A DNA stretch of 64,000 nt, taken from the NCBI RefSeq assembly GCF_001485215.1, contig NZ_BBWW01000002.1, positions 35,564 to 99,563 of the forward strand, written 5' to 3'. Under the pieces are notes generated by a model that was given only the letters and a program-made list of their open reading frames with translations, did no database searches and was not told where the DNA came from. Within the stretch, counting starts at the first letter, position 1. Every line of letters begins with the position of its first letter. Positions 1 to 64,000 of the stretch are shown one piece after another. The translations under genes and the position numbers were made by a program. Origin of the DNA: Leptolyngbya sp. NIES-2104. GTDB taxonomy: Bacteria; Cyanobacteriota; Cyanobacteriia; Leptolyngbyales; Leptolyngbyaceae.

Positions 1-366
1 GGAACTGTTCAAGTCAACAATGTTGGCGTTGACCCCAACGCTGGCTTAGTCGAACTCTCAGACACCCTGATTGATCAAACCCAACAACTGACAGCAGGAT
101 GTTCCTCGAATCAAGGCAGCAGTTTTGTGATGACGGGACGCGGGGGCATCCCAATGAATCCGCTTGACCAAACAGCAGGTCGCCATCGCACTTGGACAGA
201 TCTGCGTTCTCTCTCTCTAAGCAATCAATCTGTCAGGGCTGAATCAACTTTACCATTAGTGGAAGCCACGACTTGGAAACGCGATCTCAGTGGGAGAGTT
301 CAACTGATTGCAGAAAGCCCTATACCATCGACGCAGACTGCGACTTGTGCAGGAGGTGATCGCTAG
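1..366 (+). CDS. C-terminus of filamentous-haemagglutinin-type secreted protein (5' end outside window)
   Basis: The frame is open from base 1 to a TAG at 364-366, giving the last 121 residues. The stretch VMTGRGGIPMNP followed by a TWTDLR segment matches the C-terminal signature of cyanobacterial two-partner-secretion filamentous haemagglutinin-like proteins (usual form GRGGLPxNP...VWxDLR). In these proteins a long beta-helix precedes this tail, and a TpsB-type outer-membrane partner exports the protein. The N-terminal TPS domain, signal peptide and repeats lie outside the window, so only the family is supported. No terminator is evident in the following 170 bases. Confidence 0.7.
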   Translation, partial: GTVQVNNVGVDPNAGLVELSDTLIDQTQQLTAGCSSNQGSSFVMTGRGGIPMNPLDQTAGRHRTWTDLRSLSLSNQSVRAESTLPLVEATTWKRDLSGRVQLIAESPIPSTQTATCAGGDR

Positions 367-537
367 GAGGAAGTGAGATCGTAACAGGGCGGGGGCACTC
401 TACAGAACCCTTTCTCTTGAAATAGAAAGCTGTGAATCGTGCAGTCATTGGTCTAGGTTTGGTCTGCTTTAGTGCTGGTATGTCTAGTAGCTGAGTCAGA
501 AGCGGTTGCATCGATCTCAGGATAAGGTTCTCAACGC

Positions 538-1224
538 CTAGCATAACTCATGCGATAGACCCCCAAGCTTTGAAAGTTCGGCTTGAATCGTCGATCGCAG
601 ATCATCATCGTAGTCCGAAAGAATTTGTGTTTCTGTCGTAATCAGCGTAACTTTAGGAATCAAAGCGTTCATAATGCCTGCTGCTTTCACGGCGATATGA
701 TTGCTGCCAACGATCACGAGATGATCGGGTCGATCACTGAGGTCTAGCAGTTCGCGAGTCGTAATCGCATTCTCAATTCCGGGCAGATCTGGCTTAACCG
801 CATTTCCGCCCACAGCGATCAGAATTTTATTGGCTGTCACTCGGCGATCGCCAATTTCTAACGTGTGAGCATCCAAAAACCGAGCTTGTCCATCGATCAG
901 TTCCGCTTCTGCTTTTTGTAGATGCTCGATGTGGACTTGGCTCAGATGCTGAATGTGCTGCTCTTTAGCTTTCATGAACTGAGACCAATCAAACTGACAC
1001 GAGACATTACCCCAACCATACTCATCAGCGCTCTGAAAGAATTGCAAAAAGCTAGCAGCATAGGTCATCAGTTTTTCAGGAATACAACCGTGAACGACAC
1101 AAGTTCCACCGACTTGACCACGTTCGACGATCGCGACTCTAGCGCCATAGCTAGCAGCTCGCTCCGATGCAGCTAGACCACCCGGACCCGCTCCAATCAC
1201 AATCAAGTCATAATCAAAATTCAT
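538..1224 (-). pseudogene. Truncated glutathione-reductase-like flavin disulfide reductase
   Basis: The 228 residues start with an FAD-binding fold (VIGAGPGGLAASERAA, residues 10-25) and a redox-active disulfide motif GGTCVVHGCIPEKL, as in the glutathione reductase/mercuric reductase/lipoamide dehydrogenase family. Intact members have about 450 residues. Here homology ends inside the pyridine-nucleotide-binding domain (...DDDLRSTIQAELSK) and a short unrelated tail leads to a stop. The rest of the NAD(P)H domain and the C-terminal dimerisation domain with its catalytic His-Glu are missing. It is therefore probably non-functional, a remnant left at the edge of the copper island. CIPEKL differs from the CVPKKL usual in cyanobacterial glutathione reductases, so the original substrate is uncertain. 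Confidence 0.75.
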
Positions 1225-1380
1225 GGTATCTGCTAATCCATTGTGAAGAGAACGATTACTGCTGAACCTTAGCTACGATAGCTTCGTCATTACGATCGTA
1301 GCGAGTGCTTTCATAGCATTCAATCCAGCATAGAAAAATGAGATAGCTGTGAAATGAGGGTCTATCGCGGGGTAGGACGT

Positions 1381-1402
1381 GTCTACCTATCGATAGAGAG
1401 AC
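1381..1402. promoter_or_regulatory. Candidate operator palindrome upstream of first Cys-rich copper protein
   Basis: The segment GTCT-AC-CTATCGATAG-AG-AGAC is an 18-of-22 palindrome centred on CTATCGATAG, about 80 bases before the DUF326-type gene at 1483. A partial copy (ATCGATAGTCT) lies near 4391, upstream of the second such gene. A shared metal-responsive operator is inferred from position alone, and the cognate regulator is not known. Confidence 0.3.
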
Positions 1403-1482
1403 GCGATCGTAGTTTAGGTCTTCTAGATTAAAACCGAGATTGCACACAGCAAACTTAGAAATTAAACAGGAGACACATTCAG

Positions 1483-1815
1483 ATGCCACACCAAAACTAT
1501 CAATCGATTCTCGATGCGGCAATTCATTGTGCTTACGAATGTGAACATTGTGCAGATGCCTGTTTAGGCGCGATGCCTGACTGTGCGCGGGTCTGTACCG
1601 ATTGCGCTCAAATCTGCTGGGCTTCGGCATCTTATATGAGCCGTGGATCTCGCTTCATTCCTCAAGTTGTTCGCGCCTGCATTGAAATTTGTGATGCTTG
1701 TGCGGCGGAATGTGAAAAGTACCCAGACAATTCTCACTGTCAAAAATGTGCCCAAGCTTGCCGCCAAGCTTCTGCGGAGTATAAGAAAGTGGCAAGCGTC
1801 GCAGGAATTGCCTAG
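1483..1815 (+). CDS. Four-helix-bundle Cys-rich copper-binding protein (DUF326)
   Basis: This 110-residue protein has Cys residues spaced along four predicted helices (HCAYECEHCADAC, CARVCTDCAQIC, CIEICDACAAEC, CQKCAQAC). This is the layout of DUF326/Csp-type copper storage proteins, which bind many Cu(I) ions inside a helix bundle. There is no signal peptide, so it probably acts in the cytoplasm as a copper sponge, like Csp3. AAACAGGAGA lies about 8 bases before the ATG and supports this start. A palindrome precedes the gene and a strong terminator follows it, so it is probably transcribed alone. The multicopper oxidase converges from the other side. A paralogue is at 4520. Metal identity is inferred from family and neighbours. 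Confidence 0.88.
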   Translation: MPHQNYQSILDAAIHCAYECEHCADACLGAMPDCARVCTDCAQICWASASYMSRGSRFIPQVVRACIEICDACAAECEKYPDNSHCQKCAQACRQASAEYKKVASVAGIA

Positions 1816-1844
1816 CATATTGCTCAAACTGTCCTACTCAAAGA

Positions 1845-1881
1845 GGTTGCCTTTCATTTGATAGATAGGCAACCTTTTCTT
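1845..1881 (+). terminator. Rho-independent terminator after copper storage protein
   Basis: A perfect 8-bp stem GGTTGCCT (1845-1852) / AGGCAACC (1867-1874) is followed by TTTTCTT. It lies 30 bases past the stop codon at 1815, between convergent genes. Confidence 0.8.
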
Positions 1882-1899
1882 ACTACGGTGAAGTTTGTT

Positions 1900-3186
1900 C
1901 TAGGTGACGTTGATTAGCATTGTTAATCCCCCTGCACCCTGCGTCTCAACATTATCATTAGTGGCATGGTGAGCAATGTGGCAATGCAGTAACCATTTTC
2001 CCTTCTCCCGCGCCGTCCAAATTACGTCATACCGCTCACCTGGTGCAACATTGATCGTGTCTTTCTCGATCTGGGCAGCGACTGGAACCGGATTCCCATC
2101 GGTTGCTACAATTCTGAAAGGTCCACCATGAATGTGCATCGGATGGATAAACGCATTGTTCGACCCGATGAAGCGGAAGCGAATCTTTTCGCCGACTTTA
2201 GCATTGACTGTTTCGGTAGAAGGATAGGCTTTGCCATTGATGGTAAAAAAGTTGGGGAGTAAACCCTCCATCGGCATTGCGGGGAAAGTGTAGCCTTGTT
2301 TCACTGTCCATTCTTGCAGTTGAACCGTTACATCTTGATCGAAGGCGGGAGTATTCGCTTTCTTCGGTTCAATAATCAACGCGCCGTACATTCCTAGCGT
2401 TTGTTGTCGATCGACATCTTTATGCGAGTGGTAGAAATAAGTACCTGATTGCTTGACCGTGAATTCGTAGGTGTAGCTTTCACCAGGCGCGATCGGTTTC
2501 TGAGTTACATCGGCAGGTCCATCCATATTATTTGGCACAATCATACCGTGCCAGTGAACCGTCGTTGGCTCAGACAGATTGTTTTTGACGATCATGCGAA
2601 TACGATCGCCTTCTGTCACCTGAATTCGGGGACCAGGAACTTGACGATTAAAGGCATAGGCAGCCACTTGTGTTCCAGGTAAGATGTTCCACTTAATTAG
2701 AGAGACATCTAGATTAAAAACCTTGACACCATTCTCTAGCTTAGGTTCTAGTACCTGGTCGCCTCGTGCATCCGCAGGAGCGGTGTAGGCAATCTTGGTT
2801 AAATCGACGGCTGCCATGTCTGCCATTGCTTTCATGCTCGTATCAGCAGTCATGATCATTCCAGGTGGCATGACGAAGCCATTCATTTGAGAAACGCTAC
2901 TCATCGGCGCAGCAGGTAGGGATGAAACGGGTGCAGGAGCAGTTGTCCCGTTCATATTCATTCCCGGCATGGATTCATTGCCTTGACTCACTCCGGGCAT
3001 TGTGGATTGAGGCACATTTTTAGCGCTCATGCTGAAATCACCGTAGAAAGCCGCGATTAGAATTCCGATCGCAAGCGCGAACAAAGTCAAAAGCATGACC
3101 GCAAAAATCTGCGATCGCGTCGCTTTTGGCTTCATACCCATTCCAGTATGTGAATTTGTAGATGACTGATTCGAGTGAACTTTCAT
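1900..3186 (-). CDS. Two-domain multicopper oxidase
   Basis: The 428-residue protein has an N-terminal hydrophobic anchor (about residues 24-47) and then a Met-rich, low-complexity stretch with repeated PGM/MPGMNM motifs of the copper-scavenging kind. Two cupredoxin domains follow. The copper ligands are visible: HWHG (211-214), HSH in the first domain, HPMHIHG, and HCHIAHH (401 onward). Most CopA/CueO-type oxidases have three cupredoxin domains and 500-600 residues, so this is a short two-domain form. It probably oxidises Cu(I) at the outer face of the membrane or in the periplasm. The gene is the promoter-distal partner of the DUF4396 gene, whose stop abuts its start region. No Met is seen at the usual axial type-1 position after HCHIAHH. 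Confidence 0.9.
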   Translation of the reverse strand: MKVHSNQSSTNSHTGMGMKPKATRSQIFAVMLLTLFALAIGILIAAFYGDFSMSAKNVPQSTMPGVSQGNESMPGMNMNGTTAPAPVSSLPAAPMSSVSQMNGFVMPPGMIMTADTSMKAMADMAAVDLTKIAYTAPADARGDQVLEPKLENGVKVFNLDVSLIKWNILPGTQVAAYAFNRQVPGPRIQVTEGDRIRMIVKNNLSEPTTVHWHGMIVPNNMDGPADVTQKPIAPGESYTYEFTVKQSGTYFYHSHKDVDRQQTLGMYGALIIEPKKANTPAFDQDVTVQLQEWTVKQGYTFPAMPMEGLLPNFFTINGKAYPSTETVNAKVGEKIRFRFIGSNNAFIHPMHIHGGPFRIVATDGNPVPVAAQIEKDTINVAPGERYDVIWTAREKGKWLLHCHIAHHATNDNVETQGAGGLTMLINVT

Positions 3187-4182
3187 TTATCTTCCTTCCC
3201 TATCAGACATATCAAGCTCAGATGCGGGGTGAATCGCTTTATCGGTAGAAGCATTCGGTGCAGGTATCTCACCAGAAGTTGTAGCAATCCGGTTTCGTTC
3301 AGTAGCCAAACTATGACCGCCCTTACCCAAAGCTCTGACTGTTCCCATGCCATGTTTTAGACCAACAGCAACCAGCCACAGATTGACCGGAAAAGCGACA
3401 ACCAAGCCAACCAATGTTGCCAATGACATCACGCCCCAAAAGCGAAGAGAGGTCGCTTCCATTGCCGTCATGTCGCGACTCATCAGAATCACCATCACCG
3501 GAATCATGCCCGCCATGACCGCGTTCATGGAAAGCCATTCAGGAGTGAAAGACCGTCGAACAGCTTTCAGGTACGAACCACCGAGCATATCTTTCATAAA
3601 CAAGGCTTGAAAAATCAATAGCCCGAACGCAAAGCCGAACACATATTCAGAAATGACATCCAGCCACATCGGTAGCCCCAAAGCTGCGGTGATCGCAGCC
3701 GCGACAATAATTCCTGTTGCATCTCCTGCCATGCAGTGAATGGTTGATCCGAGTGTTTGCTTCCACAAGGGTCGAACAAACGCTTCGTGTTCTCCGGGGG
3801 CTGGCTCTTGGCAGGACAAGATGTACAAGGCTGCCCCAACGACTCCGGTGTAGAGTGTCACTAATATCCATCCCCATTTCATCACGGTAAGTTCAGGATT
3901 GCGAGTGAGGGCATCCCAAGCAACGTAAATGACCGCGATCGCGCTCAGACTAAACCAAACTAGCAAAACCCGATCGATCAGCATCGCGTTTTGAGGCTGT
4001 GGTGCGATCGAAGGTGTCATTTCAGGCATCTTCATTCCAGGCATACTGGAATCCGTCGGAGATTGAGCAATGAAGCGATGAGGGCTGGGTGAGCTTTGAC
4101 TTGATCCCAGTTTGGGAGTGAGAAAGACAACTGCGATCGCGGCTGTGAACAAAACTATCCACAAAGCGAGTTTAGAACGCAT
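3187..4182 (-). CDS. DUF4396 membrane protein in copper operon
   Basis: The 331-residue protein has an N-terminal hydrophobic segment, a PGMKMPEM metal-binding-looking stretch, and about six further membrane spans. The C-terminal half (LPMWLDVISEYVFGFAFGLL, then MPVMV- and GHMGTV-like segments) matches DUF4396, a family often found with copper resistance genes. I chose ATG at 4182 (MRSKLALW) because AAGGTAAG lies just upstream. An in-frame ATG at 4221 would add 13 polar residues. The gene is immediately followed by the multicopper oxidase with no gap, so the two form an operon. Its biochemical role is unknown. The context suggests copper handling at the membrane. Confidence 0.8.
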   Translation of the reverse strand: MRSKLALWIVLFTAAIAVVFLTPKLGSSQSSPSPHRFIAQSPTDSSMPGMKMPEMTPSIAPQPQNAMLIDRVLLVWFSLSAIAVIYVAWDALTRNPELTVMKWGWILVTLYTGVVGAALYILSCQEPAPGEHEAFVRPLWKQTLGSTIHCMAGDATGIIVAAAITAALGLPMWLDVISEYVFGFAFGLLIFQALFMKDMLGGSYLKAVRRSFTPEWLSMNAVMAGMIPVMVILMSRDMTAMEATSLRFWGVMSLATLVGLVVAFPVNLWLVAVGLKHGMGTVRALGKGGHSLATERNRIATTSGEIPAPNASTDKAIHPASELDMSDREGR

Positions 4183-4301
4183 ACTTACCTTGCTACAGTG
4201 GAAATTGAGATTCAGCAGCAAAAACGATTCTTTGAAACTTGATTGCTGATCAAAAGACTTCTACAAATTTAAAGCTGCTATTACTATCCTGATACACGAA
4301 G

Positions 4302-4379
4302 ATGAAATAAGAATGAAGTGTTTCGATTGAATCAGGAAGATTTTAAGGACATATCAGATGAACATGAAATCAGCATGAA
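4302..4379. promoter_or_regulatory. 11-bp-period direct repeats, candidate copper response-regulator sites
   Basis: ATGAA occurs at 4302-4306 and 4313-4317, and again at 4364-4368 and 4375-4379. On the other strand each pair reads TTCAT-N6-TTCAT. An 11-bp period is the spacing of tandem half-sites for OmpR/PhoB-type response regulators, and cyanobacterial CopR is of that type. The pairs lie in the 337-base divergent region between the DUF4396/oxidase operon and the second copper storage gene, so they could serve both. No copRS genes are in the window. Nothing else recognisable lies in this intergenic stretch. Confidence 0.45.
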
Positions 4380-4519
4380 ATGACGTTCCATCGATAGTCT
4401 TGATCTTTCACAGAAAATTTTACTTCAGATGCTAGAGGCGACCTTACCAGCAACTCTCTACCGTTAAAGCCAAGAACGAAACTACAGTTCTTTGAACTTT
4501 ACATTCTAGGAGTTTCATT

Positions 4520-4873
4520 ATGACTGCAACCCAATCCCATCAATCCCAACTCGAATCCTGTATCGAAGCGTGCCTTGATTGTTTACGCGAGTGCGAAACC
4601 TGTGCAACTGCCTGCCTCGATAGCGACATGGTGCAAATGATGGCTCAGTGCATCAAGACCTGTCGCGACTGTGCGGATACTTGCGATATTTGCGCTCGGT
4701 TTATGGCTCGCAATTCTGATCTTCATGCTCAACTCTGTGGCGTTTGTGCTGAAGCTTGCGATCGCTGTGCGGCTGAATGTGACAAACACGATCACGACCA
4801 CTGTAAGCGATGCGCTGAAGCTTGTCGCCGTTGCGCTGAAGCTTGTCGCCAAATGGCTGCAGCAATGGCTTAA
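4520..4873 (+). CDS. Four-helix-bundle Cys-rich copper-binding protein (DUF326), second copy
   Basis: This 117-residue paralogue of the protein at 1483 is richer in Cys, with about 20 residues in patterns such as CIEACLDCLRECETC, CIKTCRDCADTCDIC and CAEACDRCAAEC. It also has a His-rich turn (HDHDHCKRC). Such proteins hold Cu(I) in the core of a four-helix bundle. There is no signal peptide, so cytosolic storage is likely. TAGGAGTTTC lies just before the ATG. It is transcribed divergently from the oxidase operon and is probably monocistronic, since a hairpin follows. The C-terminal EACRRCAEACRQM repeat suggests internal duplication. Confidence 0.88.
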   Translation: MTATQSHQSQLESCIEACLDCLRECETCATACLDSDMVQMMAQCIKTCRDCADTCDICARFMARNSDLHAQLCGVCAEACDRCAAECDKHDHDHCKRCAEACRRCAEACRQMAAAMA

Positions 4874-4894
4874 TTGAATTGGAGCGGCTCGATC

Positions 4895-4929
4895 GAGGCT
4901 GTCTCTGAGGCGTAGGGATAGCCTCTTCT
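4895..4929 (+). terminator. Possible terminator hairpin
   Basis: GAGGCT (4895-4900) pairs with AGCCTC (4920-4925), followed by TTCTC. The loop is 19 bases and the T tract is weak, so this is a modest candidate. Confidence 0.35.
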
Positions 4930-4959
4930 CATTCTGTAGGAATACTTTGAGGCAATCGC

Positions 4960-4991
4960 TTGACTCTCCAGCCCACTAGAGGGTTCAAGAT
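4960..4991 (+). promoter_or_regulatory. Candidate MerR-type operator/promoter of copZ-copA operon
   Basis: TTGACT (4960-4965) is followed by an imperfect dyad ACTCTCCAG ... CTAGAGGGT (4963-4984), ending about 45 bases before copZ. The ACTCT...AGAGGGT arms next to a TTGACT -35 resemble operators of MerR-family metal regulators, which lie in an over-long 19-20-bp spacer. The -10 hexamer is not convincing (TCAAGA or CAAGAT). The operon ends in a merR gene (8121), which would make this autoregulated. Confidence 0.5.
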
Positions 4992-5029
4992 AGAGACAGT
5001 TCACTTCTCGCCTCAAGGAAGATTAAACA

Positions 5030-5224
5030 ATGTCTTTTCAGTTTACGGTTCCCAATATGGCTTGTTCAGCTTGCAGCGACACGATTACCACTGCAATTAA
5101 AGCGATCGACCCCACAGCACAAGTCAGTGCTGACCCAAAAACAAAGCAAGTTAGCGTCGAAACCCAAGCTTCAGAAGACACCATTAAAGAAGCTGTCACG
5201 AACGCAGGCTATACCGTTGCATAG
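5030..5224 (+). CDS. copZ: Copper chaperone, heavy-metal-associated domain
   Basis: This 64-residue single HMA domain has the Cu(I) motif MACSACS (residues 10-16) in the first loop, and a beta-alpha-beta-beta-alpha-beta pattern of the right length. It would carry Cu(I) in the cytosol and hand it to the P-type ATPase encoded 11 bases downstream. Cyanobacterial Atx1 proteins are of this kind. AAGGAAGATT lies upstream of the ATG. It is the first gene of the operon copZ-copA-cupredoxin-merR. The product is clear, but whether to call it atx1 or copZ is a naming choice. Confidence 0.9.
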
Positions 5225-5235
5225 GTTTATCTATC

Positions 5236-7542
5236 ATGGAAACAAACACGCTGAAATTGCAGGGGATGAGTTGCGCTTCGTGTGCCCGCAGCGTTGAAGA
5301 TGCGATTCGTTTGGTTCCGGGTGTAGCAGAGGTTAGCGTCAACTTCGGAGCCGAACAAGCATCGATACAATTCGATCCCGATCGCACGAATTTAGAGCAG
5401 ATTCAAAGCGCGATCGTCGAGGCGGGATACGGTTCTTACTCGCTGCAAGACCAAGAATTCATCACCGATGAATCCGATGCCGAGAAAACAGCCCGATTGC
5501 GAGAGTTTAGGCATCTTAGAACCAAAGTCATCGTTGCAGGGGTGATTAGCGCGATTCTAGTATTTGGCTCATTACCAATGATGCTTGGATTTCCGATTCT
5601 ATTCATTCCTACATGGCTGCACAATGCTTGGTTTCAATTGATTCTTTCCACTCCGATCATGTTCTGGGCAGGTCGAGAATTCTTCATTAATGCTTGGAAA
5701 GCTCTCAAGCGACACACCGCAACGATGGATACGTTAGTGGCGCTTGGGACGGGAGCCGCTTATCTATACTCACTTGTCGCAACGCTGATTCCAAGCTTCT
5801 TTCTGTCGCAAGGACTCAACCCAGATGTTTACTATGAAGCCGCAAATGTGATCATTACGCTGATTTTGCTAGGTCGATTACTCGAAATGCGGGCGCGGGG
5901 ACAAACTTCTGAGGCGATTCGGAAACTGATTGGATTGCAAGCGCGAGATGCCCGTATTGTTCGCAACGGGCAGGAACTTGAAGTTCCGATTCAGGATGTC
6001 CGTATTGGTGACATTGTGATCGTGCGTCCGGGGGAAAAAATTCCGGTAGATGGTGAGATCGTTCAAGGCAGTTCGCAGATTGATGAATCGATGGTGACGG
6101 GTGAAAGCGTCCCGACGAAAAAGCAACTCGGTGATGAGGTAATTGGAGCCACGATCAATAAAACAGGAAGCTTTCGATTTCGAGCCACACGAGTCGGGAA
6201 AGACACGGTTCTGGCTCAGATTGTTCAATTGGTACAGCAAGCTCAAGGATCAAAAGCACCGATTCAGCGATTAGCGGATCAAGTCACTGGATGGTTTGTT
6301 CCGGTGGTGATTGCGATCGCAATTCTCACTTTTCTCATCTGGTTTAATGTCATGGGAAATGTGACTTTAGCTCTAATCACAACCGTTGGCGTTCTCATCA
6401 TTGCTTGTCCTTGTGCGCTTGGACTTGCGACTCCAACCTCGGTCATGGTTGGAACTGGCAAAGGTGCAGAGAATGGCATTCTAATCAAAGGAGCCGAAAG
6501 CTTAGAGTTAGCGCATCAGATCGAAACGATCGTACTCGACAAAACTGGAACCCTCACCGAAGGCAAACCTACCGTGACCGATTTTATTAGCACAGTGGGT
6601 TCTGAGAATGAACTGAAGTTATTGCGGTTAGCGGCATCGATCGAGCGCATTTCTGAGCATCCATTAGCTGAAGCGGTCGTGCGGTATGCCCAAGCTCAGG
6701 AAGTAATTTTAAGTGATGTTCAGAACTTTGAAGCTGTTGCAGGGAGTGGCGTTGAAGGAATGGTTTCTAATCATCTGGTTCAGATCGGTACGCAGCGATG
6801 GTTAAACGAACTTAGAATTGATACTGCTGAGATCGAATCTGAGAAAAACCGATTAGAGGCACTGGGAAAAACGGTGATTCTGATTGCGATCGATCATCAA
6901 CTACAAGGTTTAATGGGCATTTCTGACGCGCTGAAACCGTCTTCAGCCCAAGCCGTTCGCGCTCTGCAACGATTGGGACTTGAAGTGGTGATGCTGACCG
7001 GAGACAACCAGCAGACCGCAAACGCGATCGCGCAACAAGTCGGGATTCAAACCGTGATTGCTGAAGTCAGACCTGAGCAAAAAGCAGCGACGATCTCAGC
7101 CATTCAGAGCGGTCAGATTGGCAAAACATCCACGACTCGAACAAAGTCACGCCGACACGCAAAATCGAAAATCGTAGCAATGGTCGGCGATGGGATTAAT
7201 GACGCGCCTGCATTGGCGCAAGCGGATGTCGGTATTGCGATCGGGACTGGAACCGATGTTGCGATCGCAGCGAGTGACATCACTTTAATCTCTGGTGATT
7301 TGCAAAGCATTGTGACTGCAATTCAACTGAGTCGCGCCACCATTCGCAACATTCGGCAAAATTTGTTCTTTGCCTTTATCTACAACACGGTGGGAATTCC
7401 GATCGCCGCAGGCATTCTCTTCCCCGTCTTTGGTTGGCTCCTCAATCCCATCATTGCAGGAGGTGCAATGGCGCTCAGTTCAGTTTCTGTGCTGACTAAT
7501 GCACTGCGGCTGCGAAATTTCAAACCGAAAGCAACGGCATAA
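5236..7542 (+). CDS. copA: Copper-translocating P1B-type ATPase
   Basis: The 768-residue protein contains one N-terminal HMA domain (GMSCASC, residues 10-16), TGES (288-291) in the actuator domain, the membrane CPC metal site (391-393), the phosphorylated Asp435 in DKTGTLTEG, and GDGIND (651-656). CPC with Cys-rich N-terminus defines the Cu(I) subgroup (CopA/PacS/CtaA). It would export or compartmentalise Cu(I) received from CopZ. Just before the GDGIND hinge lies an unusual basic insert of about 17 residues ([15 protein letters not shown], about 633-647), longer than in typical homologues. The gene follows copZ by 11 bases, and the cupredoxin gene follows directly. Confidence 0.96.
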
Positions 7543-7551
7543 GGAGGCATC

Positions 7552-8118
7552 ATGATCCGAAAACATTGGATGATTGGAAGTCTAGCGGGATTTGGATTGT
7601 TACTGGGTGTTTCTAGCGCAGCAATGGCACAAACACCTCACGATCAAATGCAACCGTCTGAACCGACAACTAGCTTTCGCCGCATTGATCAACCGCTGTG
7701 GTTGAAGGGTGCTGTCACGGCTGGAGGGATCGGATTAATTGGGGTAGAGCTTTGGTGGTTTTTGTTTAGTAAATCTAAGTCCCGTAAAGCAGACACTAAT
7801 CAGGGAATTCAACAGGCGACGATTACGGTTGATGGTGGCTACGAGCCGAATCGAGTCGTGGTTGCGGTCGGGCAACCTGTGCGATTGAGCTTCGATCGAC
7901 GTGATCCCTCTAGCTGTCTCGAAGCGGTGCGAATGCCTGATTTTCACATTGCCAAAGATTTACCGCTCAATCAAGTGACGGCGATCGAGTTTACGCCAAC
8001 GGAACCCGGAGAATATGAGTTCACCTGCGGGATGAATATGTTTCGTGGCACGATCGAAGTCCAGGGTGATTCCCAACCTGTCGAATCAACTCAAACTTTA
8101 GTTTCTCAGCGGAGTTAA
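7552..8118 (+). CDS. Membrane-anchored cupredoxin-domain protein
   Basis: The 188-residue protein has a signal-like N-terminus ending ...SSAAMAQ (about residue 26) and a second membrane segment (about 55-74, ending with WWFLFSKSKSRK). The rest is a cupredoxin domain of the plastocyanin/CopC-associated kind. Likely copper ligands lie in SSCLE, PDFH and the C-terminal CGMNMFRG. The strong Shine-Dalgarno AAGGAGG overlaps the copA stop codon. It would bind copper on the periplasmic side, perhaps accepting it from CopA. The gene ends 2 bases before the merR start, so the operon is tight. Confidence 0.85.
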   Translation: MIRKHWMIGSLAGFGLLLGVSSAAMAQTPHDQMQPSEPTTSFRRIDQPLWLKGAVTAGGIGLIGVELWWFLFSKSKSRKADTNQGIQQATITVDGGYEPNRVVVAVGQPVRLSFDRRDPSSCLEAVRMPDFHIAKDLPLNQVTAIEFTPTEPGEYEFTCGMNMFRGTIEVQGDSQPVESTQTLVSQRS

Positions 8119-8120
8119 TC

Positions 8121-8534
8121 ATGGTTGTTCAAGATGAGCCGAAACTGATTGGCGTGATTTCAAAGGAAAGCGGGCTTCCGGTAAAAACCATTCGATACTA
8201 TGAAGAACTTGGACTTCTGAAGACAATCGGACGAACTGAAGGAGGCTATCGATTGTTTCGCTCGGATACACTCTCTCGATTACATTTCATCAAACGCGCT
8301 CAAAGTCTTGGATTAAGTTTGTCCGAGATCAAAGCCTTTTTAGAGGTTCGCGAGACAGGCGATCTCCCCTGTGTTCATGTTAGACAGACCCTTCAGGAAA
8401 AGCTGAGTGATATCGATCGACAAATTTTAGAACTGCAACGATTGAAGCTTGAACTCACAGAGCTATTAAGCGATCCGACGGCTCAACCAATTGTGACTGA
8501 AACAATGATTTGTCCCATCCTTGAATCGATCTAA
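8121..8534 (+). CDS. MerR-family metal-responsive regulator
   Basis: This 137-residue protein has a MerR winged helix (ISKESGLPVKTIRYYEELGLL, about 13-33; GGYRLF), a long dimerisation helix, and candidate metal Cys residues at 84 (DLPCVHVRQ) and 131 near the C-terminus (MICPIL). It sits at the end of the copper operon and probably controls it through the dyad at 4960. CueR-type Cu(I) sensors have Ser at the position equivalent to ZntR Cys79 and two Cys in the C-terminal loop. A Cys at the start of the dimer helix with only one C-terminal Cys fits a divalent-metal sensor as well. The metal is therefore not settled. Confidence 0.85.
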   Translation: MVVQDEPKLIGVISKESGLPVKTIRYYEELGLLKTIGRTEGGYRLFRSDTLSRLHFIKRAQSLGLSLSEIKAFLEVRETGDLPCVHVRQTLQEKLSDIDRQILELQRLKLELTELLSDPTAQPIVTETMICPILESI

Positions 8535-8542
8535 TTCTGGCT

Positions 8543-9643
8543 TTACAGCGAGGATAAGTAGCAATGACAGTCTGGCTTCTCAATCAGCGATTCGACCAGG
8601 GCATTCAACGAGACTGCGGCTAGTAATCCACCGCCCAAGGTTCCTTCGATCGTGATGTAAGGAATGTCTGTTTTCATCAGTCGTCGCTTAGCAGCAGGCG
8701 CATGACTGAACCCGATCGGCATTCCAATCACCAGCGCAGGCTGAATTTGTTCCTGTTCAATCAACTCGCAAATCGACATCAATACCGAAGGTGCGTAACC
8801 AATCACTAAGATACAGCCTTTGGGAAGGTGCTGTAGGCGCTCTTTCCAATGTTCATTGTCCCAGAAGGCTTGCTCTGCCTCTACCGCGCTATTGATATGT
8901 AAATCAGCAATCAACGTCTCAACCGGACAATCCAAGTGCGCGAGACGAGTTTGATCCAGCGCAGAAACGACGGGCAGAATATCCCCGACGATCGTACAGT
9001 TCGCTTTGAGGGCATCACGAGCCGCAGCGATCGCATCTCGACTCCGACGCACAAACTGAATCAAACTCACATCCCCACATGCCAGCACGAGCTTAGACAG
9101 CAGATCAACCTCAATCTCTGAGCGGTCAGATAGATCCGGCAACAATCGTTGTAGAGATTCTTGAAAGACTTCGGGATGGGACGTTGTTTCCACGTCGAGG
9201 TGATGCCAAAGCTTTTCCAGTTCTCCGAATCCGCCCTCAGCTTCTAATCGTCTTAATTGAGCCAGCGCCTCAGCCTGAATCATCTGACAGTCTTGATCTC
9301 GCCCCAATACGCCTTCTAATGCCGCAGCGGTTTGGCGCAATCGAGCTAACTGCTGAACGATCGTTTGATACTGCTGCTGTAATTGCAGGATTAGGGTCGG
9401 TTCAGTCGCGGATTCGTTCTGAGTGAGTTGCTGAATGTGAGCAAGCTGGAACCCTTGCTGTTTGAGTGCCACAATTTGTTTGAGTTGCTGAACGTCTCGC
9501 TGATTGTAGAGGCGGTAGTTGCTAGCGGAGCGTGAGGGTTGAGGCAGCAGACCTACGGTATGGTAGTGCCGCACCATTCGAGGAGTAATACCGCCCCCGA
9601 CTGCCTCAGTTAATTCCTTGATGGTCAGATTCTGTATCTTCAT
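8543..9643 (-). CDS. coaR: Cobalt sensor CoaR: MerR domain fused to precorrin isomerase-like domain
   Basis: The 366-residue product (start at ATG 9643, MKIQNLTIKEL) begins with a MerR winged helix and coiled coil. A CbiC/CobH precorrin-8X methylmutase-like domain then runs from about residue 150 to the end. The C-terminus carries Cys-His-Cys (359-361), matching the CHC motif of Synechocystis CoaR, which is needed for cobalt sensing. In that organism CoaR activates coaT when cobalt is high. The divergent neighbour here is exactly such an ATPase, and a MerR-type promoter lies between them. An upstream in-frame ATG at 9679 would overlap the operator, so the shorter start is preferred. The 3' end converges with the copper-operon merR, 8 bases apart. 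Confidence 0.95.
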   Translation of the reverse strand: MKIQNLTIKELTEAVGGGITPRMVRHYHTVGLLPQPSRSASNYRLYNQRDVQQLKQIVALKQQGFQLAHIQQLTQNESATEPTLILQLQQQYQTIVQQLARLRQTAAALEGVLGRDQDCQMIQAEALAQLRRLEAEGGFGELEKLWHHLDVETTSHPEVFQESLQRLLPDLSDRSEIEVDLLSKLVLACGDVSLIQFVRRSRDAIAAARDALKANCTIVGDILPVVSALDQTRLAHLDCPVETLIADLHINSAVEAEQAFWDNEHWKERLQHLPKGCILVIGYAPSVLMSICELIEQEQIQPALVIGMPIGFSHAPAAKRRLMKTDIPYITIEGTLGGGLLAAVSLNALVESLIEKPDCHCYLSSL

Positions 9644-9662
9644 GCTTTTGATTTTAGGCGAA

Positions 9663-9698
9663 AACCTTGACATTGACACTAATGTTAAGGTTTAGAGT
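9663..9698 (+). promoter_or_regulatory. coaT promoter and CoaR operator
   Basis: AACCTTGACATT (9663-9674) and AATGTTAAGGTT (9681-9692) form an inverted repeat with 11 of 12 positions paired. The -35 TTGACA is at 9667-9672 and a -10 TAGAGT at 9693-9698, a spacer of 20 bp. That over-long spacer, with the dyad inside it, is the hallmark of MerR-family activated promoters. A second TTGACA at 9673 would give a 14-bp spacer and is less likely. Confidence 0.85.
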
Positions 9699-9727
9699 GA
9701 GGATGTGGTTTGTCTCTACTAACACGG

Positions 9728-11647
9728 ATGTTTTCTATCACTTCTCCTCGCGTTCCAACCCTACTTAAACAGCATCCTGATGCCGTTGCAGCTTTACTCT
9801 GTGGCGTTTTAGTTCTACTAGGCTGGCTTACCCTACAGTCGGGATGGCTCGGTCTTGCACTGCTGATCTTGCCTGCGGCTTATGTGATTGGTGGCTATGA
9901 AAGCGCTCGTGAAGGTCTCACAACTCTATTTGAAGAAAAAGAACTTGATGTTGATCTGCTGATGATTGTGGCAGCGTTAGGAGCAGCAGCATTGGGATTG
10001 TGGCGCAGAGAATATTCTTTTATTGTCGATGGTGCGGTTCTGATTCTGATCTTCTCGATTAGTGGTGCATTAGAAGGTTATGCGATGCAGCGTACTGAAC
10101 GAAGCATCCGAGGGTTAATGAATTTGACGACAGACACGGCACGAGTTTGGCGCAATGGACGAGAAGAGGAAATTGCGATCGCGAATCTCCAAATCGGCAG
10201 TGAGATCATTGTGAAACCGGGCGAACTCGTTCCCACAGATGGCTTGATCGTAGAAGGATTCAGCGCTCTGAATCAAGCTCCGATTACTGGGGAATCGATG
10301 CCTGTGGAGAAGACGATCGGCGATGAAGTCTTTGCTGGAACCATTAATGGGAGTGGTGCATTACGGCTCAAACTGCACCAACCGCCGGAAAGTAGCTTGA
10401 TTCAGCGCGTGATCCGCCTCGTTGAGCAAGCACAAACCGAAACGCCACCGTCTCAGCAATTCATCGAACGATTTGAGCGGGGATACGCTAAAGCGATCGT
10501 CATCCTCGGAATTCTATTTGCATTGCTTCCACCGTTCCTCTGGGGTTGGAGTTGGGAAACCACGATCTATCGCGCACTGATTTTTCTTGTGGTTGCCTCT
10601 CCCTGTGCATTAATGGCAGCTACAATGCCGACATTGCTTTCTGGAATTGCGAATGGGGCACGGCAGGGAATTTTATTCAAAAACGGCGCTCAACTAGAAC
10701 TGATTGGACGAGTAAGCGCGATCGCGTTTGACAAAACCGGGACACTCACCACGGGAAAGCCCCAAGTCGTTCAAATCATGGCGGTTGATCAGGATAAAAC
10801 GCAATTGCTCAAAGTCGCAGCCGCTTTAGAAAGTCTATCCGAACACCCGATCGGAGAAGCCGTCGTTCGATTCGCCCAGAAACAGCAGATTGACTGGCAG
10901 CGAGCAACGAATGTTCAGGCTCATACGGGATGGGGAATTACCGGAGAAATTGATCAACAATTGGCAATCGTAGGCAAGGCAGCTTTTGTCAGGGAACAGT
11001 CCATCGGTTGGTCAGACGCTTTGACCACATTCGTGCAGCAGTTAGAATCATCTGGAAAAACGGTGATATGGGTTGCTTATGCGGGAAAACCGCTGGGCGT
11101 GATTGCGATCGCGGATCAAATTCGTTCTGAAGCTCAAAGTACGATCGCTCGACTCAGACAGCTTGGAATTCGAGAAATTGTGATGTTGAGCGGAGACAAC
11201 GATCGTACTGCCCGCAGTATTGCCGATGAACTCGGAATTGATCAGGTCTATTCCGAACTGCTGCCTGAGAACAAAGTCGATGTGATTCGATTATTGCAAC
11301 GACAGTATGGCACGGTGGCAATGGTTGGAGATGGGATTAATGATGCGCCTGCTCTCGCTCAAGCCTCGATTGGCATTGCAATGGGAGCAGCAGGCAGTGA
11401 TGTAGCACTAGAAACCGCAGATATTGTCTTGATGGCAGATCGGCTAGAACGCTTGATCGGTGCAATTCGTCTCGGTCGTCGCGCTCAGCGCATTGTGAAA
11501 CAAAACATTGTGTTTGCACTGAGTTTTATTGTGCTGTTATTGGTGGCGAATTTTGTCAGCCATATCACTTTGCCTTTAGGCGTTGTTGGGCATGAGGGAT
11601 CGACGGTGTTAGTGACGCTGAGTGGATTGAGACTGCTGAGAAATTAG
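9728..11647 (+). CDS. coaT: Cobalt-exporting P1B-type ATPase
   Basis: The 639-residue P-type ATPase lacks an N-terminal HMA domain. The membrane metal site is SPC (291-293) rather than CPC, which defines the P1B-4 Co2+ group. TGES is present, and the phosphorylated Asp335 lies in [17 protein letters not shown] follows, and then two C-terminal helices. It exports cobalt from the cytosol and is expected to be switched on by CoaR. ATG at 9728 (MFSITSPRV) is preferred. An in-frame TTG at 9710 is possible but less common. It is the only gene in its transcript, since a 227-base gap and a new promoter region precede arsR. Confidence 0.94.
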   Translation: MFSITSPRVPTLLKQHPDAVAALLCGVLVLLGWLTLQSGWLGLALLILPAAYVIGGYESAREGLTTLFEEKELDVDLLMIVAALGAAALGLWRREYSFIVDGAVLILIFSISGALEGYAMQRTERSIRGLMNLTTDTARVWRNGREEEIAIANLQIGSEIIVKPGELVPTDGLIVEGFSALNQAPITGESMPVEKTIGDEVFAGTINGSGALRLKLHQPPESSLIQRVIRLVEQAQTETPPSQQFIERFERGYAKAIVILGILFALLPPFLWGWSWETTIYRALIFLVVASPCALMAATMPTLLSGIANGARQGILFKNGAQLELIGRVSAIAFDKTGTLTTGKPQVVQIMAVDQDKTQLLKVAAALESLSEHPIGEAVVRFAQKQQIDWQRATNVQAHTGWGITGEIDQQLAIVGKAAFVREQSIGWSDALTTFVQQLESSGKTVIWVAYAGKPLGVIAIADQIRSEAQSTIARLRQLGIREIVMLSGDNDRTARSIADELGIDQVYSELLPENKVDVIRLLQRQYGTVAMVGDGINDAPALAQASIGIAMGAAGSDVALETADIVLMADRLERLIGAIRLGRRAQRIVKQNIVFALSFIVLLLVANFVSHITLPLGVVGHEGSTVLVTLSGLRLLRN

Positions 11648-11837
11648 CGATCGCAGTCGTCTCGATCTCAAGTCATTATTTTCAACTCGATGTAAGCCTT
11701 CTTAATTCTCAGAGTGCGATCAAGACAACGCTTTTTGACTGCGTACCAATAGTACTGGTTGACAGCTAATATTATATCAAAAAGATTTAATGAATTATTG
11801 CTGCCGTATTCGCATTCACTGGCATTACCGATTAAAC

Positions 11838-11857
11838 TGGTGGTGAACTCACCACCA
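11838..11857. promoter_or_regulatory. Perfect palindrome upstream of arsR
   Basis: TGGTGGTGA (11838-11846) and TCACCACCA (11849-11857) form a perfect 9-bp inverted repeat with a 2-base centre, ending 20 bases before the arsR ATG. Position suggests an autoregulatory operator. The sequence differs from the ATCAAT-type ArsR site upstream of acr3, so another factor or an RNA hairpin is also possible. Confidence 0.5.
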
Positions 11858-11877
11858 TATCATTCAAAGAAAAATTG

Positions 11878-12204
11878 ATGCCTAAAGCTATTGAAGTCAG
11901 ATCAGATTTAGTTGTTTCAGGTTTTCATGCCCTGTCTGACCCTTTACGAATTAAAGTCCTAGAGTTACTGCGTCATCAAGAACTTTGCGTGTGTGATTTG
12001 TGCGAAGCTCTCGATGTGAGCCAGTCTAAGTTGTCGTTTCATCTGAAAGCGCTAAAAGAGGCGCAGCTTCTAAAAGCGCGACAAGAAGGGCGATGGATAT
12101 ACTACAGCCTCAATCTGCCACAGTTTGTCGTCTTAGAACAGTATCTTGCCGAGTTTCGCCGCTTTAGTTCTATTTTGCCGCCTCGATTGTGCAAAGAGGA
12201 GTAA
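11878..12204 (+). CDS. arsR: ArsR-family arsenite-responsive repressor
   Basis: The 108-residue protein has an ArsR/SmtB winged helix with the As(III) site ELCVCDLC (Cys37, Cys39, Cys42) in helix alpha-3, as in the E. coli-type ArsR repressors. The recognition helix follows (SQSKLSFHLKALKEAQLL). Binding of arsenite to the thiols releases DNA. ATG at 11878 is chosen, although a TTG directly before it is also in frame. It heads the arsenic block: a PstS-like protein, a DUF4333-like protein, acr3 and arsC follow on the same strand. Confidence 0.93.
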   Translation: MPKAIEVRSDLVVSGFHALSDPLRIKVLELLRHQELCVCDLCEALDVSQSKLSFHLKALKEAQLLKARQEGRWIYYSLNLPQFVVLEQYLAEFRRFSSILPPRLCKEE

Positions 12205-12319
12205 TCCATCAAGTTTTCTTTATATAAATTAACGAGAAAGTTACCTGAAATGCTTGAGTAAATCAATTTTATTTGAAATGATAGGTGTAGTACTCACTAA
12301 ACCTCATGTGAGATTCACC

Positions 12320-13429
12320 ATGACTTCCAACTTACTGACTCAGGCTAAAACGCTGCAAGCCAAGGCACTGATCGGTCTCAGTTTCGCAGCAGCATTTGGA
12401 TTTGTCGGCTGTACCACTCAGAATCAAGCAACGCAACCGAATTCATTGCAACCAGCCGCAACCTCACAAGAAGTGGCGAACCCAGTCGTGCCTGCGGGTA
12501 CTGGGATTCAAATCGATGGCTCTAGTACAGTCTTTCCGATTAGTGACGCGATCGCGAAAGCATTCAAGCAAACTCAGGGCGATAAAGCACCACAGATTGA
12601 CGTTAAATTCTCTGGGACAACTGGGGGATTTAGAAAGTTTTGTGCGGGAGAAACTGATATCAACGATGCTTCGCGTCCGATTTTGAAAGAAGAAATGGAG
12701 GTGTGTGGGAAAAACGGGGTGCGCTATATCGAGCTACCCGTTGCGTATGATGCATTGACGATCGCAATCAACCCACAAAATACTTGGGCGAAGGACATTA
12801 CGATCGAGGAATTGAAAAAAGCCTGGGAACCCTCAGCCCAAGGAAAAATCACAAACTGGAAACAGATTCGTGCTTCTTACCCGGATCGTCCGCTCAAACT
12901 TTATGGAGCAGGCAAAGACTCTGGAACATTCGATTATTTCAACGAAGTCACCAATGGTAAACCGAAAGAGAGCCGAACCGACTACACTGCGAGTGAAGAC
13001 GACAATCAGCTAGTGGCAGGTGTGAGCCAAGACCCAAACGCGCTGGGTTATTTTGGCTTAGGCTACTACGAAGACCACCAAGACAAGCTCAAAGCCTTAG
13101 CCGTCGATTACGGTAAAGGCGCAGGAGCGATCGCGCCTTCACGAGCAACCGTGGAAAACACAACCTACCGACCGTTTTCGCGTCCGTTATTTATCTATGT
13201 GAATGCCACCTCGTCTCAACGCAAGCCTGAACTTCAAGCCTTTGTCCTTTTCTATATCCAGAATGCCAAGAAACTTGTTGAAAGCGTGAACTTCATTCCA
13301 CTTCCCGATGAAGGCTATCGTCTCAGTGAGCTTCACTTCTATAGAGGTAAAGTTGGCACTGTGTTTGAAGGTAAGCCGCAACCGGATTTAACGATCAGTG
13401 AATTGCTGCGTAAGCAAGCTGTCTTCTGA
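12320..13429 (+). CDS. PstS-like phosphate/oxyanion-binding lipoprotein in arsenic cluster
   Basis: The 369-residue product begins with a signal peptide ending in a lipobox-like GFVGC (about residues 31-35), so it is probably a lipoprotein. The mature part carries the PstS signature [17 protein letters not shown] and DINDASRP, the residues that hold a tetrahedral oxyanion. ATG at 12320 gives a proper signal peptide; an in-frame TTG at 12254 does not. No pstCAB genes are nearby. Lying between arsR and acr3, it may favour phosphate over arsenate, or help sense or bind arsenate. That role is inference. Confidence 0.88.
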
Positions 13430-13483
13430 AATTGCTGTATATCAAGCTTTTTAGACGCTAAGATTCACTAAGAAGGCGTTCCC

Positions 13484-14104
13484 ATGCTTAAACCACCAAG
13501 ACGGATTGCAGACATTTCAATTGTGGTACTGCTCTTGATTCCATTGATGTGGCTGCATCGCCAATGGAAAGTTCATCAAGTCGCAGCCTTGATCGAGACT
13601 TGGCTCAAGCAACAGCACGGATTCGCCTTTCGAGTTGTAAATTGTCCAATTCTCATTCCCCTCGCAACATCTACATTTGAATGTCAAGGAGAACTGAATT
13701 CCTCGACTCAGGTTTCCATTATTGTTCAACGTGATGCGAATGGCGGGTATCACTGGGAGATTCCAACATCCAAGCAGGTGCTTAATCTAAGTGAACTAGA
13801 GCATCAATTCCAGGATGAAATTTTTAAGCAGACGAAGACGCGACCCGTGATTCACTGTGGAGGACAATATCGCTTAAATGAAGTGGGCGATCGATTCATC
13901 TGCCAGATGATGAATCAACATCAAGAAAACATCATTTTAGTTCAGGTGGATGATCAAAATGATGTGACCTGGCAGATTGTAGAAGCTCAACCTGTAAGCC
14001 GCTCTGAAACGGTGTTAAAGTCTCACTCAGTCACCTCGCTTTCGCCAACGAGCGCAGATGCCTTTCTCAATCTGCCTGCTGCAACGCAAGGCTTTCACGA
14101 TTAA
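13484..14104 (+). CDS. Membrane-anchored protein with two DUF4333-like repeats
   Basis: The 206-residue protein starts with one membrane anchor (about residues 10-25). Two similar modules follow, each with two Cys: VNCPILIPLATSTFECQGEL (about 51-70) with a following strand ending GGYHW, then VIHCGGQYRLNEVGDRFICQ (about 121-140) with DQNDVTWQI. The pattern of a Cys near the start, F-x-C about 12 residues later and a D-x-(G/D)-x-x-W strand resembles DUF4333, a small extracytoplasmic fold. Function is unknown. It lies 54 bases after the PstS-like gene and probably shares its transcript. Confidence 0.65.
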   Translation: MLKPPRRIADISIVVLLLIPLMWLHRQWKVHQVAALIETWLKQQHGFAFRVVNCPILIPLATSTFECQGELNSSTQVSIIVQRDANGGYHWEIPTSKQVLNLSELEHQFQDEIFKQTKTRPVIHCGGQYRLNEVGDRFICQMMNQHQENIILVQVDDQNDVTWQIVEAQPVSRSETVLKSHSVTSLSPTSADAFLNLPAATQGFHD

Positions 14105-14193
14105 CTCAGCTTGAGTCACTCTTGAAGCACTCGCATCAAGTTCTTTCGAGTTATAAGTTTCCTCTCATTCTGAATAGTTTCTTAACTTCGGTG

Positions 14194-14219
14194 AATATAT
14201 CAATTTTTATTGATATATT
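14194..14219. promoter_or_regulatory. ArsR/SmtB-type operator upstream of acr3
   Basis: AATATATCAAT (14194-14204) and ATTGATATATT (14209-14219) are perfect 11-bp arms with a TTTT centre, 50 bases before the acr3 ATG. The ATCAAT/ATTGAT core is typical for ArsR-SmtB family operators, so acr3-arsC probably has its own arsenite-derepressed promoter. Confidence 0.75.
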
Positions 14220-14268
14220 AAACAGGGGTTTGAATTTTCGACTCCATTGATTTACTTGGATCGGTTTC

Positions 14269-15336
14269 ATGGCGACAACCACCGTAATTAAACGACTTTC
14301 CTTTCTCGATCGCTTTCTCACGCTCTGGATCTTCTTGGCAATGGCGATCGGGGTGGCATTAGGCTACTTCATTCCCAGCATCGAACAGTTTGTACATCAG
14401 TTCCAAGTCGGAACTACAAATATTTCGATCGCGATCGGTTTGATTTTGATGATGTATCCGCCGCTTGCCAAAGTGCGGTACGAAGAGCTAGGCGATGTTT
14501 TTCGCAACGGCAAGATCCTCGGATTGTCGCTGTTGCTCAATTGGGTCATTGGTCCGGTTCTGATGTTTGGGCTAGCAATCACATTCCTGAAAAGCTACCC
14601 CGAATATATGGTGGGTCTAATCCTAATTGGTTTAGCCCGTTGTATTGCGATGGTTGTGGTGTGGAGCGACCTAGCACGAGGTAATACCGAGTACACGGCT
14701 GGACTGGTTGCCTTTAACAGCATCTTTCAGGTGATTTTCTACAGCCCGTTTGCTTGGTTCTTTCTCACGGTGCTGCCGCCGCTATTTGGCTTACAGTCAA
14801 GTATCGTCAACATCAGCATTGCTGAGATTGCTCAAAGCGTGTTCATTTATTTAGGCATTCCGTTTCTAGCGGGATACTTCACTCGATTTTTCCTCGTCAG
14901 AGCGAAGAGTAGAAGCTGGTATCACGATGAATTTGTCCCAAAGATTAGCCCGATTACGCTGATTGCATTGTTGTTCACGATCGTTGTCATGTTCAGCTTG
15001 CAGGGCGAAAAGATTGTGCAAATTCCGCTGGATGTGGTGCGGATTGCGATTCCGCTGATCATCTACTTTGCGGTGATGTTTTTGGTTAGCTTCTACATGG
15101 CATGGCGACTGAAGGCAGACTATGCCAAATCTGCTAGCGTTGCCTTCACTGCCGCAGGAAATAACTTTGAATTAGCGATCGCAGTTGCCGTTGCGGTCTT
15201 TGGCATTAATTCTGGTGCAGCGTTTGCAGCAGTAGTCGGTCCCTTGGTCGAAGTGCCTGCATTAATTGGTCTTGTTAATTTAGCATTCTGGTTTGAGCGT
15301 CGCTACTTTAGAAGCGCTCGATCGAATGGACTGTAA
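14269..15336 (+). CDS. acr3: ACR3-family arsenite efflux permease
   Basis: The 355-residue protein has ten predicted membrane helices. It carries the conserved Cys125 in [12 protein letters not shown] in TM4, which is essential in ACR3 transporters, and a Glu-bearing [15 protein letters not shown] segment in TM9. It exports As(OH)3 or arsenite using the proton motive force. Length and motifs are normal for the family. The arsC gene follows 20 bases later with TAGGAGAGTATC as ribosome site, so efflux and reduction are co-expressed. Confidence 0.95.
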
Positions 15337-15356
15337 TCTTTAGGAGAGTATCAAGG

Positions 15357-15764
15357 ATGAAGCGTGTGATGTTTGTTTGTAAAAAGAACTCTGCTCGTTC
15401 TCAGATGGCAGAAGGCTTTGCGAAGCATTTAGGAGCCGGAAAGATTGAGGTGACGAGTTCAGGACTCGAAGCGAGTCAAGTTAGACCGGAGGCGATCGCG
15501 ACGATGAAAGACGCAGGGGTAGACATCAGCCGCCAAACCTCAAAAGCTCTCAGCGAATTCAGTCCTGAGGATTTTGATGTTGTAATTTCTCTATGTGGCT
15601 GTGGAATCAATTTGCCGCCCGAATGGGTGACACGCGAAGTGTTTGAAGACTGGCAGTTAGACGACCCAGCAGAGCAGCCGGAAATCTTTCCCAGAGTGCG
15701 AGACGAGGTGAAAGAGCGAGTCACTCGATTGATTGAATCCTTAGAAACTGCGCCTGTGGTGTGA
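15357..15764 (+). CDS. arsC: Arsenate reductase, low-molecular-weight phosphatase type
   Basis: The 135-residue protein has the LMW-PTPase P-loop VCKKNSARS with catalytic Cys8, and a second Cys pair in SLCGCG (about 80-84). This matches the cyanobacterial glutathione/glutaredoxin-linked ArsC (Synechocystis type). It reduces arsenate to arsenite, which Acr3 then exports. A DD pair near the C-terminal third (QLDDPAEQ) corresponds to the general-acid loop. The stop codon region overlaps a possible GTG of the next gene. Confidence 0.93.
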   Translation: MKRVMFVCKKNSARSQMAEGFAKHLGAGKIEVTSSGLEASQVRPEAIATMKDAGVDISRQTSKALSEFSPEDFDVVISLCGCGINLPPEWVTREVFEDWQLDDPAEQPEIFPRVRDEVKERVTRLIESLETAPVV

Positions 15765-15772
15765 GGCGATCG

Positions 15773-16240
15773 ATGACAGAACATCAAACACAGCCGATCT
15801 TAGAGAATCTCTGGTGGGTGATTCCAGGTAAACTTGCCGGAGTCCGAAAACCAGCGCCAGAGGAAATCGCTGAACTCAAAGCGGCAGGAATTCGAGCGAT
15901 CATTTCTGTGATGGACGATCCCTCAAATCTGGATTTATATCAGCAGGCAAAGATTCATCATCTTTGGTTGCCCATCACAGGCGGAACTGCACCGAGCCGA
16001 GACCAAATCGAGCAATTGCGGTACTTTGTCGCTCAACAGAATCGTCTGGGCAAGGCGGTTGCGATTCATTGCACCAGTGGCAGGCGGCGTACCGGAACAC
16101 TGTTAGCGTCTTACTTGATCAGTGAAGGTTCGTCCTACGAAGATGCAATTCAGACGGTTCTACTGGCGAATCCTGATGTTGACCTGCGAGAAACTCAAAC
16201 ATCGTTCCTCCAAGCGTTGGCAAAAGGTGAAGTGCTATGA
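15773..16240 (+). CDS. Dual-specificity/tyrosine phosphatase-like protein in arsenic operon
   Basis: The 155-residue protein has the Cys-phosphatase loop HCTSGRRRTG (catalytic Cys100, Arg106), a preceding general-acid region and a mainly helical C-terminus. The N-terminus ENLWWVIPGKLAGVRKP resembles small cyanobacterial and archaeal dual-specificity phosphatases. ATG at 15773 (MTEHQTQ) is preferred over the GTG at 15761 inside the arsC stop region. It overlaps the next gene by 4 bases (ATGA), so translation is coupled. Such phosphatases occur in arsenic operons, but the substrate is unknown. Confidence 0.8.
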   Translation: MTEHQTQPILENLWWVIPGKLAGVRKPAPEEIAELKAAGIRAIISVMDDPSNLDLYQQAKIHHLWLPITGGTAPSRDQIEQLRYFVAQQNRLGKAVAIHCTSGRRRTGTLLASYLISEGSSYEDAIQTVLLANPDVDLRETQTSFLQALAKGEVL

Positions 16241-16821
16241 CTCACCTACTGATTATCGGGGGCAGTGATGCCGGAATTAGTGCCGCATTACGATCCAGGG
16301 AGCTAGATACTGCGGTTGAAATTACGATCGTGCTTGCCGACAGCTTTCCCAACTACAGCATCTGTGGGCTGCCCTTTTATCTGAGCGGCGAAGTGTCTGA
16401 CTGGCACAACTTAGCGCATCGCAAAGCCGAGGACATTGCCCGTCGAGGAATTCGCTTATTGATGAATCATTGGGCAGAAGCGATCGATCCGGCTCGAAAA
16501 ATCGTGACAGTCAAAACACCAAACGGACAGCACCAAACGATGCCTTACGACAAACTGATCATCGGCACGGGTGGAACGTCTGTGAGTCCATCGATCTCAG
16601 GGCTAGATTTACCAGGCGTTTACCCGTTGCGCTGGATGACAGACAGTTTCGCAGTGCAAAAGCATTTGACTGAGCAAGCTCCGCAACACGCTGTCATCGT
16701 CTTGTGTCATTGTTCAGGACGACCTACTATTAAACTTCAAAATTTCACCTTGAGCGAGTGTGCTAGGAATGATGTTCACACCCGCTGTCTCATACCCAGT
16801 TTGGAGGCACAACATGGCTGA
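16237..16821 (+). pseudogene. Truncated CoA-disulfide-reductase-like flavoprotein
   Basis: The product starts as a normal class of FAD/NAD(P) oxidoreductase: LIIGGSDAGISAALRSRE (FAD fold) and the active-site motif NYSICGLPFYLSGE, as in CoA-disulfide reductase/NADH oxidase-like enzymes of about 450-550 residues. Homology ends near residue 155 (QHAVIVL, where the second GxGxxG should begin), about base 16703. An unrelated tail then runs to a stop at 16821. The NAD(P)H and dimerisation domains are absent, so the gene is broken, probably by the rearrangement that brought in the 16814 gene. The start overlaps the phosphatase stop (ATGA), showing it was once a proper operon member. Confidence 0.75.
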
Positions 16822-17185
16822 AATCCCGATCGCCTGTAGCTTGAACCGAGATGATCTCAGTAAGCGCCAGAATGAACTCAATACCCTTCGACAATTAGTG
16901 CGTGAGATGCGTCAAATGCCAAATGGATTTTCCTTGTGCTTTGATGGCTCAACCGAGAACTTAATGACGATCGCTTGTGTCATTGCACAAGAGCGTTTGT
17001 GTTGTCCTTTTCTCCAGTTTCAGTTGATTGCAGAAAAGGGAATGGGTTCACTTTGGCTCGAAGTCACTAGCTCGAATGATTCTGCTCAGTTCTTGCTAAT
17101 GATGTTTGGGTTTGATGACAAAGCAAGTAGCAGTTCATCCTACATCTCCAATGAATGCTCAACTTGCAGGCTCAATCAGGGATAA
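16814..17185 (+). CDS. Small protein with ERxCCPFLxF motif
   Basis: The 123-residue protein starts at ATG 16814, with TTGGAGG six bases before it. It contains MAEIPIACSLN at the start and the motif QERLCCPFLQFQL at about residues 60-72, and ends with a CSTC. Homologues of this unnamed family are common beside mercury or arsenic resistance genes in bacteria. The vicinal Cys pair suggests binding of a soft metal(loid), but this is not established. It overlaps the tail of the truncated flavoprotein, consistent with insertion of foreign DNA upstream. Confidence 0.6.
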   Translation: MAEIPIACSLNRDDLSKRQNELNTLRQLVREMRQMPNGFSLCFDGSTENLMTIACVIAQERLCCPFLQFQLIAEKGMGSLWLEVTSSNDSAQFLLMMFGFDDKASSSSSYISNECSTCRLNQG

Positions 17186-17216
17186 TTCTGGGAGTAAAGC
17201 AAAGGGCGGTACATAG

Positions 17217-17546
17217 ATGATCCAATCCATATTGTTTTTCGTTCTGGCTGGACTCCTTGAAATTGGCGGCGGTTATCTGGTTTGGCTCTCGTTACGAGAA
17301 GGAAAGAGCGTTTGGTTCGCTGTAGCTGGATTCATTGTCCTTGGTTTATATGGGGTTATTCCAACACTGCAACCGACTAACTTTGGACGCACTTATGCAG
17401 CTTACGGCGGTGTTTTCGTCGTGCTATCTATTCTGTGGGGATGGTTCGTCGATCGGATCAAACCTGATAAGTTTGATATTCTAGGAGGCTGGGTCGTATT
17501 ACTAGGCGTTTTAATTGTGATGTATGCCCCTAGAAACCGAATGTAA
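17217..17546 (+). CDS. ynfA: YnfA-family (UPF0060) membrane protein
   Basis: The 109-residue protein has four predicted membrane helices. Conserved YnfA features are visible: [19 protein letters not shown] at the end of TM1, [12 protein letters not shown], and [19 protein letters not shown]. The family is related to small multidrug resistance proteins. Physiological substrates are not firmly known. It follows the CCPF protein by 31 bases on the same strand and could share its transcript. Its place in a metal island suggests efflux of a toxic compound. Confidence 0.9.
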
Positions 17547-17698
17547 CGAGAGCAACTGTCGTGAATCACGCTTTGCAACATTACAATTAATGATGCAAGG
17601 CTGGCTATCAAGCTTCCAATAAAAATCTTACAGTTTTTACCCGGTCAGTAACCCTGACGCACAATTAAGGAGTATCGTCGAATTTGGAGCCGTCTACC

Positions 17699-17944
17699 AT
17701 GAACATAGTATTAGGTATCGCCTTTGTTGCGGCTGGATTAGCAGCTTTCTGGCAAGCCTACGAAGTGTTGTTCGATCGCGATTATTTATGGTCAGAAGAA
17801 GCAGACCGTTTACAAACTCAAGGAGAGCAACCCCGGCGAACCCCTGCTTGGGATCGAGAGCAGAAATATCAGTCGCTCTGGTGGATTACAGGCGGCGCTA
17901 GTAGTTTAGTGTTTGGAGTCCTATGCTTCGTGATTTTGCGTTAA
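17699..17944 (+). CDS. Small two-helix membrane protein
   Basis: The product has 81 residues from ATG 17699. One membrane segment lies at the N-terminus (IVLGIAFVAAGLAAFWQAY) and one at the C-terminus (GGASSLVFGVLCFVILR). Between them is a charged loop with an RRTPAWDREQKYQSLWW segment. AATTAAGGAG lies upstream. No family was recognised. It could be a small membrane stress protein, but nothing in the sequence points to a specific role. Confidence 0.55.
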   Translation: MNIVLGIAFVAAGLAAFWQAYEVLFDRDYLWSEEADRLQTQGEQPRRTPAWDREQKYQSLWWITGGASSLVFGVLCFVILR

Positions 17945-17972
17945 GGGCTGTCGCGATCGACTCAATCGACAC

Positions 17973-18194
17973 CTATGAAAAGCGACAGTTTTGAATGCCT
18001 GGAATGTCGAAGACAATCTTATCGAACAAAATTGGCAACCCCAAACAGTCAAGATAAGTATCACAAACCTCACACCTCCAAGCAGAGCAAGAGTCTAAAG
18101 GTTGCCCATTCACTAAGCAAATTCCAACAGCAACCACCTCAGCACTACACCAAGGGCACAAACCTATAATTGGTTTCGCGTCTTTTGCCGACAT
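17973..18194 (-). CDS. Possible small zinc-ribbon-like protein
   Basis: This 73-residue reading frame has Cys pairs CPWC (about 13-16) and CEVC (about 41-44), plus other Cys residues, as in a small zinc ribbon. No family was recognised, and the ribosome site is weak. An overlapping frame of similar length exists on the other strand, so this is an uncertain call. Confidence 0.4.
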   Translation of the reverse strand: MSAKDAKPIIGLCPWCSAEVVAVGICLVNGQPLDSCSAWRCEVCDTYLDCLGLPILFDKIVFDIPGIQNCRFS

Positions 18195-18321
18195 ACTAAA
18201 CTCCGACTCAGATTGCTAGAGATGCTTCAAAATGGCATGATGAGGCGGAAAGATCAAGGCTTTAGTTCCGAACGCTTTTTAAGCTAAGGAGATGCAATTC
18301 ATTCACTTCGACGAGTGATGA

Positions 18322-18972
18322 CTAAGCGCCTCCGATCGATTGACTCACAATACTCGCGGCTTGCTTTGCAGTTGCTTCTTTGCGTTCACTATAGCGATCA
18401 GTTAAGTGATCTACCTTGTCACGTAACAATAGCGTGAATTTATAGAGTTCTTCCATCACATCGACAACGCGATCGCGGTAAGCCGAGTCCTTCATCGTGC
18501 CATCTTCATTAAATTCCTGATACGCCTTGGCAACTGAAGACTGATTTGGAATCGTGAACATCCGCATCCAGCGACCCAGAACCCGCAGTGTGTTCACCGC
18601 ATTGAATGACTGCGATCCTCCACAGACCTGCATTACCGCTAGGGTTTTTCCTTGAGTGGGTCGAACTGCCCCAATGCTCAATGGAACCCAATCAATCTGC
18701 ATCTTGAGTAATCCACTCACATTGCCGTGCATTTCTGGACTCGACCACACCTGCCCTTCTGACCACTGCACCAATTCGCGTAATTCTTGTACTTTTGGAT
18801 GCGTATCCGGAACGCTGCTAGGGAGCGGTAAATCGCGAGGGTGAAAGAACCTGACTTCTGCGCCCATTTCTTCGATGATTCGTGCCGCTTCTTCTGCCAA
18901 TAAGCGACTGTACGATCGCTCTCTCAATGAACCATAAAGAAATAGAATTCTGGGCTTATGATCAAAACTCAT
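18322..18972 (-). CDS. arsH: ArsH, NADPH-dependent FMN reductase of arsenic resistance
   Basis: The 216-residue protein has the flavodoxin-like phosphate-binding loop [13 protein letters not shown], the [19 protein letters not shown] segment, and the C-terminal arm seen in ArsH. In Synechocystis and Pseudomonas, ArsH is an FMN-dependent NADPH oxidoreductase; it has been shown to oxidise trivalent organoarsenicals and to reduce quinones or metals. The gene overlaps nothing. It starts 4 bases after the second arsR gene on the same strand, so the two form an arsR-arsH operon facing the acr3 block. Confidence 0.93.
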
Positions 18973-18976
18973 ACGG

Positions 18977-19321
18977 CTATCCTCTCGAAATCATTTCGCG
19001 GCAACTGTTCGACTGCTTTTCGCACCAAACATCGGGGTCTGCTTTACAACAGTCCTCTGTTAAGAATGCCAGCAATGCCTCAGTGCCCTTCCAGTCGATC
19101 GCGTAAAACACCTGTCGCTGCACTCGCCAAGAGCAAACTAATCCCGCTCGTTCCATCTGTGCCAAATGCCGAGACATTGTAGAAGGATTCGCGTCTAGCT
19201 GTGACGCAATTTCTCCCGCAGGTAGCCCTTTTGGTCCGGTGCGAACGAGGAGACGGTACAACGATAGTCGCGTCTCTTGCGCTAAAGCTGAGAGCGCGTC
19301 AATGGCATCTTTCATTTCCAT
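18977..19321 (-). CDS. arsR: ArsR-family regulator of arsH
   Basis: The product from ATG 19321 is 114 residues with an ArsR winged helix ([42 protein letters not shown]). Instead of the CVCDLC site, Cys residues cluster near the C-terminus ([14 protein letters not shown]), so metal binding has moved, as in the several independently evolved ArsR types. It is 4 bases upstream of arsH and probably controls it through the inverted repeat over its promoter. An earlier ATG at 19345 would overlap that repeat and is less likely. Confidence 0.85.
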
Positions 19322-19338
19322 GATTTGACAATAGCACA

Positions 19339-19356
19339 ATTGCAAAAATATGCAAA
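19339..19356. promoter_or_regulatory. Candidate operator of arsR-arsH
   Basis: TTGCA (19340-19344) and TGCAA (19351-19355) flank AAAATA, 18 bases upstream of the arsR ATG. The 12-2-12-like dyad fits an ArsR-family dimer. The remaining intergenic DNA to 19642 contains no gene I can support. Confidence 0.5.
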
Positions 19357-19642
19357 TGTCTCAATTCTGCTTAAGTGAATTGTTTGGGCGATCGCTCATC
19401 AAGCTCTCAGATTGTTGCTCTAAAAGCTATAAGCGAATGAATACGCCTTTTCATTTCCCAATTGCGGCTGCGTTGGATGAAGCATTGCCGAGAGTTCCAA
19501 TTCATCGACAGGTGTTTCTCAAGACAGCCAAGCACGTCACTCGTTCAAATGTATTCTTTGCATCCATCTACAGCTACTTTGAGAATTCCGATCGCGCATT
19601 AAGAATATAGGATTGAGTCAGAGAATCGCGTCAATTTATCCG

Positions 19643-22309
19643 ATGTCTAGTCCGCTTCTCGCCACAAAATTCTATGTTCCGCCAACGAGATCGCTTCTTG
19701 TGAAGCGTGAGTCTTTGATTGCGCGGTTGAATCAAGGCATCGATCACAGATTAGTTTTAATTTCTGCTCCCGCAGGCTTTGGTAAAACAACCCTACTGAG
19801 CGAGTGGCAACAGCAAACAACCCTGCAAGTCAGTTGGTTATCGCTCGATAGAAGTGATAACGACTCCACACGGTTTTGGACTTATGTGATCGCGGCACTA
19901 CAAAAAGTGTTTCCGAATCTTGGAGCCAGCACGCTTGCACTACTGCATTCGCTTGATAAGCTTTCGTTTGAAGCCTTTCTCATTCCGCTGATTAATGAGA
20001 TGACCGAGCTAGCGGATGAAGCGATGCTGATTTTGGATGATTATCACGTCATTACTGATCGTTCGATCCATGATGGGCTTGCCTTTCTAATCGATCATCT
20101 TCCGCCCCAACTGCATATCGTGATCGCAAGTCGGGTTGATCCGCCGCTGCCACTCCCACGACTGCGGGTACGCAATCGACTGTTTGAACTGCGATCGACA
20201 GATTTGAGCTTTACCCAAACTGAAGCCGTTTCATTGCTCACGAACATCACAAAGCTACCCTTATCCGAAGCGCAGGCTGCAACAATTCAGGCACAAACAG
20301 AAGGATGGGCTGCGGGATTGCAACTTGCTGCTCTATCACTACGCTACACCGATAATCCAGAAACCTTCGTTGCCTCCTTGAAAGGAACTCAGCGCCACAT
20401 TTTGGATTATCTTGCTGAGGAAGTGTTAGAACAACAGCCGCCCCATCTACAAACGTTTCTCTTGCGAACTTCTGTGCTAGACCGAGTCTGTGGTTCTCTC
20501 GCTGAAGCGGTTGTCGATGAAACCACAATGAATGGAGCAGAAACATTAGAGCAGCTAGAACGGCGAAATTTGTTCATCGTGCCACTCGACCCCGATCGCA
20601 CCTGGTATCGATATCATCATTTGTTTCAGGAAGTTTTGCGTCACTTTCTTGATCGGGCTGAACCGAATCAAATCACAGAATATCATCGTCGAGCCGCCCG
20701 ATGGTTTTACCAGAATGAATCGGTGACGGAAGCCCTTCAGCATAGTGTGATGGCTGAAGATTCTGATTGGACAACAGACTTAATTGAGCAAGAGGCGCAA
20801 CTGCCGAATCCCCGAATTGAACCCCCTGCGGTGTTAGCGGCTCTAGAAGCATTACCGTCTCAAATGGTCTGGTCTCGTCCTTGGTTGCTGCTCGCGAATG
20901 CGTGGGCATTATACTCTTCGTCGCAATTTCAAGCCGCAGCATTCGCCGTTCAAACCATTGAACAGTTGCTTCAACAGCAGCATACGTTATTTGTAAACTC
21001 AGAAAAGCTGCGAGGACTGGTCACGGCTTTCAAAGGGATGCAGGCTCGACATCAGGGGGCGACTGCTGAAGCAACAACACTCATGGAGCAAGCTTTACAA
21101 CAACTTCCACAAGACGACTCCTGGCTCAGATCGATGATTTTACTCAATCTTGGGGTGACTTACTTCGTGGCAGACAATTTTATTGCAGCTCAAAGACTGC
21201 TGCCTGAAGTCGCGAGAATTGGACAAGCGAGAGGACTGGCAGATCCCGCGATCGCAGGTTTGTATCTACAAGCTCAATTTCTAGCATTACGCGGGCGCAT
21301 TGATGAAGCGATCGCACTGTGTCAACAAGGCTTGGAACTAGCGAAGAATCGAGGCTGGTTAGCAACTTATGCTGGAGTGCTCGTTCAAGTTGCACTGGCG
21401 GATTTGCTGCGAGAACAAAACCAACTAGAAGCCGCCGCACAGCATTTAGTTGAAAGTCTCGATCGTGGCATTCAAAATCGTCAACCGGGCATTATGATGG
21501 GCTACATCACGCTAGCACGAGTTCGTCAGGCTCAAGGAGATTCACAGGCAGCACAAGCCGCGATTCGAGCCGCCAAACAGTGTCAAACTTGGCTATGGGC
21601 AACGATGCTCTCGGTGTCTGCCTGTCAAGCAAGGTTAGATTTAGCCCAAGGAAATTTGGACGATGCAGTGCGGTGGGCAGAAGCGAGCGGTCTGGATGTA
21701 GAGGATGAATTACGCTACAGTTTCACCAATCAGCATCCCTGCGGCTCTGAACTTGATTACTTGACCTTGGCAAGAGTACTCATTGCTTGTGGCAGAAATT
21801 CATTGGAGTTGGCGATGCGACTACTCACTCGCCTGTATGACTTTACCAAGGCAGACGGACGCACGGCGCGAATGATGGAAGTGTTGATGCTACAAGCTTT
21901 AGTTTGGCAAGCGCGGGGAGATCGCGATCGTGCTTTAGAACCGCTGCAACGATCGCTCGATCTGCCACGAACGGGTGACTATATTCGATTGTTTATAGAT
22001 GAAGGTAAACCGATGCTGAACTTACTTCGTGCTGCGGCTTCAAAAAACATTCATGCTGCATTTGTGAATCGATTGATCGATGCTTTTGGTCAGCCTGAGA
22101 AACAGTTGCTGATTGAGCCACTGAGCGATCGTGAACTTGAAGTTTTGAGTTATCTCGCGCAAGGGTTATCCGATCAAGCGATCGCGGATCGGCTCTACCT
22201 CAGTTTAGCGGCGGTGAAATGGCACGATCGTAATCTCTACGGCAAGCTGAATGTGAATAATCGAACTCAAGCGGTCGCGAGAGCCAGAGATCTAGGAATT
22301 CTGAAATAG
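19643..22309 (+). CDS. MalT-like LuxR-family ATP-dependent transcription regulator
   Basis: The 888-residue protein begins MSSPLLATKFYVPPTR, the typical MalT-like start. It has a Walker A ISAPAGFGKTTLL (about 47-59), a LILDDYH Walker B, and a STAND ATPase core. A long helical TPR-like region follows (about 380-800), then a C-terminal LuxR HTH (LSDRELEVLSYLAQGLSDQAIA ... VKWHDRNLYGKL). These proteins bind an inducer through the TPR region and activate transcription as oligomers. ATG 19643 is chosen because it matches family starts; an in-frame TTG lies at 19613. The targets are unknown. It converges with the methyltransferase at 22324. Confidence 0.9.
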   Translation: MSSPLLATKFYVPPTRSLLVKRESLIARLNQGIDHRLVLISAPAGFGKTTLLSEWQQQTTLQVSWLSLDRSDNDSTRFWTYVIAALQKVFPNLGASTLALLHSLDKLSFEAFLIPLINEMTELADEAMLILDDYHVITDRSIHDGLAFLIDHLPPQLHIVIASRVDPPLPLPRLRVRNRLFELRSTDLSFTQTEAVSLLTNITKLPLSEAQAATIQAQTEGWAAGLQLAALSLRYTDNPETFVASLKGTQRHILDYLAEEVLEQQPPHLQTFLLRTSVLDRVCGSLAEAVVDETTMNGAETLEQLERRNLFIVPLDPDRTWYRYHHLFQEVLRHFLDRAEPNQITEYHRRAARWFYQNESVTEALQHSVMAEDSDWTTDLIEQEAQLPNPRIEPPAVLAALEALPSQMVWSRPWLLLANAWALYSSSQFQAAAFAVQTIEQLLQQQHTLFVNSEKLRGLVTAFKGMQARHQGATAEATTLMEQALQQLPQDDSWLRSMILLNLGVTYFVADNFIAAQRLLPEVARIGQARGLADPAIAGLYLQAQFLALRGRIDEAIALCQQGLELAKNRGWLATYAGVLVQVALADLLREQNQLEAAAQHLVESLDRGIQNRQPGIMMGYITLARVRQAQGDSQAAQAAIRAAKQCQTWLWATMLSVSACQARLDLAQGNLDDAVRWAEASGLDVEDELRYSFTNQHPCGSELDYLTLARVLIACGRNSLELAMRLLTRLYDFTKADGRTARMMEVLMLQALVWQARGDRDRALEPLQRSLDLPRTGDYIRLFIDEGKPMLNLLRAAASKNIHAAFVNRLIDAFGQPEKQLLIEPLSDRELEVLSYLAQGLSDQAIADRLYLSLAAVKWHDRNLYGKLNVNNRTQAVARARDLGILK

Positions 22310-22323
22310 CGAAGTGCAACGAA

Positions 22324-22941
22324 TTAACCAACTTTGGTTGCAATTCCTTTGTACAAGTATGCGGGAACCTTGGGTGAATTTTCTAAGTACGACTCCTCGA
22401 TCATGACCTGTTCAAACTGGTTTTCGATCAATTGCCGAATGTTGCGATTGAAGTGGCAACCCCCCGCCACTCGTTTTTGAATCGGTGTAAGTCGATTTTG
22501 CCAAACCTGAACATTCGGTTCAGGACTTAACCCATGCTCAATGAAAAAGAAACGTCCGTCTGGCTTTAAGACTCTGTGGATTTCTGCCAGCGCTTGTTCC
22601 ACATCAGGAATACTACAGAGCGTGAAAGTACTCACGACACTATCAAAAGAACAACTTGACATCGGCAGCTTTTCGCCGCTGAGGGTGCAATGGTTCACCG
22701 TAATGGGAGAAGCACCGATGCGTTTTTGGGCGATCGCAGAACTTCCAGGATTCGGATCAACGGTTGCAATCTGGTGAATTTGTTCCGGGTAGTACGGCAA
22801 ATTCAAGCCCGTTCCGAATCCGATTTCTAAAACCTCTCCGGTCACTCCCGCCAGTATTTCTCGACGCAGTTTTGCAATATTGGAATTAGAAAGAGATAAA
22901 TCAGTCAGGTAGGGCAGAATCTTTCTTTCGTAAAAGTTCAT
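22324..22941 (-). CDS. Class I SAM-dependent methyltransferase
   Basis: The 205-residue protein carries the SAM-binding motif EVLEIGFGTGLNLPYY (about 36-51), the acidic VDPNPG strand, and STFTLCSIPDVEQALAEIHRVLKPDG. The C-terminal half with HFNRNIRQLI and GGCH resembles METTL7-like/UbiE-like methyltransferases with unknown acceptors. It lacks the spaced Cys residues of ArsM, so arsenite methylation is not supported although it lies near the arsenic genes. It is convergent with the MalT-like gene, 14 bases apart. Confidence 0.85.
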   Translation of the reverse strand: MNFYERKILPYLTDLSLSNSNIAKLRREILAGVTGEVLEIGFGTGLNLPYYPEQIHQIATVDPNPGSSAIAQKRIGASPITVNHCTLSGEKLPMSSCSFDSVVSTFTLCSIPDVEQALAEIHRVLKPDGRFFFIEHGLSPEPNVQVWQNRLTPIQKRVAGGCHFNRNIRQLIENQFEQVMIEESYLENSPKVPAYLYKGIATKVG

Positions 22942-23099
22942 CTGTTCCTCCGGTTGCCGAACAACGCTTGCGTTGCTTGATTAAGTTTAGCGCGATCGCT
23001 TTTTTCAATCCAGCGCTGCTCAAAGCGAAAACTATTCTTTCGGATAGTGACTCCTCTCATTAAAAGCGTCAGATTGCAAGTAGAGAACTGGAAACAATT

Positions 23100-23609
23100 A
23101 TGGTTTTGAAACTCGTTCGATTTGTTAACCTCATCTGTGCTGCCTTAATCGCTGGGATTGCCTTTTGCCATGCTTTAGAACTTCCCAACAAAATGACCTT
23201 ACCCGCTGAAACCTGGTTAACGGTGCAGCAAATTTTATACCGAGGATTTGGGGCGAAAGCAGGACCGATTGAAGTGGGGGCTTTGGCTTCATCACTCATG
23301 TTACTTTTCTTAGTCCGCAAACGTCGTTCTGCTTTCGTTTGGTCGCTGGTTGCTTCAGTCTGTTTCGTTGCAGGTCTTGTACTTTGGTTTCAAGTGATCA
23401 ATCCAATGAATCTTTTAATAGATTCTTGGACACTGACAACGCTACCTGCGAATTGGACAGAGGCACGAGATCAATGGGAATATGGTCACGTCGCCCATGC
23501 TACTCTCTTTATTCTCGGACTCATTGCTTCAATGATTGCTGTACTAGCTGACACGACGAGCAGCGATCGAAGAGAAAAACTATCAACAAGCGGCATCAGT
23601 GAAAGCTAA
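23100..23609 (+). CDS. DUF1772 four-helix membrane protein
   Basis: The 169-residue protein has four predicted membrane helices and the DUF1772 (anthrone oxygenase-like) features: VNPMN-like INPMNLLIDSW in loop 2, LPANWTEARDQWEYGHVAHA before the last helix. Some fungal members oxygenate anthrones. Most bacterial members are uncharacterised. It stands alone between an oppositely oriented methyltransferase and another methyltransferase downstream. Its substrate cannot be read from the sequence. Confidence 0.75.
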   Translation: MVLKLVRFVNLICAALIAGIAFCHALELPNKMTLPAETWLTVQQILYRGFGAKAGPIEVGALASSLMLLFLVRKRRSAFVWSLVASVCFVAGLVLWFQVINPMNLLIDSWTLTTLPANWTEARDQWEYGHVAHATLFILGLIASMIAVLADTTSSDRREKLSTSGISES

Positions 23610-23733
23610 CATTCCTGAGCGGTTTGACATTGAACGATCACGATGCTTCCTACTATCCTTCTGAACAGTGATCAATCGCCAAGATAGCGCGATCGTGAAA
23701 TGAGTCGCGCATCACAGGTAGGAACGTGAATCA

Positions 23734-24417
23734 ATGGAATGGAACGTCGGATACTGGCAAATTTCAATCCAACGGGTTTATCCAACTTCAGCACAACTCA
23801 GCCAAATGTATAATACAGCCGCCCCTGCTTGGAATCGTCTTGTGCATTATTTAGGAATAAATCGTGCTTATGTTGAGTTATTCCGATCGCTTCAGAAAGA
23901 TCACCTTCTTGACAACGTTAAAGACGATTCAACAGTATGCGATTGTGGAATTGGTACAGCCGCGTTTAGTCTAGCTTTGGTTAAAGCAATCAATCCAAGA
24001 ATAAACATTGTTGGTGCAGACATTTCTCAAGAGATGCTAAATCAAGCACAACAATCTCTGAATCAAGCGAATATATCACAGCAACTTTATCAAGCGGATG
24101 TCAACGATTTACCATTCGACGACAACACGTTTGATTTGAGCATCAGTGCCCATATGCTAGAGCATCTACCACACCCAATTCAAGGGCTGCAAGAGATGAT
24201 GAGGGTACTACGACCAGGCGCACCCCTGATCTTGGCTGTTACCCGTCCAGGCTTGCTCGGTTGGTGGATTCAGTGGCACTGGGGAAACGATTGCTTGAGT
24301 GAGGCTGAGGTGACAGCGATGATGACCAAAATAGAGTTACGTCAGATTCGGAGCTACCCACTGACAACTGGACTCTCTCGCTGGGCAAGTACAGCCTATG
24401 TCGGATTCAAACCGTGA
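23734..24417 (+). CDS. Class I SAM-dependent methyltransferase (UbiE/COQ5-like)
   Basis: The 227-residue protein has the SAM motif TVCDCGIGTAAFSLAL (about 68-83; the usual D-G-T-G is changed to C-G-I-G-T), the acidic VGADISQEML, and FDLSISAHMLEHLPHPIQGLQEMMRVLRPG. The C-terminus is Trp-rich (GWWIQWHWGND). The acceptor is unknown. It follows the DUF1772 gene by 124 bases and may or may not share its transcript. Confidence 0.85.
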   Translation: MEWNVGYWQISIQRVYPTSAQLSQMYNTAAPAWNRLVHYLGINRAYVELFRSLQKDHLLDNVKDDSTVCDCGIGTAAFSLALVKAINPRINIVGADISQEMLNQAQQSLNQANISQQLYQADVNDLPFDDNTFDLSISAHMLEHLPHPIQGLQEMMRVLRPGAPLILAVTRPGLLGWWIQWHWGNDCLSEAEVTAMMTKIELRQIRSYPLTTGLSRWASTAYVGFKP

Positions 24418-24558
24418 TTTCCGCTCAAAACTTCTCTCGACCTAAGCGCTTCAAATCAAAGCCTTACCATCTTTTTCCAAACATCTTAACCTTTCAACTC
24501 AACCAGTGAATTTCAAACTACTGCCCCAACCTGAAGTTCGGTTGGCATGACAACGAAC

Positions 24559-25239
24559 TCAAGCACGTCGCATTTGTAGCTTTAGCATCGTGATGCAGAC
24601 AATCAACCAGAGTAGCCCCACTGCATAGCCCGCAGCAATATCGGTAAACCAGTGAACACCCAAGTACAAGCGACTGATACCGATCGCGCTTACTAAAGCA
24701 AACGTGAGACTATAGATCCAGCGAGAGCGCTTTGGATATTGAATCGCTAAGAGATAAGCAAGAAATCCATATAGTACGAGTGCCCCCAACGCATGACCAC
24801 TTGGAAAGCTAAACGATTTCTCAACAATTAATGGTGTCCAAAGTGCTGGGCGAGGCTTGGCAAAAAAGAGCTTTAAGCCCTGATTGAGAATCAGTGCCCC
24901 TAAACAAGCGATCGCAAAGATTCTCGCTTCTGTTCGTTGCCGTCGCCATAATAGCAGCCCTAAAGTTACAACAACGATAACAACGACAAATTCGGGATCA
25001 CCAAGACGGGTCAAGCTCAACATGATTTGATCTAGTACTGGATTCGCCCATTGATGAATGCTCAGTAAAACAGTTGTGTCAAATCCGAATGCTTCTTTCT
25101 CTAAAACCTCCTGAAAGAGCCAACTCAAACCTAGTAAAATCACTAAGCAAATGAATAACCCGATCGTGCCAACAGCAGCAATCAGTGTTGCAAGGTGCGG
25201 ACTAATTCGGTGAACCCAAAAGCGAATCAAACTCTGCAT
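24559..25239 (-). CDS. PAP2-family membrane phosphatase
   Basis: The 226-residue protein has about six membrane helices and the three acid-phosphatase motifs: KLFFAKPRP, FPSGHA, and SRLYLGVHWFTD with the catalytic His residues. Family members remove phosphate from lipids such as phosphatidate or undecaprenyl pyrophosphate at the membrane. Its promoter (25270-25302) is a member of the ten-copy CTTTCCGAGTTCTTGAC set, placing it in an envelope/lipid regulon with the genes that follow. Confidence 0.9.
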   Translation of the reverse strand: MQSLIRFWVHRISPHLATLIAAVGTIGLFICLVILLGLSWLFQEVLEKEAFGFDTTVLLSIHQWANPVLDQIMLSLTRLGDPEFVVVIVVVTLGLLLWRRQRTEARIFAIACLGALILNQGLKLFFAKPRPALWTPLIVEKSFSFPSGHALGALVLYGFLAYLLAIQYPKRSRWIYSLTFALVSAIGISRLYLGVHWFTDIAAGYAVGLLWLIVCITMLKLQMRRA

Positions 25240-25269
25240 CTTTTGAAAGAAAAACTGAAGAATGCCCGT

Positions 25270-25302
25270 AATTTACCGAACAAACGTCAAGAAGTTGAAA
25301 AG
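25270..25302 (-). promoter_or_regulatory. Regulon promoter element, copy 1 (PAP2 gene)
   Basis: On the minus strand CTTTTCAACTTCTTGAC (25302-25286) matches the 17-base consensus CTTTCCGAGTTCTTGAC at 14 positions. It is followed by exactly 10 bases and TAAATT (25275-25270), 30 bases before the gene start. No classical -35 is present at the right distance, as in class II activator promoters. Confidence 0.75.
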
Positions 25303-25322
25303 AAACTGGAAGTTCAAATCAT

Positions 25323-25355
25323 CTTTCCTACTTCTTGACTTTTTCGCTGTACATT
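25323..25355 (+). promoter_or_regulatory. Regulon promoter element, copy 2 (candidate small RNA)
   Basis: CTTTCCTACTTCTTGAC (25323-25339, 15 of 17) is followed by 10 bases and TACATT (25350-25355). It is back-to-back with copy 1. No open frame follows closely. A structured segment and terminator do. Confidence 0.75.
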
Positions 25356-25361
25356 GCATGT

Positions 25362-25484
25362 AAGAGACAGTTTTTCACACCTTGAATTTGAGTGCTAATC
25401 ATTCATTGCACTCAAATTACAGCATCTCAAGGTGCGATCGCTCCTCTCACCTGAACGATTCCTAGCTAAGGCTAGAAATTTTTT
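25362..25484 (+). ncRNA. Candidate small structured RNA
   Basis: The start is inferred 7 bases after the -10 of promoter copy 2. Two nested stems are visible: CACCTTGA (25378-25385) with TCAAGGTG (25427-25434), and inside it ATTTGAGTGC (25386-25395) with GCACTCAAAT (25408-25417). A short stem CTAGC/GCTAG (25462-25475) followed by AAATTTTTT forms a rho-independent terminator. The transcript would be about 120 bases and carries no plausible reading frame. The promoter of the PepSY gene lies downstream of the terminator. Confidence 0.55.
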
Positions 25485-25529
25485 GTATCCAAGGTCTATT
25501 CACGCCCTACTTCTCAGCTTTTTTCTAAT

Positions 25530-25562
25530 CTTTTCAAGTTCTTGACTTTCAGTTCCTACAGT
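25530..25562 (+). promoter_or_regulatory. Regulon promoter element, copy 3 (PepSY gene)
   Basis: CTTTTCAAGTTCTTGAC (25530-25546, 15 of 17) is followed by 10 bases and TACAGT (25557-25562), 35 bases before the ATG. Confidence 0.8.
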
Positions 25563-25597
25563 GAAATGACAAACCAACATTAGGTGGATTTGATTCA

Positions 25598-26161
25598 ATG
25601 AAAACTTCAACGAAACTCTTGCTGACGGCTGCCGCGATCGGAACATTAGGGCTGGGAGGTCTCGCTAAGCTGGTGAATGCTGCTCAGACTCAATCGCCAG
25701 TTGCAGTCTTACCTGCTGCTCAAATCACTGAAAAGAGTGATGGAGATGGTGAAGCGAACCCTGCGACCGAAGCACCAGAAAACACTTCCAATGCTCAACT
25801 TCAAGCTAATAACCAGAAGGGTGAAGCCAATGATGGCGAAACCAATGACGGCGCGAGTGAGCAGCAAGAGTCTCAGAAACTGCAATCGCTAGCTAAAATT
25901 ACCCCTCAGCAGGCACAGCAAGCCGCTGAAGCTTCTGTAAAAGGTACGGCGAGCCGCGTGACGCTAGAGAATGAGAACGGCAACTTGGTTTATGCGGTTG
26001 CGATCGCTCAGAACGAAGTGATCGTGGATGCAGGCAATGGGAAGATTCTCGGTACGAATACGCCAAACAACGAGAGCAGCGAGAAGACTCAAGTTCGCAG
26101 CAGCATTCAGGTCGCTCAACCCGGTGGTGATGGCGATGGTGAAACCAATGATGATGGTTGA
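25598..26161 (+). CDS. Secreted PepSY-domain protein
   Basis: The 187-residue protein has a signal peptide (to about residue 28, ...LAKLVNAAQ). An acidic, Gly/Asn/Glu-rich linker with repeated GDGEAN/GETNDG motifs follows. A PepSY domain (ITPQQAQQAAEASVKGTASRVTLENENGNLVYAVAI, about 101-150) comes next, and then another acidic GGDGDGETNDDG tail. PepSY domains are thought to inhibit proteases or bind ligands outside the cytoplasm. The acidic repeats could bind cations, and that is inference. It is a regulon member by promoter copy 3 and is followed by a strong terminator. Confidence 0.85.
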   Translation: MKTSTKLLLTAAAIGTLGLGGLAKLVNAAQTQSPVAVLPAAQITEKSDGDGEANPATEAPENTSNAQLQANNQKGEANDGETNDGASEQQESQKLQSLAKITPQQAQQAAEASVKGTASRVTLENENGNLVYAVAIAQNEVIVDAGNGKILGTNTPNNESSEKTQVRSSIQVAQPGGDGDGETNDDG

Positions 26162-26221
26162 TTAACTTAAACTCACAGTGTCTCTACTACGTTCTGACTT
26201 GGAGAGACTGTGTAGCGAGTC

Positions 26222-26261
26222 GTCCCCTCAATTTCCTGATCAAAGATTGAGGGGACTTTTT
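26222..26261 (+). terminator. Strong rho-independent terminator
   Basis: GTCCCCTCAAT (26222-26232) pairs perfectly with ATTGAGGGGAC (26246-26256), followed by TTTTT. A second imperfect hairpin (CACAGTG-TCTCT with AGAGACTGTG, 26174-26212) precedes it. Confidence 0.9.
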
Positions 26262-26287
26262 ACAGCTACGACTGTAATTCGTCCGTC

Positions 26288-26320
26288 TTTCCGAGTTCTT
26301 GACTTTTTCTTTCTAGGATA
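26288..26320 (+). promoter_or_regulatory. Regulon promoter element, copy 4 (COG4705 gene)
   Basis: A perfect CTTTCCGAGTTCTTGAC (26288-26304) is followed by 10 bases and TAGGAT (26315-26320), about 98 bases before the gene. Confidence 0.85.
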
Positions 26321-26417
26321 AAGCCGTAAGTTCAGTCAGTACGCGATCGCAATTAGAAGCAAATCTGCTGTTGCACAGACGATCAAAATTTTCCAACATT
26401 AAGCTAGGGAGATCACG

Positions 26418-27221
26418 ATGACAGCATTTAGACCAGCAAGCGAGGATCGCCGAGCTAACTTGATCAGCAAGGTTCCTCAAGTCACGCTTGCGTTTTGGGT
26501 CATTAAGATTTTTGCAACGACATTAGGTGAAACGGGCGGCGATGCAGTAACGATGACGTTGCAACTTGGCTATGCTGTGGGCAGCCTAATTTTTCTTGCA
26601 TTCTTTGCCGTTACACTGGCGGCTCAAGTTGCATCCAAGCGCTATCATCCGTTTACTTATTGGGCAGTCGTTGTCGCGACTACAACGGTTGGCACAACGA
26701 TGTCTGATTATTTCGATCGTACCCTTGGATTGGGGTATGTGAAGTCCTCGATCGTTCTATTTTGCGGCGTTCTCGCGATTCTTGTGATGTGGTATCGCAC
26801 TGCGGGACGAATTGAATTCGAGCATATTTCTAGCCGGAGAGACGAAGTTTTTTACTGGATGACAATTTTGGTATCAAACACGCTGGGTACAGCGTTGGGA
26901 GATTTCGTTGCGACCGATGCAGGTCTCGGATTTGAAGGCGGTGCGCTTGTATTTAGTGGACTAATTGCGCTGGTAGCAGTGGCACACTTTTACACGAACA
27001 TTTCGTCTAGCCTTCTGTTTTGGGCGGCGTACATTCTGACACGACCTCTCGGAGCAACACTCGGCGACACGCTTACGAAATCGCAAGCTGAGGGTGGCTT
27101 TAATTTAAGCCGGATCACTGCTTCGCTTGTTATTGCAGTACTAATGGTTGTTGGAATTACCCTGACCTCTAGAAGGGCGAAGCAAATTTCTTCGTCCTCA
27201 AACGAATCTAGACATCGTTAG
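26418..27221 (+). CDS. COG4705-type membrane protein
   Basis: The 267-residue protein has about seven membrane helices. It contains the repeated motif seen in COG4705: FATTLGETGGDAV, TTTVGTTMSDYFDRT, NTLGTALGDFVATD and RPLGATLGDTLTK, each T-x-G-x-x-x-x-D in a membrane segment. That fourfold repeat suggests internal duplication and a channel or transporter with conserved Asp residues. Function is unknown. In its promoter it carries an exact copy of the shared element. The start has AGGGAGATCACG before the ATG. Confidence 0.8.
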   Translation: MTAFRPASEDRRANLISKVPQVTLAFWVIKIFATTLGETGGDAVTMTLQLGYAVGSLIFLAFFAVTLAAQVASKRYHPFTYWAVVVATTTVGTTMSDYFDRTLGLGYVKSSIVLFCGVLAILVMWYRTAGRIEFEHISSRRDEVFYWMTILVSNTLGTALGDFVATDAGLGFEGGALVFSGLIALVAVAHFYTNISSSLLFWAAYILTRPLGATLGDTLTKSQAEGGFNLSRITASLVIAVLMVVGITLTSRRAKQISSSSNESRHR

Positions 27222-27466
27222 AACTGACAGGATTGACAGATGCCATACTGCTCAATGTCGTGTTTGTAGGGACTGTCATGTTTAGCTGTTGTTGATCGAA
27301 GCTTTCCCTCTTTGTGGTGTAGAATTAAGCGATTCTTCAAAAACAAGCTCGTCCAATGCTTCAACAGCAGTTTCAATGTCAAGCATCAATTAAACAGTGC
27401 TTGCTGAAAATCAAGCGATTTCACGATGCGGATGAGGTGTAGATCACTAAGCGATTCCCCAGCAGT

Positions 27467-28876
27467 CTAAGTGAAGCTTTTGGGTTCTCGTCCGACCTCT
27501 AGAATGTTCTCAAAGAATTGATCTAGGTCTGTTGGAGCAATTTCAGGGTTTGCCAGAATCAGCCGGAGCGCAATTTTGCCATTGATCAAGGCATAGTTCA
27601 CCAGGCTTTTGCCGCTCTTAACTAATCGATCGCGCAACTCAAGATTGAATTGGTCGAGATCTGGCGCATCGGTTGAAACATATCGAAAACAAACGTTCAG
27701 AAACTGAACTGGAGCAACTAACTCTAGTTCTAAGCATTCATCGACTTTCTTAGTTGCATATCGCGTCATCTCCAACAGATGATTGATTCTCTGTTCATAG
27801 CCGCGCTTCCCGTAGTATTGCCAAGCTAACCAAAGCTTCAGCGCATCGGCTTTTCTGCCGCACTGCAAAGACATAATGCCTAGATCATACGCAGCATCCG
27901 CGTGGTCGTGAAATAGGTAGTCTGTATCTGCATTCGAGACGGTTTGAGTCAGCATTCCAGGCTGTCTCAGCAGAAGTGCAGAACAGACGAAAGGGACTCC
28001 CATCAGTTTGTGAGCATCCCAAGTAAAAGAGTCGGCGAGTTCGCTTCCGGATAACAGATGCCGAACACGATCGCTTAAAATCGCGGCTCCACCCCAAGCT
28101 CCATCGATATGAAACCAAAGATTGTATTTTTGGGCGATTTGAGCCATTTCGATCAAGGGATCAAAAGCGCCTAGCACTGTGGTTCCAGCCGTCGCAGCGA
28201 CAAAGAAGGGAATTTCGCCCGATGCGTAGCTTTTCGCGATCGCATTCTCAAGCGCCTGCGGAATAATTCTGCCTTGATCATCCGTTTCGACTTTGATGAC
28301 GCGGTTCAACCCAATCCCCAAAACATTTGCGGCTTTGAGAAATGAGTAATGGGCTTGATCCGAAACGAATACGGTGAGTGGATTGGACTGAATGCCCTGG
28401 TGTTTTGCTTCGGGAAGCATCTTGTTTCTGGCACACATCATCGCGACGAGATTCGCATTGCTTCCTCCGGTGACAAAGGTGCCTTCGCCTTGAGTAAAAC
28501 CGATAAGCGAATTGAGTGTGTGAATCAGTTCTTGCTCGATCAGCGTTGCGATCGGAGCAATTTCATACGTTGCTATTGATGTATTTGTTAAGCTGATCAA
28601 CAGTTCGCCGATCAGTCCGGGTAGATTGAAGCCAGCAAATAGCTGATTGAAGAATTGTTTGTGTCCAGTTCTAACGCTATAGGTTAAGTAGGTTTCAATC
28701 AGCGCGAGAAAGCGATCGACTGTCACTCCCTGTTCAGGAATCGATAAATCAATCTTTGCTTTCAACGCTTCGGGCGGGTGACACTGAACGACTCGTGTGT
28801 TTGAATCAGAATTTTCTACGAGATACCGATTCACCCTCTCTAGCACTTTGGATAACAGTTCATGCGGTTCTGACAT
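27467..28876 (-). CDS. Group II PLP-dependent amino acid decarboxylase
   Basis: The 469-residue protein has the fold-type I decarboxylase features: GSNANLVAM, the cofactor region HIDGAWGGAAIL, and the Schiff-base Lys290 in TWDAHKLMGVP. Relatives decarboxylate glutamate, cysteine sulfinate, cysteate, aspartate or 2,4-diaminobutyrate, and the sequence alone does not fix the substrate. It is the last gene of a six-gene operon that also encodes a cysteate-synthase homologue and a GH3 amide synthetase. I therefore propose L-cysteate to taurine as the reaction; that is inference from context. The gene is 12 bases after the GH3 gene. Confidence 0.88.
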   Translation of the reverse strand: MSEPHELLSKVLERVNRYLVENSDSNTRVVQCHPPEALKAKIDLSIPEQGVTVDRFLALIETYLTYSVRTGHKQFFNQLFAGFNLPGLIGELLISLTNTSIATYEIAPIATLIEQELIHTLNSLIGFTQGEGTFVTGGSNANLVAMMCARNKMLPEAKHQGIQSNPLTVFVSDQAHYSFLKAANVLGIGLNRVIKVETDDQGRIIPQALENAIAKSYASGEIPFFVAATAGTTVLGAFDPLIEMAQIAQKYNLWFHIDGAWGGAAILSDRVRHLLSGSELADSFTWDAHKLMGVPFVCSALLLRQPGMLTQTVSNADTDYLFHDHADAAYDLGIMSLQCGRKADALKLWLAWQYYGKRGYEQRINHLLEMTRYATKKVDECLELELVAPVQFLNVCFRYVSTDAPDLDQFNLELRDRLVKSGKSLVNYALINGKIALRLILANPEIAPTDLDQFFENILEVGREPKSFT

Positions 28877-28888
28877 TTTGCTTCTCGA

Positions 28889-30568
28889 TTAAGTCGTTTC
28901 CTCAAGCTGAATTTTTTGCAGTATCGTTAAACCTGCCAAGAAGTTTCTATCTTCGCTTAAATGCGGGAACTTGAGTTGAGAATCGGGAATGCCTTTTTGG
29001 AGTTGACGCTGGCGCAGAATGGCAAAGCTGCCGGGTGCGAGAATTTGCAGTCTTGGGGGTGGAATTTGATTGTGACGATTCACCGCATAGGCGTTATTCG
29101 ACTTCCGAAGCCGTCGTTCAAAGCTCGACAACAAGGCTTGAGGATTGTCGATCGTACTTCCTGGAGCCAGTTCAATGTTTACGAGGTAATGGGCTGGAAA
29201 CTCATGTTCAGATAAGGTAATACAGAAATCTTCTAAAGCAATGTCAAACTCTTGCTGTAATCCCTGCATCACTTGCGTTGCATGAAATTCTGTCGTTTTC
29301 TCGAACGTTGAGGACAGCAATCCACCTGCGCGATAGCGAAAGACAATCAGCGGGGCTTGCTCATAAAAGCCCACCACTTCCACAACATCGCCAATGTCAT
29401 AGCGGTAGAATCCGCTGTAGTTGGTCATGAGAATTCGGTAGTATTCTCCAGCTTTTACTTCAGTTGCTAGCAATGGTTTTGGATGCTCAGTTTCCCATTG
29501 ATCTTGCGGTACAAACTCAAAGAAGCCGCTCTCGATCGCTAAAACACTGCCATCCATGTCTACATCTGGATAAACCCCAATATTGCCTTCTGCTGAAGCG
29601 TAAGCGGCTCCGAATCCTGGAATCGTTCCAAAATAATCCGAAAATCGTTCAAAGTAGAAATCCGAAGTGCCACCACGGGCTGTGACGATCGCAGATAAAT
29701 TTCGCCAAGCGTGTTGAGGGGTGAGGCGATTGTGCGATCGCAGGACTGCATTTAGTTCATTCGCTCGATTTGAATTCGCAGACCATTGTTTTTCTAAGCT
29801 GGCTCGGATCTCTGGTTCTAGGTCTAACCAGGGCGCGATCGTCCCTGTCTTAATGTCATGAATAAAATTCTCAGCATACTGCTCAAGATACATACAAATC
29901 CGTAGAATCAGCATCGGATAGTTTGCAGCAATCGATCGAGTCGCTGGATCATTCAGTGCAAATAGCAAACAGATATAATGCCGAGCTAAACTATCTGCGA
30001 TCAGCGGAGTTTGAGACGGATGAGCAAAAATCTGACTGTATAGCAATCGACTCATGCGAAAGACACCCGCTGCCGCCGGACCGTAATCAATTCCGCCAGT
30101 CGTCTGACCGAGCAGTAGAGCCGTATTCGTAATTAATGTTTTACCAAATTGGCGCTTTCTCGATTGCAACGCATCGTTCAAAAAGCCAATGCTGGCTAAG
30201 TTTGATCGACGCAGTGAGTTTTGAAATCGATACGTCACCGGAATCATTTTCTTAGTTCCCGTTGAACCACTGGTTAAGCTGAAATACACGACTGGATCAG
30301 CAGTGAGAACATTCTTTTCACCGTTTGCAATACGATCAATATAAGGTTCATAGCTACTGTAAGGAAGCACTGGAATCTGTGCTTGAAATCGCTCGATCGT
30401 TCTAATCTCGCTTAAGCCATAGTTTCGACCGTATTCGGTGTGTTGATGCGTTGTGAGCAGCGATCGTAAGAATCGCTCTTGTGTCGCTAAAGTGTGACGA
30501 GTTTTACGCACAAAATTAACTTTCGTCGCTCTTGCAATCGTGACCAGCAGGGGCAATAAGTTTGCCAT
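28889..30568 (-). CDS. GH3 auxin-responsive-promoter family acyl-amide synthetase
   Basis: The 559-residue protein has the GH3 nucleotide-binding motif VVYFSLTSGSTGTKKMIPVT (about 92-111), an N-terminal YGLSEIRTIERFQAQIPVLPY segment, and the C-terminal YRYDIGDVVEVVG segment with GGLLSSTFEKTTE. Plant GH3 enzymes adenylate a carboxylic acid and couple it to an amino acid. Bacterial members of this length are mostly uncharacterised. Here it probably joins an acyl acid to an amine made by its neighbours. Taurine is a candidate, because the operon encodes a cysteate-synthase-like protein and a decarboxylase. Spacing to the DedA gene upstream is 8 bases. Confidence 0.9.
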   Translation of the reverse strand: MANLLPLLVTIARATKVNFVRKTRHTLATQERFLRSLLTTHQHTEYGRNYGLSEIRTIERFQAQIPVLPYSSYEPYIDRIANGEKNVLTADPVVYFSLTSGSTGTKKMIPVTYRFQNSLRRSNLASIGFLNDALQSRKRQFGKTLITNTALLLGQTTGGIDYGPAAAGVFRMSRLLYSQIFAHPSQTPLIADSLARHYICLLFALNDPATRSIAANYPMLILRICMYLEQYAENFIHDIKTGTIAPWLDLEPEIRASLEKQWSANSNRANELNAVLRSHNRLTPQHAWRNLSAIVTARGGTSDFYFERFSDYFGTIPGFGAAYASAEGNIGVYPDVDMDGSVLAIESGFFEFVPQDQWETEHPKPLLATEVKAGEYYRILMTNYSGFYRYDIGDVVEVVGFYEQAPLIVFRYRAGGLLSSTFEKTTEFHATQVMQGLQQEFDIALEDFCITLSEHEFPAHYLVNIELAPGSTIDNPQALLSSFERRLRKSNNAYAVNRHNQIPPPRLQILAPGSFAILRQRQLQKGIPDSQLKFPHLSEDRNFLAGLTILQKIQLEETT

Positions 30569-30576
30569 AAATCAAT

Positions 30577-31155
30577 CTAACCTCTACGCTTCACAAACCA
30601 AACGATCGCGAACCCAATCAGCACCAACACCCCGACCCGAATAGAATTCGCATACTGATTGACTTGTCCATATTGACCACCGAGCAGATACCCCGCATAC
30701 GCTAACAATCCTTGCCATATGATCGCGCTCACAATCAAACACAGCAAGAACAATCCCAAATTCATGCGGCTGATTCCCGCAGGAACCGCGATCAAGGTTC
30801 GCACGATCGGAATAAATTGACTCAACAAGATGGCTCTGCTGCCAGACGCATCAAACCATTTCTGCGCTTTCCGGACATCGCGAATCGATAGCTTGATCCA
30901 ACGGCGATCGCGCTCTGCCCATCGCAGCAGTCGCGCTTCTCCAAAATAGCGTCCTGCCCAGTACCAAGGCAGCGCCCCAACCGTACTGCCGACGACTCCA
31001 GCAGCGACTGCACCGATAAAATTGAGTTTACCTTGGGCGGCTAGAAATCCAGCTAATGGTAAAACAATCTCTTGCGGGGCTGGAAGTAAAAAGATCAGCA
31101 AAAAGATTCCCAAATAGCTCAAAGAGCTTACAATATCCGTCGGATGTGCCAGCAT
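30577..31155 (-). CDS. DedA-family membrane protein
   Basis: The 192-residue protein has several membrane helices and the DedA/SNARE-associated signature: ILLSQFIPIVRTLIAVPAGISRMN (about 108-131), plus an N-terminal PAPQEIVLPLAGFLAAQG with a conserved Glu. DedA proteins move phospholipids or undecaprenyl phosphate across the membrane. It lies inside the lipid/amide operon, 21 bases after the cysteate-synthase homologue, and could flip the lipid product. That assignment is inference. Confidence 0.88.
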   Translation of the reverse strand: MLAHPTDIVSSLSYLGIFLLIFLLPAPQEIVLPLAGFLAAQGKLNFIGAVAAGVVGSTVGALPWYWAGRYFGEARLLRWAERDRRWIKLSIRDVRKAQKWFDASGSRAILLSQFIPIVRTLIAVPAGISRMNLGLFLLCLIVSAIIWQGLLAYAGYLLGGQYGQVNQYANSIRVGVLVLIGFAIVWFVKRRG

Positions 31156-31176
31156 TCTGTTCTAATATGAATGGAT

Positions 31177-32442
31177 CTAGGACAGTCCCGCCAGCTTTTC
31201 TAAAACGGTTTCTGTCGAGAATCCAGGGTTAACAAGCTGAAGTGTCGGTTCTATTGTATAGCGTGAGCGACGATCGTATTCTCGACATCGACCCCCAGTA
31301 ATATGTAGTAGCACGATCGCGTCAGGATCAATTTGATCATCTTTGACTGCCTTGATCAAACTCGCAAACGCAACACCTGCTGCTGGCTCGATTTCGACCC
31401 CTTCCACCGCTTGAAACAGTTGCATCGCTTCAGCAGTCTCTGAATTGTCAGAAAATAGCATATCGCCTTGACTCTCAACTAAGGCATCATAAACTCCACC
31501 TTTAACCACATAAGGCGGACGCTGATTTGAAAGTACCGTTGCTAAAATCTGCTTCACTTGCTCTTTTCCCTCCGGTTGCGGAAACTGTCGAGTGTGAGAC
31601 TTCCAGGCGTGATAAATCGGCATAAACGGAGAATTCTGGCTTAACATCAATTGCGGGAGCTTCCGCCCAAACTGCCCTTGATCGACTAATCGCTTTGCGG
31701 CTTCATGCACGGCAATCGCGCCTGCTCCACTGCCGATCGCCTGGAAATAATAGTCGGGCAACTGTCCGATTGTCTCGATCGCATTTAATAAAGTTGTCCC
31801 AATGCCATCCCGCCGCCCGATGTTTCTCACACCGCCTTCGAGAAAAAATGATTCGTGTTGAGCCAGGTTCTGTGCAAGCTGAATGGCATCATCATAGTCC
31901 GCATCCACCAAGGAAATGACGCGAACACACGGATTCAGCGGAGCCGCCAACTTAAGCTTCGCGAGTGCTTGACTGGGCACAATGAGCAAACAGGAAACTT
32001 GATTCTGTGAGCAAACATGAGCGAAGGCAGCAGCAGTATTGCCCGCAGAGGAAACAACTAGAGTTCCTTGATGCTGCTGGGGTAAACGCGATAACACCGT
32101 ATAAGCTTCAAGCTCTTTAAATGTGGTCGTTTCTAGCATTGCTTCTTTGTCTAGCCAATACCCGTTAAAGGCAATCCACAGATTTGGCAAGCTTAGGCGA
32201 TCGCACAGTTTCTGGCTCTGATAAGTTACAGTCTTGCTCGATTGACGCAGCGAGTGACAAATTGGCAGCCATTTATGATATCGGAAGATTCCTTCACGAC
32301 TTGATTCTGGCTCAAATCTTCGAGCCGAGTAGTGAGTGAGTAAAAGCGCTGCTTCGTGCTTGACTGGACATTCCAGAATGAAACCATCATCTTCTAGAAC
32401 TGCGCCGCAGAGTTGGCATTTGACGGTGTAGTGCTGAGGCAT
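31177..32442 (-). CDS. Cysteate synthase-like (threonine-synthase family) PLP enzyme
   Basis: The 421-residue fold-type II PLP enzyme starts with a zinc-ribbon-like CQLCGAVLEDDGFILEC. It then follows the cysteate synthase pattern known from Methanosarcina: YHKWLPI, FNGYWLDKEAM with TTFKELEA (PLP Lys109), SSAGNTAAAFAHV (phosphate loop), GGVRNIGRRDGIGTTLL, and YYFQAIGSGAGAIAV with NSPFMPIYHAW. True threonine synthases differ in these blocks. The archaeal enzyme makes L-cysteate from O-phosphoserine and sulfite. If the activity holds, the operon would generate a sulfonated amino acid. A threonine-synthase-like activity on another phosphorylated amino acid remains possible. Confidence 0.8.
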   Translation of the reverse strand: MPQHYTVKCQLCGAVLEDDGFILECPVKHEAALLLTHYSARRFEPESSREGIFRYHKWLPICHSLRQSSKTVTYQSQKLCDRLSLPNLWIAFNGYWLDKEAMLETTTFKELEAYTVLSRLPQQHQGTLVVSSAGNTAAAFAHVCSQNQVSCLLIVPSQALAKLKLAAPLNPCVRVISLVDADYDDAIQLAQNLAQHESFFLEGGVRNIGRRDGIGTTLLNAIETIGQLPDYYFQAIGSGAGAIAVHEAAKRLVDQGQFGRKLPQLMLSQNSPFMPIYHAWKSHTRQFPQPEGKEQVKQILATVLSNQRPPYVVKGGVYDALVESQGDMLFSDNSETAEAMQLFQAVEGVEIEPAAGVAFASLIKAVKDDQIDPDAIVLLHITGGRCREYDRRSRYTIEPTLQLVNPGFSTETVLEKLAGLS

Positions 32443-32507
32443 CTGTGATCGATTCCAGGTAAAACGTCTTCAGTTTGCTGCGAATGTTTCAAGTTTGCAT
32501 CAGGCTA

Positions 32508-33284
32508 TCAGTCGTATTTTCCACGTCGATCGTTGAATCGAATTGTTAGAAGGTCGAACAGCATCGCCAAGGAATCTGACAACAAATTCACCTGAGAGCG
32601 TTTTCGCTGATGCTCATTCGATACGATCGCAGGAATCTCTGTGATCGAGTAGCCAAATTTTCTTGCAATGTAAATAAGTTCAACATCGAACGAAAACCCG
32701 TTCATGGTCTGCTTTAAGAACAGTGCCTTCGCTGAGTGTCGCCGAAATCCTTTGAGTCCAGCTTGCATATCTCGATAAGGCAAATCGAGCAATCCTCTCG
32801 ATAGTAGATTGAAAACTCTTCCTGCAATCCTACGACTAAAGCTGAGTCTCTTCTCGCCAACCCTACGACGACAGCCGATGACGATATCAAACTGTTGTAA
32901 CTCTACAATCAGTAATTCTAAGTGATCAAGCGAATAGGCTAAATCACTATCGACATAGCAAACATAATCCCCATAAGTGTGTACGAGTCCGCGCTTGATC
33001 GCATACCCTTTTCCAGCATGGAAGTCATAAGAGAGCAGTTGAATTTCTTTCCTCCCGGCTGCGTTGATCTTTGACTGCAAAAATGGCTTTGTCCAATCAC
33101 TTGAACCATCATTCACAAACAGAAAATGATAGGTGGGATGCGATCGCGAATATTCTAAAACTGCATCAAATGTCTTTTCAATGCAAGTCTGCTCATTGTA
33201 GACGGGCAGAATTACTGAAACTTCGGTGATCACACGACTTGCTTCGGTTGAAGCTTGATCGATCATACTCAGATTGCTTTTCAT
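32508..33284 (-). CDS. GT2 glycosyltransferase (dolichyl-phosphate sugar synthase-like)
   Basis: The 258-residue soluble GT2 enzyme has VILPVYNEQTCIEKTFD, FVNDGSSDWT, GKGYAIKRG, and the metal-binding YVDSDLAYS (DxD). The DMQAGLKGFRR segment is typical of dolichyl/polyprenyl-phosphate glucosyl- or mannosyltransferases. It lacks membrane helices at the C-terminus. It is the second gene of the operon, 8 bases after the GT21-like gene. A lipid-linked sugar or glycolipid is the expected product. Confidence 0.85.
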   Translation of the reverse strand: MKSNLSMIDQASTEASRVITEVSVILPVYNEQTCIEKTFDAVLEYSRSHPTYHFLFVNDGSSDWTKPFLQSKINAAGRKEIQLLSYDFHAGKGYAIKRGLVHTYGDYVCYVDSDLAYSLDHLELLIVELQQFDIVIGCRRRVGEKRLSFSRRIAGRVFNLLSRGLLDLPYRDMQAGLKGFRRHSAKALFLKQTMNGFSFDVELIYIARKFGYSITEIPAIVSNEHQRKRSQVNLLSDSLAMLFDLLTIRFNDRRGKYD

Positions 33285-33292
33285 TCAATGTT

Positions 33293-34537
33293 TCAATAGT
33301 TGGAAGATTCAAATGTAGAGACTGAAAGCGCGGAATCCCTAGAGGTGAGTGAAATGAGTTTGCCATCTTCTATCAGCTTGAAGCGATGACCACGCCACTC
33401 AACAGTATTACTGGTGAAGCTATAACACCAAAGCAGAAAACTGAGAATGTCACGCAGCGGAACAAGCCATATTAGTTTTTTAGCGATCGGATCAGCAAAA
33501 TACTTGACTCCGACGCACCACGCCATAATGAATCGAGTTGTCCATACAAGGCTTACTACAATCCATCCAAGTTTTGAGAATTCAGTTAAATACAAGAATA
33601 AGCAACTGCTGACAGTGCCATAGGTGAAAATCAGACCCATGTAGCTCCAAGGTCGAGAGAAACGAATGCCCCGCATCCAACGAGTTTGACGGTGAAGTAC
33701 ATCTGATAAAGTATTTGACGTAACGACATGACTCACGATATGGCTTGAAAGCACTACTTTGTAGCTCAACTGAGCAGGCAGATATCCCAGTTGAAAATCG
33801 TCTGCAAGGTAATCAGCGATCGCATAAAATCCTCCGATTGCTTCAAGAACATGCCGTCGAATCAGAATGGTTGAACCCATTGCAAATTGCATCCCTTCTA
33901 GCTGATTGCTGGTTAGGACTCCAGGCTGAAACTCTGTTGCAATATTCAAGGTTTCAAGCTTTGCAATCCAGCCTTGAGCAATCGAGCGGTAAGGACAAGT
34001 CACAACCCCAACAGAAGTATCCTTGAAGGGTTGAACAACATGACGTAAATAGCTTGATTCAACTCGAATATCACTATCAGCCAGCAGTAGAATGTTATGT
34101 TTCGCCTGAGTTACTGCATTTGCTAAATTATTCACTTTGAGATTTGTACCGGTACTGCGATCACTAACCACAATTTCAATGTCAACTTCAGGAAAGTCTT
34201 GCACAAGTTGTTGAACAATCCTAAGACTTGGATCAGTACTATCTCTTATACCAAAGATAATTTGATACTCTGGATAGTCTTGCTGGCAAAATGATGCCAA
34301 ATTTTGGTAGGTTGCGTGATCACAGCCGCAGATTGGTTTAAGAATACTAATTGCTGGATGAAACGTTTTGTCGATCGTCGTTGGTTTGAAAAACAACTTT
34401 ACTGCTGCATAAGTGGCATAGCAATAAAACCAAACTGCTGCAATACACAAAATGAAGAGGAACGAGAGCAACCAAAACTCAATGCTAGACCAGAGAAGAT
34501 GACTTGGAGCGATCAAGGATCGAGATAGATCAGTCAT
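33293..34537 (-). CDS. GT21 ceramide-glucosyltransferase/HpnI-like glycosyltransferase
   Basis: The 414-residue membrane enzyme has one N-terminal helix (about 18-40) and three C-terminal helices. The GT21 catalytic motifs are in order: D1 in FGIRDSTD, D2 in LLADSDIRV, D3 in ADDFQLG, and the RQTRWMRG (Q/RxxRW) site. Family members add a sugar to ceramide, or N-acetylglucosamine to bacteriohopanetetrol (HpnI). Hopanoid or another amphiphile is therefore a likely acceptor. It is the first gene of the operon and lies 87 bases downstream of regulon promoter copy 5. Confidence 0.88.
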   Translation of the reverse strand: MTDLSRSLIAPSHLLWSSIEFWLLSFLFILCIAAVWFYCYATYAAVKLFFKPTTIDKTFHPAISILKPICGCDHATYQNLASFCQQDYPEYQIIFGIRDSTDPSLRIVQQLVQDFPEVDIEIVVSDRSTGTNLKVNNLANAVTQAKHNILLLADSDIRVESSYLRHVVQPFKDTSVGVVTCPYRSIAQGWIAKLETLNIATEFQPGVLTSNQLEGMQFAMGSTILIRRHVLEAIGGFYAIADYLADDFQLGYLPAQLSYKVVLSSHIVSHVVTSNTLSDVLHRQTRWMRGIRFSRPWSYMGLIFTYGTVSSCLFLYLTEFSKLGWIVVSLVWTTRFIMAWCVGVKYFADPIAKKLIWLVPLRDILSFLLWCYSFTSNTVEWRGHRFKLIEDGKLISLTSRDSALSVSTFESSNY

Positions 34538-34901
34538 ATCAATGTTGGTAAAAGAACTGATTCGCTAAATCTCGATCATCAAATACTGCAACTGATGAAG
34601 CTTCTAATGAAAGAGACGGAAATACTGTAAGTAAAGAAAGTTAAGAACTCGGAAAGATTACTCTGTTTTTGCTCAGGGTAGAGCAGTAAGAACAATTGCA
34701 GTAAAAGCTAAAGCTGCGCTGATCCATCGGATTATCGAAGTCTGTCCGCTCGGAAAATAGCGACTTCCCCACAAGCCGAGTAGAAACCAAAGTCATCGCC
34801 GTTGATCACGATAAATCGCTGATAAACTGAATGACTTGGTTTCTTTAAAGATATCTTGGAAGACTTGCTAAAAGGAATGAGAGCGGTTTCAAGCAGCTAA
34901 T
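34538..34901 (-). other. Intergenic region with relic membrane-protein tail
   Basis: Besides promoter copy 5, the minus strand at 34792-34673 encodes a 39-residue stretch with no start codon, entered directly after a TGA. It contains WFLLGLWGSRYFPSG and a hydrophobic AALAFTAIVLTALP end. It looks like the last membrane helices of a decayed gene. Nothing else is recognisable here. Confidence 0.3.
34624..34656 (-). promoter_or_regulatory. Regulon promoter element, copy 5 (six-gene operon)
   Basis: Minus-strand CTTTCCGAGTTCTTAAC (34656-34640, 16 of 17) is followed by 10 bases and TACAGT (34629-34624). It drives the operon 34537 to 27467, whose internal gaps are 8, 65, 21, 8 and 12 bases. Confidence 0.82.
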
Positions 34902-35273
34902 TTAGATTGATAAAGCCGATCGAGTTTGTGTACCCACGACTCCATCCACCGCCAGCTTTCTAGATTGCTGAAATTTGACGACAGCAGCTTGAGTTTGACG
35001 ACCAAAAATGCCATCGATCGCACCCGAATAAAAACCATCCTTTTTAAGTGCGGTCTGAAGCTTGTCCACAGCCGTTCCTCTGCTGCCGATTCTGAGAGGC
35101 TGATTCTGGCTTGGAATCTGCTGCGATGCGGCTGTAGGAGATGCCTTAGAAATGGCGTTCGATTTTGCCATTGACGCTTGAGCCGCACTGGTCAATATCA
35201 TTGAAGTAGACACTACAGTTGCTGCAAGACCAAGCACTAGGAAATTGGCTTTCGCTTTGTTTGAAATGATCAT
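34902..35273 (-). CDS. Secreted peptidoglycan-binding-domain protein
   Basis: The 123-residue protein has a signal peptide (to about residue 33, ...TSAAQAS), a Ser/Ala-rich linker and a PG_binding_1 domain (LRIGSRGTAVDKLQTALKK then GFYSGAIDGIFGRQTQAAV, about 60-120). It probably attaches to the cell wall and has no catalytic domain. It lies 44 bases downstream of a perfect regulon promoter. Confidence 0.88.
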   Translation of the reverse strand: MIISNKAKANFLVLGLAATVVSTSMILTSAAQASMAKSNAISKASPTAASQQIPSQNQPLRIGSRGTAVDKLQTALKKDGFYSGAIDGIFGRQTQAAVVKFQQSRKLAVDGVVGTQTRSALSI

Positions 35274-35316
35274 GGCTTAAAATTCCTTTGCTATCTTTGT
35301 TTGGATTAGCGCTTCT

Positions 35317-35349
35317 ACATTAGATCAGAAAAGTCAAGAACTCGGAAAG
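35317..35349 (-). promoter_or_regulatory. Regulon promoter element, copy 6 (peptidoglycan-binding protein)
   Basis: A perfect CTTTCCGAGTTCTTGAC on the minus strand (35349-35333) is followed by 10 bases and TAATGT (35322-35317). Confidence 0.85.
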
Positions 35350-35361
35350 AACCTGTCTGAA

Positions 35362-36546
35362 TTACTTTCCTGACCGCCATAGTAAAAATGTTCCTGCTAG
35401 TAATCCAGCGATCGTTGGCAACCAAGCACCACTAATTGGAGATAGAATCTCAAGCTGTCCAAACGAATCACACACAAAAGACAGTAAATAATAAACAAAA
35501 ATAATCACAATACTAATCGCAAAACTCGTACCTTTGCCGCCGCGTCGGGGACGAGTTCCCAGTGTTGCGCCTGTTAGCCCAAATACTAAGCAGATAAAGG
35601 GAAACGCTATTTTTTGCTGAATCCGCAGTCGTAACTTTGTCGCAAGCTTCTCGTCTCCGCTTTGCAGAACCAGTTTGAGATAGTCTTGAATCTGTTGAAT
35701 ATTCATCTCACCCTCATCGGGTTGACGGCTTGCCAGATCCAAAGGCGTTCGAGAAAGCTGAATTTGTTGCTGCTCGAACTTGAGGATATTGCGGTAAGAG
35801 CCATCGGCTGCAACAACGTAAATTGTGCCATTGAAGAAGTCCCAAGCGTTGGAATTTGCGTTCCATGTGGCGCGATTCGCAGTCACAATCTGATTGACTC
35901 CATCTTGAGAGAAATCTAAGACCGTCAAGTTTCTCATTTGTTTGCCATCGAATTGTTTAGCATAGAAAATCCGTTCTAGTGCTTGTGTTCTAGAACCGTC
36001 AGATTGCTTTGCATCTCGATACTGTTGATAAACGATATTGTTCTGCTGAAACGTAGGCTTATCCTGTTTCAGGGCACTATCAAGTGTAAGAGAGGCTTGA
36101 TATTTAGCCGCAGGAACGATCGATTCGTTAAAACCAAATGTTAGTGCCGATACAAACAAGCTCAGCACGATCGCAGGCGCAATTAATCGGTAAACGCTGA
36201 TTCCTGCACTTCGTAGCGCAATGAGTTCGCTGTCTGTCGAAAGGCGGCTGTATACCATCAGCGTAGAAAGTAAAGTTGCCATTGGAAATGACAGACTGAT
36301 GAACTCTGGGACTTGAAAGAAAAAAACTTTGAATGCAATCGATAACGGCAGTCCCGCATCGGTCATCTTACGAATCAAGTCAAAGAGTGCGCCAACTGAT
36401 ACCAAGATTGAGGAAAATGCGGCAACACCAAACAGAAAGGGACTTGCTAACTGAGATGCAATATAGCGATCGAGTACCGATAAATGAAACGGCAATCTGG
36501 ACTTGAGCCGAAATGAGGGTTGAGAAAAATTGAACCCAGAAGGCAT
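35362..36546 (-). CDS. LptF/LptG-family permease
   Basis: The 394-residue product (start ATG 36546, MPSGFNFSQ) has two N-terminal and about three C-terminal membrane helices around a periplasmic beta-rich domain (about 120-290). LDRYIASQLASPFLFG at the start and MATLLSTLMVYSRLSTDSELIALRSAG match YjgP/YjgQ. In the Lpt system these permeases extract lipopolysaccharide to the periplasmic bridge. A longer reading frame begins at 36630, but it would run through the promoter element at 36610-36642, so the shorter start is chosen. Cyanobacteria usually have one LptF/G-like protein on the chromosome, so this may be a second, lipid-specific copy. Confidence 0.88.
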   Translation of the reverse strand: MPSGFNFSQPSFRLKSRLPFHLSVLDRYIASQLASPFLFGVAAFSSILVSVGALFDLIRKMTDAGLPLSIAFKVFFFQVPEFISLSFPMATLLSTLMVYSRLSTDSELIALRSAGISVYRLIAPAIVLSLFVSALTFGFNESIVPAAKYQASLTLDSALKQDKPTFQQNNIVYQQYRDAKQSDGSRTQALERIFYAKQFDGKQMRNLTVLDFSQDGVNQIVTANRATWNANSNAWDFFNGTIYVVAADGSYRNILKFEQQQIQLSRTPLDLASRQPDEGEMNIQQIQDYLKLVLQSGDEKLATKLRLRIQQKIAFPFICLVFGLTGATLGTRPRRGGKGTSFAISIVIIFVYYLLSFVCDSFGQLEILSPISGAWLPTIAGLLAGTFLLWRSGK

Positions 36547-36609
36547 AGAAATTAAGAATAAAGTAATTTGGTGAAGCTTTCCATGATTAATCGACAGACA
36601 AGCGCACCC

Positions 36610-36642
36610 ACCATACCTGGAAAAAGTCAAGAACTCGGAAAG
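36610..36642 (-). promoter_or_regulatory. Regulon promoter element, copy 7 (LptF/G permease)
   Basis: A perfect CTTTCCGAGTTCTTGAC on the minus strand (36642-36626) is followed by 10 bases and TATGGT (36615-36610), 64 bases before the chosen start. Confidence 0.85.
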
Positions 36643-36723
36643 ATTAGGTAGAATCGGCTAACTGCTTTCTCCTAACCTATAAAGCAGTTAGATCAACACT
36701 AAGACTTTTGAATTTCAGACCAT

Positions 36724-36756
36724 CTTTCCGAGTTCTTGACTTTTATCATCTAGATT
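36724..36756 (+). promoter_or_regulatory. Regulon promoter element, copy 8 (small ORF cut by IS)
   Basis: A perfect CTTTCCGAGTTCTTGAC (36724-36740) is followed by 10 bases and TAGATT (36751-36756). Copy 7 lies 81 bases away on the other strand, so the region is a divergent promoter pair. Confidence 0.85.
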
Positions 36757-36827
36757 GCTGTTGCGACTTTCTAATTCGCCCCAACGCATCAAACAGTTTG
36801 CATATCGCAAATAGGTGAAGGAAAAGG

Positions 36828-36956
36828 ATGGAGAAATACAATTGGTTCAAACTAGGGATACAAGTGACAATAATTAGCCTAGCAACACTATTTTTCGCAG
36901 CCATGCTAGAGGGTGTTATGCACTTTGAAACCGGATTTCAACAAAGCGTTTGACCA
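36828..36956 (+). pseudogene. 5' part of a small membrane-protein gene disrupted by IS
   Basis: ATG at 36828 follows GAAAAGGATG and encodes MEKYNWFKLGIQV and a hydrophobic helix ending FFAAM, at which point the insertion sequence begins. The last 16 codons come from the IS. The gene is aligned with promoter copy 8. Rejoining across the target duplication keeps the frame open for about 55 further codons, antisense to the flavoprotein gene. The original 3' end may therefore have been lost. Confidence 0.4.
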
Positions 36957-37754
36957 TCAATGCTGCAAAGGCAATCAGGTGAAAGCCTGCTAACGTCTCT
37001 GGTAAGCGCTCGTAATCTCGCGCCAATCGACGAAAGCGCGACATCCAGCCAAAACTGCGCTCTACCACCCAGCGACGCGGCAGAAGAACAAATCCTCTGC
37101 GAGCTTCGGGCAGTTTGACGACTTCCAATCGAATGCCCTGAGCTTGAGCATCCTCGGCAGGTTGTTCTCCGGTGTAGCCTTGGTCTACAAACGCCACTTC
37201 GACCGATTCCCCAGTCACTTCCTGTACCTGTTGTGCCAAGGCTTCGACCTGGTGGCGGTCTTGTTCATTGGCAGGAGTGACGACCAAGGTGAGCAGATAG
37301 CCCAAGGTATCGACTGCCAAATGCACTTTGCTGCCTTTTTTACGCTTGCCGCCGTCGTAACCCGCTCGCTCTCCGCTTTCCACGGTCGATTGCAAGGTGC
37401 GACTGTCGAGAATCATGGCGCTCGGTTGAGCATTGCGCCCACTCAACAATCGCAGCAACTCACGTAAGTCATGGACAATCTCCTCAAACACCCCAGCTTT
37501 AATCCAGCGCTGGGTTTGCTGATAGACCGTGTGCCACGGTGGTAAGTCGTGCGGCATCAGTCGCCAACTACTTCCCGCTCGAACCATCCAGCGCAGTCCA
37601 TTGAACACTTCTCTCAAGCTATGGTCGCGTTGCGGTGCATCCTCGATCATCAGGGTCAAATACGGCGCGACAAATGCCCACTCATCGTCGCTAACATCGG
37701 TTGGATATGCTTTTCTCGTCATGCTCTCAGTCTAGCAAAAGTGCATAACACCCT
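36910..37754. mobile_element. IS5-family insertion sequence (845 bp)
   Basis: The ends are perfect 14-bp inverted repeats AGGGTGTTATGCAC (36910-36923) and GTGCATAACACCCT (37741-37754). They are flanked by CTAG on both sides (36906-36909, 37755-37758), which fits a 4-bp CTAG or a 2-bp TA target duplication. One intact transposase gene fills it. The perfect ends and intact gene point to recent arrival. Confidence 0.92.
36916..37722 (-). CDS. IS5-family DDE transposase
   Basis: The 268-residue transposase has an N-terminal DUF4096-like region ([17 protein letters not shown] ... [16 protein letters not shown]). The DDE triad is visible: D in MILDSRTL, D in VDQGYTGE, and E in [17 protein letters not shown]. 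Single-frame IS5-type transposases of this size belong to the IS427/IS1031 side of the family. Many of those need a frameshift; this one does not. It is oriented opposite to the small gene it interrupts. Confidence 0.95.
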
Positions 37755-37765
37755 CTAGGGGTGAA

Positions 37766-38944
37766 TCAGTTGAAGGTTCCACCAAACGTCGTTTCCATCA
37801 TCACGGGTAAGTTAGGAGCCGTCAATCGATTGGGCAACTCACCGCGAGTTGCTTGGATAAATTTCTTGCCTAGAGCAGGAAAAGTACGACATAGATTTAC
37901 ACTCAAGCTTGCCAAGCTGGGATGAATAAAACTCTCGTGCAGCAAGCGACCCAGCCGTAGGCGGGTATAGAATTCTTGATTCCAGGTTGCTTCGTACTGG
38001 CGCTTGAAATCGATTTCACTGAGATTCTGTTGCAGAAATTTGATGACTAAAGGGATAGCAAGCTCTGCCGATCGCAGCGCCATTGCCATTCCATCTCCAC
38101 ACAGCGGCGTGATCATTCCGGCTGAATCCCCAACCATGCAAACATCTCCATCAAACTTTCCCTTCAAATCAAAAGAAATCTGGCTTAGTCGATGCTGCGA
38201 TCGCCTGACACATTGCATTGACTCAAACCGTTCTGCAAGGACAGAGTTCTGTAAGAGAGCATCAGGAACAGTCCGATTTTTTGAGCTTAGAATCCGCTCG
38301 TGAGCAATCCAGCAGACATTAATTTCTCCCGTTTCAATCTGCGAAAGTCCGCAGTAGCCACCTGGAAAGGCATGAAGTTCAATTACACCAGGGAGTTCCA
38401 GTCCTGTGTAATGTGCTTTGAAGGCAACAAAAGGGCTATGTTTCTGAGTGAAAGGGCGACTTCGATCGAGGGCTGAACGCTTTCCATAACATCCCAGTAC
38501 CAAAGAGCTTGTAAAACTGCCCTGATTTGTATTGACGACAAACCCCTGCTGCAAATCGCCAGAAACTGATCGCACTACTGTACCATCTAGACAATGTGCG
38601 CCTAATTCCTGCGATCGCTGAAATAGCATCAAGTCGAGTTGATAACGGCTCAATCCAAGTGCGACTCCAGGTAGTTCACTCTCGAAGCTTGCTCCAGTAG
38701 AAGTGGTTAGATAGGTTCGTCGAATCGGATGCGCTCCAGCTTGGCGAACTGCTTCAAGGATGCCAAGCCGCTCGAATGCTGCAATCACTTCGATCGATAA
38801 AAACTCGCCACATAGCTTATGCACTGGATATCGCTGCTGTTCCAACAATAGGACTCGATACCCGTGTTCTGCGAGTTGGATTGCTGAACTACATCCTGCT
38901 AGTCCTGCACCGATTACGATGATGTCGTAATGTCCGTTGTTCAT
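37766..38944 (-). CDS. FAD-dependent oxidoreductase in type III PKS operon
   Basis: The 392-residue product (ATG 38944) has an FAD-binding fold (YDIIVIGAGLAGCSSAIQLAEHG) and the geranylgeranyl-reductase/aromatic-hydroxylase style VGDSAGMITPLCGDGMAMALRS near residue 280. A CGEFLS motif (about 46-51) is also typical. The ATG overlaps the methyltransferase stop (ATGA). In Streptomyces srsABC a related flavoprotein hydroxylates an alkylresorcinol. A longer frame to 39178 only reads back through the methyltransferase gene. The 3' end lies 10 bases from the IS. Confidence 0.88.
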   Translation of the reverse strand: MNNGHYDIIVIGAGLAGCSSAIQLAEHGYRVLLLEQQRYPVHKLCGEFLSIEVIAAFERLGILEAVRQAGAHPIRRTYLTTSTGASFESELPGVALGLSRYQLDLMLFQRSQELGAHCLDGTVVRSVSGDLQQGFVVNTNQGSFTSSLVLGCYGKRSALDRSRPFTQKHSPFVAFKAHYTGLELPGVIELHAFPGGYCGLSQIETGEINVCWIAHERILSSKNRTVPDALLQNSVLAERFESMQCVRRSQHRLSQISFDLKGKFDGDVCMVGDSAGMITPLCGDGMAMALRSAELAIPLVIKFLQQNLSEIDFKRQYEATWNQEFYTRLRLGRLLHESFIHPSLASLSVNLCRTFPALGKKFIQATRGELPNRLTAPNLPVMMETTFGGTFN

Positions 38945-39687
38945 GCTGTCACCGTGGTCAATAGCCAGCGAAAAGGAAAGTAACTGCGTAGCGAGAAATT
39001 CTGCAATCCAGCGGCTTCTGCGATCGCGGTTAGTTCCGACTTTTGAAAACCGCGCAGCACCGATAAGGGTCCATCGTTCTGCATCATCGGTGATGCAGGT
39101 AAAAGATGAGTCAGTGCATAGATTCCATAGTAAGCAAGCGGATGACGATGAAGATCGTTGATCACGATGCCATGACAAGATACGCGCTGCATTGCCTGTA
39201 CAATTGCGATCGCGTTTACCTCAGCAAAGTGATGCAGAAACATCGCACCCATTGCAATATCAAATGAATCATCTGCATAGGGAAGCGCTAGAGCATCTGC
39301 AACTTCGACCTGGATCTTTGCAGCCGCAGCTTCGGGAAGTCGCTGTTTTAAAGCAGTACGGGCATAGTCTACGGTGACGGGGTTTGCATCCACAGCAACA
39401 ATTTCTACATCCAGTGTTGGGAACTGCGCTCCTGCCCACTGCACAATGTACTCTGGAAAGTCTGCGATCCCCGTGCCTAAGTCTAAAATCCGGGTGGTTT
39501 GTCCAACGCGCGATCGCAAGAAAGGCGCGATCGCCGCCATCGTCGTGCTGTATCCACCCAGCCATCGATTGACCAGTCTCAGTTGCTCTAAAGCGCTCGT
39601 TAATCGAGTATCCGTAATGGAAAAATCATCCATTAACTCATCTTCGTTCGTGCGAATCTGAAAGGAAGGCATGGGTGGATAGTTCAT
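38941..39687 (-). CDS. SAM-dependent methyltransferase of PKS operon
   Basis: The 248-residue product (ATG 39687, MNYPPMPSF) carries a class I SAM site (ILDLGTGIADFPEYI, about 74-88), the acidic EIVAVDANPV and ALPYADDSFDIAMGAMFLHHF. ATGA overlaps occur at both ends, with the PKS stop upstream and the flavoprotein start downstream, so the three genes are translationally coupled. It probably O- or C-methylates the polyketide, as SrsB does. Longer frames starting before 39687 run antisense-free but lie inside the PKS gene and are not needed. Confidence 0.88.
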   Translation of the reverse strand: MNYPPMPSFQIRTNEDELMDDFSITDTRLTSALEQLRLVNRWLGGYSTTMAAIAPFLRSRVGQTTRILDLGTGIADFPEYIVQWAGAQFPTLDVEIVAVDANPVTVDYARTALKQRLPEAAAAKIQVEVADALALPYADDSFDIAMGAMFLHHFAEVNAIAIVQAMQRVSCHGIVINDLHRHPLAYYGIYALTHLLPASPMMQNDGPLSVLRGFQKSELTAIAEAAGLQNFSLRSYFPFRWLLTTVTA

Positions 39688-40805
39688 GATGAGGATTCTA
39701 AAACTTGTTGAAAAAGACAGCCTTCGATCGACAATCCCGGACCAAATGCCAGCGCGATCCCATTCTGGTAGCCTAATCCAGCCTGATGCTTCTCTAGCAA
39801 CCGTTTGAGGATAAACAAAATCGTGGCAGAACTCATATTGCCGTACTGCCGCAACACCTCGTAAGAATCGCAGACTAAGCCACTGCTTAACCCCAGCCCC
39901 GACTGAATCTGATCCACGATTTGTCGCCCGCCAGGATGGATTGCCCAAAAATCTAGCGTTTCTTGATCTAAGTTGTGTCGATCGAGCAAGGCTTTGAGAT
40001 AGCTAGGTAGATGCTTGGCAATGACTTTCGGCACGTCGGATGAGAGTCCCATCAAAAAACCTGTATTCCCGATCGTCCAACTCATCAAATCGAGCGTATC
40101 TTCGACCAAAACACTACTTCCATCCACGTAAGCAAGCTGACCTTGCGCTTCTTGAAGAGAACGAGCAGAGAAAATTGCAGCACCAGCACCATCAGCGAAT
40201 AGGGCATTAATTACCATGCTTTCGATCGAGTCTTCGATCTGAAAGTGCAGAGTACAGAGTTCTACACAAATGATTAGGACTCGCGCTTGGGGATGACTCT
40301 GACAAATAGAATGCGCCATCTTGAACCCGTTGAAAGCTGCATTGCAGCCCATAAAACCAATCAGAGTTCTATTAATCTCAGGCGACAATCTGAGATGCTT
40401 GATCAAATGAATATCGAGTCCCGGTGCGGAAAAGCCTGTGCAGCTTACAACAATTAAGTGAGTCAGGTCTGCGGCTTGAAGTTTGGATTGTGCGATCGCA
40501 TCTTGAGCCGCACGTTCTGCAATTTCCAGAGCAGCGTGCCGATAGTACTGATTGCGCTTAGCGGTTGTCGGAGTCGGCTGAAGCGACCAATTCTGAGGAT
40601 AAAACTGAAATTGTCCAGGTTCACTTTCATAGTCCGAGAGGCAACTATGCCGATAGTCAATCCCCGACCGAGCATAAATTCCCGCCATTCGACTGCGAAC
40701 GGCGGGAGATACGCCTTCTACCCGCCTCATAAAGTGCGATAAGTCAGATTGAGAAACTTTGAAGGGCGGGTTGGCAGTGCCAATCGATTCTAAAACTGTG
40801 TACAT
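39684..40805 (-). CDS. Type III polyketide synthase
   Basis: The 373-residue enzyme has the chalcone-synthase fold and full catalytic triad: Cys154 in GFMGCNAAF, His290 in WAIHPGG and Asn323 in YGNMSSAT. The CTGFSAPGLD and GPGLSIEG loops are also present. Bacterial relatives make alkylresorcinols, alkylpyrones or quinone precursors from fatty acyl starters. With the coupled methyltransferase and flavoprotein, a methylated, oxidised phenolic lipid is the likely product. Regulon promoter copy 9 lies 310 bases upstream on the same strand. Confidence 0.94.
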   Translation of the reverse strand: MYTVLESIGTANPPFKVSQSDLSHFMRRVEGVSPAVRSRMAGIYARSGIDYRHSCLSDYESEPGQFQFYPQNWSLQPTPTTAKRNQYYRHAALEIAERAAQDAIAQSKLQAADLTHLIVVSCTGFSAPGLDIHLIKHLRLSPEINRTLIGFMGCNAAFNGFKMAHSICQSHPQARVLIICVELCTLHFQIEDSIESMVINALFADGAGAAIFSARSLQEAQGQLAYVDGSSVLVEDTLDLMSWTIGNTGFLMGLSSDVPKVIAKHLPSYLKALLDRHNLDQETLDFWAIHPGGRQIVDQIQSGLGLSSGLVCDSYEVLRQYGNMSSATILFILKRLLEKHQAGLGYQNGIALAFGPGLSIEGCLFQQVLESSS

Positions 40806-40839
40806 AAAGTCAAAAATTAAAGGGCTATTAATGCAGTGA

Positions 40840-40979
40840 AAACCCGCAATGGAGTGAGCCGATAGCCATTCTCACAACTAGCACAAGATACGCCCTTAGC
40901 GTGTGAAGAATGCTCCCACGCACATCATCACAAATGCCTCAAACACTGGGCTAGAAGGAAGCGTCGTCGCCCAAATTGG
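40840..40979 (+). pseudogene. Relic of an mbfA-like gene
   Basis: The stretch parallels part of the intact mbfA gene (about 41878-42035). AATGGAGTGAGCCGATAGCC answers ATGGAGCAGGTCGATAGCC, GTGTGAAGAATGCTCCCACG answers the REERSHA codons, and CTAGAAGGAAGCGTCGTCGC encodes LEGSVVA as in mbfA. Two frame shifts and stop codons make it non-coding. It is a decayed duplicate of the end of the ferritin-like domain, about 1 kb before the intact gene. Confidence 0.7.
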
Positions 40980-41099
40980 TTAGTGTATCGATCGTTGGGT
41001 AATGTGTTTGAAAAATTCGTATTTAGTCATCGTTTCACGGGTAAACTCCTTTGAGTAGGCTCCGATTTGGAAAGTAATGAGTTCACCGCGATCATCGAA
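40980..41099 (-). other. Short open stretch without start codon
   Basis: Forty codons are open on the minus strand, beginning just after a TAG and ending at a TAA. The peptide FDDRGELITFQIGAYSKEF, then RETMTKYEFFKHITQ, looks like real protein sequence but has no good start. It lies directly downstream of promoter copy 9, in the long leader of the PKS operon, and is probably the tail of a lost gene. Confidence 0.3.
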
Positions 41100-41114
41100 C
41101 TACACTTATAAATA

Positions 41115-41147
41115 GGGATAACACACAGAAGTAAAGAAGTCGGAAAG
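41115..41147 (-). promoter_or_regulatory. Regulon promoter element, copy 9 (PKS operon side)
   Basis: Minus-strand CTTTCCGACTTCTTTAC (41147-41131, 15 of 17) is followed by 10 bases and TATCCC (41120-41115). The next gene on this strand is the type III PKS, 310 bases away. Confidence 0.7.
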
Positions 41148-41307
41148 AGCTAATTGTGGCGTAATCATTGAGCCGCATTGCTGATTGCCGAGTTTGAGCG
41201 TTCCACGATCTTCAAAGTGGCGGGATGAGTCTAAGACTGTTGGAGTCGGGAGCAGTTTTCAAATTTGGCTCCTTGATCGCAGAATTTAGTTTTGAGAAAA
41301 TTAGCTT

Positions 41308-41340
41308 CTTTCCGAATTCTTTACTTACATCTACTAGGAT
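41308..41340 (+). promoter_or_regulatory. Regulon promoter element, copy 10 (mbfA side)
   Basis: CTTTCCGAATTCTTTAC (41308-41324, 15 of 17) is followed by 10 bases and TAGGAT (41335-41340). Both copies 9 and 10 share TTTAC in place of TTGAC at the end. The next gene on this strand is mbfA. Confidence 0.75.
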
Positions 41341-41597
41341 AAAGTAGCTTATTTGCATCATCTTCTAAAGCGTTTAGCCTATGACGATCGAATATGACTG
41401 CTATCGAGCTTTTCAAGCCTTTTCTCCCAATCTCCATTATTGTTCGCTGTTCGCAAAATTAGCAGCATCAAAACTCGCTGACCTGCTTTGATCTAATGAG
41501 TGCAACTTATCTTCCAGAAGAAGGAGATCAACTCATGAGCATCTCAGCCATATTTGATGATCTATAACCTCTAAGGCAACCTTTAATTGATTCAACA
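41341..41597 (+). other. Long leader of mbfA with two small reading frames
   Basis: Between promoter copy 10 and mbfA lie a 36-codon frame at 41381-41491 (starts MTIEYDCYRAF) and a 10-codon frame MSISAIFDDL at 41535-41567, preceded by AGAAGGAGAT. The latter has a better ribosome site than mbfA itself. They could be leader peptides or chance. Confidence 0.3.
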
Positions 41598-42731
41598 ATG
41601 ACAACTCCACCCCAAATTCGGCGATATCTCGAAAACTGGCAAGACGAGATCGAAAGTGCTTACCTTTATCGCGCGCTTGCTAAAGCGGAACCTCAACCAT
41701 CCCTCGCAGAAGTTTACCGTCGCTTGGCGCAAACCGAGGAAGATCATGCTCGCGTTTGGGAAGACCGATTGATTGAAGCTGGGCAGCGTGTTCCGCGTCG
41801 AGAGATTGGCTGGCGCACTCGACTTCTAGCGCTCTTTGCGAAACAGTTCGGTGCTCAATTTGTTTTGCCGACCGTAAATGCGATGGAGCAGGTCGATAGC
41901 CATACCTACGATCAACAGCCCGAAGCACGGAATACACCTTTGGCGCGTGAAGAGCGATCGCACGCACGACTATTACAAACGATTACCAGTAGTTCAACCA
42001 CCGGACTAGAAGGCAGCGTTGTTGCCCAAATGGAAGGACGACATCGCAGTAGTACAGGAGGAAATACATTACGTGCAGCAGTTTTAGGTGCAAACGATGG
42101 ACTACTCTCGAATCTCAGCTTGATTATGGGAGTTGCTGGAGCAAATATCTCTGAGCGCTCAATTCTGCTCACAGGCTTCGCGGGATTGTTAGCGGGAGCT
42201 TGTTCGATGGCGTTGGGAGAATGGTTATCGGTGCAGAGTGCGCGAGAATTATATGAACGCCAAATTAGGATCGAGCGGCAAGAACTCGAAGATGCCCCCG
42301 AAGCCGAAGCTGAGGAGTTGGCGCTAATCTACGAATCAAAGGGATTGTCTGCTGAGCAAGCAAGAACCCTTGCAGACCGCATCATTCGCAATCCCAAAAC
42401 TGCCCTTGATACCCTAGCGCGAGAAGAATTAGGGATCGATCCAGAAGAGTTAGGTGGCTCAGCTTGGATGGCTGCGATTACATCATTCTGCTTATTTGCG
42501 ATCGGAGCAATTATCCCCGTGATTCCGTTTCTATTTTTACGCGGGTGGAATGCTGTGGTTGGAAGCTTGTGCTTTAGCGCGATCGCGCTCTTCATCATTG
42601 GGGCAGGTATCACACTGCTTACCGGACGGAGCGTCTTGTATTCTGGGACTCGACAGATTCTATTTGGATTTGGAGCCGCAGCAATTACTTATGGAGTGGG
42701 ACGGTTGATCGGAGTCTCGATCGCTGGCTAA
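41598..42731 (+). CDS. mbfA: Membrane-bound ferritin-like/VIT1 fusion (MbfA)
   Basis: The 377-residue protein joins an N-terminal ferritin-like (erythrin) domain to a VIT1/CCC1-type transporter domain. The first has carboxylate ligands in WQDEIESAYLYRAL, TEEDHARVWEDRL and AREERSHARLL. The second has LGANDGLLSNLSLIMGVAGA, GACSMALGEWLSVQSARELY and three C-terminal helices. In Bradyrhizobium and Agrobacterium, MbfA exports iron and protects against acid or peroxide stress. Here it would move Fe2+ (or Mn2+) out of the cytosol. It follows promoter copy 10 by about 250 bases. Confidence 0.93.
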   Translation: MTTPPQIRRYLENWQDEIESAYLYRALAKAEPQPSLAEVYRRLAQTEEDHARVWEDRLIEAGQRVPRREIGWRTRLLALFAKQFGAQFVLPTVNAMEQVDSHTYDQQPEARNTPLAREERSHARLLQTITSSSTTGLEGSVVAQMEGRHRSSTGGNTLRAAVLGANDGLLSNLSLIMGVAGANISERSILLTGFAGLLAGACSMALGEWLSVQSARELYERQIRIERQELEDAPEAEAEELALIYESKGLSAEQARTLADRIIRNPKTALDTLAREELGIDPEELGGSAWMAAITSFCLFAIGAIIPVIPFLFLRGWNAVVGSLCFSAIALFIIGAGITLLTGRSVLYSGTRQILFGFGAAAITYGVGRLIGVSIAG

Positions 42732-42788
42732 AAGGTTTTCGGAACCCAGCGAGATCATTAACCCAGGCTCATGAACCGCATCACAACA

Positions 42789-43682
42789 CTAAGGCGAAGG
42801 TGCGATCGTTATACCTGCTTCAAGTTCTAACATCTTGATAAAAGCAGACGCATTTTCTTCGCCCCAACCTTGATTCACAGCGGCTTTGATCGTTTCTCGC
42901 ACCGCGACCGCCGCTGGAGTTGGAGCATTCAAGTCTTGGGCGAATTTTGCGATCAAGTTAGCATCCTTGAGCATGTGCTTGAGGGCAAAGCTTGGTGTAA
43001 AGTCGAGATCGATCAACGTCTTGCCCATACCATCAAAAATTGGAGAGCGAAAATCAACAACGTGCAGTACATCTAAAACATCTTTCGGATTGAGTCCTGC
43101 TTTGGAGGCAAGAACTAATGCTTCTCCGAGTGCTTCGATTTGAGTTGCAACAATCGAATTTTCGATCAGCTTCATCGATGTACCCTTGCCAGTTTCTCCC
43201 ATGTAGTGAAGCGTTTCACTCATTGATTTTAGAACTGGCTGTACGCGCTCGAACACCTCACGCTTCCCTCCCACAACAATCCACAAACCACCCGCAGCCG
43301 ACTCGTTCTTGCTCCCAAACACAGGCGCGTCTAGAAACTCGACTTGTTTCTCAGCATAAGCAGCAGCTTGGCGCTGGGAAGTGTGGGGATGAACCGTGCT
43401 TTGATCGATCGCAATTTGTCTCGATCGCGCATTTGACAGAATCCCATCTTGTCCAAACACGACCTCTTCAACAACTTGATCATTCGCTAAACAATACAAA
43501 ATGATTTCTGCATCTTGTACCGCTTGAGCAGGTGTTTCTGCTTGAATTGCCCCTTGCTCTACTAGTGATTTTCCAGCTTCGGGACTACGGTTCCAAACGG
43601 TGAGCGGATGACCTGATTTGAGCAAGTTGGCAGCCATGCCACTGCCCATGATGCCAAGTCCTAGATAAGCGATACGTTCCAT
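42789..43682 (-). CDS. Beta-hydroxyacid dehydrogenase (glyoxylate/succinic semialdehyde reductase-like)
   Basis: The 297-residue protein has a Rossmann N-terminus [20 protein letters not shown] with an NRSPE loop typical of NADP(H) use. [22 protein letters not shown] is the substrate loop, and the conserved catalytic Lys lies in [13 protein letters not shown]. The length and GLGIMGS motif fit the GLYR/GHB-dehydrogenase branch of 3-hydroxyisobutyrate dehydrogenases. It would reduce glyoxylate or succinic semialdehyde. It converges with mbfA and has no operon partner. Confidence 0.9.
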
Positions 43683-44264
43683 AGCAATATTTTGAATTGA
43701 ATAATGAAGTAGATTGCAGCGCTATTTTGATTGAATCTACCACCGCTTATAGTTGTCTATAAGTTGTACTGAGTGGATCGCGTCGAGTCATTGATCTTCA
43801 GCTATATCAAGCACACCCCACTCCTGCAAGCGATCGCAACTCAATGCTAAGTGCAGCCTTTGCGCCAGTCCAAGAAGCAATTGGCGAATACTCTAGACCA
43901 AAGTAATACATGGTGAACGGCACTTTTCAGTTTAGATTGAAAAAATTTAGGTATCCTACCGCTTCTGATAGATCTATTTTTCTACGCTAGCAGTATATGA
44001 AGCTGCCACAACGCTATTAGTATCATTAGGAGGATTTAAGCCCAATCTTCATACGGTGTTCACGATCATGACAGGGGTTTCGATTGTCGCGATCGTGGGA
44101 GGACTCTTAAGACGGCTACGCGCTCATCATCTACTGCCGTGAATTGAGATCGCTCTTTAGAGAAACCTCCTCAAAATCACTCTCCTGCTAGGGATTTATG
44201 AATATCCAATCAATTAGGATCTAAACCTTTCAACCACAAACTCAGTGTTGAGTGATCCTATCCA
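43683..44264 (+). other. Intergenic region before cax
   Basis: Apart from the membrane-protein relic at 43981-44142, I see no gene, strong hairpin or known site in these 582 bases. The AT-rich part at 43920-43970 (AAAAAATTTAGG) could hold a promoter. Confidence 0.4.
43981..44142 (+). pseudogene. 3' fragment of a membrane-protein gene
   Basis: An open frame of 53 codons begins shortly after a TAG and ends at a TGA. It contains YEAATTLLVSLGGFKPNLH, then a hydrophobic helix VSIVAIVGGLL and a basic RRLRAHHLLP end, typical of a membrane-protein C-terminus. There is no usable start near its beginning. I did not recognise the family. Confidence 0.4.
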
Positions 44265-45398
44265 ATGTTGACAAAAGAAACCGTTTTCACCGCCCTGTTA
44301 GTTTTTGTGCCGCTCTCGATCGCGGCTCATTTTCTCGGCTGGGGTGCGCTCACAATCTTTATCACTTCAGGAATTGCGATCATTCCGCTGGCAGCTTGGA
44401 TGGGAACAGCGACCGAGGAACTATCGGCAAGTCTTGGATCAGCGATCGGGGGACTTCTGAACGCGACCTTTGGCAATGCGACAGAACTGATCATTGCGCT
44501 GATTGCGCTGAGAGCCGGATTAGTTGATGTGGTGCAAGCGACGATTACTGGCTCGATTATTGGAAATTTACTGCTCGTGCTAGGGTTTTCGATGCTGCTG
44601 GGGGGACTGCGCTATCCTGAGCAATCGTTTCAGCAAACGGCGGCGCGGGTGAATGCGTCATCGCTCAATCTCGCAGTGATCGCCATTTTGCTGCCGACTG
44701 CGGCAAGTCTGCTGTCTGGGGGCATCCCCGAACCGACGATGCAGCGATTGTCGAGTGCGGTCGCGATCGTTCTAATTCTGGTCTACGGGCTGATGCTCTT
44801 GTTTTCGATGCGAACGCATACCCATTTGTATAACTTGGAGTTGGCGGCGATTAACGCAACGCTTTACGACGAGGGAAATGAGCCGATCGATACGATCGAT
44901 ACGATCGAGGCGACTCCAGCCGCTCCTCATGAGTCACGAGGACGATGGTTTTGGGTGGGGTTACTGCTTGGAATTACGCTGCTTGTGGCGATCGAATCGG
45001 AGTTGCTCGTTGGTGCACTCGAAACAGCGACGGCTCAGCTAAGGTTAACTCCGCTCTTTACTGGAGTCGTTCTGCTGCCGATTATTGGCAATGCAGCAGA
45101 ACACGCTACGGCAGTCACCGTCGCGATGAAGAATAAAATGGAGCTATCAATGGCAGTAGCAGTGGGATCAAGTTTGCAAATTGCCTTGTTTGTCGCTCCG
45201 GTTTTGGTGCTGGCAGGACTAGTGTTGGGTCAACCGATGGATTTGAGCTTCAACCCATTTGAATTGGTGGCAGTCGGAGTTGCGGTGCTGCTCAGTAATT
45301 CCACGATTTCAGATGGAAAATCGAACTGGCTAGAAGGCGCGTTGCTCTTGGCAACTTATCTCGTTTTGGCAATTACGTTTTACTTTTATCCAGTTTAA
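44265..45398 (+). CDS. cax: Calcium/proton antiporter of the CaCA superfamily
   Basis: The 377-residue protein has about eleven membrane helices and the two inverted alpha-repeats of CAX exchangers: [22 protein letters not shown] (about 69-90) and [33 protein letters not shown] (about 271-303). The Glu in each repeat binds Ca2+. An acidic loop (about 200-225, [14 protein letters not shown]) separates the halves. It exports Ca2+ (or Mn2+, Cd2+) against protons. No partner genes are close. A hairpin follows the gene. Confidence 0.95.
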
Positions 45399-45436
45399 TT
45401 GAATCGCTCAGCGGCAGTAGACGATCAATGAGAAAC

Positions 45437-45458
45437 AGAGATACTTGAATGTATCTCT
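45437..45458. terminator. Hairpin after cax
   Basis: AGAGATAC (45437-45444) pairs with GTATCTCT (45451-45458), and outer bases CAATGAGA/TCATTG extend the stem. There is no T tract, so it may be a processed 3' end rather than a classic terminator. Confidence 0.45.
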
Positions 45459-45551
45459 CATTGGGTACGATTTGCCTGTCCATCTGAGCGGCTGAGATAG
45501 TGCATTTCTGAAGTGGTAATTTGCACCCTGCGGATTGATCTGGGACACAAT

Positions 45552-45653
45552 TTAATGTAGTTGTTGCTCGAATTGCTTAATTTGCTCTTGCGCTTTCTGA
45601 GTAGCTTTGCCGTGAATCGCTGCAACCGCATCGACTTTACGCGCTGCGATCAC
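45552..45653 (-). other. Small helical peptide frame, probably a gene relic
   Basis: A GTG-started frame of 33 codons reads VIAARKVDAVAAIHGKATQ and KAQEQIKQFEQQLH, a regular amphipathic helix with protein-like composition. No ribosome site was seen. It is likely the 3' end of a lost gene. The rest of 45399-45944 holds only the cax hairpin and no other recognisable feature. Confidence 0.3.
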
Positions 45654-45944
45654 AAACGACGATCGCAGTTAATTAAACTCATCCTGGAATCACAGCATTA
45701 CTGTCATAGAAGCCGCCTAATTGATTGAGATTAAACCTACTGAACCCAACTTAACCAAACAGCGACGAATGTGCGTTCGACTCCTTCATAATTCAGAACG
45801 ATCCAGTCTTCCTTTAGCTTCTTAGTTCGTTGTCGCCTCGTCGCAGGCTTCGCTAAAAGTCTCCATGTTAAATAGATGGGACTGATTCTGTTTAAAGTAC
45901 TAGCATTGGCATAAATTTGTTTCTATACAAACGATGTCGTCACA

Positions 45945-48900
45945 ATGCTCGAAGGCGTTATCCTACAGAAGGAGTTAGGCGATTCAAGAAATTTTGATTT
46001 TATGGTAGGGCAAATCTACGGCTGGAAACGGTTTTGGTGCTCGCGTTCAAGTCAGTTCGATCTGAGCGATCGCGGGTATCTCACCGATCCCGACTCTGAC
46101 TGGGGTAGGTACTGTAATTCAACGCTGATCAGTCTTGACGCGATGGCTGAGATGCGCTGCTTGGTTTTACTCGGTGAACCTGGAATGGGTAAATCGAAGG
46201 AATTAGAAAACCTGAGAACTCACACTCGATCAATTGCGAATCCATGCGACCAGCTTTTACCGATCGATCTTCGAGCCTACAGCAGCGAAGATCGACTAAT
46301 CCGAGGTCTATTTGAATCAAGGGTCTTTCTAGAATGGTTAAACGGCACACATCAACTGCATCTCTTTCTCGATAGCCTTGATGAAGGTTTATTGAAAATT
46401 GAGGCGCTCTCAATTCTGTTAATCGAAGAACTCAGTCGAGAAGAGTATTGTAAGCATCTCGATCGTCTCCATTTTCGGATTGCTTGCCGCACTGCTGTTT
46501 TTCCAAAGGGCTTAGAAGAAGGGCTAGAGCGACTCTGGGAAAAAGATGTGCAAGTTTATGAGTTAGTTCCGCTTCGGCGAATCGATGTCGGAGTAGCCGC
46601 CGCCGCTCGTAACCTAGATAGCAGCAGTTTTTTAGCAGCAGTCGAGCAAAAGGGAGTTGTCCCATTTGCGATTAAGCCAGTAACACTAGCATTTTTGATT
46701 CGCATTTTCCAGAAAAACAATGAACAATTTCCCCAAGAATTAACCGATCTCTACCTTCAGGGTTGCAGAATTCTGTGTGAAGAGCAAAGAGATCAAGACT
46801 ATCATCCAGGGACAAGAACAAATCGTACTGATGTTGAGTCACGATTGATCGTAGCGGCTCGTATTGCTGCTGTAACTGTCTTCGCTAGAAAATCCAGTAT
46901 CTGGACCGGGAATTTGAGCGAGGCTGATGATGAAGATATTTTGCTAGAGCAGTTGTGTTTAGGAAGCGAGACAGTCAACCAGAAGACGATCGCGGTTACA
47001 AATCTCATTGTTCGTGAAGTGCTTGATACTGGGCTGTTTTCTTCTCGCGGTGAGAGCCGAATCGGATGGGCACATCAGTCTTATGCTGAATTTTTAGCGG
47101 CGTGGTATTTAGCTCAACATGGTTTATCTCTCGATCAGATGCTGAGTCTGATGACTCTCTCAGATAAAAGAGTCATTCCCCAACTGCATGAGACATCGGG
47201 TTGGCTTGCTAGTTTAGATCCACAAGTCTTTCAAAGCTTGATTGAAACTGATCCTGATGTTTTAGTGCAAAGCGAAATCACTGTAGAAAATCCATCCACG
47301 AAACGGGACGTTCTTGAGTCTCTGCTAACTCTGTACAATCGAGATAAGCTGGCGTATCGTCCCTATTTGCCTAAGTTTTCACCCTACAAACGATGGAACT
47401 ACGCTGGCTTAGCTTTGCTGCTGAGAGCCTATATCGAAGATTCAAGCAAAAGTGAACTATCGCGAGTTGTTGCAATTGAAATCGCAGAAGCGTGCGAGGT
47501 GCAAGCAGTTCAAGATTGCCTTGCAAATGTTGCCCTTGATTCTCAACAATCTTATCGAGTCAGAACAGAAGCTCTACAGGCACTGGAATCATTAGCTGAC
47601 GATTCGACGAAAGCGCGACTGATTCCACTTGCGATCGCTCGATCGCCTGATGACCTTGACGATGAATTGAAAGGACGATCGCTACGGATGGTTTACCCAA
47701 ATCATTTAACCGCGATCGGAGTTTTAGAGAGTCTAACCCAACCTCAGTCAAACATTATTGGCGGAGTCTATCAAGACTTCTTAGCGAAAGAGTTTGCAGA
47801 ATCCCTCCAAACAACCGATTTACTAGCTGCACTAACCTGGTTAGGAGAGCAACCTGCTTTATGCGATGCGAAATATCCATTCAATCGATTGTCAGATCGA
47901 ATCTTGTTTAACGCTTGGCAACGTCTTGAAGATCAAGCCATTCTAGAGGGCTTCGCCAAAATCGTCTTACTGCGGATTCAAGAATACAAACAGGTTATCG
48001 ATAATATCACTGGAATTGAATTCATCGAATTATTAGCAGCAGATGATACGAAGCGCCGTCGTTTGCTCGAAGCAATTATTGCTCTGATTCCTAATTCAGA
48101 GGAACCTCCAAGATTCCTAGCTGGAACGAGCATTTATAGTCGTGTGACTCCTCTGAAACAGGATTTCGACTGGTTAATTGAGAAGATCCAAAATTCAGAG
48201 CTTGAACGGGTACAAAAAATCTACGCATGGTTAGTGCGCTTAAAGCTAGACTGGAGCAATACAGCGCAAATCAGCGAAGTGATCCGTGCAAGTGAAACCC
48301 TTCCTGCTTTGAGGGCAGAGTTCTCATTCTTTCTGGCGGCAGTGGAACTTAACTCATTAGAGGCTGAGGCTGCAAAGGCAGAATATTTGCGTGAGCAAAG
48401 TGCAACTTGTGCTGAAAAATCCGCAATATTTACACTGGAGCCATCACCTCAAGAGCGGGTTTTGATTCAATTAGCAGAATTTGAACGTGGTCAGATAGAG
48501 GCATGGTGGCGCTTGTGTCGCGAAATGACTCTCACACCTACAAGCCAACATTATGGCAATGAATGGGCATCGGATATTACGTCACTTCCAGGTTGGAAAG
48601 AAGCAGACGACTCAACTCAACAAAGAATCGTCGCGGCAGCAAAACAGTATATTATTGGTGTAGACCCTGAAACTGATACTTGGTTTGGCACAAATTCCTT
48701 CCAATCCTTAGTGCTTGCTGGATACAAGGCATTACGCCTAATTCTCGAAAAAGAGCCTGACCATATTCAACACATTTCTGCTGAAGTTTGGAGAAAATGG
48801 ACAGGAATCATTCTTGACTATCCCAATGCTAGCGATAGTAGAAATAAGGAACACCGGGAGCCTTTACTATCTTTCGCCTACCAAAATGCACCAGATGAAT

Positions 48901-50267
48901 TTATTAATCGCCTCCTAATACTGTTGGATCAGGAGAATGTGCAGCACGGTGACATCTATATCGTTAATCAAGTAGCGTATATTCGGGATGATCAACTCCA
49001 AAGTGTTCTGGTTCACAAGCTACAAGACGATCGACTTACCGCTAAGAGTGTCAAGACACTCCTGAAACTGCTTTTAGCTAAAAAAGTTGAAGCAGCGAAA
49101 GCTTTTGCAAAAGCGCAAATTTCTACTCCACCTCCAACAGTGGGAAAAGCGCGAGAAATAGCGATCGTTGCAGCCGCAGTATTGATGCTGTATGGCAATA
49201 ATGAAAGCTGGTCACTTGTATGGCAAGCAATTCAAAGTGATACTGAATATGCCAAAGCCGTTTTGGAATCAGTGACGTTCGCGAACGCATTTCAAGGCAA
49301 CATTGAGAGTCGACTCCGCGAGGATTATATTGCTGACTTATATCTCTACTTAGTTGAGCATTATCCAGATCCTCAACCGCAAGCAACTACTGAAGATACA
49401 GAACTTGAAGGACTAGAAGCCTACTCGATCGAAGCTGAAGACAGCATCAGAATGTGGAAAAATTATATTCCTGCGCGACTGCAACAACGGGGAACGCCCG
49501 AAGCGTGTGAAGCCCTCCGCAGAATCATGCGTGAACTTCCAGCGCAGAAAGATCTGCTTAAATGGCGCTTACTTGAAGCTGAAATTACTGCTCGTCGTAA
49601 GAGTTGGAATCCGCCTCAACCAGAAGAGATTCTTCAGCTCGTTGCAGATCACGATCGCCGCCTTGTCCAGAATGGTCAGCAATTGCTCAAGGTCTTGATT
49701 GAGTCACTCCAGCGTCTTGAATTGGAACTCCAAGGTGAAACGCCTGCGGCTAGAGATTTATGGGACAAAACTCAAGCTCGTGCCCAAGTTTTCAAGCCGA
49801 TTGATGAAAATGCGTTCTCGGATTACGTAAAACGGTTTTTTGACCGCGATTTGAAATCAAGAGGTATTATTGTCAACCGAGAGGTAGAACTCAGACGAAA
49901 TTACGGAAGCAATATTGGAGAGAGAACGGATATTCACGTCGATGCTGTTCTCAAACGACCCAATGGCGAGATCTATGACTCAATCACAGTAATCATTGAA
50001 GTCAAAGGATGCTGGCATCGCGACATTCAAACTGCAATGCAGAATCAGCTCGCCGAACGATATCTTGCGGATAATGCTTGCTCGCATGGTCTGTATCTAA
50101 TAGGTTGGTTTAGCTGCAAACAATGGGACGATCGAGACACGCGGAAAAAGCACGCTCCTAAGATCTCCTTGGAGATTGCAAAGGAACAGTTCAAAGCTCA
50201 AGCTGAGAACTTATCTTCATCAAACAAATCAGTCTGTGCTTACGTTCTGAATACAGCATTACGATGA
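45945..50267 (+). CDS. Large STAND/NACHT-like NTPase with C-terminal PD-(D/E)XK-type nuclease; candidate defence protein
   Basis: The 1440-residue protein has a Walker A LLGEPGMGKSKE (about 74-85), Walker B LHLFLDSLDEG (about 138-148) and a sensor-like FRIACRTAVFP. The winged-helix part ends with GWAHQSYAEFLAAWYL (about 367-382), as in NACHT proteins. A long helical repeat region (about 420-1260) could sense a trigger. The C-terminus (about 1285-1400) shows TDIHVD, VIIEVKG and the following MQNQLAERYL, a PD-(D/E)XK pattern with the QxxxxY helix of Mrr-like or lambda-exonuclease-like nucleases. Sensor-NTPase plus nuclease is the layout of Avs/bNACHT antiphage proteins. Which phage signal it senses is unknown. 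Confidence 0.8.
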   Translation: MLEGVILQKELGDSRNFDFMVGQIYGWKRFWCSRSSQFDLSDRGYLTDPDSDWGRYCNSTLISLDAMAEMRCLVLLGEPGMGKSKELENLRTHTRSIANPCDQLLPIDLRAYSSEDRLIRGLFESRVFLEWLNGTHQLHLFLDSLDEGLLKIEALSILLIEELSREEYCKHLDRLHFRIACRTAVFPKGLEEGLERLWEKDVQVYELVPLRRIDVGVAAAARNLDSSSFLAAVEQKGVVPFAIKPVTLAFLIRIFQKNNEQFPQELTDLYLQGCRILCEEQRDQDYHPGTRTNRTDVESRLIVAARIAAVTVFARKSSIWTGNLSEADDEDILLEQLCLGSETVNQKTIAVTNLIVREVLDTGLFSSRGESRIGWAHQSYAEFLAAWYLAQHGLSLDQMLSLMTLSDKRVIPQLHETSGWLASLDPQVFQSLIETDPDVLVQSEITVENPSTKRDVLESLLTLYNRDKLAYRPYLPKFSPYKRWNYAGLALLLRAYIEDSSKSELSRVVAIEIAEACEVQAVQDCLANVALDSQQSYRVRTEALQALESLADDSTKARLIPLAIARSPDDLDDELKGRSLRMVYPNHLTAIGVLESLTQPQSNIIGGVYQDFLAKEFAESLQTTDLLAALTWLGEQPALCDAKYPFNRLSDRILFNAWQRLEDQAILEGFAKIVLLRIQEYKQVIDNITGIEFIELLAADDTKRRRLLEAIIALIPNSEEPPRFLAGTSIYSRVTPLKQDFDWLIEKIQNSELERVQKIYAWLVRLKLDWSNTAQISEVIRASETLPALRAEFSFFLAAVELNSLEAEAAKAEYLREQSATCAEKSAIFTLEPSPQERVLIQLAEFERGQIEAWWRLCREMTLTPTSQHYGNEWASDITSLPGWKEADDSTQQRIVAAAKQYIIGVDPETDTWFGTNSFQSLVLAGYKALRLILEKEPDHIQHISAEVWRKWTGIILDYPNASDSRNKEHREPLLSFAYQNAPDEFINRLLILLDQENVQHGDIYIVNQVAYIRDDQLQSVLVHKLQDDRLTAKSVKTLLKLLLAKKVEAAKAFAKAQISTPPPTVGKAREIAIVAAAVLMLYGNNESWSLVWQAIQSDTEYAKAVLESVTFANAFQGNIESRLREDYIADLYLYLVEHYPDPQPQATTEDTELEGLEAYSIEAEDSIRMWKNYIPARLQQRGTPEACEALRRIMRELPAQKDLLKWRLLEAEITARRKSWNPPQPEEILQLVADHDRRLVQNGQQLLKVLIESLQRLELELQGETPAARDLWDKTQARAQVFKPIDENAFSDYVKRFFDRDLKSRGIIVNREVELRRNYGSNIGERTDIHVDAVLKRPNGEIYDSITVIIEVKGCWHRDIQTAMQNQLAERYLADNACSHGLYLIGWFSCKQWDDRDTRKKHAPKISLEIAKEQFKAQAENLSSSNKSVCAYVLNTALR

Positions 50268-50492
50268 GATAATGAAATTGCAAGCCTTGAATGTAGTCTT
50301 GTTTCTAATTAACGATCGTATCCCTTCAACCTTCGATGACTAGCACACTATTTGAGTCAAGCCTTTGCATAAACAGAAATAGCTTAAAAATCTAATTTGA
50401 CAAGCAGCAGAGACAGTTCTCTATAATCTATAACTTCCATACCCCTTATGCCTCAGTCTTCTCAAAATACGAATCTGCCTCAAACCTTGTTC

Positions 50493-53400
50493 TCATCGCC
50501 AGAAGTCTTGAGTTAGCTCTGCCTGTCGATCTTCACGAGCAGCATCCTGAGTATACCCTTCCGCAATGCCTCGAAGCACGGTCGCTGTGCGTGGATATTG
50601 ATCGACAACTTGTTTTGCATAATTCTGATATTTTTCCACGAGTATACGTTCTTGCTCACCACCCGCCGTCGTCTGTCGCACTGTTTCTGAACTTTCTAGT
50701 TCTTCAATTAGCTCACGCACAGATTGATGAGGCCAAGCTCCATCAGGATCAATCGGAGAAAAAGCAAGTGCATGTCCAATGTACAGGTCTGCCACTTTGC
50801 CTCGATTGCACTGATTAGCTAAATTCCTTGCCTGCATGACCCAATCTCGGAGCGCTTCGGCATCTACTGAGCTATCTGCTTGAACTCCCGGCATTTGTTG
50901 CCATGACTCCAAAAACTCCCAAGCTAAATTGGCAAGAGCTTTGGCATTATCAGAGAGTTCAGTTGGCAGATCGTTCTCCGCGCGAAAGATATACTGAATT
51001 GCTTCAATGAAAAGAGCCGGACTGCTAGACAATTCTGCGTACAGCGTATTCGGGCGACGATAATGCTCATGAACGCGGAGGTACAACCACTCTAGTTGAA
51101 CGAGACGATCGTGCGGTAGATCTGTTTTTTCAAGATAGTTCAACAGTTCAGCAGAATCGTAAGCGAAAGCAGAAGGATCGAAAGTCGAATCCGGAGGGGT
51201 CTGAATCGCTAGTTCAAGAACTTCAGCAATCCGCTCTGGTGAGACGGCTTCAGGTGACTGCTCAACAGTCCATTCAATGGCGCGAACTGCGAAATGAGGT
51301 CTTTCAAATTTGAGAAGCTGCGTCAGCATCCGCTCGAATTGAATTGGATCGAGCAGACAGACAACTTGTGTACGACACCAAAAATAGCGTTGAACCACTT
51401 CATCTGAATCATCAAGCTGATCCATTACAGCAACGTTAAAGGGTAAATAAAGTAGAAACTCTCCGCATTGTTCAGATGTCCAAGATTTTCGTCCAGTCTC
51501 TACACAATTTTCAATCCATTGCGGTTTATATTTGTAAGCACTAATTGCGACAAAACTTCGCACCATCTGGCTACGCCATGAGTCAATCGAAAGATTCTGC
51601 TTGAGAAACAGGTGTAGGTCGATTGGCAGTAAATCAAATTTTGCTAGGACTTCACCAATGAAGGATGGTTCTTGCGCTTGCTCTGATAATCGTAAAACTC
51701 CATCCCATCCTTGTCCCTCAAGAATTTCTTGTACTGCTTCCACTCGCAAGTTCAAGATTGCTGCTTCTCGCTTTTCCCAAGAAGTATCAAGCATTCTGGG
51801 TATTTCTACGCCCCGTTTGAATCGCCAAAGATGGAGATCGATTAAATCAACAGGTTCAAACCGAGCGTAAATATTTTCTAATTGTTCAACCCGATCAGGC
51901 GCGATCGACCAGTCAGCATCAGGAAAATTTCGATGTCGAATTGCTTCATGCCGCAGACAATCACACAACTCAGCCCGTGCTTCCGGGGAGAATTGTTGAG
52001 GTTCAAGTAATTCCAGGTGGCGTAGCAAAGACATCTGCTGTTCGTCAGTCATTGTCGCGATCGCGTTGATTAAGCAGCACCAGCGAGTACTATCAGTTCC
52101 AGCATCAGAAAGCAGGCAATCCAGCACTGCATTCGTTGCCGCAATATACTCTTGATCTGAAACGCGCGATCGTTTGTCAGGAACCCAATCACGCCAGAGT
52201 GTTCCATGAGTCGGAGAGGCTGAGTCGTGCCGCTTGGGTAGAAGTTTAACTAAAAGGCTCCAAGCGACATCTGGTTCTCGTCTCCGAATAGTATCAAGCA
52301 CACGAATGCGACTTTCGAGGGATGCAGTCGTGTGAGGACTCCAGCAGATAAAAATTTCTCGAAGGCTTTGAGCAGGTCGATTCGCAAGCCGACCCCCCGG
52401 ATCTAGCCTCACTAAACGCGCCAGATTCAATGCTGCTGAGCTAAGATACTCAGGATGCCAAGCGAGCGTCTCCAGTGCCCAGAGTAACCCTGTATGGGGT
52501 GAAGAAGTCATCCAGGCAGCATCTGAGGCTTTGTCTTGAAATAGCTCAACCAAAGCTGAAGTTTTGATTGTTAAATCGGCATCAATCGCTTTTGAGAAAA
52601 TACCAGGGGCTGCTTCTGCTAAAAGCGGAAGTTGATGCGCGATCGATGCCCACAGTCTTCCATTTCCTTTTGCTCTTTCCGTTAATTGCCAAACAACAGT
52701 TCGTGCGACCTCCTCACCCAACCTACTTGCAGTGAAAGAGATCTCAGGACTGAGAGATGCCATCAGCGCGAGTGTTCCTGTAATACTTTCTCGAAGATGT
52801 CCAGAGTGGGTATGAACTTTGCCATAGATACTTGCCGCATAGCGTTGTTCAGGTGGAAGTTCATATGCGGGATCAAGTTCGCTTAAAATCTCGATCACAA
52901 CCGTCTCGAAACGCTGTAAATCGTCATTGGTTAGATACCGGGCAATCAGCCGCCAAGCATCCTCTTGAGCAGCAATCATCCAAATCTCTCCGACCCGTCG
53001 AACAGGTGGATCAGGTTCGTTTGACCAATGAACAAGAATTGATTGAAGTTGCTCATACGGCATTCCCGATAGCTGTGACAGCGCTTGACGATCGCCCTCC
53101 TTTGCCTCACTCCATGCCCCTGCCAGTAATGGTGCAAGCAATTCACATGCAGTGTTTCCTCGTGCCCATGCTGGCTGCTGAATATTTTGAGTGATCGCTA
53201 ATTTACGGCGAAGTGCTGACAAGCTTCTTCGAGCTAGCGTTGCGAGATTAATGGCTCGATCTCGGCTCAAACCCATTTCTCGCAACGCTAGCTCTGCTGC
53301 ATCGCGTACAATTCTTGGTAGCGAATTGCCATTCGAGCCAAACTGCCCTAACGGAACAAAGACATGGTGACCGTTCTGGATAGCGTGTCCAATCCCTTCT

Positions 53401-53963
53401 GGCTGCTCTAGATGTGCGATCAAGATTAGAGGTTCAGTTGCAGTAATCAGTTGTTGCCAGGAGGCTGTTCCGCTCACAACAATTCCACGCGACAAGGCTT
53501 CTGCCCGTTCTGCGCTGTCTAAGCTTTGAATCACAGCAGTTAAGAACGCGATCGCTTCTTCTGGAGTATCTCCATGCAATGTTTGTGCTGCTGGCTGTCC
53601 TCTTAACCATTCGATAAGTTGAGTGCGGGGTCGCTCACGTCCGCCGATAATCAAGCTTGAGCTAAATGGCGGGTCTGTCTCTTGCGACCAGTTTGCCCAG
53701 AAAGCTTCGAGTGTCAGAGTCTCTTGAGGCGGCGCGTGAAAATTTTGGACAAGTCGATCAATGTGAGCGATCGCAATCCCACCTGACATTCGTGCAATCA
53801 TTTGATTGTGTTGACCGTGTGTGGTCTGCTGAATCTGTGTTTGAGTGCGGGGTTGCTTCTGCTGCTGTCCACTTTTTCGCAACCAACGCTTTAATCGGTA
53901 AAGTCGTCTTACAAACCAGGATTTCAGTCGTCGTAGCCAGGAACTCGATCGTCTTCTCGTCAT
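50493..53963 (-). CDS. 1156-residue protein with N-terminal amyloid-like signalling motif
   Basis: A very basic N-terminus (about 1-32, Arg/Lys/Trp-rich) and Gln-rich linker lead to GQHNQMIARMSGGIAIAHI (50-68). A region follows that looks like a degenerate P-loop domain: SSLIIGGRERPRTQLIEWL, with a strand PLILIAHLE and HHVFVPLG, but no GKS/T Walker A. The remaining 900 residues are helical, repeat-like and Trp-rich, ending in DFWR. The N-terminal motif is shared with the C-terminus of the small protein upstream, 99 bases away on the same strand. The arrangement suggests a receptor that recruits the small protein. No enzymatic activity can be assigned. Confidence 0.7.
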   Translation of the reverse strand: MTRRRSSSWLRRLKSWFVRRLYRLKRWLRKSGQQQKQPRTQTQIQQTTHGQHNQMIARMSGGIAIAHIDRLVQNFHAPPQETLTLEAFWANWSQETDPPFSSSLIIGGRERPRTQLIEWLRGQPAAQTLHGDTPEEAIAFLTAVIQSLDSAERAEALSRGIVVSGTASWQQLITATEPLILIAHLEQPEGIGHAIQNGHHVFVPLGQFGSNGNSLPRIVRDAAELALREMGLSRDRAINLATLARRSLSALRRKLAITQNIQQPAWARGNTACELLAPLLAGAWSEAKEGDRQALSQLSGMPYEQLQSILVHWSNEPDPPVRRVGEIWMIAAQEDAWRLIARYLTNDDLQRFETVVIEILSELDPAYELPPEQRYAASIYGKVHTHSGHLRESITGTLALMASLSPEISFTASRLGEEVARTVVWQLTERAKGNGRLWASIAHQLPLLAEAAPGIFSKAIDADLTIKTSALVELFQDKASDAAWMTSSPHTGLLWALETLAWHPEYLSSAALNLARLVRLDPGGRLANRPAQSLREIFICWSPHTTASLESRIRVLDTIRRREPDVAWSLLVKLLPKRHDSASPTHGTLWRDWVPDKRSRVSDQEYIAATNAVLDCLLSDAGTDSTRWCCLINAIATMTDEQQMSLLRHLELLEPQQFSPEARAELCDCLRHEAIRHRNFPDADWSIAPDRVEQLENIYARFEPVDLIDLHLWRFKRGVEIPRMLDTSWEKREAAILNLRVEAVQEILEGQGWDGVLRLSEQAQEPSFIGEVLAKFDLLPIDLHLFLKQNLSIDSWRSQMVRSFVAISAYKYKPQWIENCVETGRKSWTSEQCGEFLLYLPFNVAVMDQLDDSDEVVQRYFWCRTQVVCLLDPIQFERMLTQLLKFERPHFAVRAIEWTVEQSPEAVSPERIAEVLELAIQTPPDSTFDPSAFAYDSAELLNYLEKTDLPHDRLVQLEWLYLRVHEHYRRPNTLYAELSSSPALFIEAIQYIFRAENDLPTELSDNAKALANLAWEFLESWQQMPGVQADSSVDAEALRDWVMQARNLANQCNRGKVADLYIGHALAFSPIDPDGAWPHQSVRELIEELESSETVRQTTAGGEQERILVEKYQNYAKQVVDQYPRTATVLRGIAEGYTQDAAREDRQAELTQDFWR

Positions 53964-54062
53964 ATTTTAGCTAACAACAGGGGCGACAGATTTTCATAGA
54001 GCAATTGTGTAGTCGTCTTTTAGCTTCAATCGAAGCACAAGCAATTTAGCGCTCGACGAATT

Positions 54063-54515
54063 CTACAGATTCACGTCGCCCGTGACGTTTCCAAGCAACT
54101 TACCACCCGTCATCTGTCCAATCATCTGATTCTGGTTGCCAACGACAGTTTGAACAATTTGTACTCCAGATGTACCATCAGGAGCCTTCTCTTCCAGAAT
54201 TTGAAAGACTACTTCTGCCAACGCTGCATCAGCCTCTAAAATCTTCTTGAGCTGCACTCGCAGTACACTCTGAAAATCAGGATCATCAGGATTATTTGCT
54301 ACATCTTGCACTGCTTCTTGAGCAGATGCCTTTACCGCCACTTTGGGAAATAACTTCTCCCAAAGTGCTTTGGCTTTGTTGAAAGCATTCTCAGTTAGTT
54401 TTGTGCCTGCTGTTTCTCCAACCTTTGTAGCTGCACCTGCTGCTGTTTTAGTCCCTAGATCTAGCAGTTGTGGCAGAAAAGGGCTAAGGAATGCAGTTAG
54501 CGTCGCGAAATCCAT
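54063..54515 (-). CDS. Small putative effector with C-terminal amyloid-like motif
   Basis: The 150-residue protein has a helical, Ala/Thr-rich N-terminal part (ATLTAFLSPFLPQLLDLGTK, then GETAGTKLTENAFNKAKALW) and an acidic middle. It ends in VGNQNQMIGQMTGGKLLGNV (125-144). The motif G-x-x-NQMI-x-x-M-x-GG recurs at the N-terminus of the next gene product. In bacterial NLR-associated pairs, a small effector carries such a motif at its C-terminus and the receptor at its N-terminus, and templated amyloid assembly passes the signal. The N-terminal part may be the membrane-acting toxin; that is inference. Confidence 0.7.
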   Translation of the reverse strand: MDFATLTAFLSPFLPQLLDLGTKTAAGAATKVGETAGTKLTENAFNKAKALWEKLFPKVAVKASAQEAVQDVANNPDDPDFQSVLRVQLKKILEADAALAEVVFQILEEKAPDGTSGVQIVQTVVGNQNQMIGQMTGGKLLGNVTGDVNL

Positions 54516-54708
54516 ACACTCACTCCTAGATAATTACAGAGATCGAGAAGGTCAAAAGCGAAACATGAAGGCTCGGTAAACCTGAAGTTTAACGCAAATA
54601 TCGACAGCACCAAGCTCAAACAGCAGAATTCAGAATTTCTTAATGCTCAATGTAGTTCTGGACTGACAGAATCTCTGCTAGGCAAAAGATTTATTTTCTT
54701 CACCTGAA

Positions 54709-54749
54709 TTTCTTATGTACAGATAAAAGATGTCTGCGTACATAAGAAA
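54709..54749. repeat. TTCTTATGTACA palindrome, downstream side of 54764 gene
   Basis: TTTCTTATGTAC (54709-54720) and GTACATAAGAAA (54738-54749) are perfect 12-bp arms around 17 bases. The same repeat lies on the other side of the neighbouring gene. Confidence 0.85.
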
Positions 54750-54763
54750 CTGAGAAGTCGAAC

Positions 54764-55108
54764 TTAACTGGACGTACTAGGAAGTTTCTTACCGACATAA
54801 CGACTCTTAAGCTTTCCATCTTCGCGCCAGTAAGCATACCAGTAGGGTCCGTGTAGTTCTCCCTCCACGCCTGCACACTTGCACTTTGCTTTTCCACAAC
54901 GCACTTGTTCTAGCTGGTAAAGGCGATCGTCTATCCGCTGCACCTCAATAACTTCTCGCCCCTTGCGAGGATCTGGCGCGATTGTCTCTGGTTGCTCCTC
55001 TAATTCCTGGATCACCTTCTCTAATTCACGGCGTAATTCTTTTGCCTGCTTCAAGGTAAGCTTGCGGAAAGCTGCACGAATCTGAGAAAGGGATGGCTGT
55101 TTCGACAT
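54764..55108 (-). CDS. DUF6788-like small protein
   Basis: The 114-residue protein has a coiled-coil N-terminal half (KQAKELRRELEKVIQELEEQ) and a C-terminal motif CGKAKCKCAGVEGELHGPYW followed by YWREDGKLKSRYVGK. This combination is seen in DUF6788-like proteins that are frequent near mobile elements and on phage or plasmid DNA. The Cys residues may bind zinc. The start codon lies only 2 bases from a TTCTTATGTACA repeat and has no visible Shine-Dalgarno. The gene sits between two sets of the same palindrome. Confidence 0.7.
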   Translation of the reverse strand: MSKQPSLSQIRAAFRKLTLKQAKELRRELEKVIQELEEQPETIAPDPRKGREVIEVQRIDDRLYQLEQVRCGKAKCKCAGVEGELHGPYWYAYWREDGKLKSRYVGKKLPSTSS

Positions 55109-55110
55109 GA

Positions 55111-55199
55111 TTCTTATGTACAGAAGCCGACTTCTTATGTATAGATAACACCGCCTTTCGATTCGTTTTACATAAGAATCTCAAGAACGTACATAAGAA
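55111..55199. repeat. Cluster of four TTCTTATGTACA-type repeats, upstream side of 54764 gene
   Basis: Forward copies are TTCTTATGTACA (55111-55122) and TTCTTATGTATA (55132-55143). Inverted copies are TTTACATAAGAA (55167-55178) and CGTACATAAGAA (55188-55199). They form two nested dyads directly before the start codon of the minus-strand gene, so they could be operators or RNA hairpins. Confidence 0.85.
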
Positions 55200-55258
55200 A
55201 CTTTTGCTTATTGTAGGACGATTGCAGTCCCCAATTGCACCCAATCGATTAAATCTTA

Positions 55259-55298
55259 TCTTATGTATAAACCGTAGTATCAGCTTTGTACATAAGAA
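55259..55298. repeat. TTCTTATGTACA-type palindrome
   Basis: TCTTATGTA (55259-55267) pairs with TGTACATAAGAA (55287-55298). It lies between the 54764 gene and the 55374 gene. Confidence 0.75.
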
Positions 55299-55373
55299 AT
55301 TTGCAGAAATTGAATCTGCGTCATCTCCAGGGAGCTAAATTCTTATAGCTTCAAACAAAGTCAGGCGACGCAA

Positions 55374-55664
55374 TCAGTTCTGATCAGCCGCTTCGATCGA
55401 TTCTTTCCAGAAGAACGCATTCGTACTCTCGTAGTCGTCGGTATAGCCGCGTCTGCGAAACCAATCGAAGGCTTTCATTCGTTCGTCTGATCCACCATTG
55501 CGCCATGAACAGCACAAATCGCCGATGAAAGCTTCAATCAGGTCTGCTGGAGAAATGTCAGCTTGCTGCTCGATAAAGCGCAACATCTCCATTTCTCTAA
55601 GCGTGACGTGAATCAGAACGGCTTGATCCGCTTCCTCTTGCTGGTACATCTCTGGTCGAAACAT
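55374..55664 (-). CDS. Small acidic hypothetical protein
   Basis: The 96-residue protein is acidic and helical, with QQEEADQAVLIHVTLREMEM, LRFIEQQADISPADLIEAFI and a CC pair. The ribbon-helix-helix-like beginning (VTLREMEMLRFIEQQADIS) might bind DNA, but no partner toxin gene is adjacent. GGAGATCAG precedes the ATG. No family was recognised. Confidence 0.5.
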   Translation of the reverse strand: MFRPEMYQQEEADQAVLIHVTLREMEMLRFIEQQADISPADLIEAFIGDLCCSWRNGGSDERMKAFDWFRRRGYTDDYESTNAFFWKESIEAADQN

Positions 55665-55723
55665 GCTCTGATCTCCATTAATCCTTTAGAACCAAAATAC
55701 TATCAAAATCATTGATATTGGGC

Positions 55724-55761
55724 AAAGTTCTAGCAGAATTAATTAATGTATATGCTAGAAC
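55724..55761. repeat. AGTTCTAGCA inverted repeat upstream of 55789 gene
   Basis: AGTTCTAGCA (55726-55735) and TGCTAGAACT (55752-55761) are perfect 10-bp arms. The left arm, extended as AAAGTTCTAGCA-N-AATT-N3-TAA, has an inverted partner past the end of the gene at 56495-56517 (19 of 23). Confidence 0.75.
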
Positions 55762-55788
55762 TATTGAGAGCAATTTGAGCGATCGCTT

Positions 55789-56493
55789 ATGCCAAAGAAA
55801 GTTTGCGGTTTCGGGTTCAACTGCGCTTCGATGCTGCTCCAGCCAGGTTTGGAGCCAGGAGACTGTCCTAACTACGCCACTTGCGGTCGAGCCACTCGCC
55901 TTACACCTGATGAGGAAATCGAATTAGTTCGCGTTCGGCAAATCGAACAAGAGAGGGCACAACGGCGATCGCAGCGACTCCAGCAAGAGCAAGCGCGTCA
56001 ACGTGAGATTTGGCGGACGACTCGGCGGCAGATTGCACTCGAAATGTTGATGCAGCGTGGTTGTCCTCAAACCCCTGCAAACTATATTCCTGATGCCACG
56101 TTCGAGCAATTGACTGACGCGATCGCGCAACTTCAAACCCAGATCGCTCAATTTGAAGGAACATACATTCCTCCAGAAGGGACGTTTGCTCACCGCTACT
56201 GGGTGCATCGTGGGTATGGAAGCTACCCGTACAACAAGCTAATGGCGGAGCGTGCTATGTTCGCTCCTGCTCAGGAAGACCACGAGGTGCGAATGATTCA
56301 CCTGAGTCGCGATGATGACCCACGTAATCATGAAGCTCGAAAAGGCATCGCGCGAATGAATCGTTTGATTGCCATTCGGGAGCAGCTACAGCTTGCACAA
56401 GCAGCATTAGCTGAGGCGCTTTCTCTGGCAAGCGCAGATATTGAGACATTTGGGCTAGAAGTCCATAACAACTCAATGAGTTCTAGCGAGTAA
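55789..56493 (+). CDS. Hypothetical Cys-rich/coiled-coil protein between inverted repeats
   Basis: The 234-residue protein starts with a Cys-rich segment (VCGFGFNCASM ... GDCPNYATCG, about 5-36). A long Arg/Gln-rich coiled coil follows (about 40-85, QERAQRRSQRLQQEQARQRE), and then a HRYWVHRGYGSYPYNKL segment and a helical end. Several cyanobacterial plasmids encode similar proteins of unknown role. It is bracketed by AGTTCTAGCA palindromes on both sides. The stop codon lies within the 3' palindrome. Confidence 0.6.
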   Translation: MPKKVCGFGFNCASMLLQPGLEPGDCPNYATCGRATRLTPDEEIELVRVRQIEQERAQRRSQRLQQEQARQREIWRTTRRQIALEMLMQRGCPQTPANYIPDATFEQLTDAIAQLQTQIAQFEGTYIPPEGTFAHRYWVHRGYGSYPYNKLMAERAMFAPAQEDHEVRMIHLSRDDDPRNHEARKGIARMNRLIAIREQLQLAQAALAEALSLASADIETFGLEVHNNSMSSSE

Positions 56494-56518
56494 ATTACAC
56501 AATTTTGCTAGAACTTTT
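56479..56518. repeat. AGTTCTAGCA inverted repeat downstream of 55789 gene
   Basis: AGTTCTAGC (56479-56487) and GCTAGAACT (56508-56516) form a 9-bp dyad over the gene's stop codon, mirroring the one upstream. Confidence 0.7.
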
Positions 56519-56532
56519 CGGCAGAGCTTTCT

Positions 56533-56764
56533 TTCTTATGTACGCAAGTTTATTACAGATAGCGTTTCACTTTGTCTACTTAGATGCAGCACACTCCACA
56601 TCCGGAGGGGTGATCAACATTTTCCAGATGCTGTTTGGAAAATTCCTTCCGCCTTGGTTTCATATGCGATCGAAACACGAGACGGAGGCGAGCTAGTCTG
56701 CCCATCGGCTTATGAGCCAGAAGTTTCTTATGTACAGTTTGAGAAATGGAGTTGTACATAAGAA
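56533..56764. repeat. TTCTTATGTACA repeats, downstream side of DUF1016 gene
   Basis: A lone forward copy TTCTTATGTACG lies at 56533-56544. A full palindrome TTCTTATGTACA (56725-56736) / TGTACATAAGAA (56753-56764) lies 42 bases past the end of the DUF1016 gene. The remaining intergenic DNA (56494-56805) shows no gene that I can support. Confidence 0.85.
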
Positions 56765-56805
56765 AAAATTTGAGTTCCAGCTTCACTCAAATCCAAGAAC
56801 CGCAT

Positions 56806-57870
56806 CTACTTTAGGTCAAGCTCGGTTTGCTGGGCACTCTCTTGAATATCTGAAATCAGCGCCTCTAGCTTCATTTCTAGCTGTTCAACTGAAGGTAAGC
56901 TTTCTTGTAGCTGTTGTGGCAGTCGATGGGTCGAAACCGCGATCGGGGTATTGAGATTACGCAGCGCATACTCTGCTTTGGTTTTGCTCTTAGATTTACA
57001 TAAGATAATGCCAATCGTCGGCTGATCATGAGTGTGGCGTAGTAGATCATCAACCGCAGATACATAGAAGTTCATCTTGCCCGAAAACTCCGGCTGAAAC
57101 TCGACCATCTTCAAGTCAATGACGATAAAGCAGCGAAGTTTCAAATGGTAAAAAAGCAAGTCAAGGTAATAATCATCCCCGTCTACTTCCAGGTGATATT
57201 GGCTGCCGACAAACGAAAATCCAACTCCTAGTTCTAGTAAAAAGTCCCGAATATGCGTCACCAAACCTTGCTCTAGTTCGCGTTCTTGGGGGTTTTCGCC
57301 TAGTGATAAAAAATTTAAGTGGTAAGGGTCTTTGATTAACTGCTGTGCAAAATCAGACTGTGGTTTCGGTAAAGTTCGTTCAAAATTCGTGATTGCACCG
57401 CCTTGTCGCTCGAACAGTTTGCTTTCGATCTGATAAACCAAAACATCGCGACTCCAACCATTCTCGATCGCCTTTTCACCGTACCAAAGGCGCATATCCA
57501 GCGATTTCAGCTTCTCCAACAGGGCGATGTTGTGTCGCCACGGTAATTGTCCAACGCAGCGTTGGACGATTTCCTCACCCTCATATGCCTCGGCAAATGC
57601 CCGCATGTACATCAGATTCGATCGAGAGAAGCCCTTGATTTCAGGAAACTCCTGCTGTAGGTCTTTAGAGATTTTCTCAATGACTTTGGCTCCCCATCCA
57701 TCCCGCTGCTGACGCTCTCGAATCTGTTGACCAATCTGCCAATAAAGTAAGACTAGCTCACGATTGACCGCCAGCGCTGCTCTGACTTGGGCAGATCGAA
57801 TCCGCTCTTTCAAATTGTGCAAGAAGTCGTCATAACCGTTTGGCAATAAAGAAGAGCGTTGTTTAGGCAC
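56806..57870 (-). CDS. DUF1016 (YhcG-type) PD-(D/E)XK nuclease-like protein
   Basis: The 354-residue protein has the two DUF1016 parts: an N-terminal helical domain (ALAVNRELVLLYWQIGQQIRE, GFSRSNLMYMRAFAEAY) and a C-terminal nuclease fold (DDYYLDLLFYHLKLRCFIVIDLK with D, E/D-x-K residues, GKMNFYVSAVDD). YhcG-like proteins are often found on mobile DNA and next to restriction-modification genes. They are thought to cleave or bind branched DNA. The start is GTG 57870. The gene is bracketed by TTCTTATGTACA palindromes at 56725-56764 and 57996-58026. Confidence 0.9.
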   Translation of the reverse strand: MPKQRSSLLPNGYDDFLHNLKERIRSAQVRAALAVNRELVLLYWQIGQQIRERQQRDGWGAKVIEKISKDLQQEFPEIKGFSRSNLMYMRAFAEAYEGEEIVQRCVGQLPWRHNIALLEKLKSLDMRLWYGEKAIENGWSRDVLVYQIESKLFERQGGAITNFERTLPKPQSDFAQQLIKDPYHLNFLSLGENPQERELEQGLVTHIRDFLLELGVGFSFVGSQYHLEVDGDDYYLDLLFYHLKLRCFIVIDLKMVEFQPEFSGKMNFYVSAVDDLLRHTHDQPTIGIILCKSKSKTKAEYALRNLNTPIAVSTHRLPQQLQESLPSVEQLEMKLEALISDIQESAQQTELDLK

Positions 57871-57995
57871 GAGTATTAAGTAAGTAAATGTTTATTTTAT
57901 TGACGTAGCCAATATTATCGAGAAGATGATCGTAATTCACAGCTTTTTTTTGAGAAAAGACTTCACTCAATTGTAAATCTATCAGGTCTGGTATT

Positions 57996-58026
57996 TTCTT
58001 ATGTACAATATCACTGTACATAAGAA
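57996..58026. repeat. TTCTTATGTACA palindrome, upstream side of DUF1016 gene
   Basis: TTCTTATGTACA (57996-58007) and TGTACATAAGAA (58015-58026) are perfect arms with a 7-base centre, and flanking TT/AA pairs extend them. It lies in the divergent region between the DUF1016 gene and the replication-region gene. Confidence 0.88.
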
Positions 58027-58128
58027 AAATTAGCGATCGCAGTGCGCCAAGCAACAAAAGCCAACGGGAAATACCATCTATTCGGATCGGTAGTATGATG
58101 ACGGAAAAATATCTGCGATCGCTGATCT

Positions 58129-60216
58129 ATGACAAAATCATCCGGTTCAGACATTCCTAGCATTTACGATTTTGACCCTGGACGCTTGCCGGATCAGGGT
58201 GAGCGCTACATTACTCTAGAAGCTAATGGTTCCGAAGAATCTGTAATTTCCTCCACACAAGAGGTTGAGCCTGCCGTTTCTCAGATTCTTAACCAGGCAA
58301 ATCAAGGATGCGATTGGGGTTCATTAGCTAGTGAGATTTTGACAGCCGACTATCTCGCTAGACTGATCGCAGCTCTGCGTGATAATTCTGCGCTGCCAGA
58401 ATTGGTGACGACGCTCCTCTTTCAACATTTAGTCAAAGTTTATCGATACAAAGTTGAAACGACGCTGCAAAGTGATGGGATAGATGCGATCGACACAACC
58501 CTACCTCACTTCAAATTGAATCGGAGTCGCAAGCAACAGACCAAAAAGCTAGAGCTTGCTTTCGACGATGAGCGAATCAAGGCTTACCTGAAAAACTCGT
58601 TGTCAGAATTCTTTAACCACGTTGGTTTTTGGGAAGAGTTTGCCAAAGCGATCGGGGCTAACTTGGTGGTCTGGGCGATTGAACATTTGGAAGAGAAACT
58701 GAGTTCAAAAACTCTGAATGCATTCTCTCAAAATCAACTGATCGAAGAAATCAGCCAGTTATTGACTGCTCTCGATTCCAAGGTACTGCAAGAAAAAATT
58801 GGCTTTTTCGGGCAGGTTTATTCCCAAGATATTGCTAAGAAAATCGTTCAAGAATTCAACCTGCCAAACTGTTCGCTACAAGAAATGGATAAACTGCTCG
58901 GACTGAGGCAGCGTCCTCCTTTTAGCAGTAGCCGCTCTCTGGAATTCGATCCAATTACAGTGATTCCAACCTCGATTCCGATCGCTAGCAGCATTCGTGC
59001 CCAGCTTCGTCCGGATCTCTGGCAGCAAAGCTCTGATGATTTAGCTGTTTTTCAGTATCGTAGCCGCTCGAATCCCAATAACTACATCGAACACTTCATC
59101 ACAAACCCTGGCGATATCGAGATGATGCCCTGGGAAGCGGCTGAACAAATCATCAATAAATTCGGTTTTGATACCGTCAAGCTACAGCTTATTTTTGCAG
59201 CACGAACCATGCAAGAAGATGAGCCGTGGAACAGCACATTTACGCTGAAAGCAACAGATATTGTTCAACTACTGGGCTGGGATCGAAATCACAATACAAC
59301 CCTAGCCGAGAAACGCAATGCAGTTGCCAGTACCGCTTATGCTTTGTCTTGTATGCTTGTAAAATCAGTCTGGGTCGAAGGTAGAGGCAAGAAGAAGGTA
59401 GATGCAAGCACCCCAATCGGTAGAATGTGGGATGTGCTGCTCGACATTCATGGACAGATGGATTGGATGAGTAGCAAGATCGAGAAGCCGGAGGAGGTTT
59501 ACATTACGGTTAGTCCTGGTCTATGGACAAAGCATTTCCTCAACCGCGCTGGAAGCCGTGCTAAAGAAGCATTGCATCAATTTGGATATCTCGCTCAAGA
59601 TATCCTGAGAATTGACCCGTACCACAATGAAATGGCGCTTCGATTAGCGATTCAACTAACGCTTGATTCTCGCATTCGAGTGAGAAACCAGAATCCTTAT
59701 GATTATCAGGTGGTTGGCTTACTAGAAGAAGTGCTACCTCAACCTGAAATTGAGAAAGCCTTACAAGACAAGCACAAGGCGCGGGATCTGAAGAATCGCT
59801 GGAACAAAGCGTTAGAACTGCTATTAAGTTTAGGGTGGCAAATCGAGTTTGACCCTAAAACTTATCCAGATTGGTTACAACCGGGCAGTACTGCCCCCAA
59901 GCCCAATGATTGGCGAAAGGTTCGGGTCATCGATCGCTTACTGCAAGCCAAGCTCACTATCAAGCCGCCGCATCCCATTCCTCATCTCCTGGCTGGAATC
60001 AAAGATGCGAAGAAGCCAAAAGCAATCATCCCTACCCCAGCGCAAGAACTGACTGGAGAAGAGATCCGCAAAGCGCGTGAGGAACAGAAATGGAGCCGCA
60101 AAGAGTTAGGCGGATTCTTGGATCTCAGTGCAGACTATGTTGGCAAATTAGAGCGAGGCGATCGCGTGGTTACACCAGAGCTTGAAGCAAGACTCCGAAA
60201 ACTATTACGTCTCTAA
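58129..60216 (+). CDS. Large protein with C-terminal XRE-type HTH, replication-region
   Basis: The 695-residue protein has a mostly helical body of unrecognised fold and a C-terminal helix-turn-helix of the XRE/Cro type (GEEIRKAREEQKWSRKELGG, then FLDLSADYVGKLERGDR, about 640-678). A winged-helix-like stretch (WEAAEQIINKFGFDT ... IVQLLGWDRNHN) may also bind DNA. It is followed directly by 1 kb of iteron-like repeats and a primase-like gene, so an initiator or partition-control role on a plasmid is likely. No known Rep family was recognised. Confidence 0.6.
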   Translation: MTKSSGSDIPSIYDFDPGRLPDQGERYITLEANGSEESVISSTQEVEPAVSQILNQANQGCDWGSLASEILTADYLARLIAALRDNSALPELVTTLLFQHLVKVYRYKVETTLQSDGIDAIDTTLPHFKLNRSRKQQTKKLELAFDDERIKAYLKNSLSEFFNHVGFWEEFAKAIGANLVVWAIEHLEEKLSSKTLNAFSQNQLIEEISQLLTALDSKVLQEKIGFFGQVYSQDIAKKIVQEFNLPNCSLQEMDKLLGLRQRPPFSSSRSLEFDPITVIPTSIPIASSIRAQLRPDLWQQSSDDLAVFQYRSRSNPNNYIEHFITNPGDIEMMPWEAAEQIINKFGFDTVKLQLIFAARTMQEDEPWNSTFTLKATDIVQLLGWDRNHNTTLAEKRNAVASTAYALSCMLVKSVWVEGRGKKKVDASTPIGRMWDVLLDIHGQMDWMSSKIEKPEEVYITVSPGLWTKHFLNRAGSRAKEALHQFGYLAQDILRIDPYHNEMALRLAIQLTLDSRIRVRNQNPYDYQVVGLLEEVLPQPEIEKALQDKHKARDLKNRWNKALELLLSLGWQIEFDPKTYPDWLQPGSTAPKPNDWRKVRVIDRLLQAKLTIKPPHPIPHLLAGIKDAKKPKAIIPTPAQELTGEEIRKAREEQKWSRKELGGFLDLSADYVGKLERGDRVVTPELEARLRKLLRL

Positions 60217-61210
60217 CCTATCGAATTAACGTGAGACAAATGATTGTCTTGCTCTAAGTTCTTCGTCTGCTCAAATCACCTATGTTTCAAGGATTCCAGC
60301 GCTTTTGTCTTGAGACAAGCATCTCCGTATGCTCTCACCTAGCTTACAAAGCACATTTCATTTAGCACAATAGTACATTAGCTCTTGCACAACGATCACG
60401 ATCGACATGAGACAAGGATTCCCGCAGCTTATCACTCGATTCTGAAGCAAGACCGTTTTACTCTGTCTCATTCTGTATCAAGATTCCTTAAATAACGGGA
60501 CTTTGAAAGCACATTAGATAAGACAAGCCGCTCCGCATCGACTCACTTTACCCACTAGGTTGCACTAAATTTTGCTGTATGAGTTTGAGACAGACTGCTC
60601 CGTATTCACTCACCTACTTTTTTGAGGAAGTTCCGTTTGTGAAACGCTTGATTTAAGACCAGTTCGCTCCGTATCTCATCACCACAGGAAGCTTAGGAAC
60701 TCCCATAACTCCCATCGTGCAGGCTTTTAAGCAAAATCTGAACTGAGACAACATCATTTGACTCGATCAACTAGGTGAGACAAGTTTCTCCATATCGTAT
60801 CACTGGCAGTTCACTCGATTTTGAAGAGATTACAGCAATTTGAGAAGCTGAAATGATTACTAGACAAGGCTTTAATGATCCTGCTGTTTTGGAACGATCG
60901 AGACAAATTAAGCGATCGCTCCCTGGAATTTACTCTTGTCTCACCTAAAGTTTCTGCGAAAAATTATCCTAAACCAAGACAAGACGGGCATTTCGCAGTG
61001 AGACAAATTCTTCCGCATTCGGTCACTAAGATCACCCGATCACATCACTAACCGCTCCGTGTTGTATCACTAACTGTTTTGAGAAGGCTTACTACGTAAT
61101 GCTTTGAGCAACTTGAGACAAGCAATCAGTCTGATCAGACTGATCCTCCAGCCAAGGCAAAAAATCAAAATCTGGCAAGATCAGCGCGATCGATTTCAGC
61201 CAAAGCGATT
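60217..61210. other. Candidate plasmid replication origin with iterons
   Basis: This 994-base non-coding region carries direct repeats of about 30 bases, consensus TGAGACAAG-N3-CTCCGTAT-N4-TCAC. They lie at 60311, 60408, 60519, 60586, 60654, 60776 and 60999. A half copy is at 61051, and further TGAGACAA half-sites are near 60231, 60745, 60898 and 61113. Spacing is irregular, 67 to 223 bases. Repeats between a DNA-binding protein and a primase-like gene are what an iteron-controlled origin looks like. A-T-rich unwinding sequences are not pronounced. Confidence 0.65.
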
Positions 61211-62971
61211 TTGGGCAGGAGGTGTCATATCGTTATCTCAATTTCAGCCAAATCATTTAGCTCTGTGAATGAGTGGGATAATCAATTCCTGTCTCTATTT
61301 CCGCATCGCTACGACTACATTTGGGCAGAGCATCCTCACTCCGGCGCAAAGGTGAATTGGCAAACTGAGACTCGCCATCCTTTGAGCGATCGCTTAATTC
61401 AACAAGGTGCATATCTCTATGGCGTTCGCTTCGGCGCAGAAACTCAGTACTGTTTGCTTGATATTGACGTTAGAAGCCCCTATCACCCCAATCGTGACCC
61501 ATTTGCTATCAAACGCATTGCAGAGGCATTAGAGCCATTGGGACTGGTCGAATACATCATTTGTACCTCCAGCTACAGCGGCGGGCTGCATCTCTATTTT
61601 CCATTCTCGAAGGCGCAGAGTAGTTGGCAGTTCGCGATCGCAGTTGCAACCCTGCTCGAAAACTCCGGCTTCAAACTCATTCCTGGACAACTTGAGACGT
61701 TCCCTAACCCAAAACCTTACATTGCAGGCGGAACTCCTAGCTTATTTAATTCTCATCGTCTGCCGATGCAAACGGGGTCTTACCTTCTCAATCAAGAGTT
61801 TCAACCGATTTGGAGTACTCAGCAGACGTTTATTCAGCGATGGCAGTTCGCTCAAAACCGCAATGACTTAGATACCAAAACGCTGAAGCAAATTCTCAAG
61901 CAAGCAAAACGGCGAGTGTTTCAGGTATCTGGGAAAGCAGAAAAGTTTATCAATGATTTGAATGCAGAAATCGAACTCGGTTGGACAGGCTACGGGCAAA
62001 CCAATCGTTTGTTAGGGCGCATTGCGATGCGATCGTACATCTTTCATCACGTCCTATCTGGTGGGCAACCGTTGGAAGGAGAAGCACTGATTAAAGCGAT
62101 CGTCGAAACCGCAAAAGCTCTTCCTGGCTATCAGGAATGGTGTCGGCATCAGCATGAGATTGAACATCGTGCAGAAGAGTGGGCAAATTGTATTCAATCC
62201 AGCCACTACTTTCACTATGGAGAGCCGCAAGGCAAATTCAAAGCAAAATCAGAAGTGTTAGAAAGTGCGAACACTGCGTGGCGCGAAGCGTGCGATCAAG
62301 CTCCTTCTTGGAATCAACAACAGTTGGAATCAGCGCGCGATCGGATTAGAAGTGCGATCGTGGATCTGCTCGAAAAAGGAACTCTACCAATAAATGCAAC
62401 TGCAAGATTCAAAGTATTAGTTCAATACAAAATTGGTGGCGGTTCACTTTATCGTCATCGAGATTTGTGGCATCCAAGCTTTCTCACAGATGCTTCATTC
62501 GGCTTCTCTGAGCTAGATCTTGATCAAAAACAACAATACAATCAGAACTCAAACCCTACTTTGGAGGTCGAGAATACTGCAAGCTTATTACCTAGCAATG
62601 GCGGTAATAGTAATCCTAGCAATGCTCCTAACGCTCTAATTCTCCATCATTCTGATTCTATCGGTCGTAATACGTTGTGGAATCAGCCTTGCAAGGAGAT
62701 CGCTCAAGACTCTCAGAATCTATCGATTGAGCCGCAAACTGTACCAGAACAACAAGCATGGCAAGAAGCGCATCAAGCAGCAATGCAAATCGCTCAACAG
62801 CAGCACTCGACTGAGCGAGAACCATCAGAGAGTCAATTGGTGCAAATGCAACAGTATTTTGATTCCGGCGATCCGATTTTGCAAGCAGAAGCTTTGGCAT
62901 GGTCGCGATTCCATCCAGGATGGTTAAGACTTGATTCGCTGCACTGCGATCGTGAATCTATCTCCGATTAG
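61211..62971 (+). CDS. Primase-polymerase (AEP)-like plasmid replication protein
   Basis: The frame from TTG 61211 gives 586 residues. The N-terminal third shows an archaeo-eukaryotic primase core: YCLLDIDVRSPYHP with the catalytic Asp pair, then CTSSYSGGLHLYFPF (S-x-H motif), and a downstream His. The middle is helical, and the C-terminus is Gln/Asn-rich and variable. Such PrimPol-like proteins replicate many cyanobacterial plasmids. The true start is uncertain: AGGAGG lies at 61218-61223, too late for TTG 61211, and an in-frame GTG lies at 61265. It follows the iteron region directly. Confidence 0.75.
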   Translation: MGRRCHIVISISAKSFSSVNEWDNQFLSLFPHRYDYIWAEHPHSGAKVNWQTETRHPLSDRLIQQGAYLYGVRFGAETQYCLLDIDVRSPYHPNRDPFAIKRIAEALEPLGLVEYIICTSSYSGGLHLYFPFSKAQSSWQFAIAVATLLENSGFKLIPGQLETFPNPKPYIAGGTPSLFNSHRLPMQTGSYLLNQEFQPIWSTQQTFIQRWQFAQNRNDLDTKTLKQILKQAKRRVFQVSGKAEKFINDLNAEIELGWTGYGQTNRLLGRIAMRSYIFHHVLSGGQPLEGEALIKAIVETAKALPGYQEWCRHQHEIEHRAEEWANCIQSSHYFHYGEPQGKFKAKSEVLESANTAWREACDQAPSWNQQQLESARDRIRSAIVDLLEKGTLPINATARFKVLVQYKIGGGSLYRHRDLWHPSFLTDASFGFSELDLDQKQQYNQNSNPTLEVENTASLLPSNGGNSNPSNAPNALILHHSDSIGRNTLWNQPCKEIAQDSQNLSIEPQTVPEQQAWQEAHQAAMQIAQQQHSTEREPSESQLVQMQQYFDSGDPILQAEALAWSRFHPGWLRLDSLHCDRESISD

Positions 62972-63030
62972 ATGAAATTCGCGATTGCAAAGCTCAAAGG
63001 ATCGAGTGTGCCCAGTTTTGAGAAGACTTC

Positions 63031-64000
63031 CTAATCAGGCATTTCTTCAATACTGAGTGGCTCTCTCTTTGGCTGTTGGTTCATCTCGTGGCGGTAATGA
63101 CTAGAAGCTTCATAGACCTCCCGGCGAAGACGCTGAATTGCACCAAGCGGTTGATGCGCTGCGAGCGTATGCCACGGGCTGAAAGACAGCACCTCATCCA
63201 CGTAAACCTGACGGGCTGGACTATATGCCTCCTGAATCCCAATTGAGATTTTAGCGATCGCTTGATAAGGACTCTCTTGCTCTGACCAACGAACCGAAGC
63301 ATCTTCGATCGGCATGGTTTCCAGATTGGTGCAGAGTTGGACACGCAATTCATACTCAGCCGACTGCTCTCGAAAGAACTCCACAATCAAATCACGCAGA
63401 GTGGAAGAATTTTGTATTTCAATTCTCTTACCAATTAGCGGTTGAAAACTTGCAGAGAGGGGAACTGCGCTGAACTTCGCAACGTAGTCTCCATAACGCA
63501 GGGCAGCAGAGCTATAGTAAGTTTCTCCTAAAATATGAGTTTCAGGTTGCGTAATGCCCAATGAAGTCGGATAAAGGTCAATACCCACTTTTTGAGTCAG
63601 AGCATTCACCGTGCGGGCAGTGAGTCCTAACAGTTGTTGTGCTTCCTCTGGGGCGCTAACGACCACCTTTTCTTGAAGTAATTGTTCAGGCAGAAAGCGA
63701 GCGAGATTCCCCGATGGAAACACTGGACTGTTAATCATTAGAAAATCTTGAGTTACAGCATCAGGTTTGGTAACTAGCAGTTTCGGTCCTGCTACGCCAA
63801 TCACTTTAATTCCGATGCCACGAAAGGTCGAGAGACTATCGGGCAAAATGTCACCCGGAACACTGGAGAAGCGGATCATTACAGGGTATGTTCGGGGTTC
63901 GCGAAATAATCCTTGAGCCAGATGAGCCGGTGGTTGTCGTAAATTTGCAGCTCACCCTTCAGTCCGCCATGACCTTTGGCATGAGCGCCGCGCATGGCAT
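63031..64000 (-). pseudogene. Catalase-family gene split by a frameshift, running off the window
   Basis: The longer part (63879-63031, 282 residues) has the heme-catalase-like features RFSSVPGDILPDSLS, GIGIKVIGVAG and the C-terminal YVDEVLSFSPWHTLAAHQPLG. The missing upstream part is found in another frame at 63880-64000: MRGAHAKGHGGLKGELQ and DYFANPEHTL, ending in TAA. TAA and the next ATG overlap as TAATG. Homologues read HT(V/L)MIRFSS without a break, so a one-base change has split the gene, unless re-initiation rescues it. The true start may lie beyond base 64000. Confidence 0.75.

What the first reader, a model, noticed from the sequence alone, without database searches (positions are those of the whole stretch)
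27467..34537. Operon that may make a taurine-type N-acyl amide lipid
A cysteate-synthase homologue, a group II PLP decarboxylase and a GH3 acyl-amide synthetase are in one operon with a DedA protein and two glycosyltransferases. In known chemistry, cysteate synthase makes L-cysteate from phosphoserine and sulfite. Group II decarboxylases can turn cysteate into taurine. GH3 enzymes couple acids to amines through an acyl adenylate. Together they suggest phosphoserine + sulfite to cysteate to taurine to N-acyltaurine, or a related sulfonolipid, which would then be exported or glycosylated. This differs from the cysteate acyltransferase route to sulfonolipids in Bacteroidetes.
Basis: partly seen in the sequence, partly recalled or inferred. 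Interest (0 to 1): 0.9.

Follow-up and report, generated by a model that had tools for sequence, protein, structure and literature searches.

The report
Predicted taurine-amide lipid operon, cyanobacterium
Six tightly packed genes in a cyanobacterium look set to build the sulfonate taurine and join it by an amide bond to a lipid that is then given a sugar, which would be a sulfur lipid made by an unusual route, but no enzyme of the set has been assayed.

Summary
In detail: six same-strand genes, 8-65 nt apart, encode an HpnI-type glycosyltransferase, a GT2, cysteate synthase (CS), DedA, a GH3 amide synthetase and a group II PLP decarboxylase. The decarboxylase is nearest to CSAD/GAD, with two of three CSAD-type pocket residues.

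Main new evidence: in both other sampled cyanobacterial genomes that have CS and GH3, the two genes are neighbours (1.4 and 1.9 kb apart), although these GH3s do not form one clade. A bacterial GH3, OlsH, is a proven N-acyl-ornithine synthetase.

Cautions: one CS+GH3 genome has no PF00282 decarboxylase; another has a protein nearest to cysteate racemase between CS and GH3. So cysteate itself may be the usual amine and taurine a variant of this operon. The glycosyltransferase is of a hopanoid family, but its genome lacks the HpnJ partner that 27 of 29 other tested carriers have. The acid (fatty acid or glycolipid carboxyl) is unresolved. Partly supported; new variant of a known kind; interest 0.66.

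The parts
33293..34537 (-). GT21 glycosyltransferase of the HpnI family (bacteriohopanetetrol glucosamine biosynthesis glycosyltransferase; GT21 is also the family of ceramide glucosyltransferases, by recall)
   Evidence: TIGR03472 365.6 bits over cut-off 310; PF13506; up to 59% identical to HpnI homologues of other cyanobacteria, but no HpnJ match in this genome
32508..33284 (-). GT2 glycosyltransferase resembling polyprenyl-phosphate sugar synthases (DPM1/ArnC/PpgS type, my reading)
   Evidence: PF00535; only below-cut-off NCBIfam models; sugar and acceptor unknown
31177..32442 (-). cysteate synthase (O-phosphoserine + sulfite -> L-cysteate, by family), PLP lysine Lys109 by alignment
   Evidence: TIGR03844 434.6 bits over cut-off 324.9; PDB 9k3c cysteate synthase 350 bits vs best threonine synthase 72; tree; Lys position
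30577..31155 (-). DedA / VTT-domain membrane protein, nearest to undecaprenyl-phosphate transporter UptA; possible lipid flippase
   Evidence: PF09335; UptA models 118 and 117 bits, below cut-offs 250 and 300; a 65% identical relative follows CS in L009/L149
28889..30568 (-). GH3 ATP-dependent acyl-acid amido synthetase with three nucleotide-binding motifs (starting at residues 99, 323 and 386)
   Evidence: PF03321/PF23571/PF23572; JAR1 144 bits; motif positions; motif definitions from PMC12493201 section 6
27467..28876 (-). group II PLP decarboxylase, predicted to act on cysteate or cysteine sulfinate (taurine-forming), PLP lysine Lys290 by alignment; pocket triad F80-S100-A102
   Evidence: PF00282 322 bits; mouse CSAD 364, GAD65 344, human CSAD 343, GAD67 339, GADL1 335 bits; triad; Lys

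Best explanation
The operon makes a sulfonate-headed amide lipid. Step 1 (inferred from strong family membership): CS replaces the phosphate of O-phosphoserine by sulfite to give L-cysteate. Step 2 (inferred from subgroup, pocket residues and operon): the PLP decarboxylase turns cysteate into taurine; it must act before the amide is made because PLP chemistry needs a free amine. Step 3 (inferred from the GH3 family, the OlsH precedent and the CS-GH3 linkage): GH3 adenylates the carboxyl of a lipid acid, most likely a fatty or hydroxy-fatty acid, and transfers it to the amine of taurine (perhaps also of cysteate). Step 4 (weakly inferred): the HpnI-type GT21 puts a sugar on a hydroxyl of the product or of its acid partner, and the GT2 and DedA supply or move a polyprenyl-phosphate sugar or the lipid across the membrane. 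My step-wise odds: CS activity 0.9; taurine formation 0.8; GH3 uses the operon's sulfonated amine 0.7; acid is a fatty acid 0.6; glycosylation of the same molecule 0.45.
For: CS passes its equivalog cut-off and groups with cysteate synthases, apart from the genome's two threonine synthases at 100/99. The decarboxylase is nearest to CSAD/GAD, and a 54% identical relative lies 3.1 kb from CS in G360, a second CS-decarboxylase neighbourhood, though on the opposite strand. CS and GH3 are neighbours in G000, G159 and G374, the three of 386 genomes that have both at the thresholds used (gene-to-gene 608, 1902 and 1447 bases). Leaving the window out, two of two others are linked, chance about 5e-6 from the per-genome values. 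The three CS-linked GH3s need three label changes on the GH3 tree, so the GH3s are not one clade. OlsH, a bacterial GH3, makes N-acyl ornithine from free fatty acid, ATP and Mg2+, and its authors say homologues elsewhere may use other amino acids (PMC12493201: abstract, passages, sections 6 and 7). Cyanobacterial GH3 loci carry lipid-type genes: fatty-acid hydroxylase in 10 of 22, Mpo1-like in 8, OlsC-like in 4, and a PlsC-type acyltransferase just upstream of GH3 in four genomes of one genus. G000 has the GT21 but no HpnJ match, against 27 of 29 other tested carriers, which points away from ordinary BHT cyclitol ether.
Against: No assay, no lipid data. G374 has CS+GH3 but no PF00282 match at E<=1e-20, and G159's only one lies on another contig with a different triad (H,S,D), so decarboxylation is not a constant part of the CS-GH3 pair. 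G159 has, between CS and GH3, a protein whose best model is cysteate racemase CuyB (123.6 bits, cut-off 190), which suggests that cysteate is kept there. The CS-neighbouring decarboxylase of G360 has triad F,T,H, one of three CSAD-type residues. The window's third triad residue is Ala, not Tyr. The GH3 has no residue signature shared by CS-linked copies beyond chance (4 columns; 23% of random triples do as well), and 49 of 52 GH3 carriers lack CS, so the usual amine of this GH3 clade is probably something else. The three label changes are the most that three rows can give, and one old linkage lost many times would also fit. OlsH prefers non-hydroxylated fatty acids and ornithine. The full six-gene order was seen in no other locus that I looked at. 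In L009/L149, the nearest CS relative, the gene after CS-DedA is an amidase, not GH3, before the contig ends.
Confidence: 0.5

Rival explanations
1. The acid partner is not a free fatty acid but a carboxyl on a glycolipid: the HpnI-type GT and GT2 make a uronosyl (or other carboxylated) lipid, and GH3 joins taurine to that carboxyl, giving a glycolipid taurine amide.
For: Two glycosyltransferases share the operon. [quoted passage not shown] A lipid with ornithine and taurine also exists (cerilipin; passages of PMC6669457; that the taurine is amide-bound is recalled).
Against: Characterised GH3s use fatty acids or small acids as far as I recall; no uronate-forming gene is in the operon; HpnI is named as a glucosamine-pathway enzyme (model name).
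Confidence: 0.2
2. The conserved product is an N-acyl cysteate lipid; in this genome the decarboxylase only tunes the head group or has a separate job.
For: G374 has CS and GH3 in one cluster with OlsC-like and fatty-acid hydroxylase genes and no PF00282 match at E<=1e-20. In G159 a racemase (PF01177; best model cysteate racemase CuyB, 123.6 bits, below its cut-off of 190) and a methyltransferase lie between CS and GH3 on the same strand, which fits cysteate kept as a chiral amino acid.
Against: Here the decarboxylase is the last gene of the same tight operon, 12 nt after GH3, and is of the CSAD/GAD subgroup.
Confidence: 0.15
3. Two unrelated functions share the operon: CS plus decarboxylase make soluble taurine (osmolyte or sulfonate store), while GH3, the GTs and DedA make an unrelated aminolipid, hopanoid glycoside or cell-wall precursor.
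For: G360 has CS and a decarboxylase relative but no GH3 match, beside a TauD-methyltransferase fusion and two methyltransferases, like a soluble-taurine pathway. 49 of 52 GH3 carriers lack CS. The GT is HpnI-like.
Against: CS-GH3 linkage in G159 and G374 without a neighbouring decarboxylase ties GH3 to CS directly.
Confidence: 0.11
4. A capnine-type sulfonolipid as in Bacteroidetes: cysteate is condensed with acyl-CoA by the alpha-oxoamine synthase encoded elsewhere in the genome, and GH3 N-acylates the product.
For: The genome has an alpha-oxoamine synthase at C1:1401035 (76% identical to the one near GH3 in G308); a spirochaete has CS followed directly by such a gene (L020).
Against: That synthase is present at 72% identity or more in 24 of 27 chosen genomes, 21 of which lack CS, so cysteate is unlikely to be its usual substrate; and the operon's decarboxylase would drain cysteate.
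Confidence: 0.04

Closest known systems
OlsH (GH3-like N-acyl ornithine synthetase, Singulisphaera acidiphila; PMC12493201)
   Same: GH3 family, bacterial, predicted free acid + amine -> amide with ATP; shared nucleotide-binding motifs
   Different: Only 88.9 bits to the OlsH model against a cut-off of 620; predicted amine is taurine or cysteate, not ornithine; an OlsI partner was not looked for
Cysteate synthase (TIGR03844): methanogen coenzyme M synthesis (Graham 2009, seen as a reference entry) and capnine synthesis (Cys of Chryseobacterium gleum, PMC11211663, passages)
   Same: Same reaction predicted; over the equivalog cut-off
   Different: In a clade with Acidobacteria and other cyanobacteria, apart from the methanogen, spirochaete and G360 copies; linked to GH3; the Bacteroidetes enzyme was not in my tree
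CSAD-type taurine synthesis in prokaryotes (Synechococcus PCC 7335; Agnello 2013, recalled; only the reference entry was seen)
   Same: CSAD/GAD-type decarboxylase giving taurine
   Different: Cysteate made de novo from phosphoserine and sulfite instead of oxidation of cysteine; triad F,S,A not F,S,Y
Glucuronosyl diacylglycerol taurineamide (Hyphomonas) and cerilipin (Gluconobacter)
   Same: Known bacterial lipids that contain taurine
   Different: Biosynthetic genes not known to me; different backbone possible
HpnI of bacteriohopanetetrol glycosylation
   Same: Equivalog cut-off passed
   Different: No HpnJ match in the genome; sits with sulfonate and amide genes

Membership tests
Cysteate synthase (TIGR03844) | score over the curated equivalog cut-off | tested here: met
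   434.6 vs 324.9 bits
Cysteate synthase (TIGR03844) | phylogenetic separation from threonine synthase | tested here: met
   own threonine synthases L002 and L003, and L096 of G054, split off at 100/99; all three pass the thrC cut-off; they are on long branches, as the tree output warns
Cysteate synthase (TIGR03844) | activity with O-phosphoserine and sulfite | not testable with these tools
   needs an assay
CSAD-type decarboxylase | PF00282 family with the PLP lysine | tested here: met
   322 bits; Lys290 in DAHK
CSAD-type decarboxylase | pocket triad F-x19-S-x-Y (recalled from Agnello 2013; not read here) | tested here: inconclusive
   F80, S100, A102: two of three; mouse CSAD F,S,Y and GAD65 S,N,F read
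CSAD-type decarboxylase | score clearly above GAD | tested here: inconclusive
   mouse CSAD 364, GAD65 344, human CSAD 343 bits
GH3 acyl-acid amido synthetase | N-terminal, central and C-terminal GH3 domains | tested here: met
GH3 acyl-acid amido synthetase | three nucleotide-binding motifs | tested here: met
   aligned to JAR1; motif 2 is YASAE where plants have YGSSE
OlsH (lyso-ornithine lipid synthetase) | score over the NCBIfam equivalog cut-off | tested here: not met
   88.9 vs 620 bits
HpnI, BHT cyclitol-ether pathway | score over cut-off | tested here: met
   365.6 vs 310
HpnI, BHT cyclitol-ether pathway | HpnJ present in the genome | tested here: not met
   no TIGR03471 match at E<=1e-20 in G000
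HpnI, BHT cyclitol-ether pathway | squalene-hopene cyclase present | not tested
Bacteroidetes capnine sulfonolipid pathway | a cysteate acyltransferase (alpha-oxoamine synthase) with CS | tested here: not met
   none in the operon; a relative of unknown substrate elsewhere in the genome
UptA undecaprenyl-phosphate transporter | score over cut-off | tested here: not met
   118 vs 250 and 117 vs 300 bits

The most novel reading that the evidence does not exclude
Cyanobacteria assembled, probably more than once, a route to a new class of glycosylated sulfonolipid: cysteate is made de novo from phosphoserine and sulfite, kept (perhaps epimerised) or decarboxylated to taurine, and joined to a lipid acid by a GH3 synthetase instead of an acyl-CoA-dependent acyltransferase, with a repurposed hopanoid glycosyltransferase adding the sugar.
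Probability: 0.35. Interest if true: 0.85.

Novelty: new variant of a known kind. Interest (0 to 1): 0.66.

Why it matters
It would give a genetic handle on taurine or cysteate lipids, which are known chemically but without genes known to me; add a second sulfolipid type to oxygenic phototrophs beside SQDG; extend bacterial GH3 enzymes from ornithine to sulfonated amines; and show a taurine source independent of cysteine oxidation. What I saw of the held open-licence library held no paper on cysteate synthase in cyanobacterial lipid synthesis or on a GH3 for taurine; two searches listed only 15 of 238 and 15 of 409 papers, I went by listings except for the papers named, and subscription papers and preprints are outside that library. 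Each step is directly testable with purified enzymes.

Tried and rejected
Threonine synthase instead of CS: rejected by model scores and tree. Plain HpnI/hopanoid operon: weakened because HpnJ is not found. Capnine route: thought unlikely for the operon, see rivals. A residue signature for amine choice in GH3: looked for, none beyond chance. RNA regulator: no Rfam match at the gathering score in the window. Promoter and terminator scan: uninformative. Related plasmids: no DNA match to the operon at E<=1e-5; protein searches gave two Streptomyces plasmids for CS (E<=1e-60) and none for GH3 (1e-60), decarboxylase (1e-80) or GT21 (1e-60). Structure prediction was not run: the families are clear and a fold would not show the substrate. 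Not done for lack of searches: squalene-hopene cyclase in the own genome; GH3 and PF00282 in G421.

Limits of the counts: the 20 GH3 regions fetched, together with L045 and L046 (22 loci, 23 GH3 genes), come from the strongest match places and are not a random sample; the window's own locus is not among the 22. The 27 genomes and the 32 were chosen by me, mostly GH3 carriers. The HpnJ test left out one of the 30 other carriers of an HpnI at 40% identity or more (G103). The CS-GH3 chance figures assume uniform gene placement.

Full report
OBSERVATION. Pfam and NCBIfam name them GT21/HpnI, GT2, cysteate synthase, DedA/VTT, GH3 and group II PLP decarboxylase. The window lies at C2:35564-99563 of a 6.39 Mb genome in five contigs; C2 is 318 kb. 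CS, PF00282 and GH3 each have their only cut-off-level copy here. That the genome is cyanobacterial rests on its family-mate G421, taken to be the Oscillatoriales MAG of L009, and on gene content.

CYSTEATE SYNTHASE. TIGR03844 scores 434.6 against a cut-off of 324.9; the best threonine-synthase model scores 77. The solved 'Cysteate synthase' 9k3c gives 350 bits and the best threonine synthase 72. The genome has two proteins over the thrC cut-off (340 and 342 vs 167), which score only 82 and 36 with TIGR03844. In a tree of 40 rows the window CS pairs with L009 (100/100), then with G159 and G374 (99/94), then with two Acidobacteria (99/95); the three threonine synthases fall outside (100/99), on long branches. 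Methanogens, one spirochaete (L020) and G360 form another group (100/100). CS is rare: 4 of 386 genomes of the phylum sample and 2 of 42 of the order at E<=1e-60, the window's genome being one in both. In two Acidobacteria and two Streptomyces loci that I tested (L010, L011, L012, L040), CS lies near nonribosomal peptide synthetase genes or parts, where cysteate may be a peptide building block.

DECARBOXYLASE. The best solved relatives are mouse CSAD (364 bits), GAD65 (344), human CSAD (343), GAD67 (339) and GADL1 (335), which does not settle the substrate. At the three pocket positions that I recall from Agnello and colleagues (2013; the paper was not held) mouse CSAD reads F,S,Y and GAD65 S,N,F; the window reads F80,S100,A102. 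Only 3 of 386 genomes have a relative at E<=1e-70: the window's, G360 (two copies, 54%) and G213. The triads are F,T,H and W,S,Y in G360 and W,S,Y in G213. The F,T,H copy of G360 lies 3.1 kb from CS with a TauD-methyltransferase fusion and two methyltransferases (75% alike) between, but CS and the fusion are on the other strand. So CS and this decarboxylase type are neighbours in two genomes, one of them not as an operon.

GH3. The protein has all three GH3 domains and the three nucleotide motifs, and aligns with JAR1 over most of its length. OlsH of a planctomycete is a GH3 that makes N-acyl ornithine from free fatty acid, ATP and Mg2+, needs Ser115 of motif 1, and prefers non-hydroxylated fatty acids; its authors state that homologues outside planctomycetes may use other amino acids (PMC12493201; abstract, passages and sections 6 and 7 read). 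The window protein is not an OlsH by model score (88.9 vs 620). GH3 occurs in 52 of 386 genomes of the phylum sample at E<=1e-10, 49 of them without CS.

LINKAGE. The three genomes of the 386 that have both CS and GH3 have them as neighbours: gene-to-gene 608 (window), 1902 (G159) and 1447 bases (G374); between matched parts 723, 2014 and 2192. With uniform placement the product of chances is 2.8e-9 with the window and about 5e-6 without it. Having GH3 is itself commoner among CS genomes (3 of 4, against 52 of 386; chance 0.008). The three GH3s are scattered in the GH3 tree (three label changes), while the CS copies form one clade with G421. CS may have been placed beside different resident GH3 genes; one old linkage with many losses would also fit. 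This is the best evidence that the two enzymes share a pathway. In G159 all genes of the stretch are on one strand, and between CS and GH3 stand a methyltransferase and a racemase (PF01177) whose best NCBIfam model is cysteate racemase CuyB (123.6 bits, below its cut-off of 190). In G374 an OlsC-like hydroxylase and, on the other strand, a fatty-acid hydroxylase stand between. G374 has no PF00282 match at E<=1e-20 and G159 only one, on another contig. In G421/L009, CS is followed by DedA as in the window and then by an amidase, where the contig ends; its GH3 content was not tested.

LIPID CONTEXT. Of 22 cyanobacterial GH3 loci (strong matches, not a random sample; window not counted), 10 hold a fatty-acid hydroxylase, 8 an Mpo1-like protein, 8 an amidohydrolase, 7 an MFS protein, 4 an alpha-oxoamine synthase, 4 an OlsC-like hydroxylase, 4 a Rieske protein and 3 a GNAT protein; four loci of one genus have a PlsC-type acyltransferase just upstream. 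One member of each group was named by Pfam or NCBIfam and the others were assigned by clustering. The window's genome has the hydroxylase and the oxoamine synthase on C1, away from the operon. These GH3s therefore often sit in lipid-type gene neighbourhoods.

GLYCOSYLTRANSFERASE. HpnI relatives at 40% or more occur in 30 other genomes of the sample. I tested 29 of these (G103 left out) for HpnJ: 27 pass its cut-off, one (G155) has it in two pieces on two contigs, one (G111) has only a 78-bit piece; the window's genome has none at E<=1e-20, nor do G402, G403, G185, G289 and G374, while G421 has it. In G060, G300 and G334 HpnI lies next to or near HpnJ, and in G060 and G334 also near HpnK. The window's GT is up to 59% identical to these but joins none of their clades with support. 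It may have been taken over for another lipid. Squalene-hopene cyclase was not tested, so a simple hopanoid glycoside stays possible.

MECHANISM. Phosphoserine + sulfite -> cysteate -> taurine -> amide with a lipid acid -> sugar added, moved by DedA. Shown here: gene content, family membership, linkage. Inferred: every reaction. The weakest links are the choice of amine (taurine or cysteate), the acid, and the role of the two GTs and DedA. Lipids with taurine are known chemically: the Hyphomonas glucuronosyl diacylglycerol taurineamide (title in the reference list of PMC4071594) and cerilipin (passages of PMC6669457); their genes are not known to me.

NOVELTY. All enzyme kinds are known; the combination, and the CS-GH3 pairing in cyanobacteria, I did not find in what I saw of the held library (listings only, except the papers named; two searches listed 15 of 238 and 15 of 409). 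I rate it a new variant of a known kind. It would be near a new lipid class if the product were shown.

Noticed in passing
window 37766-40805, minus strand: Type III polyketide synthase (chalcone/stilbene synthase domains), methyltransferase and FAD oxidoreductase in one overlapping run, as in small phenolic-lipid pathways.
   Followed up: no
window 36916-37722: IS4/5-type transposase between the type III PKS run and an LptF/LptG permease.
   Followed up: no
L086, L092, L093, L080 (cyanobacterial GH3 loci): A set around GH3, whole or in part: alpha-oxoamine synthase, Rieske protein, MFS protein, and in some a GNAT protein and an SDR; it resembles a bacterial sphingolipid gene set (my reading). 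The synthase is found at 72% identity or more in 24 of 27 chosen cyanobacterial genomes.
   Followed up: partly
L045 (G159), 5899-10893: CS, a protein nearest to cysteate racemase CuyB (below its cut-off), a methyltransferase and GH3 on one strand: a possible D-cysteate amide pathway.
   Followed up: partly
L044 (G360): CS, a TauD-methyltransferase fusion, two similar methyltransferases and a CSAD-like decarboxylase without GH3: a possible N-methyltaurine pathway.
   Followed up: partly
L201 (G213): CSAD-like decarboxylase (triad W,S,Y) next to an octopine-type dehydrogenase: possibly opine formation from taurine or beta-alanine.
   Followed up: no
L020 (Spirochaetales MAG): CS followed directly by an alpha-oxoamine synthase: a possible capnine-type sulfonolipid pair outside Bacteroidetes.
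   Followed up: partly
L010, L011, L012, L040: CS near nonribosomal peptide synthetase domains in Acidobacteria and Streptomyces, suggesting cysteate as a peptide building block.
   Followed up: partly
window 45945-50267 and 50493-53963: Two very long ORFs (1440 and 1156 aa) without a Pfam match at E<=1e-8.
   Followed up: no
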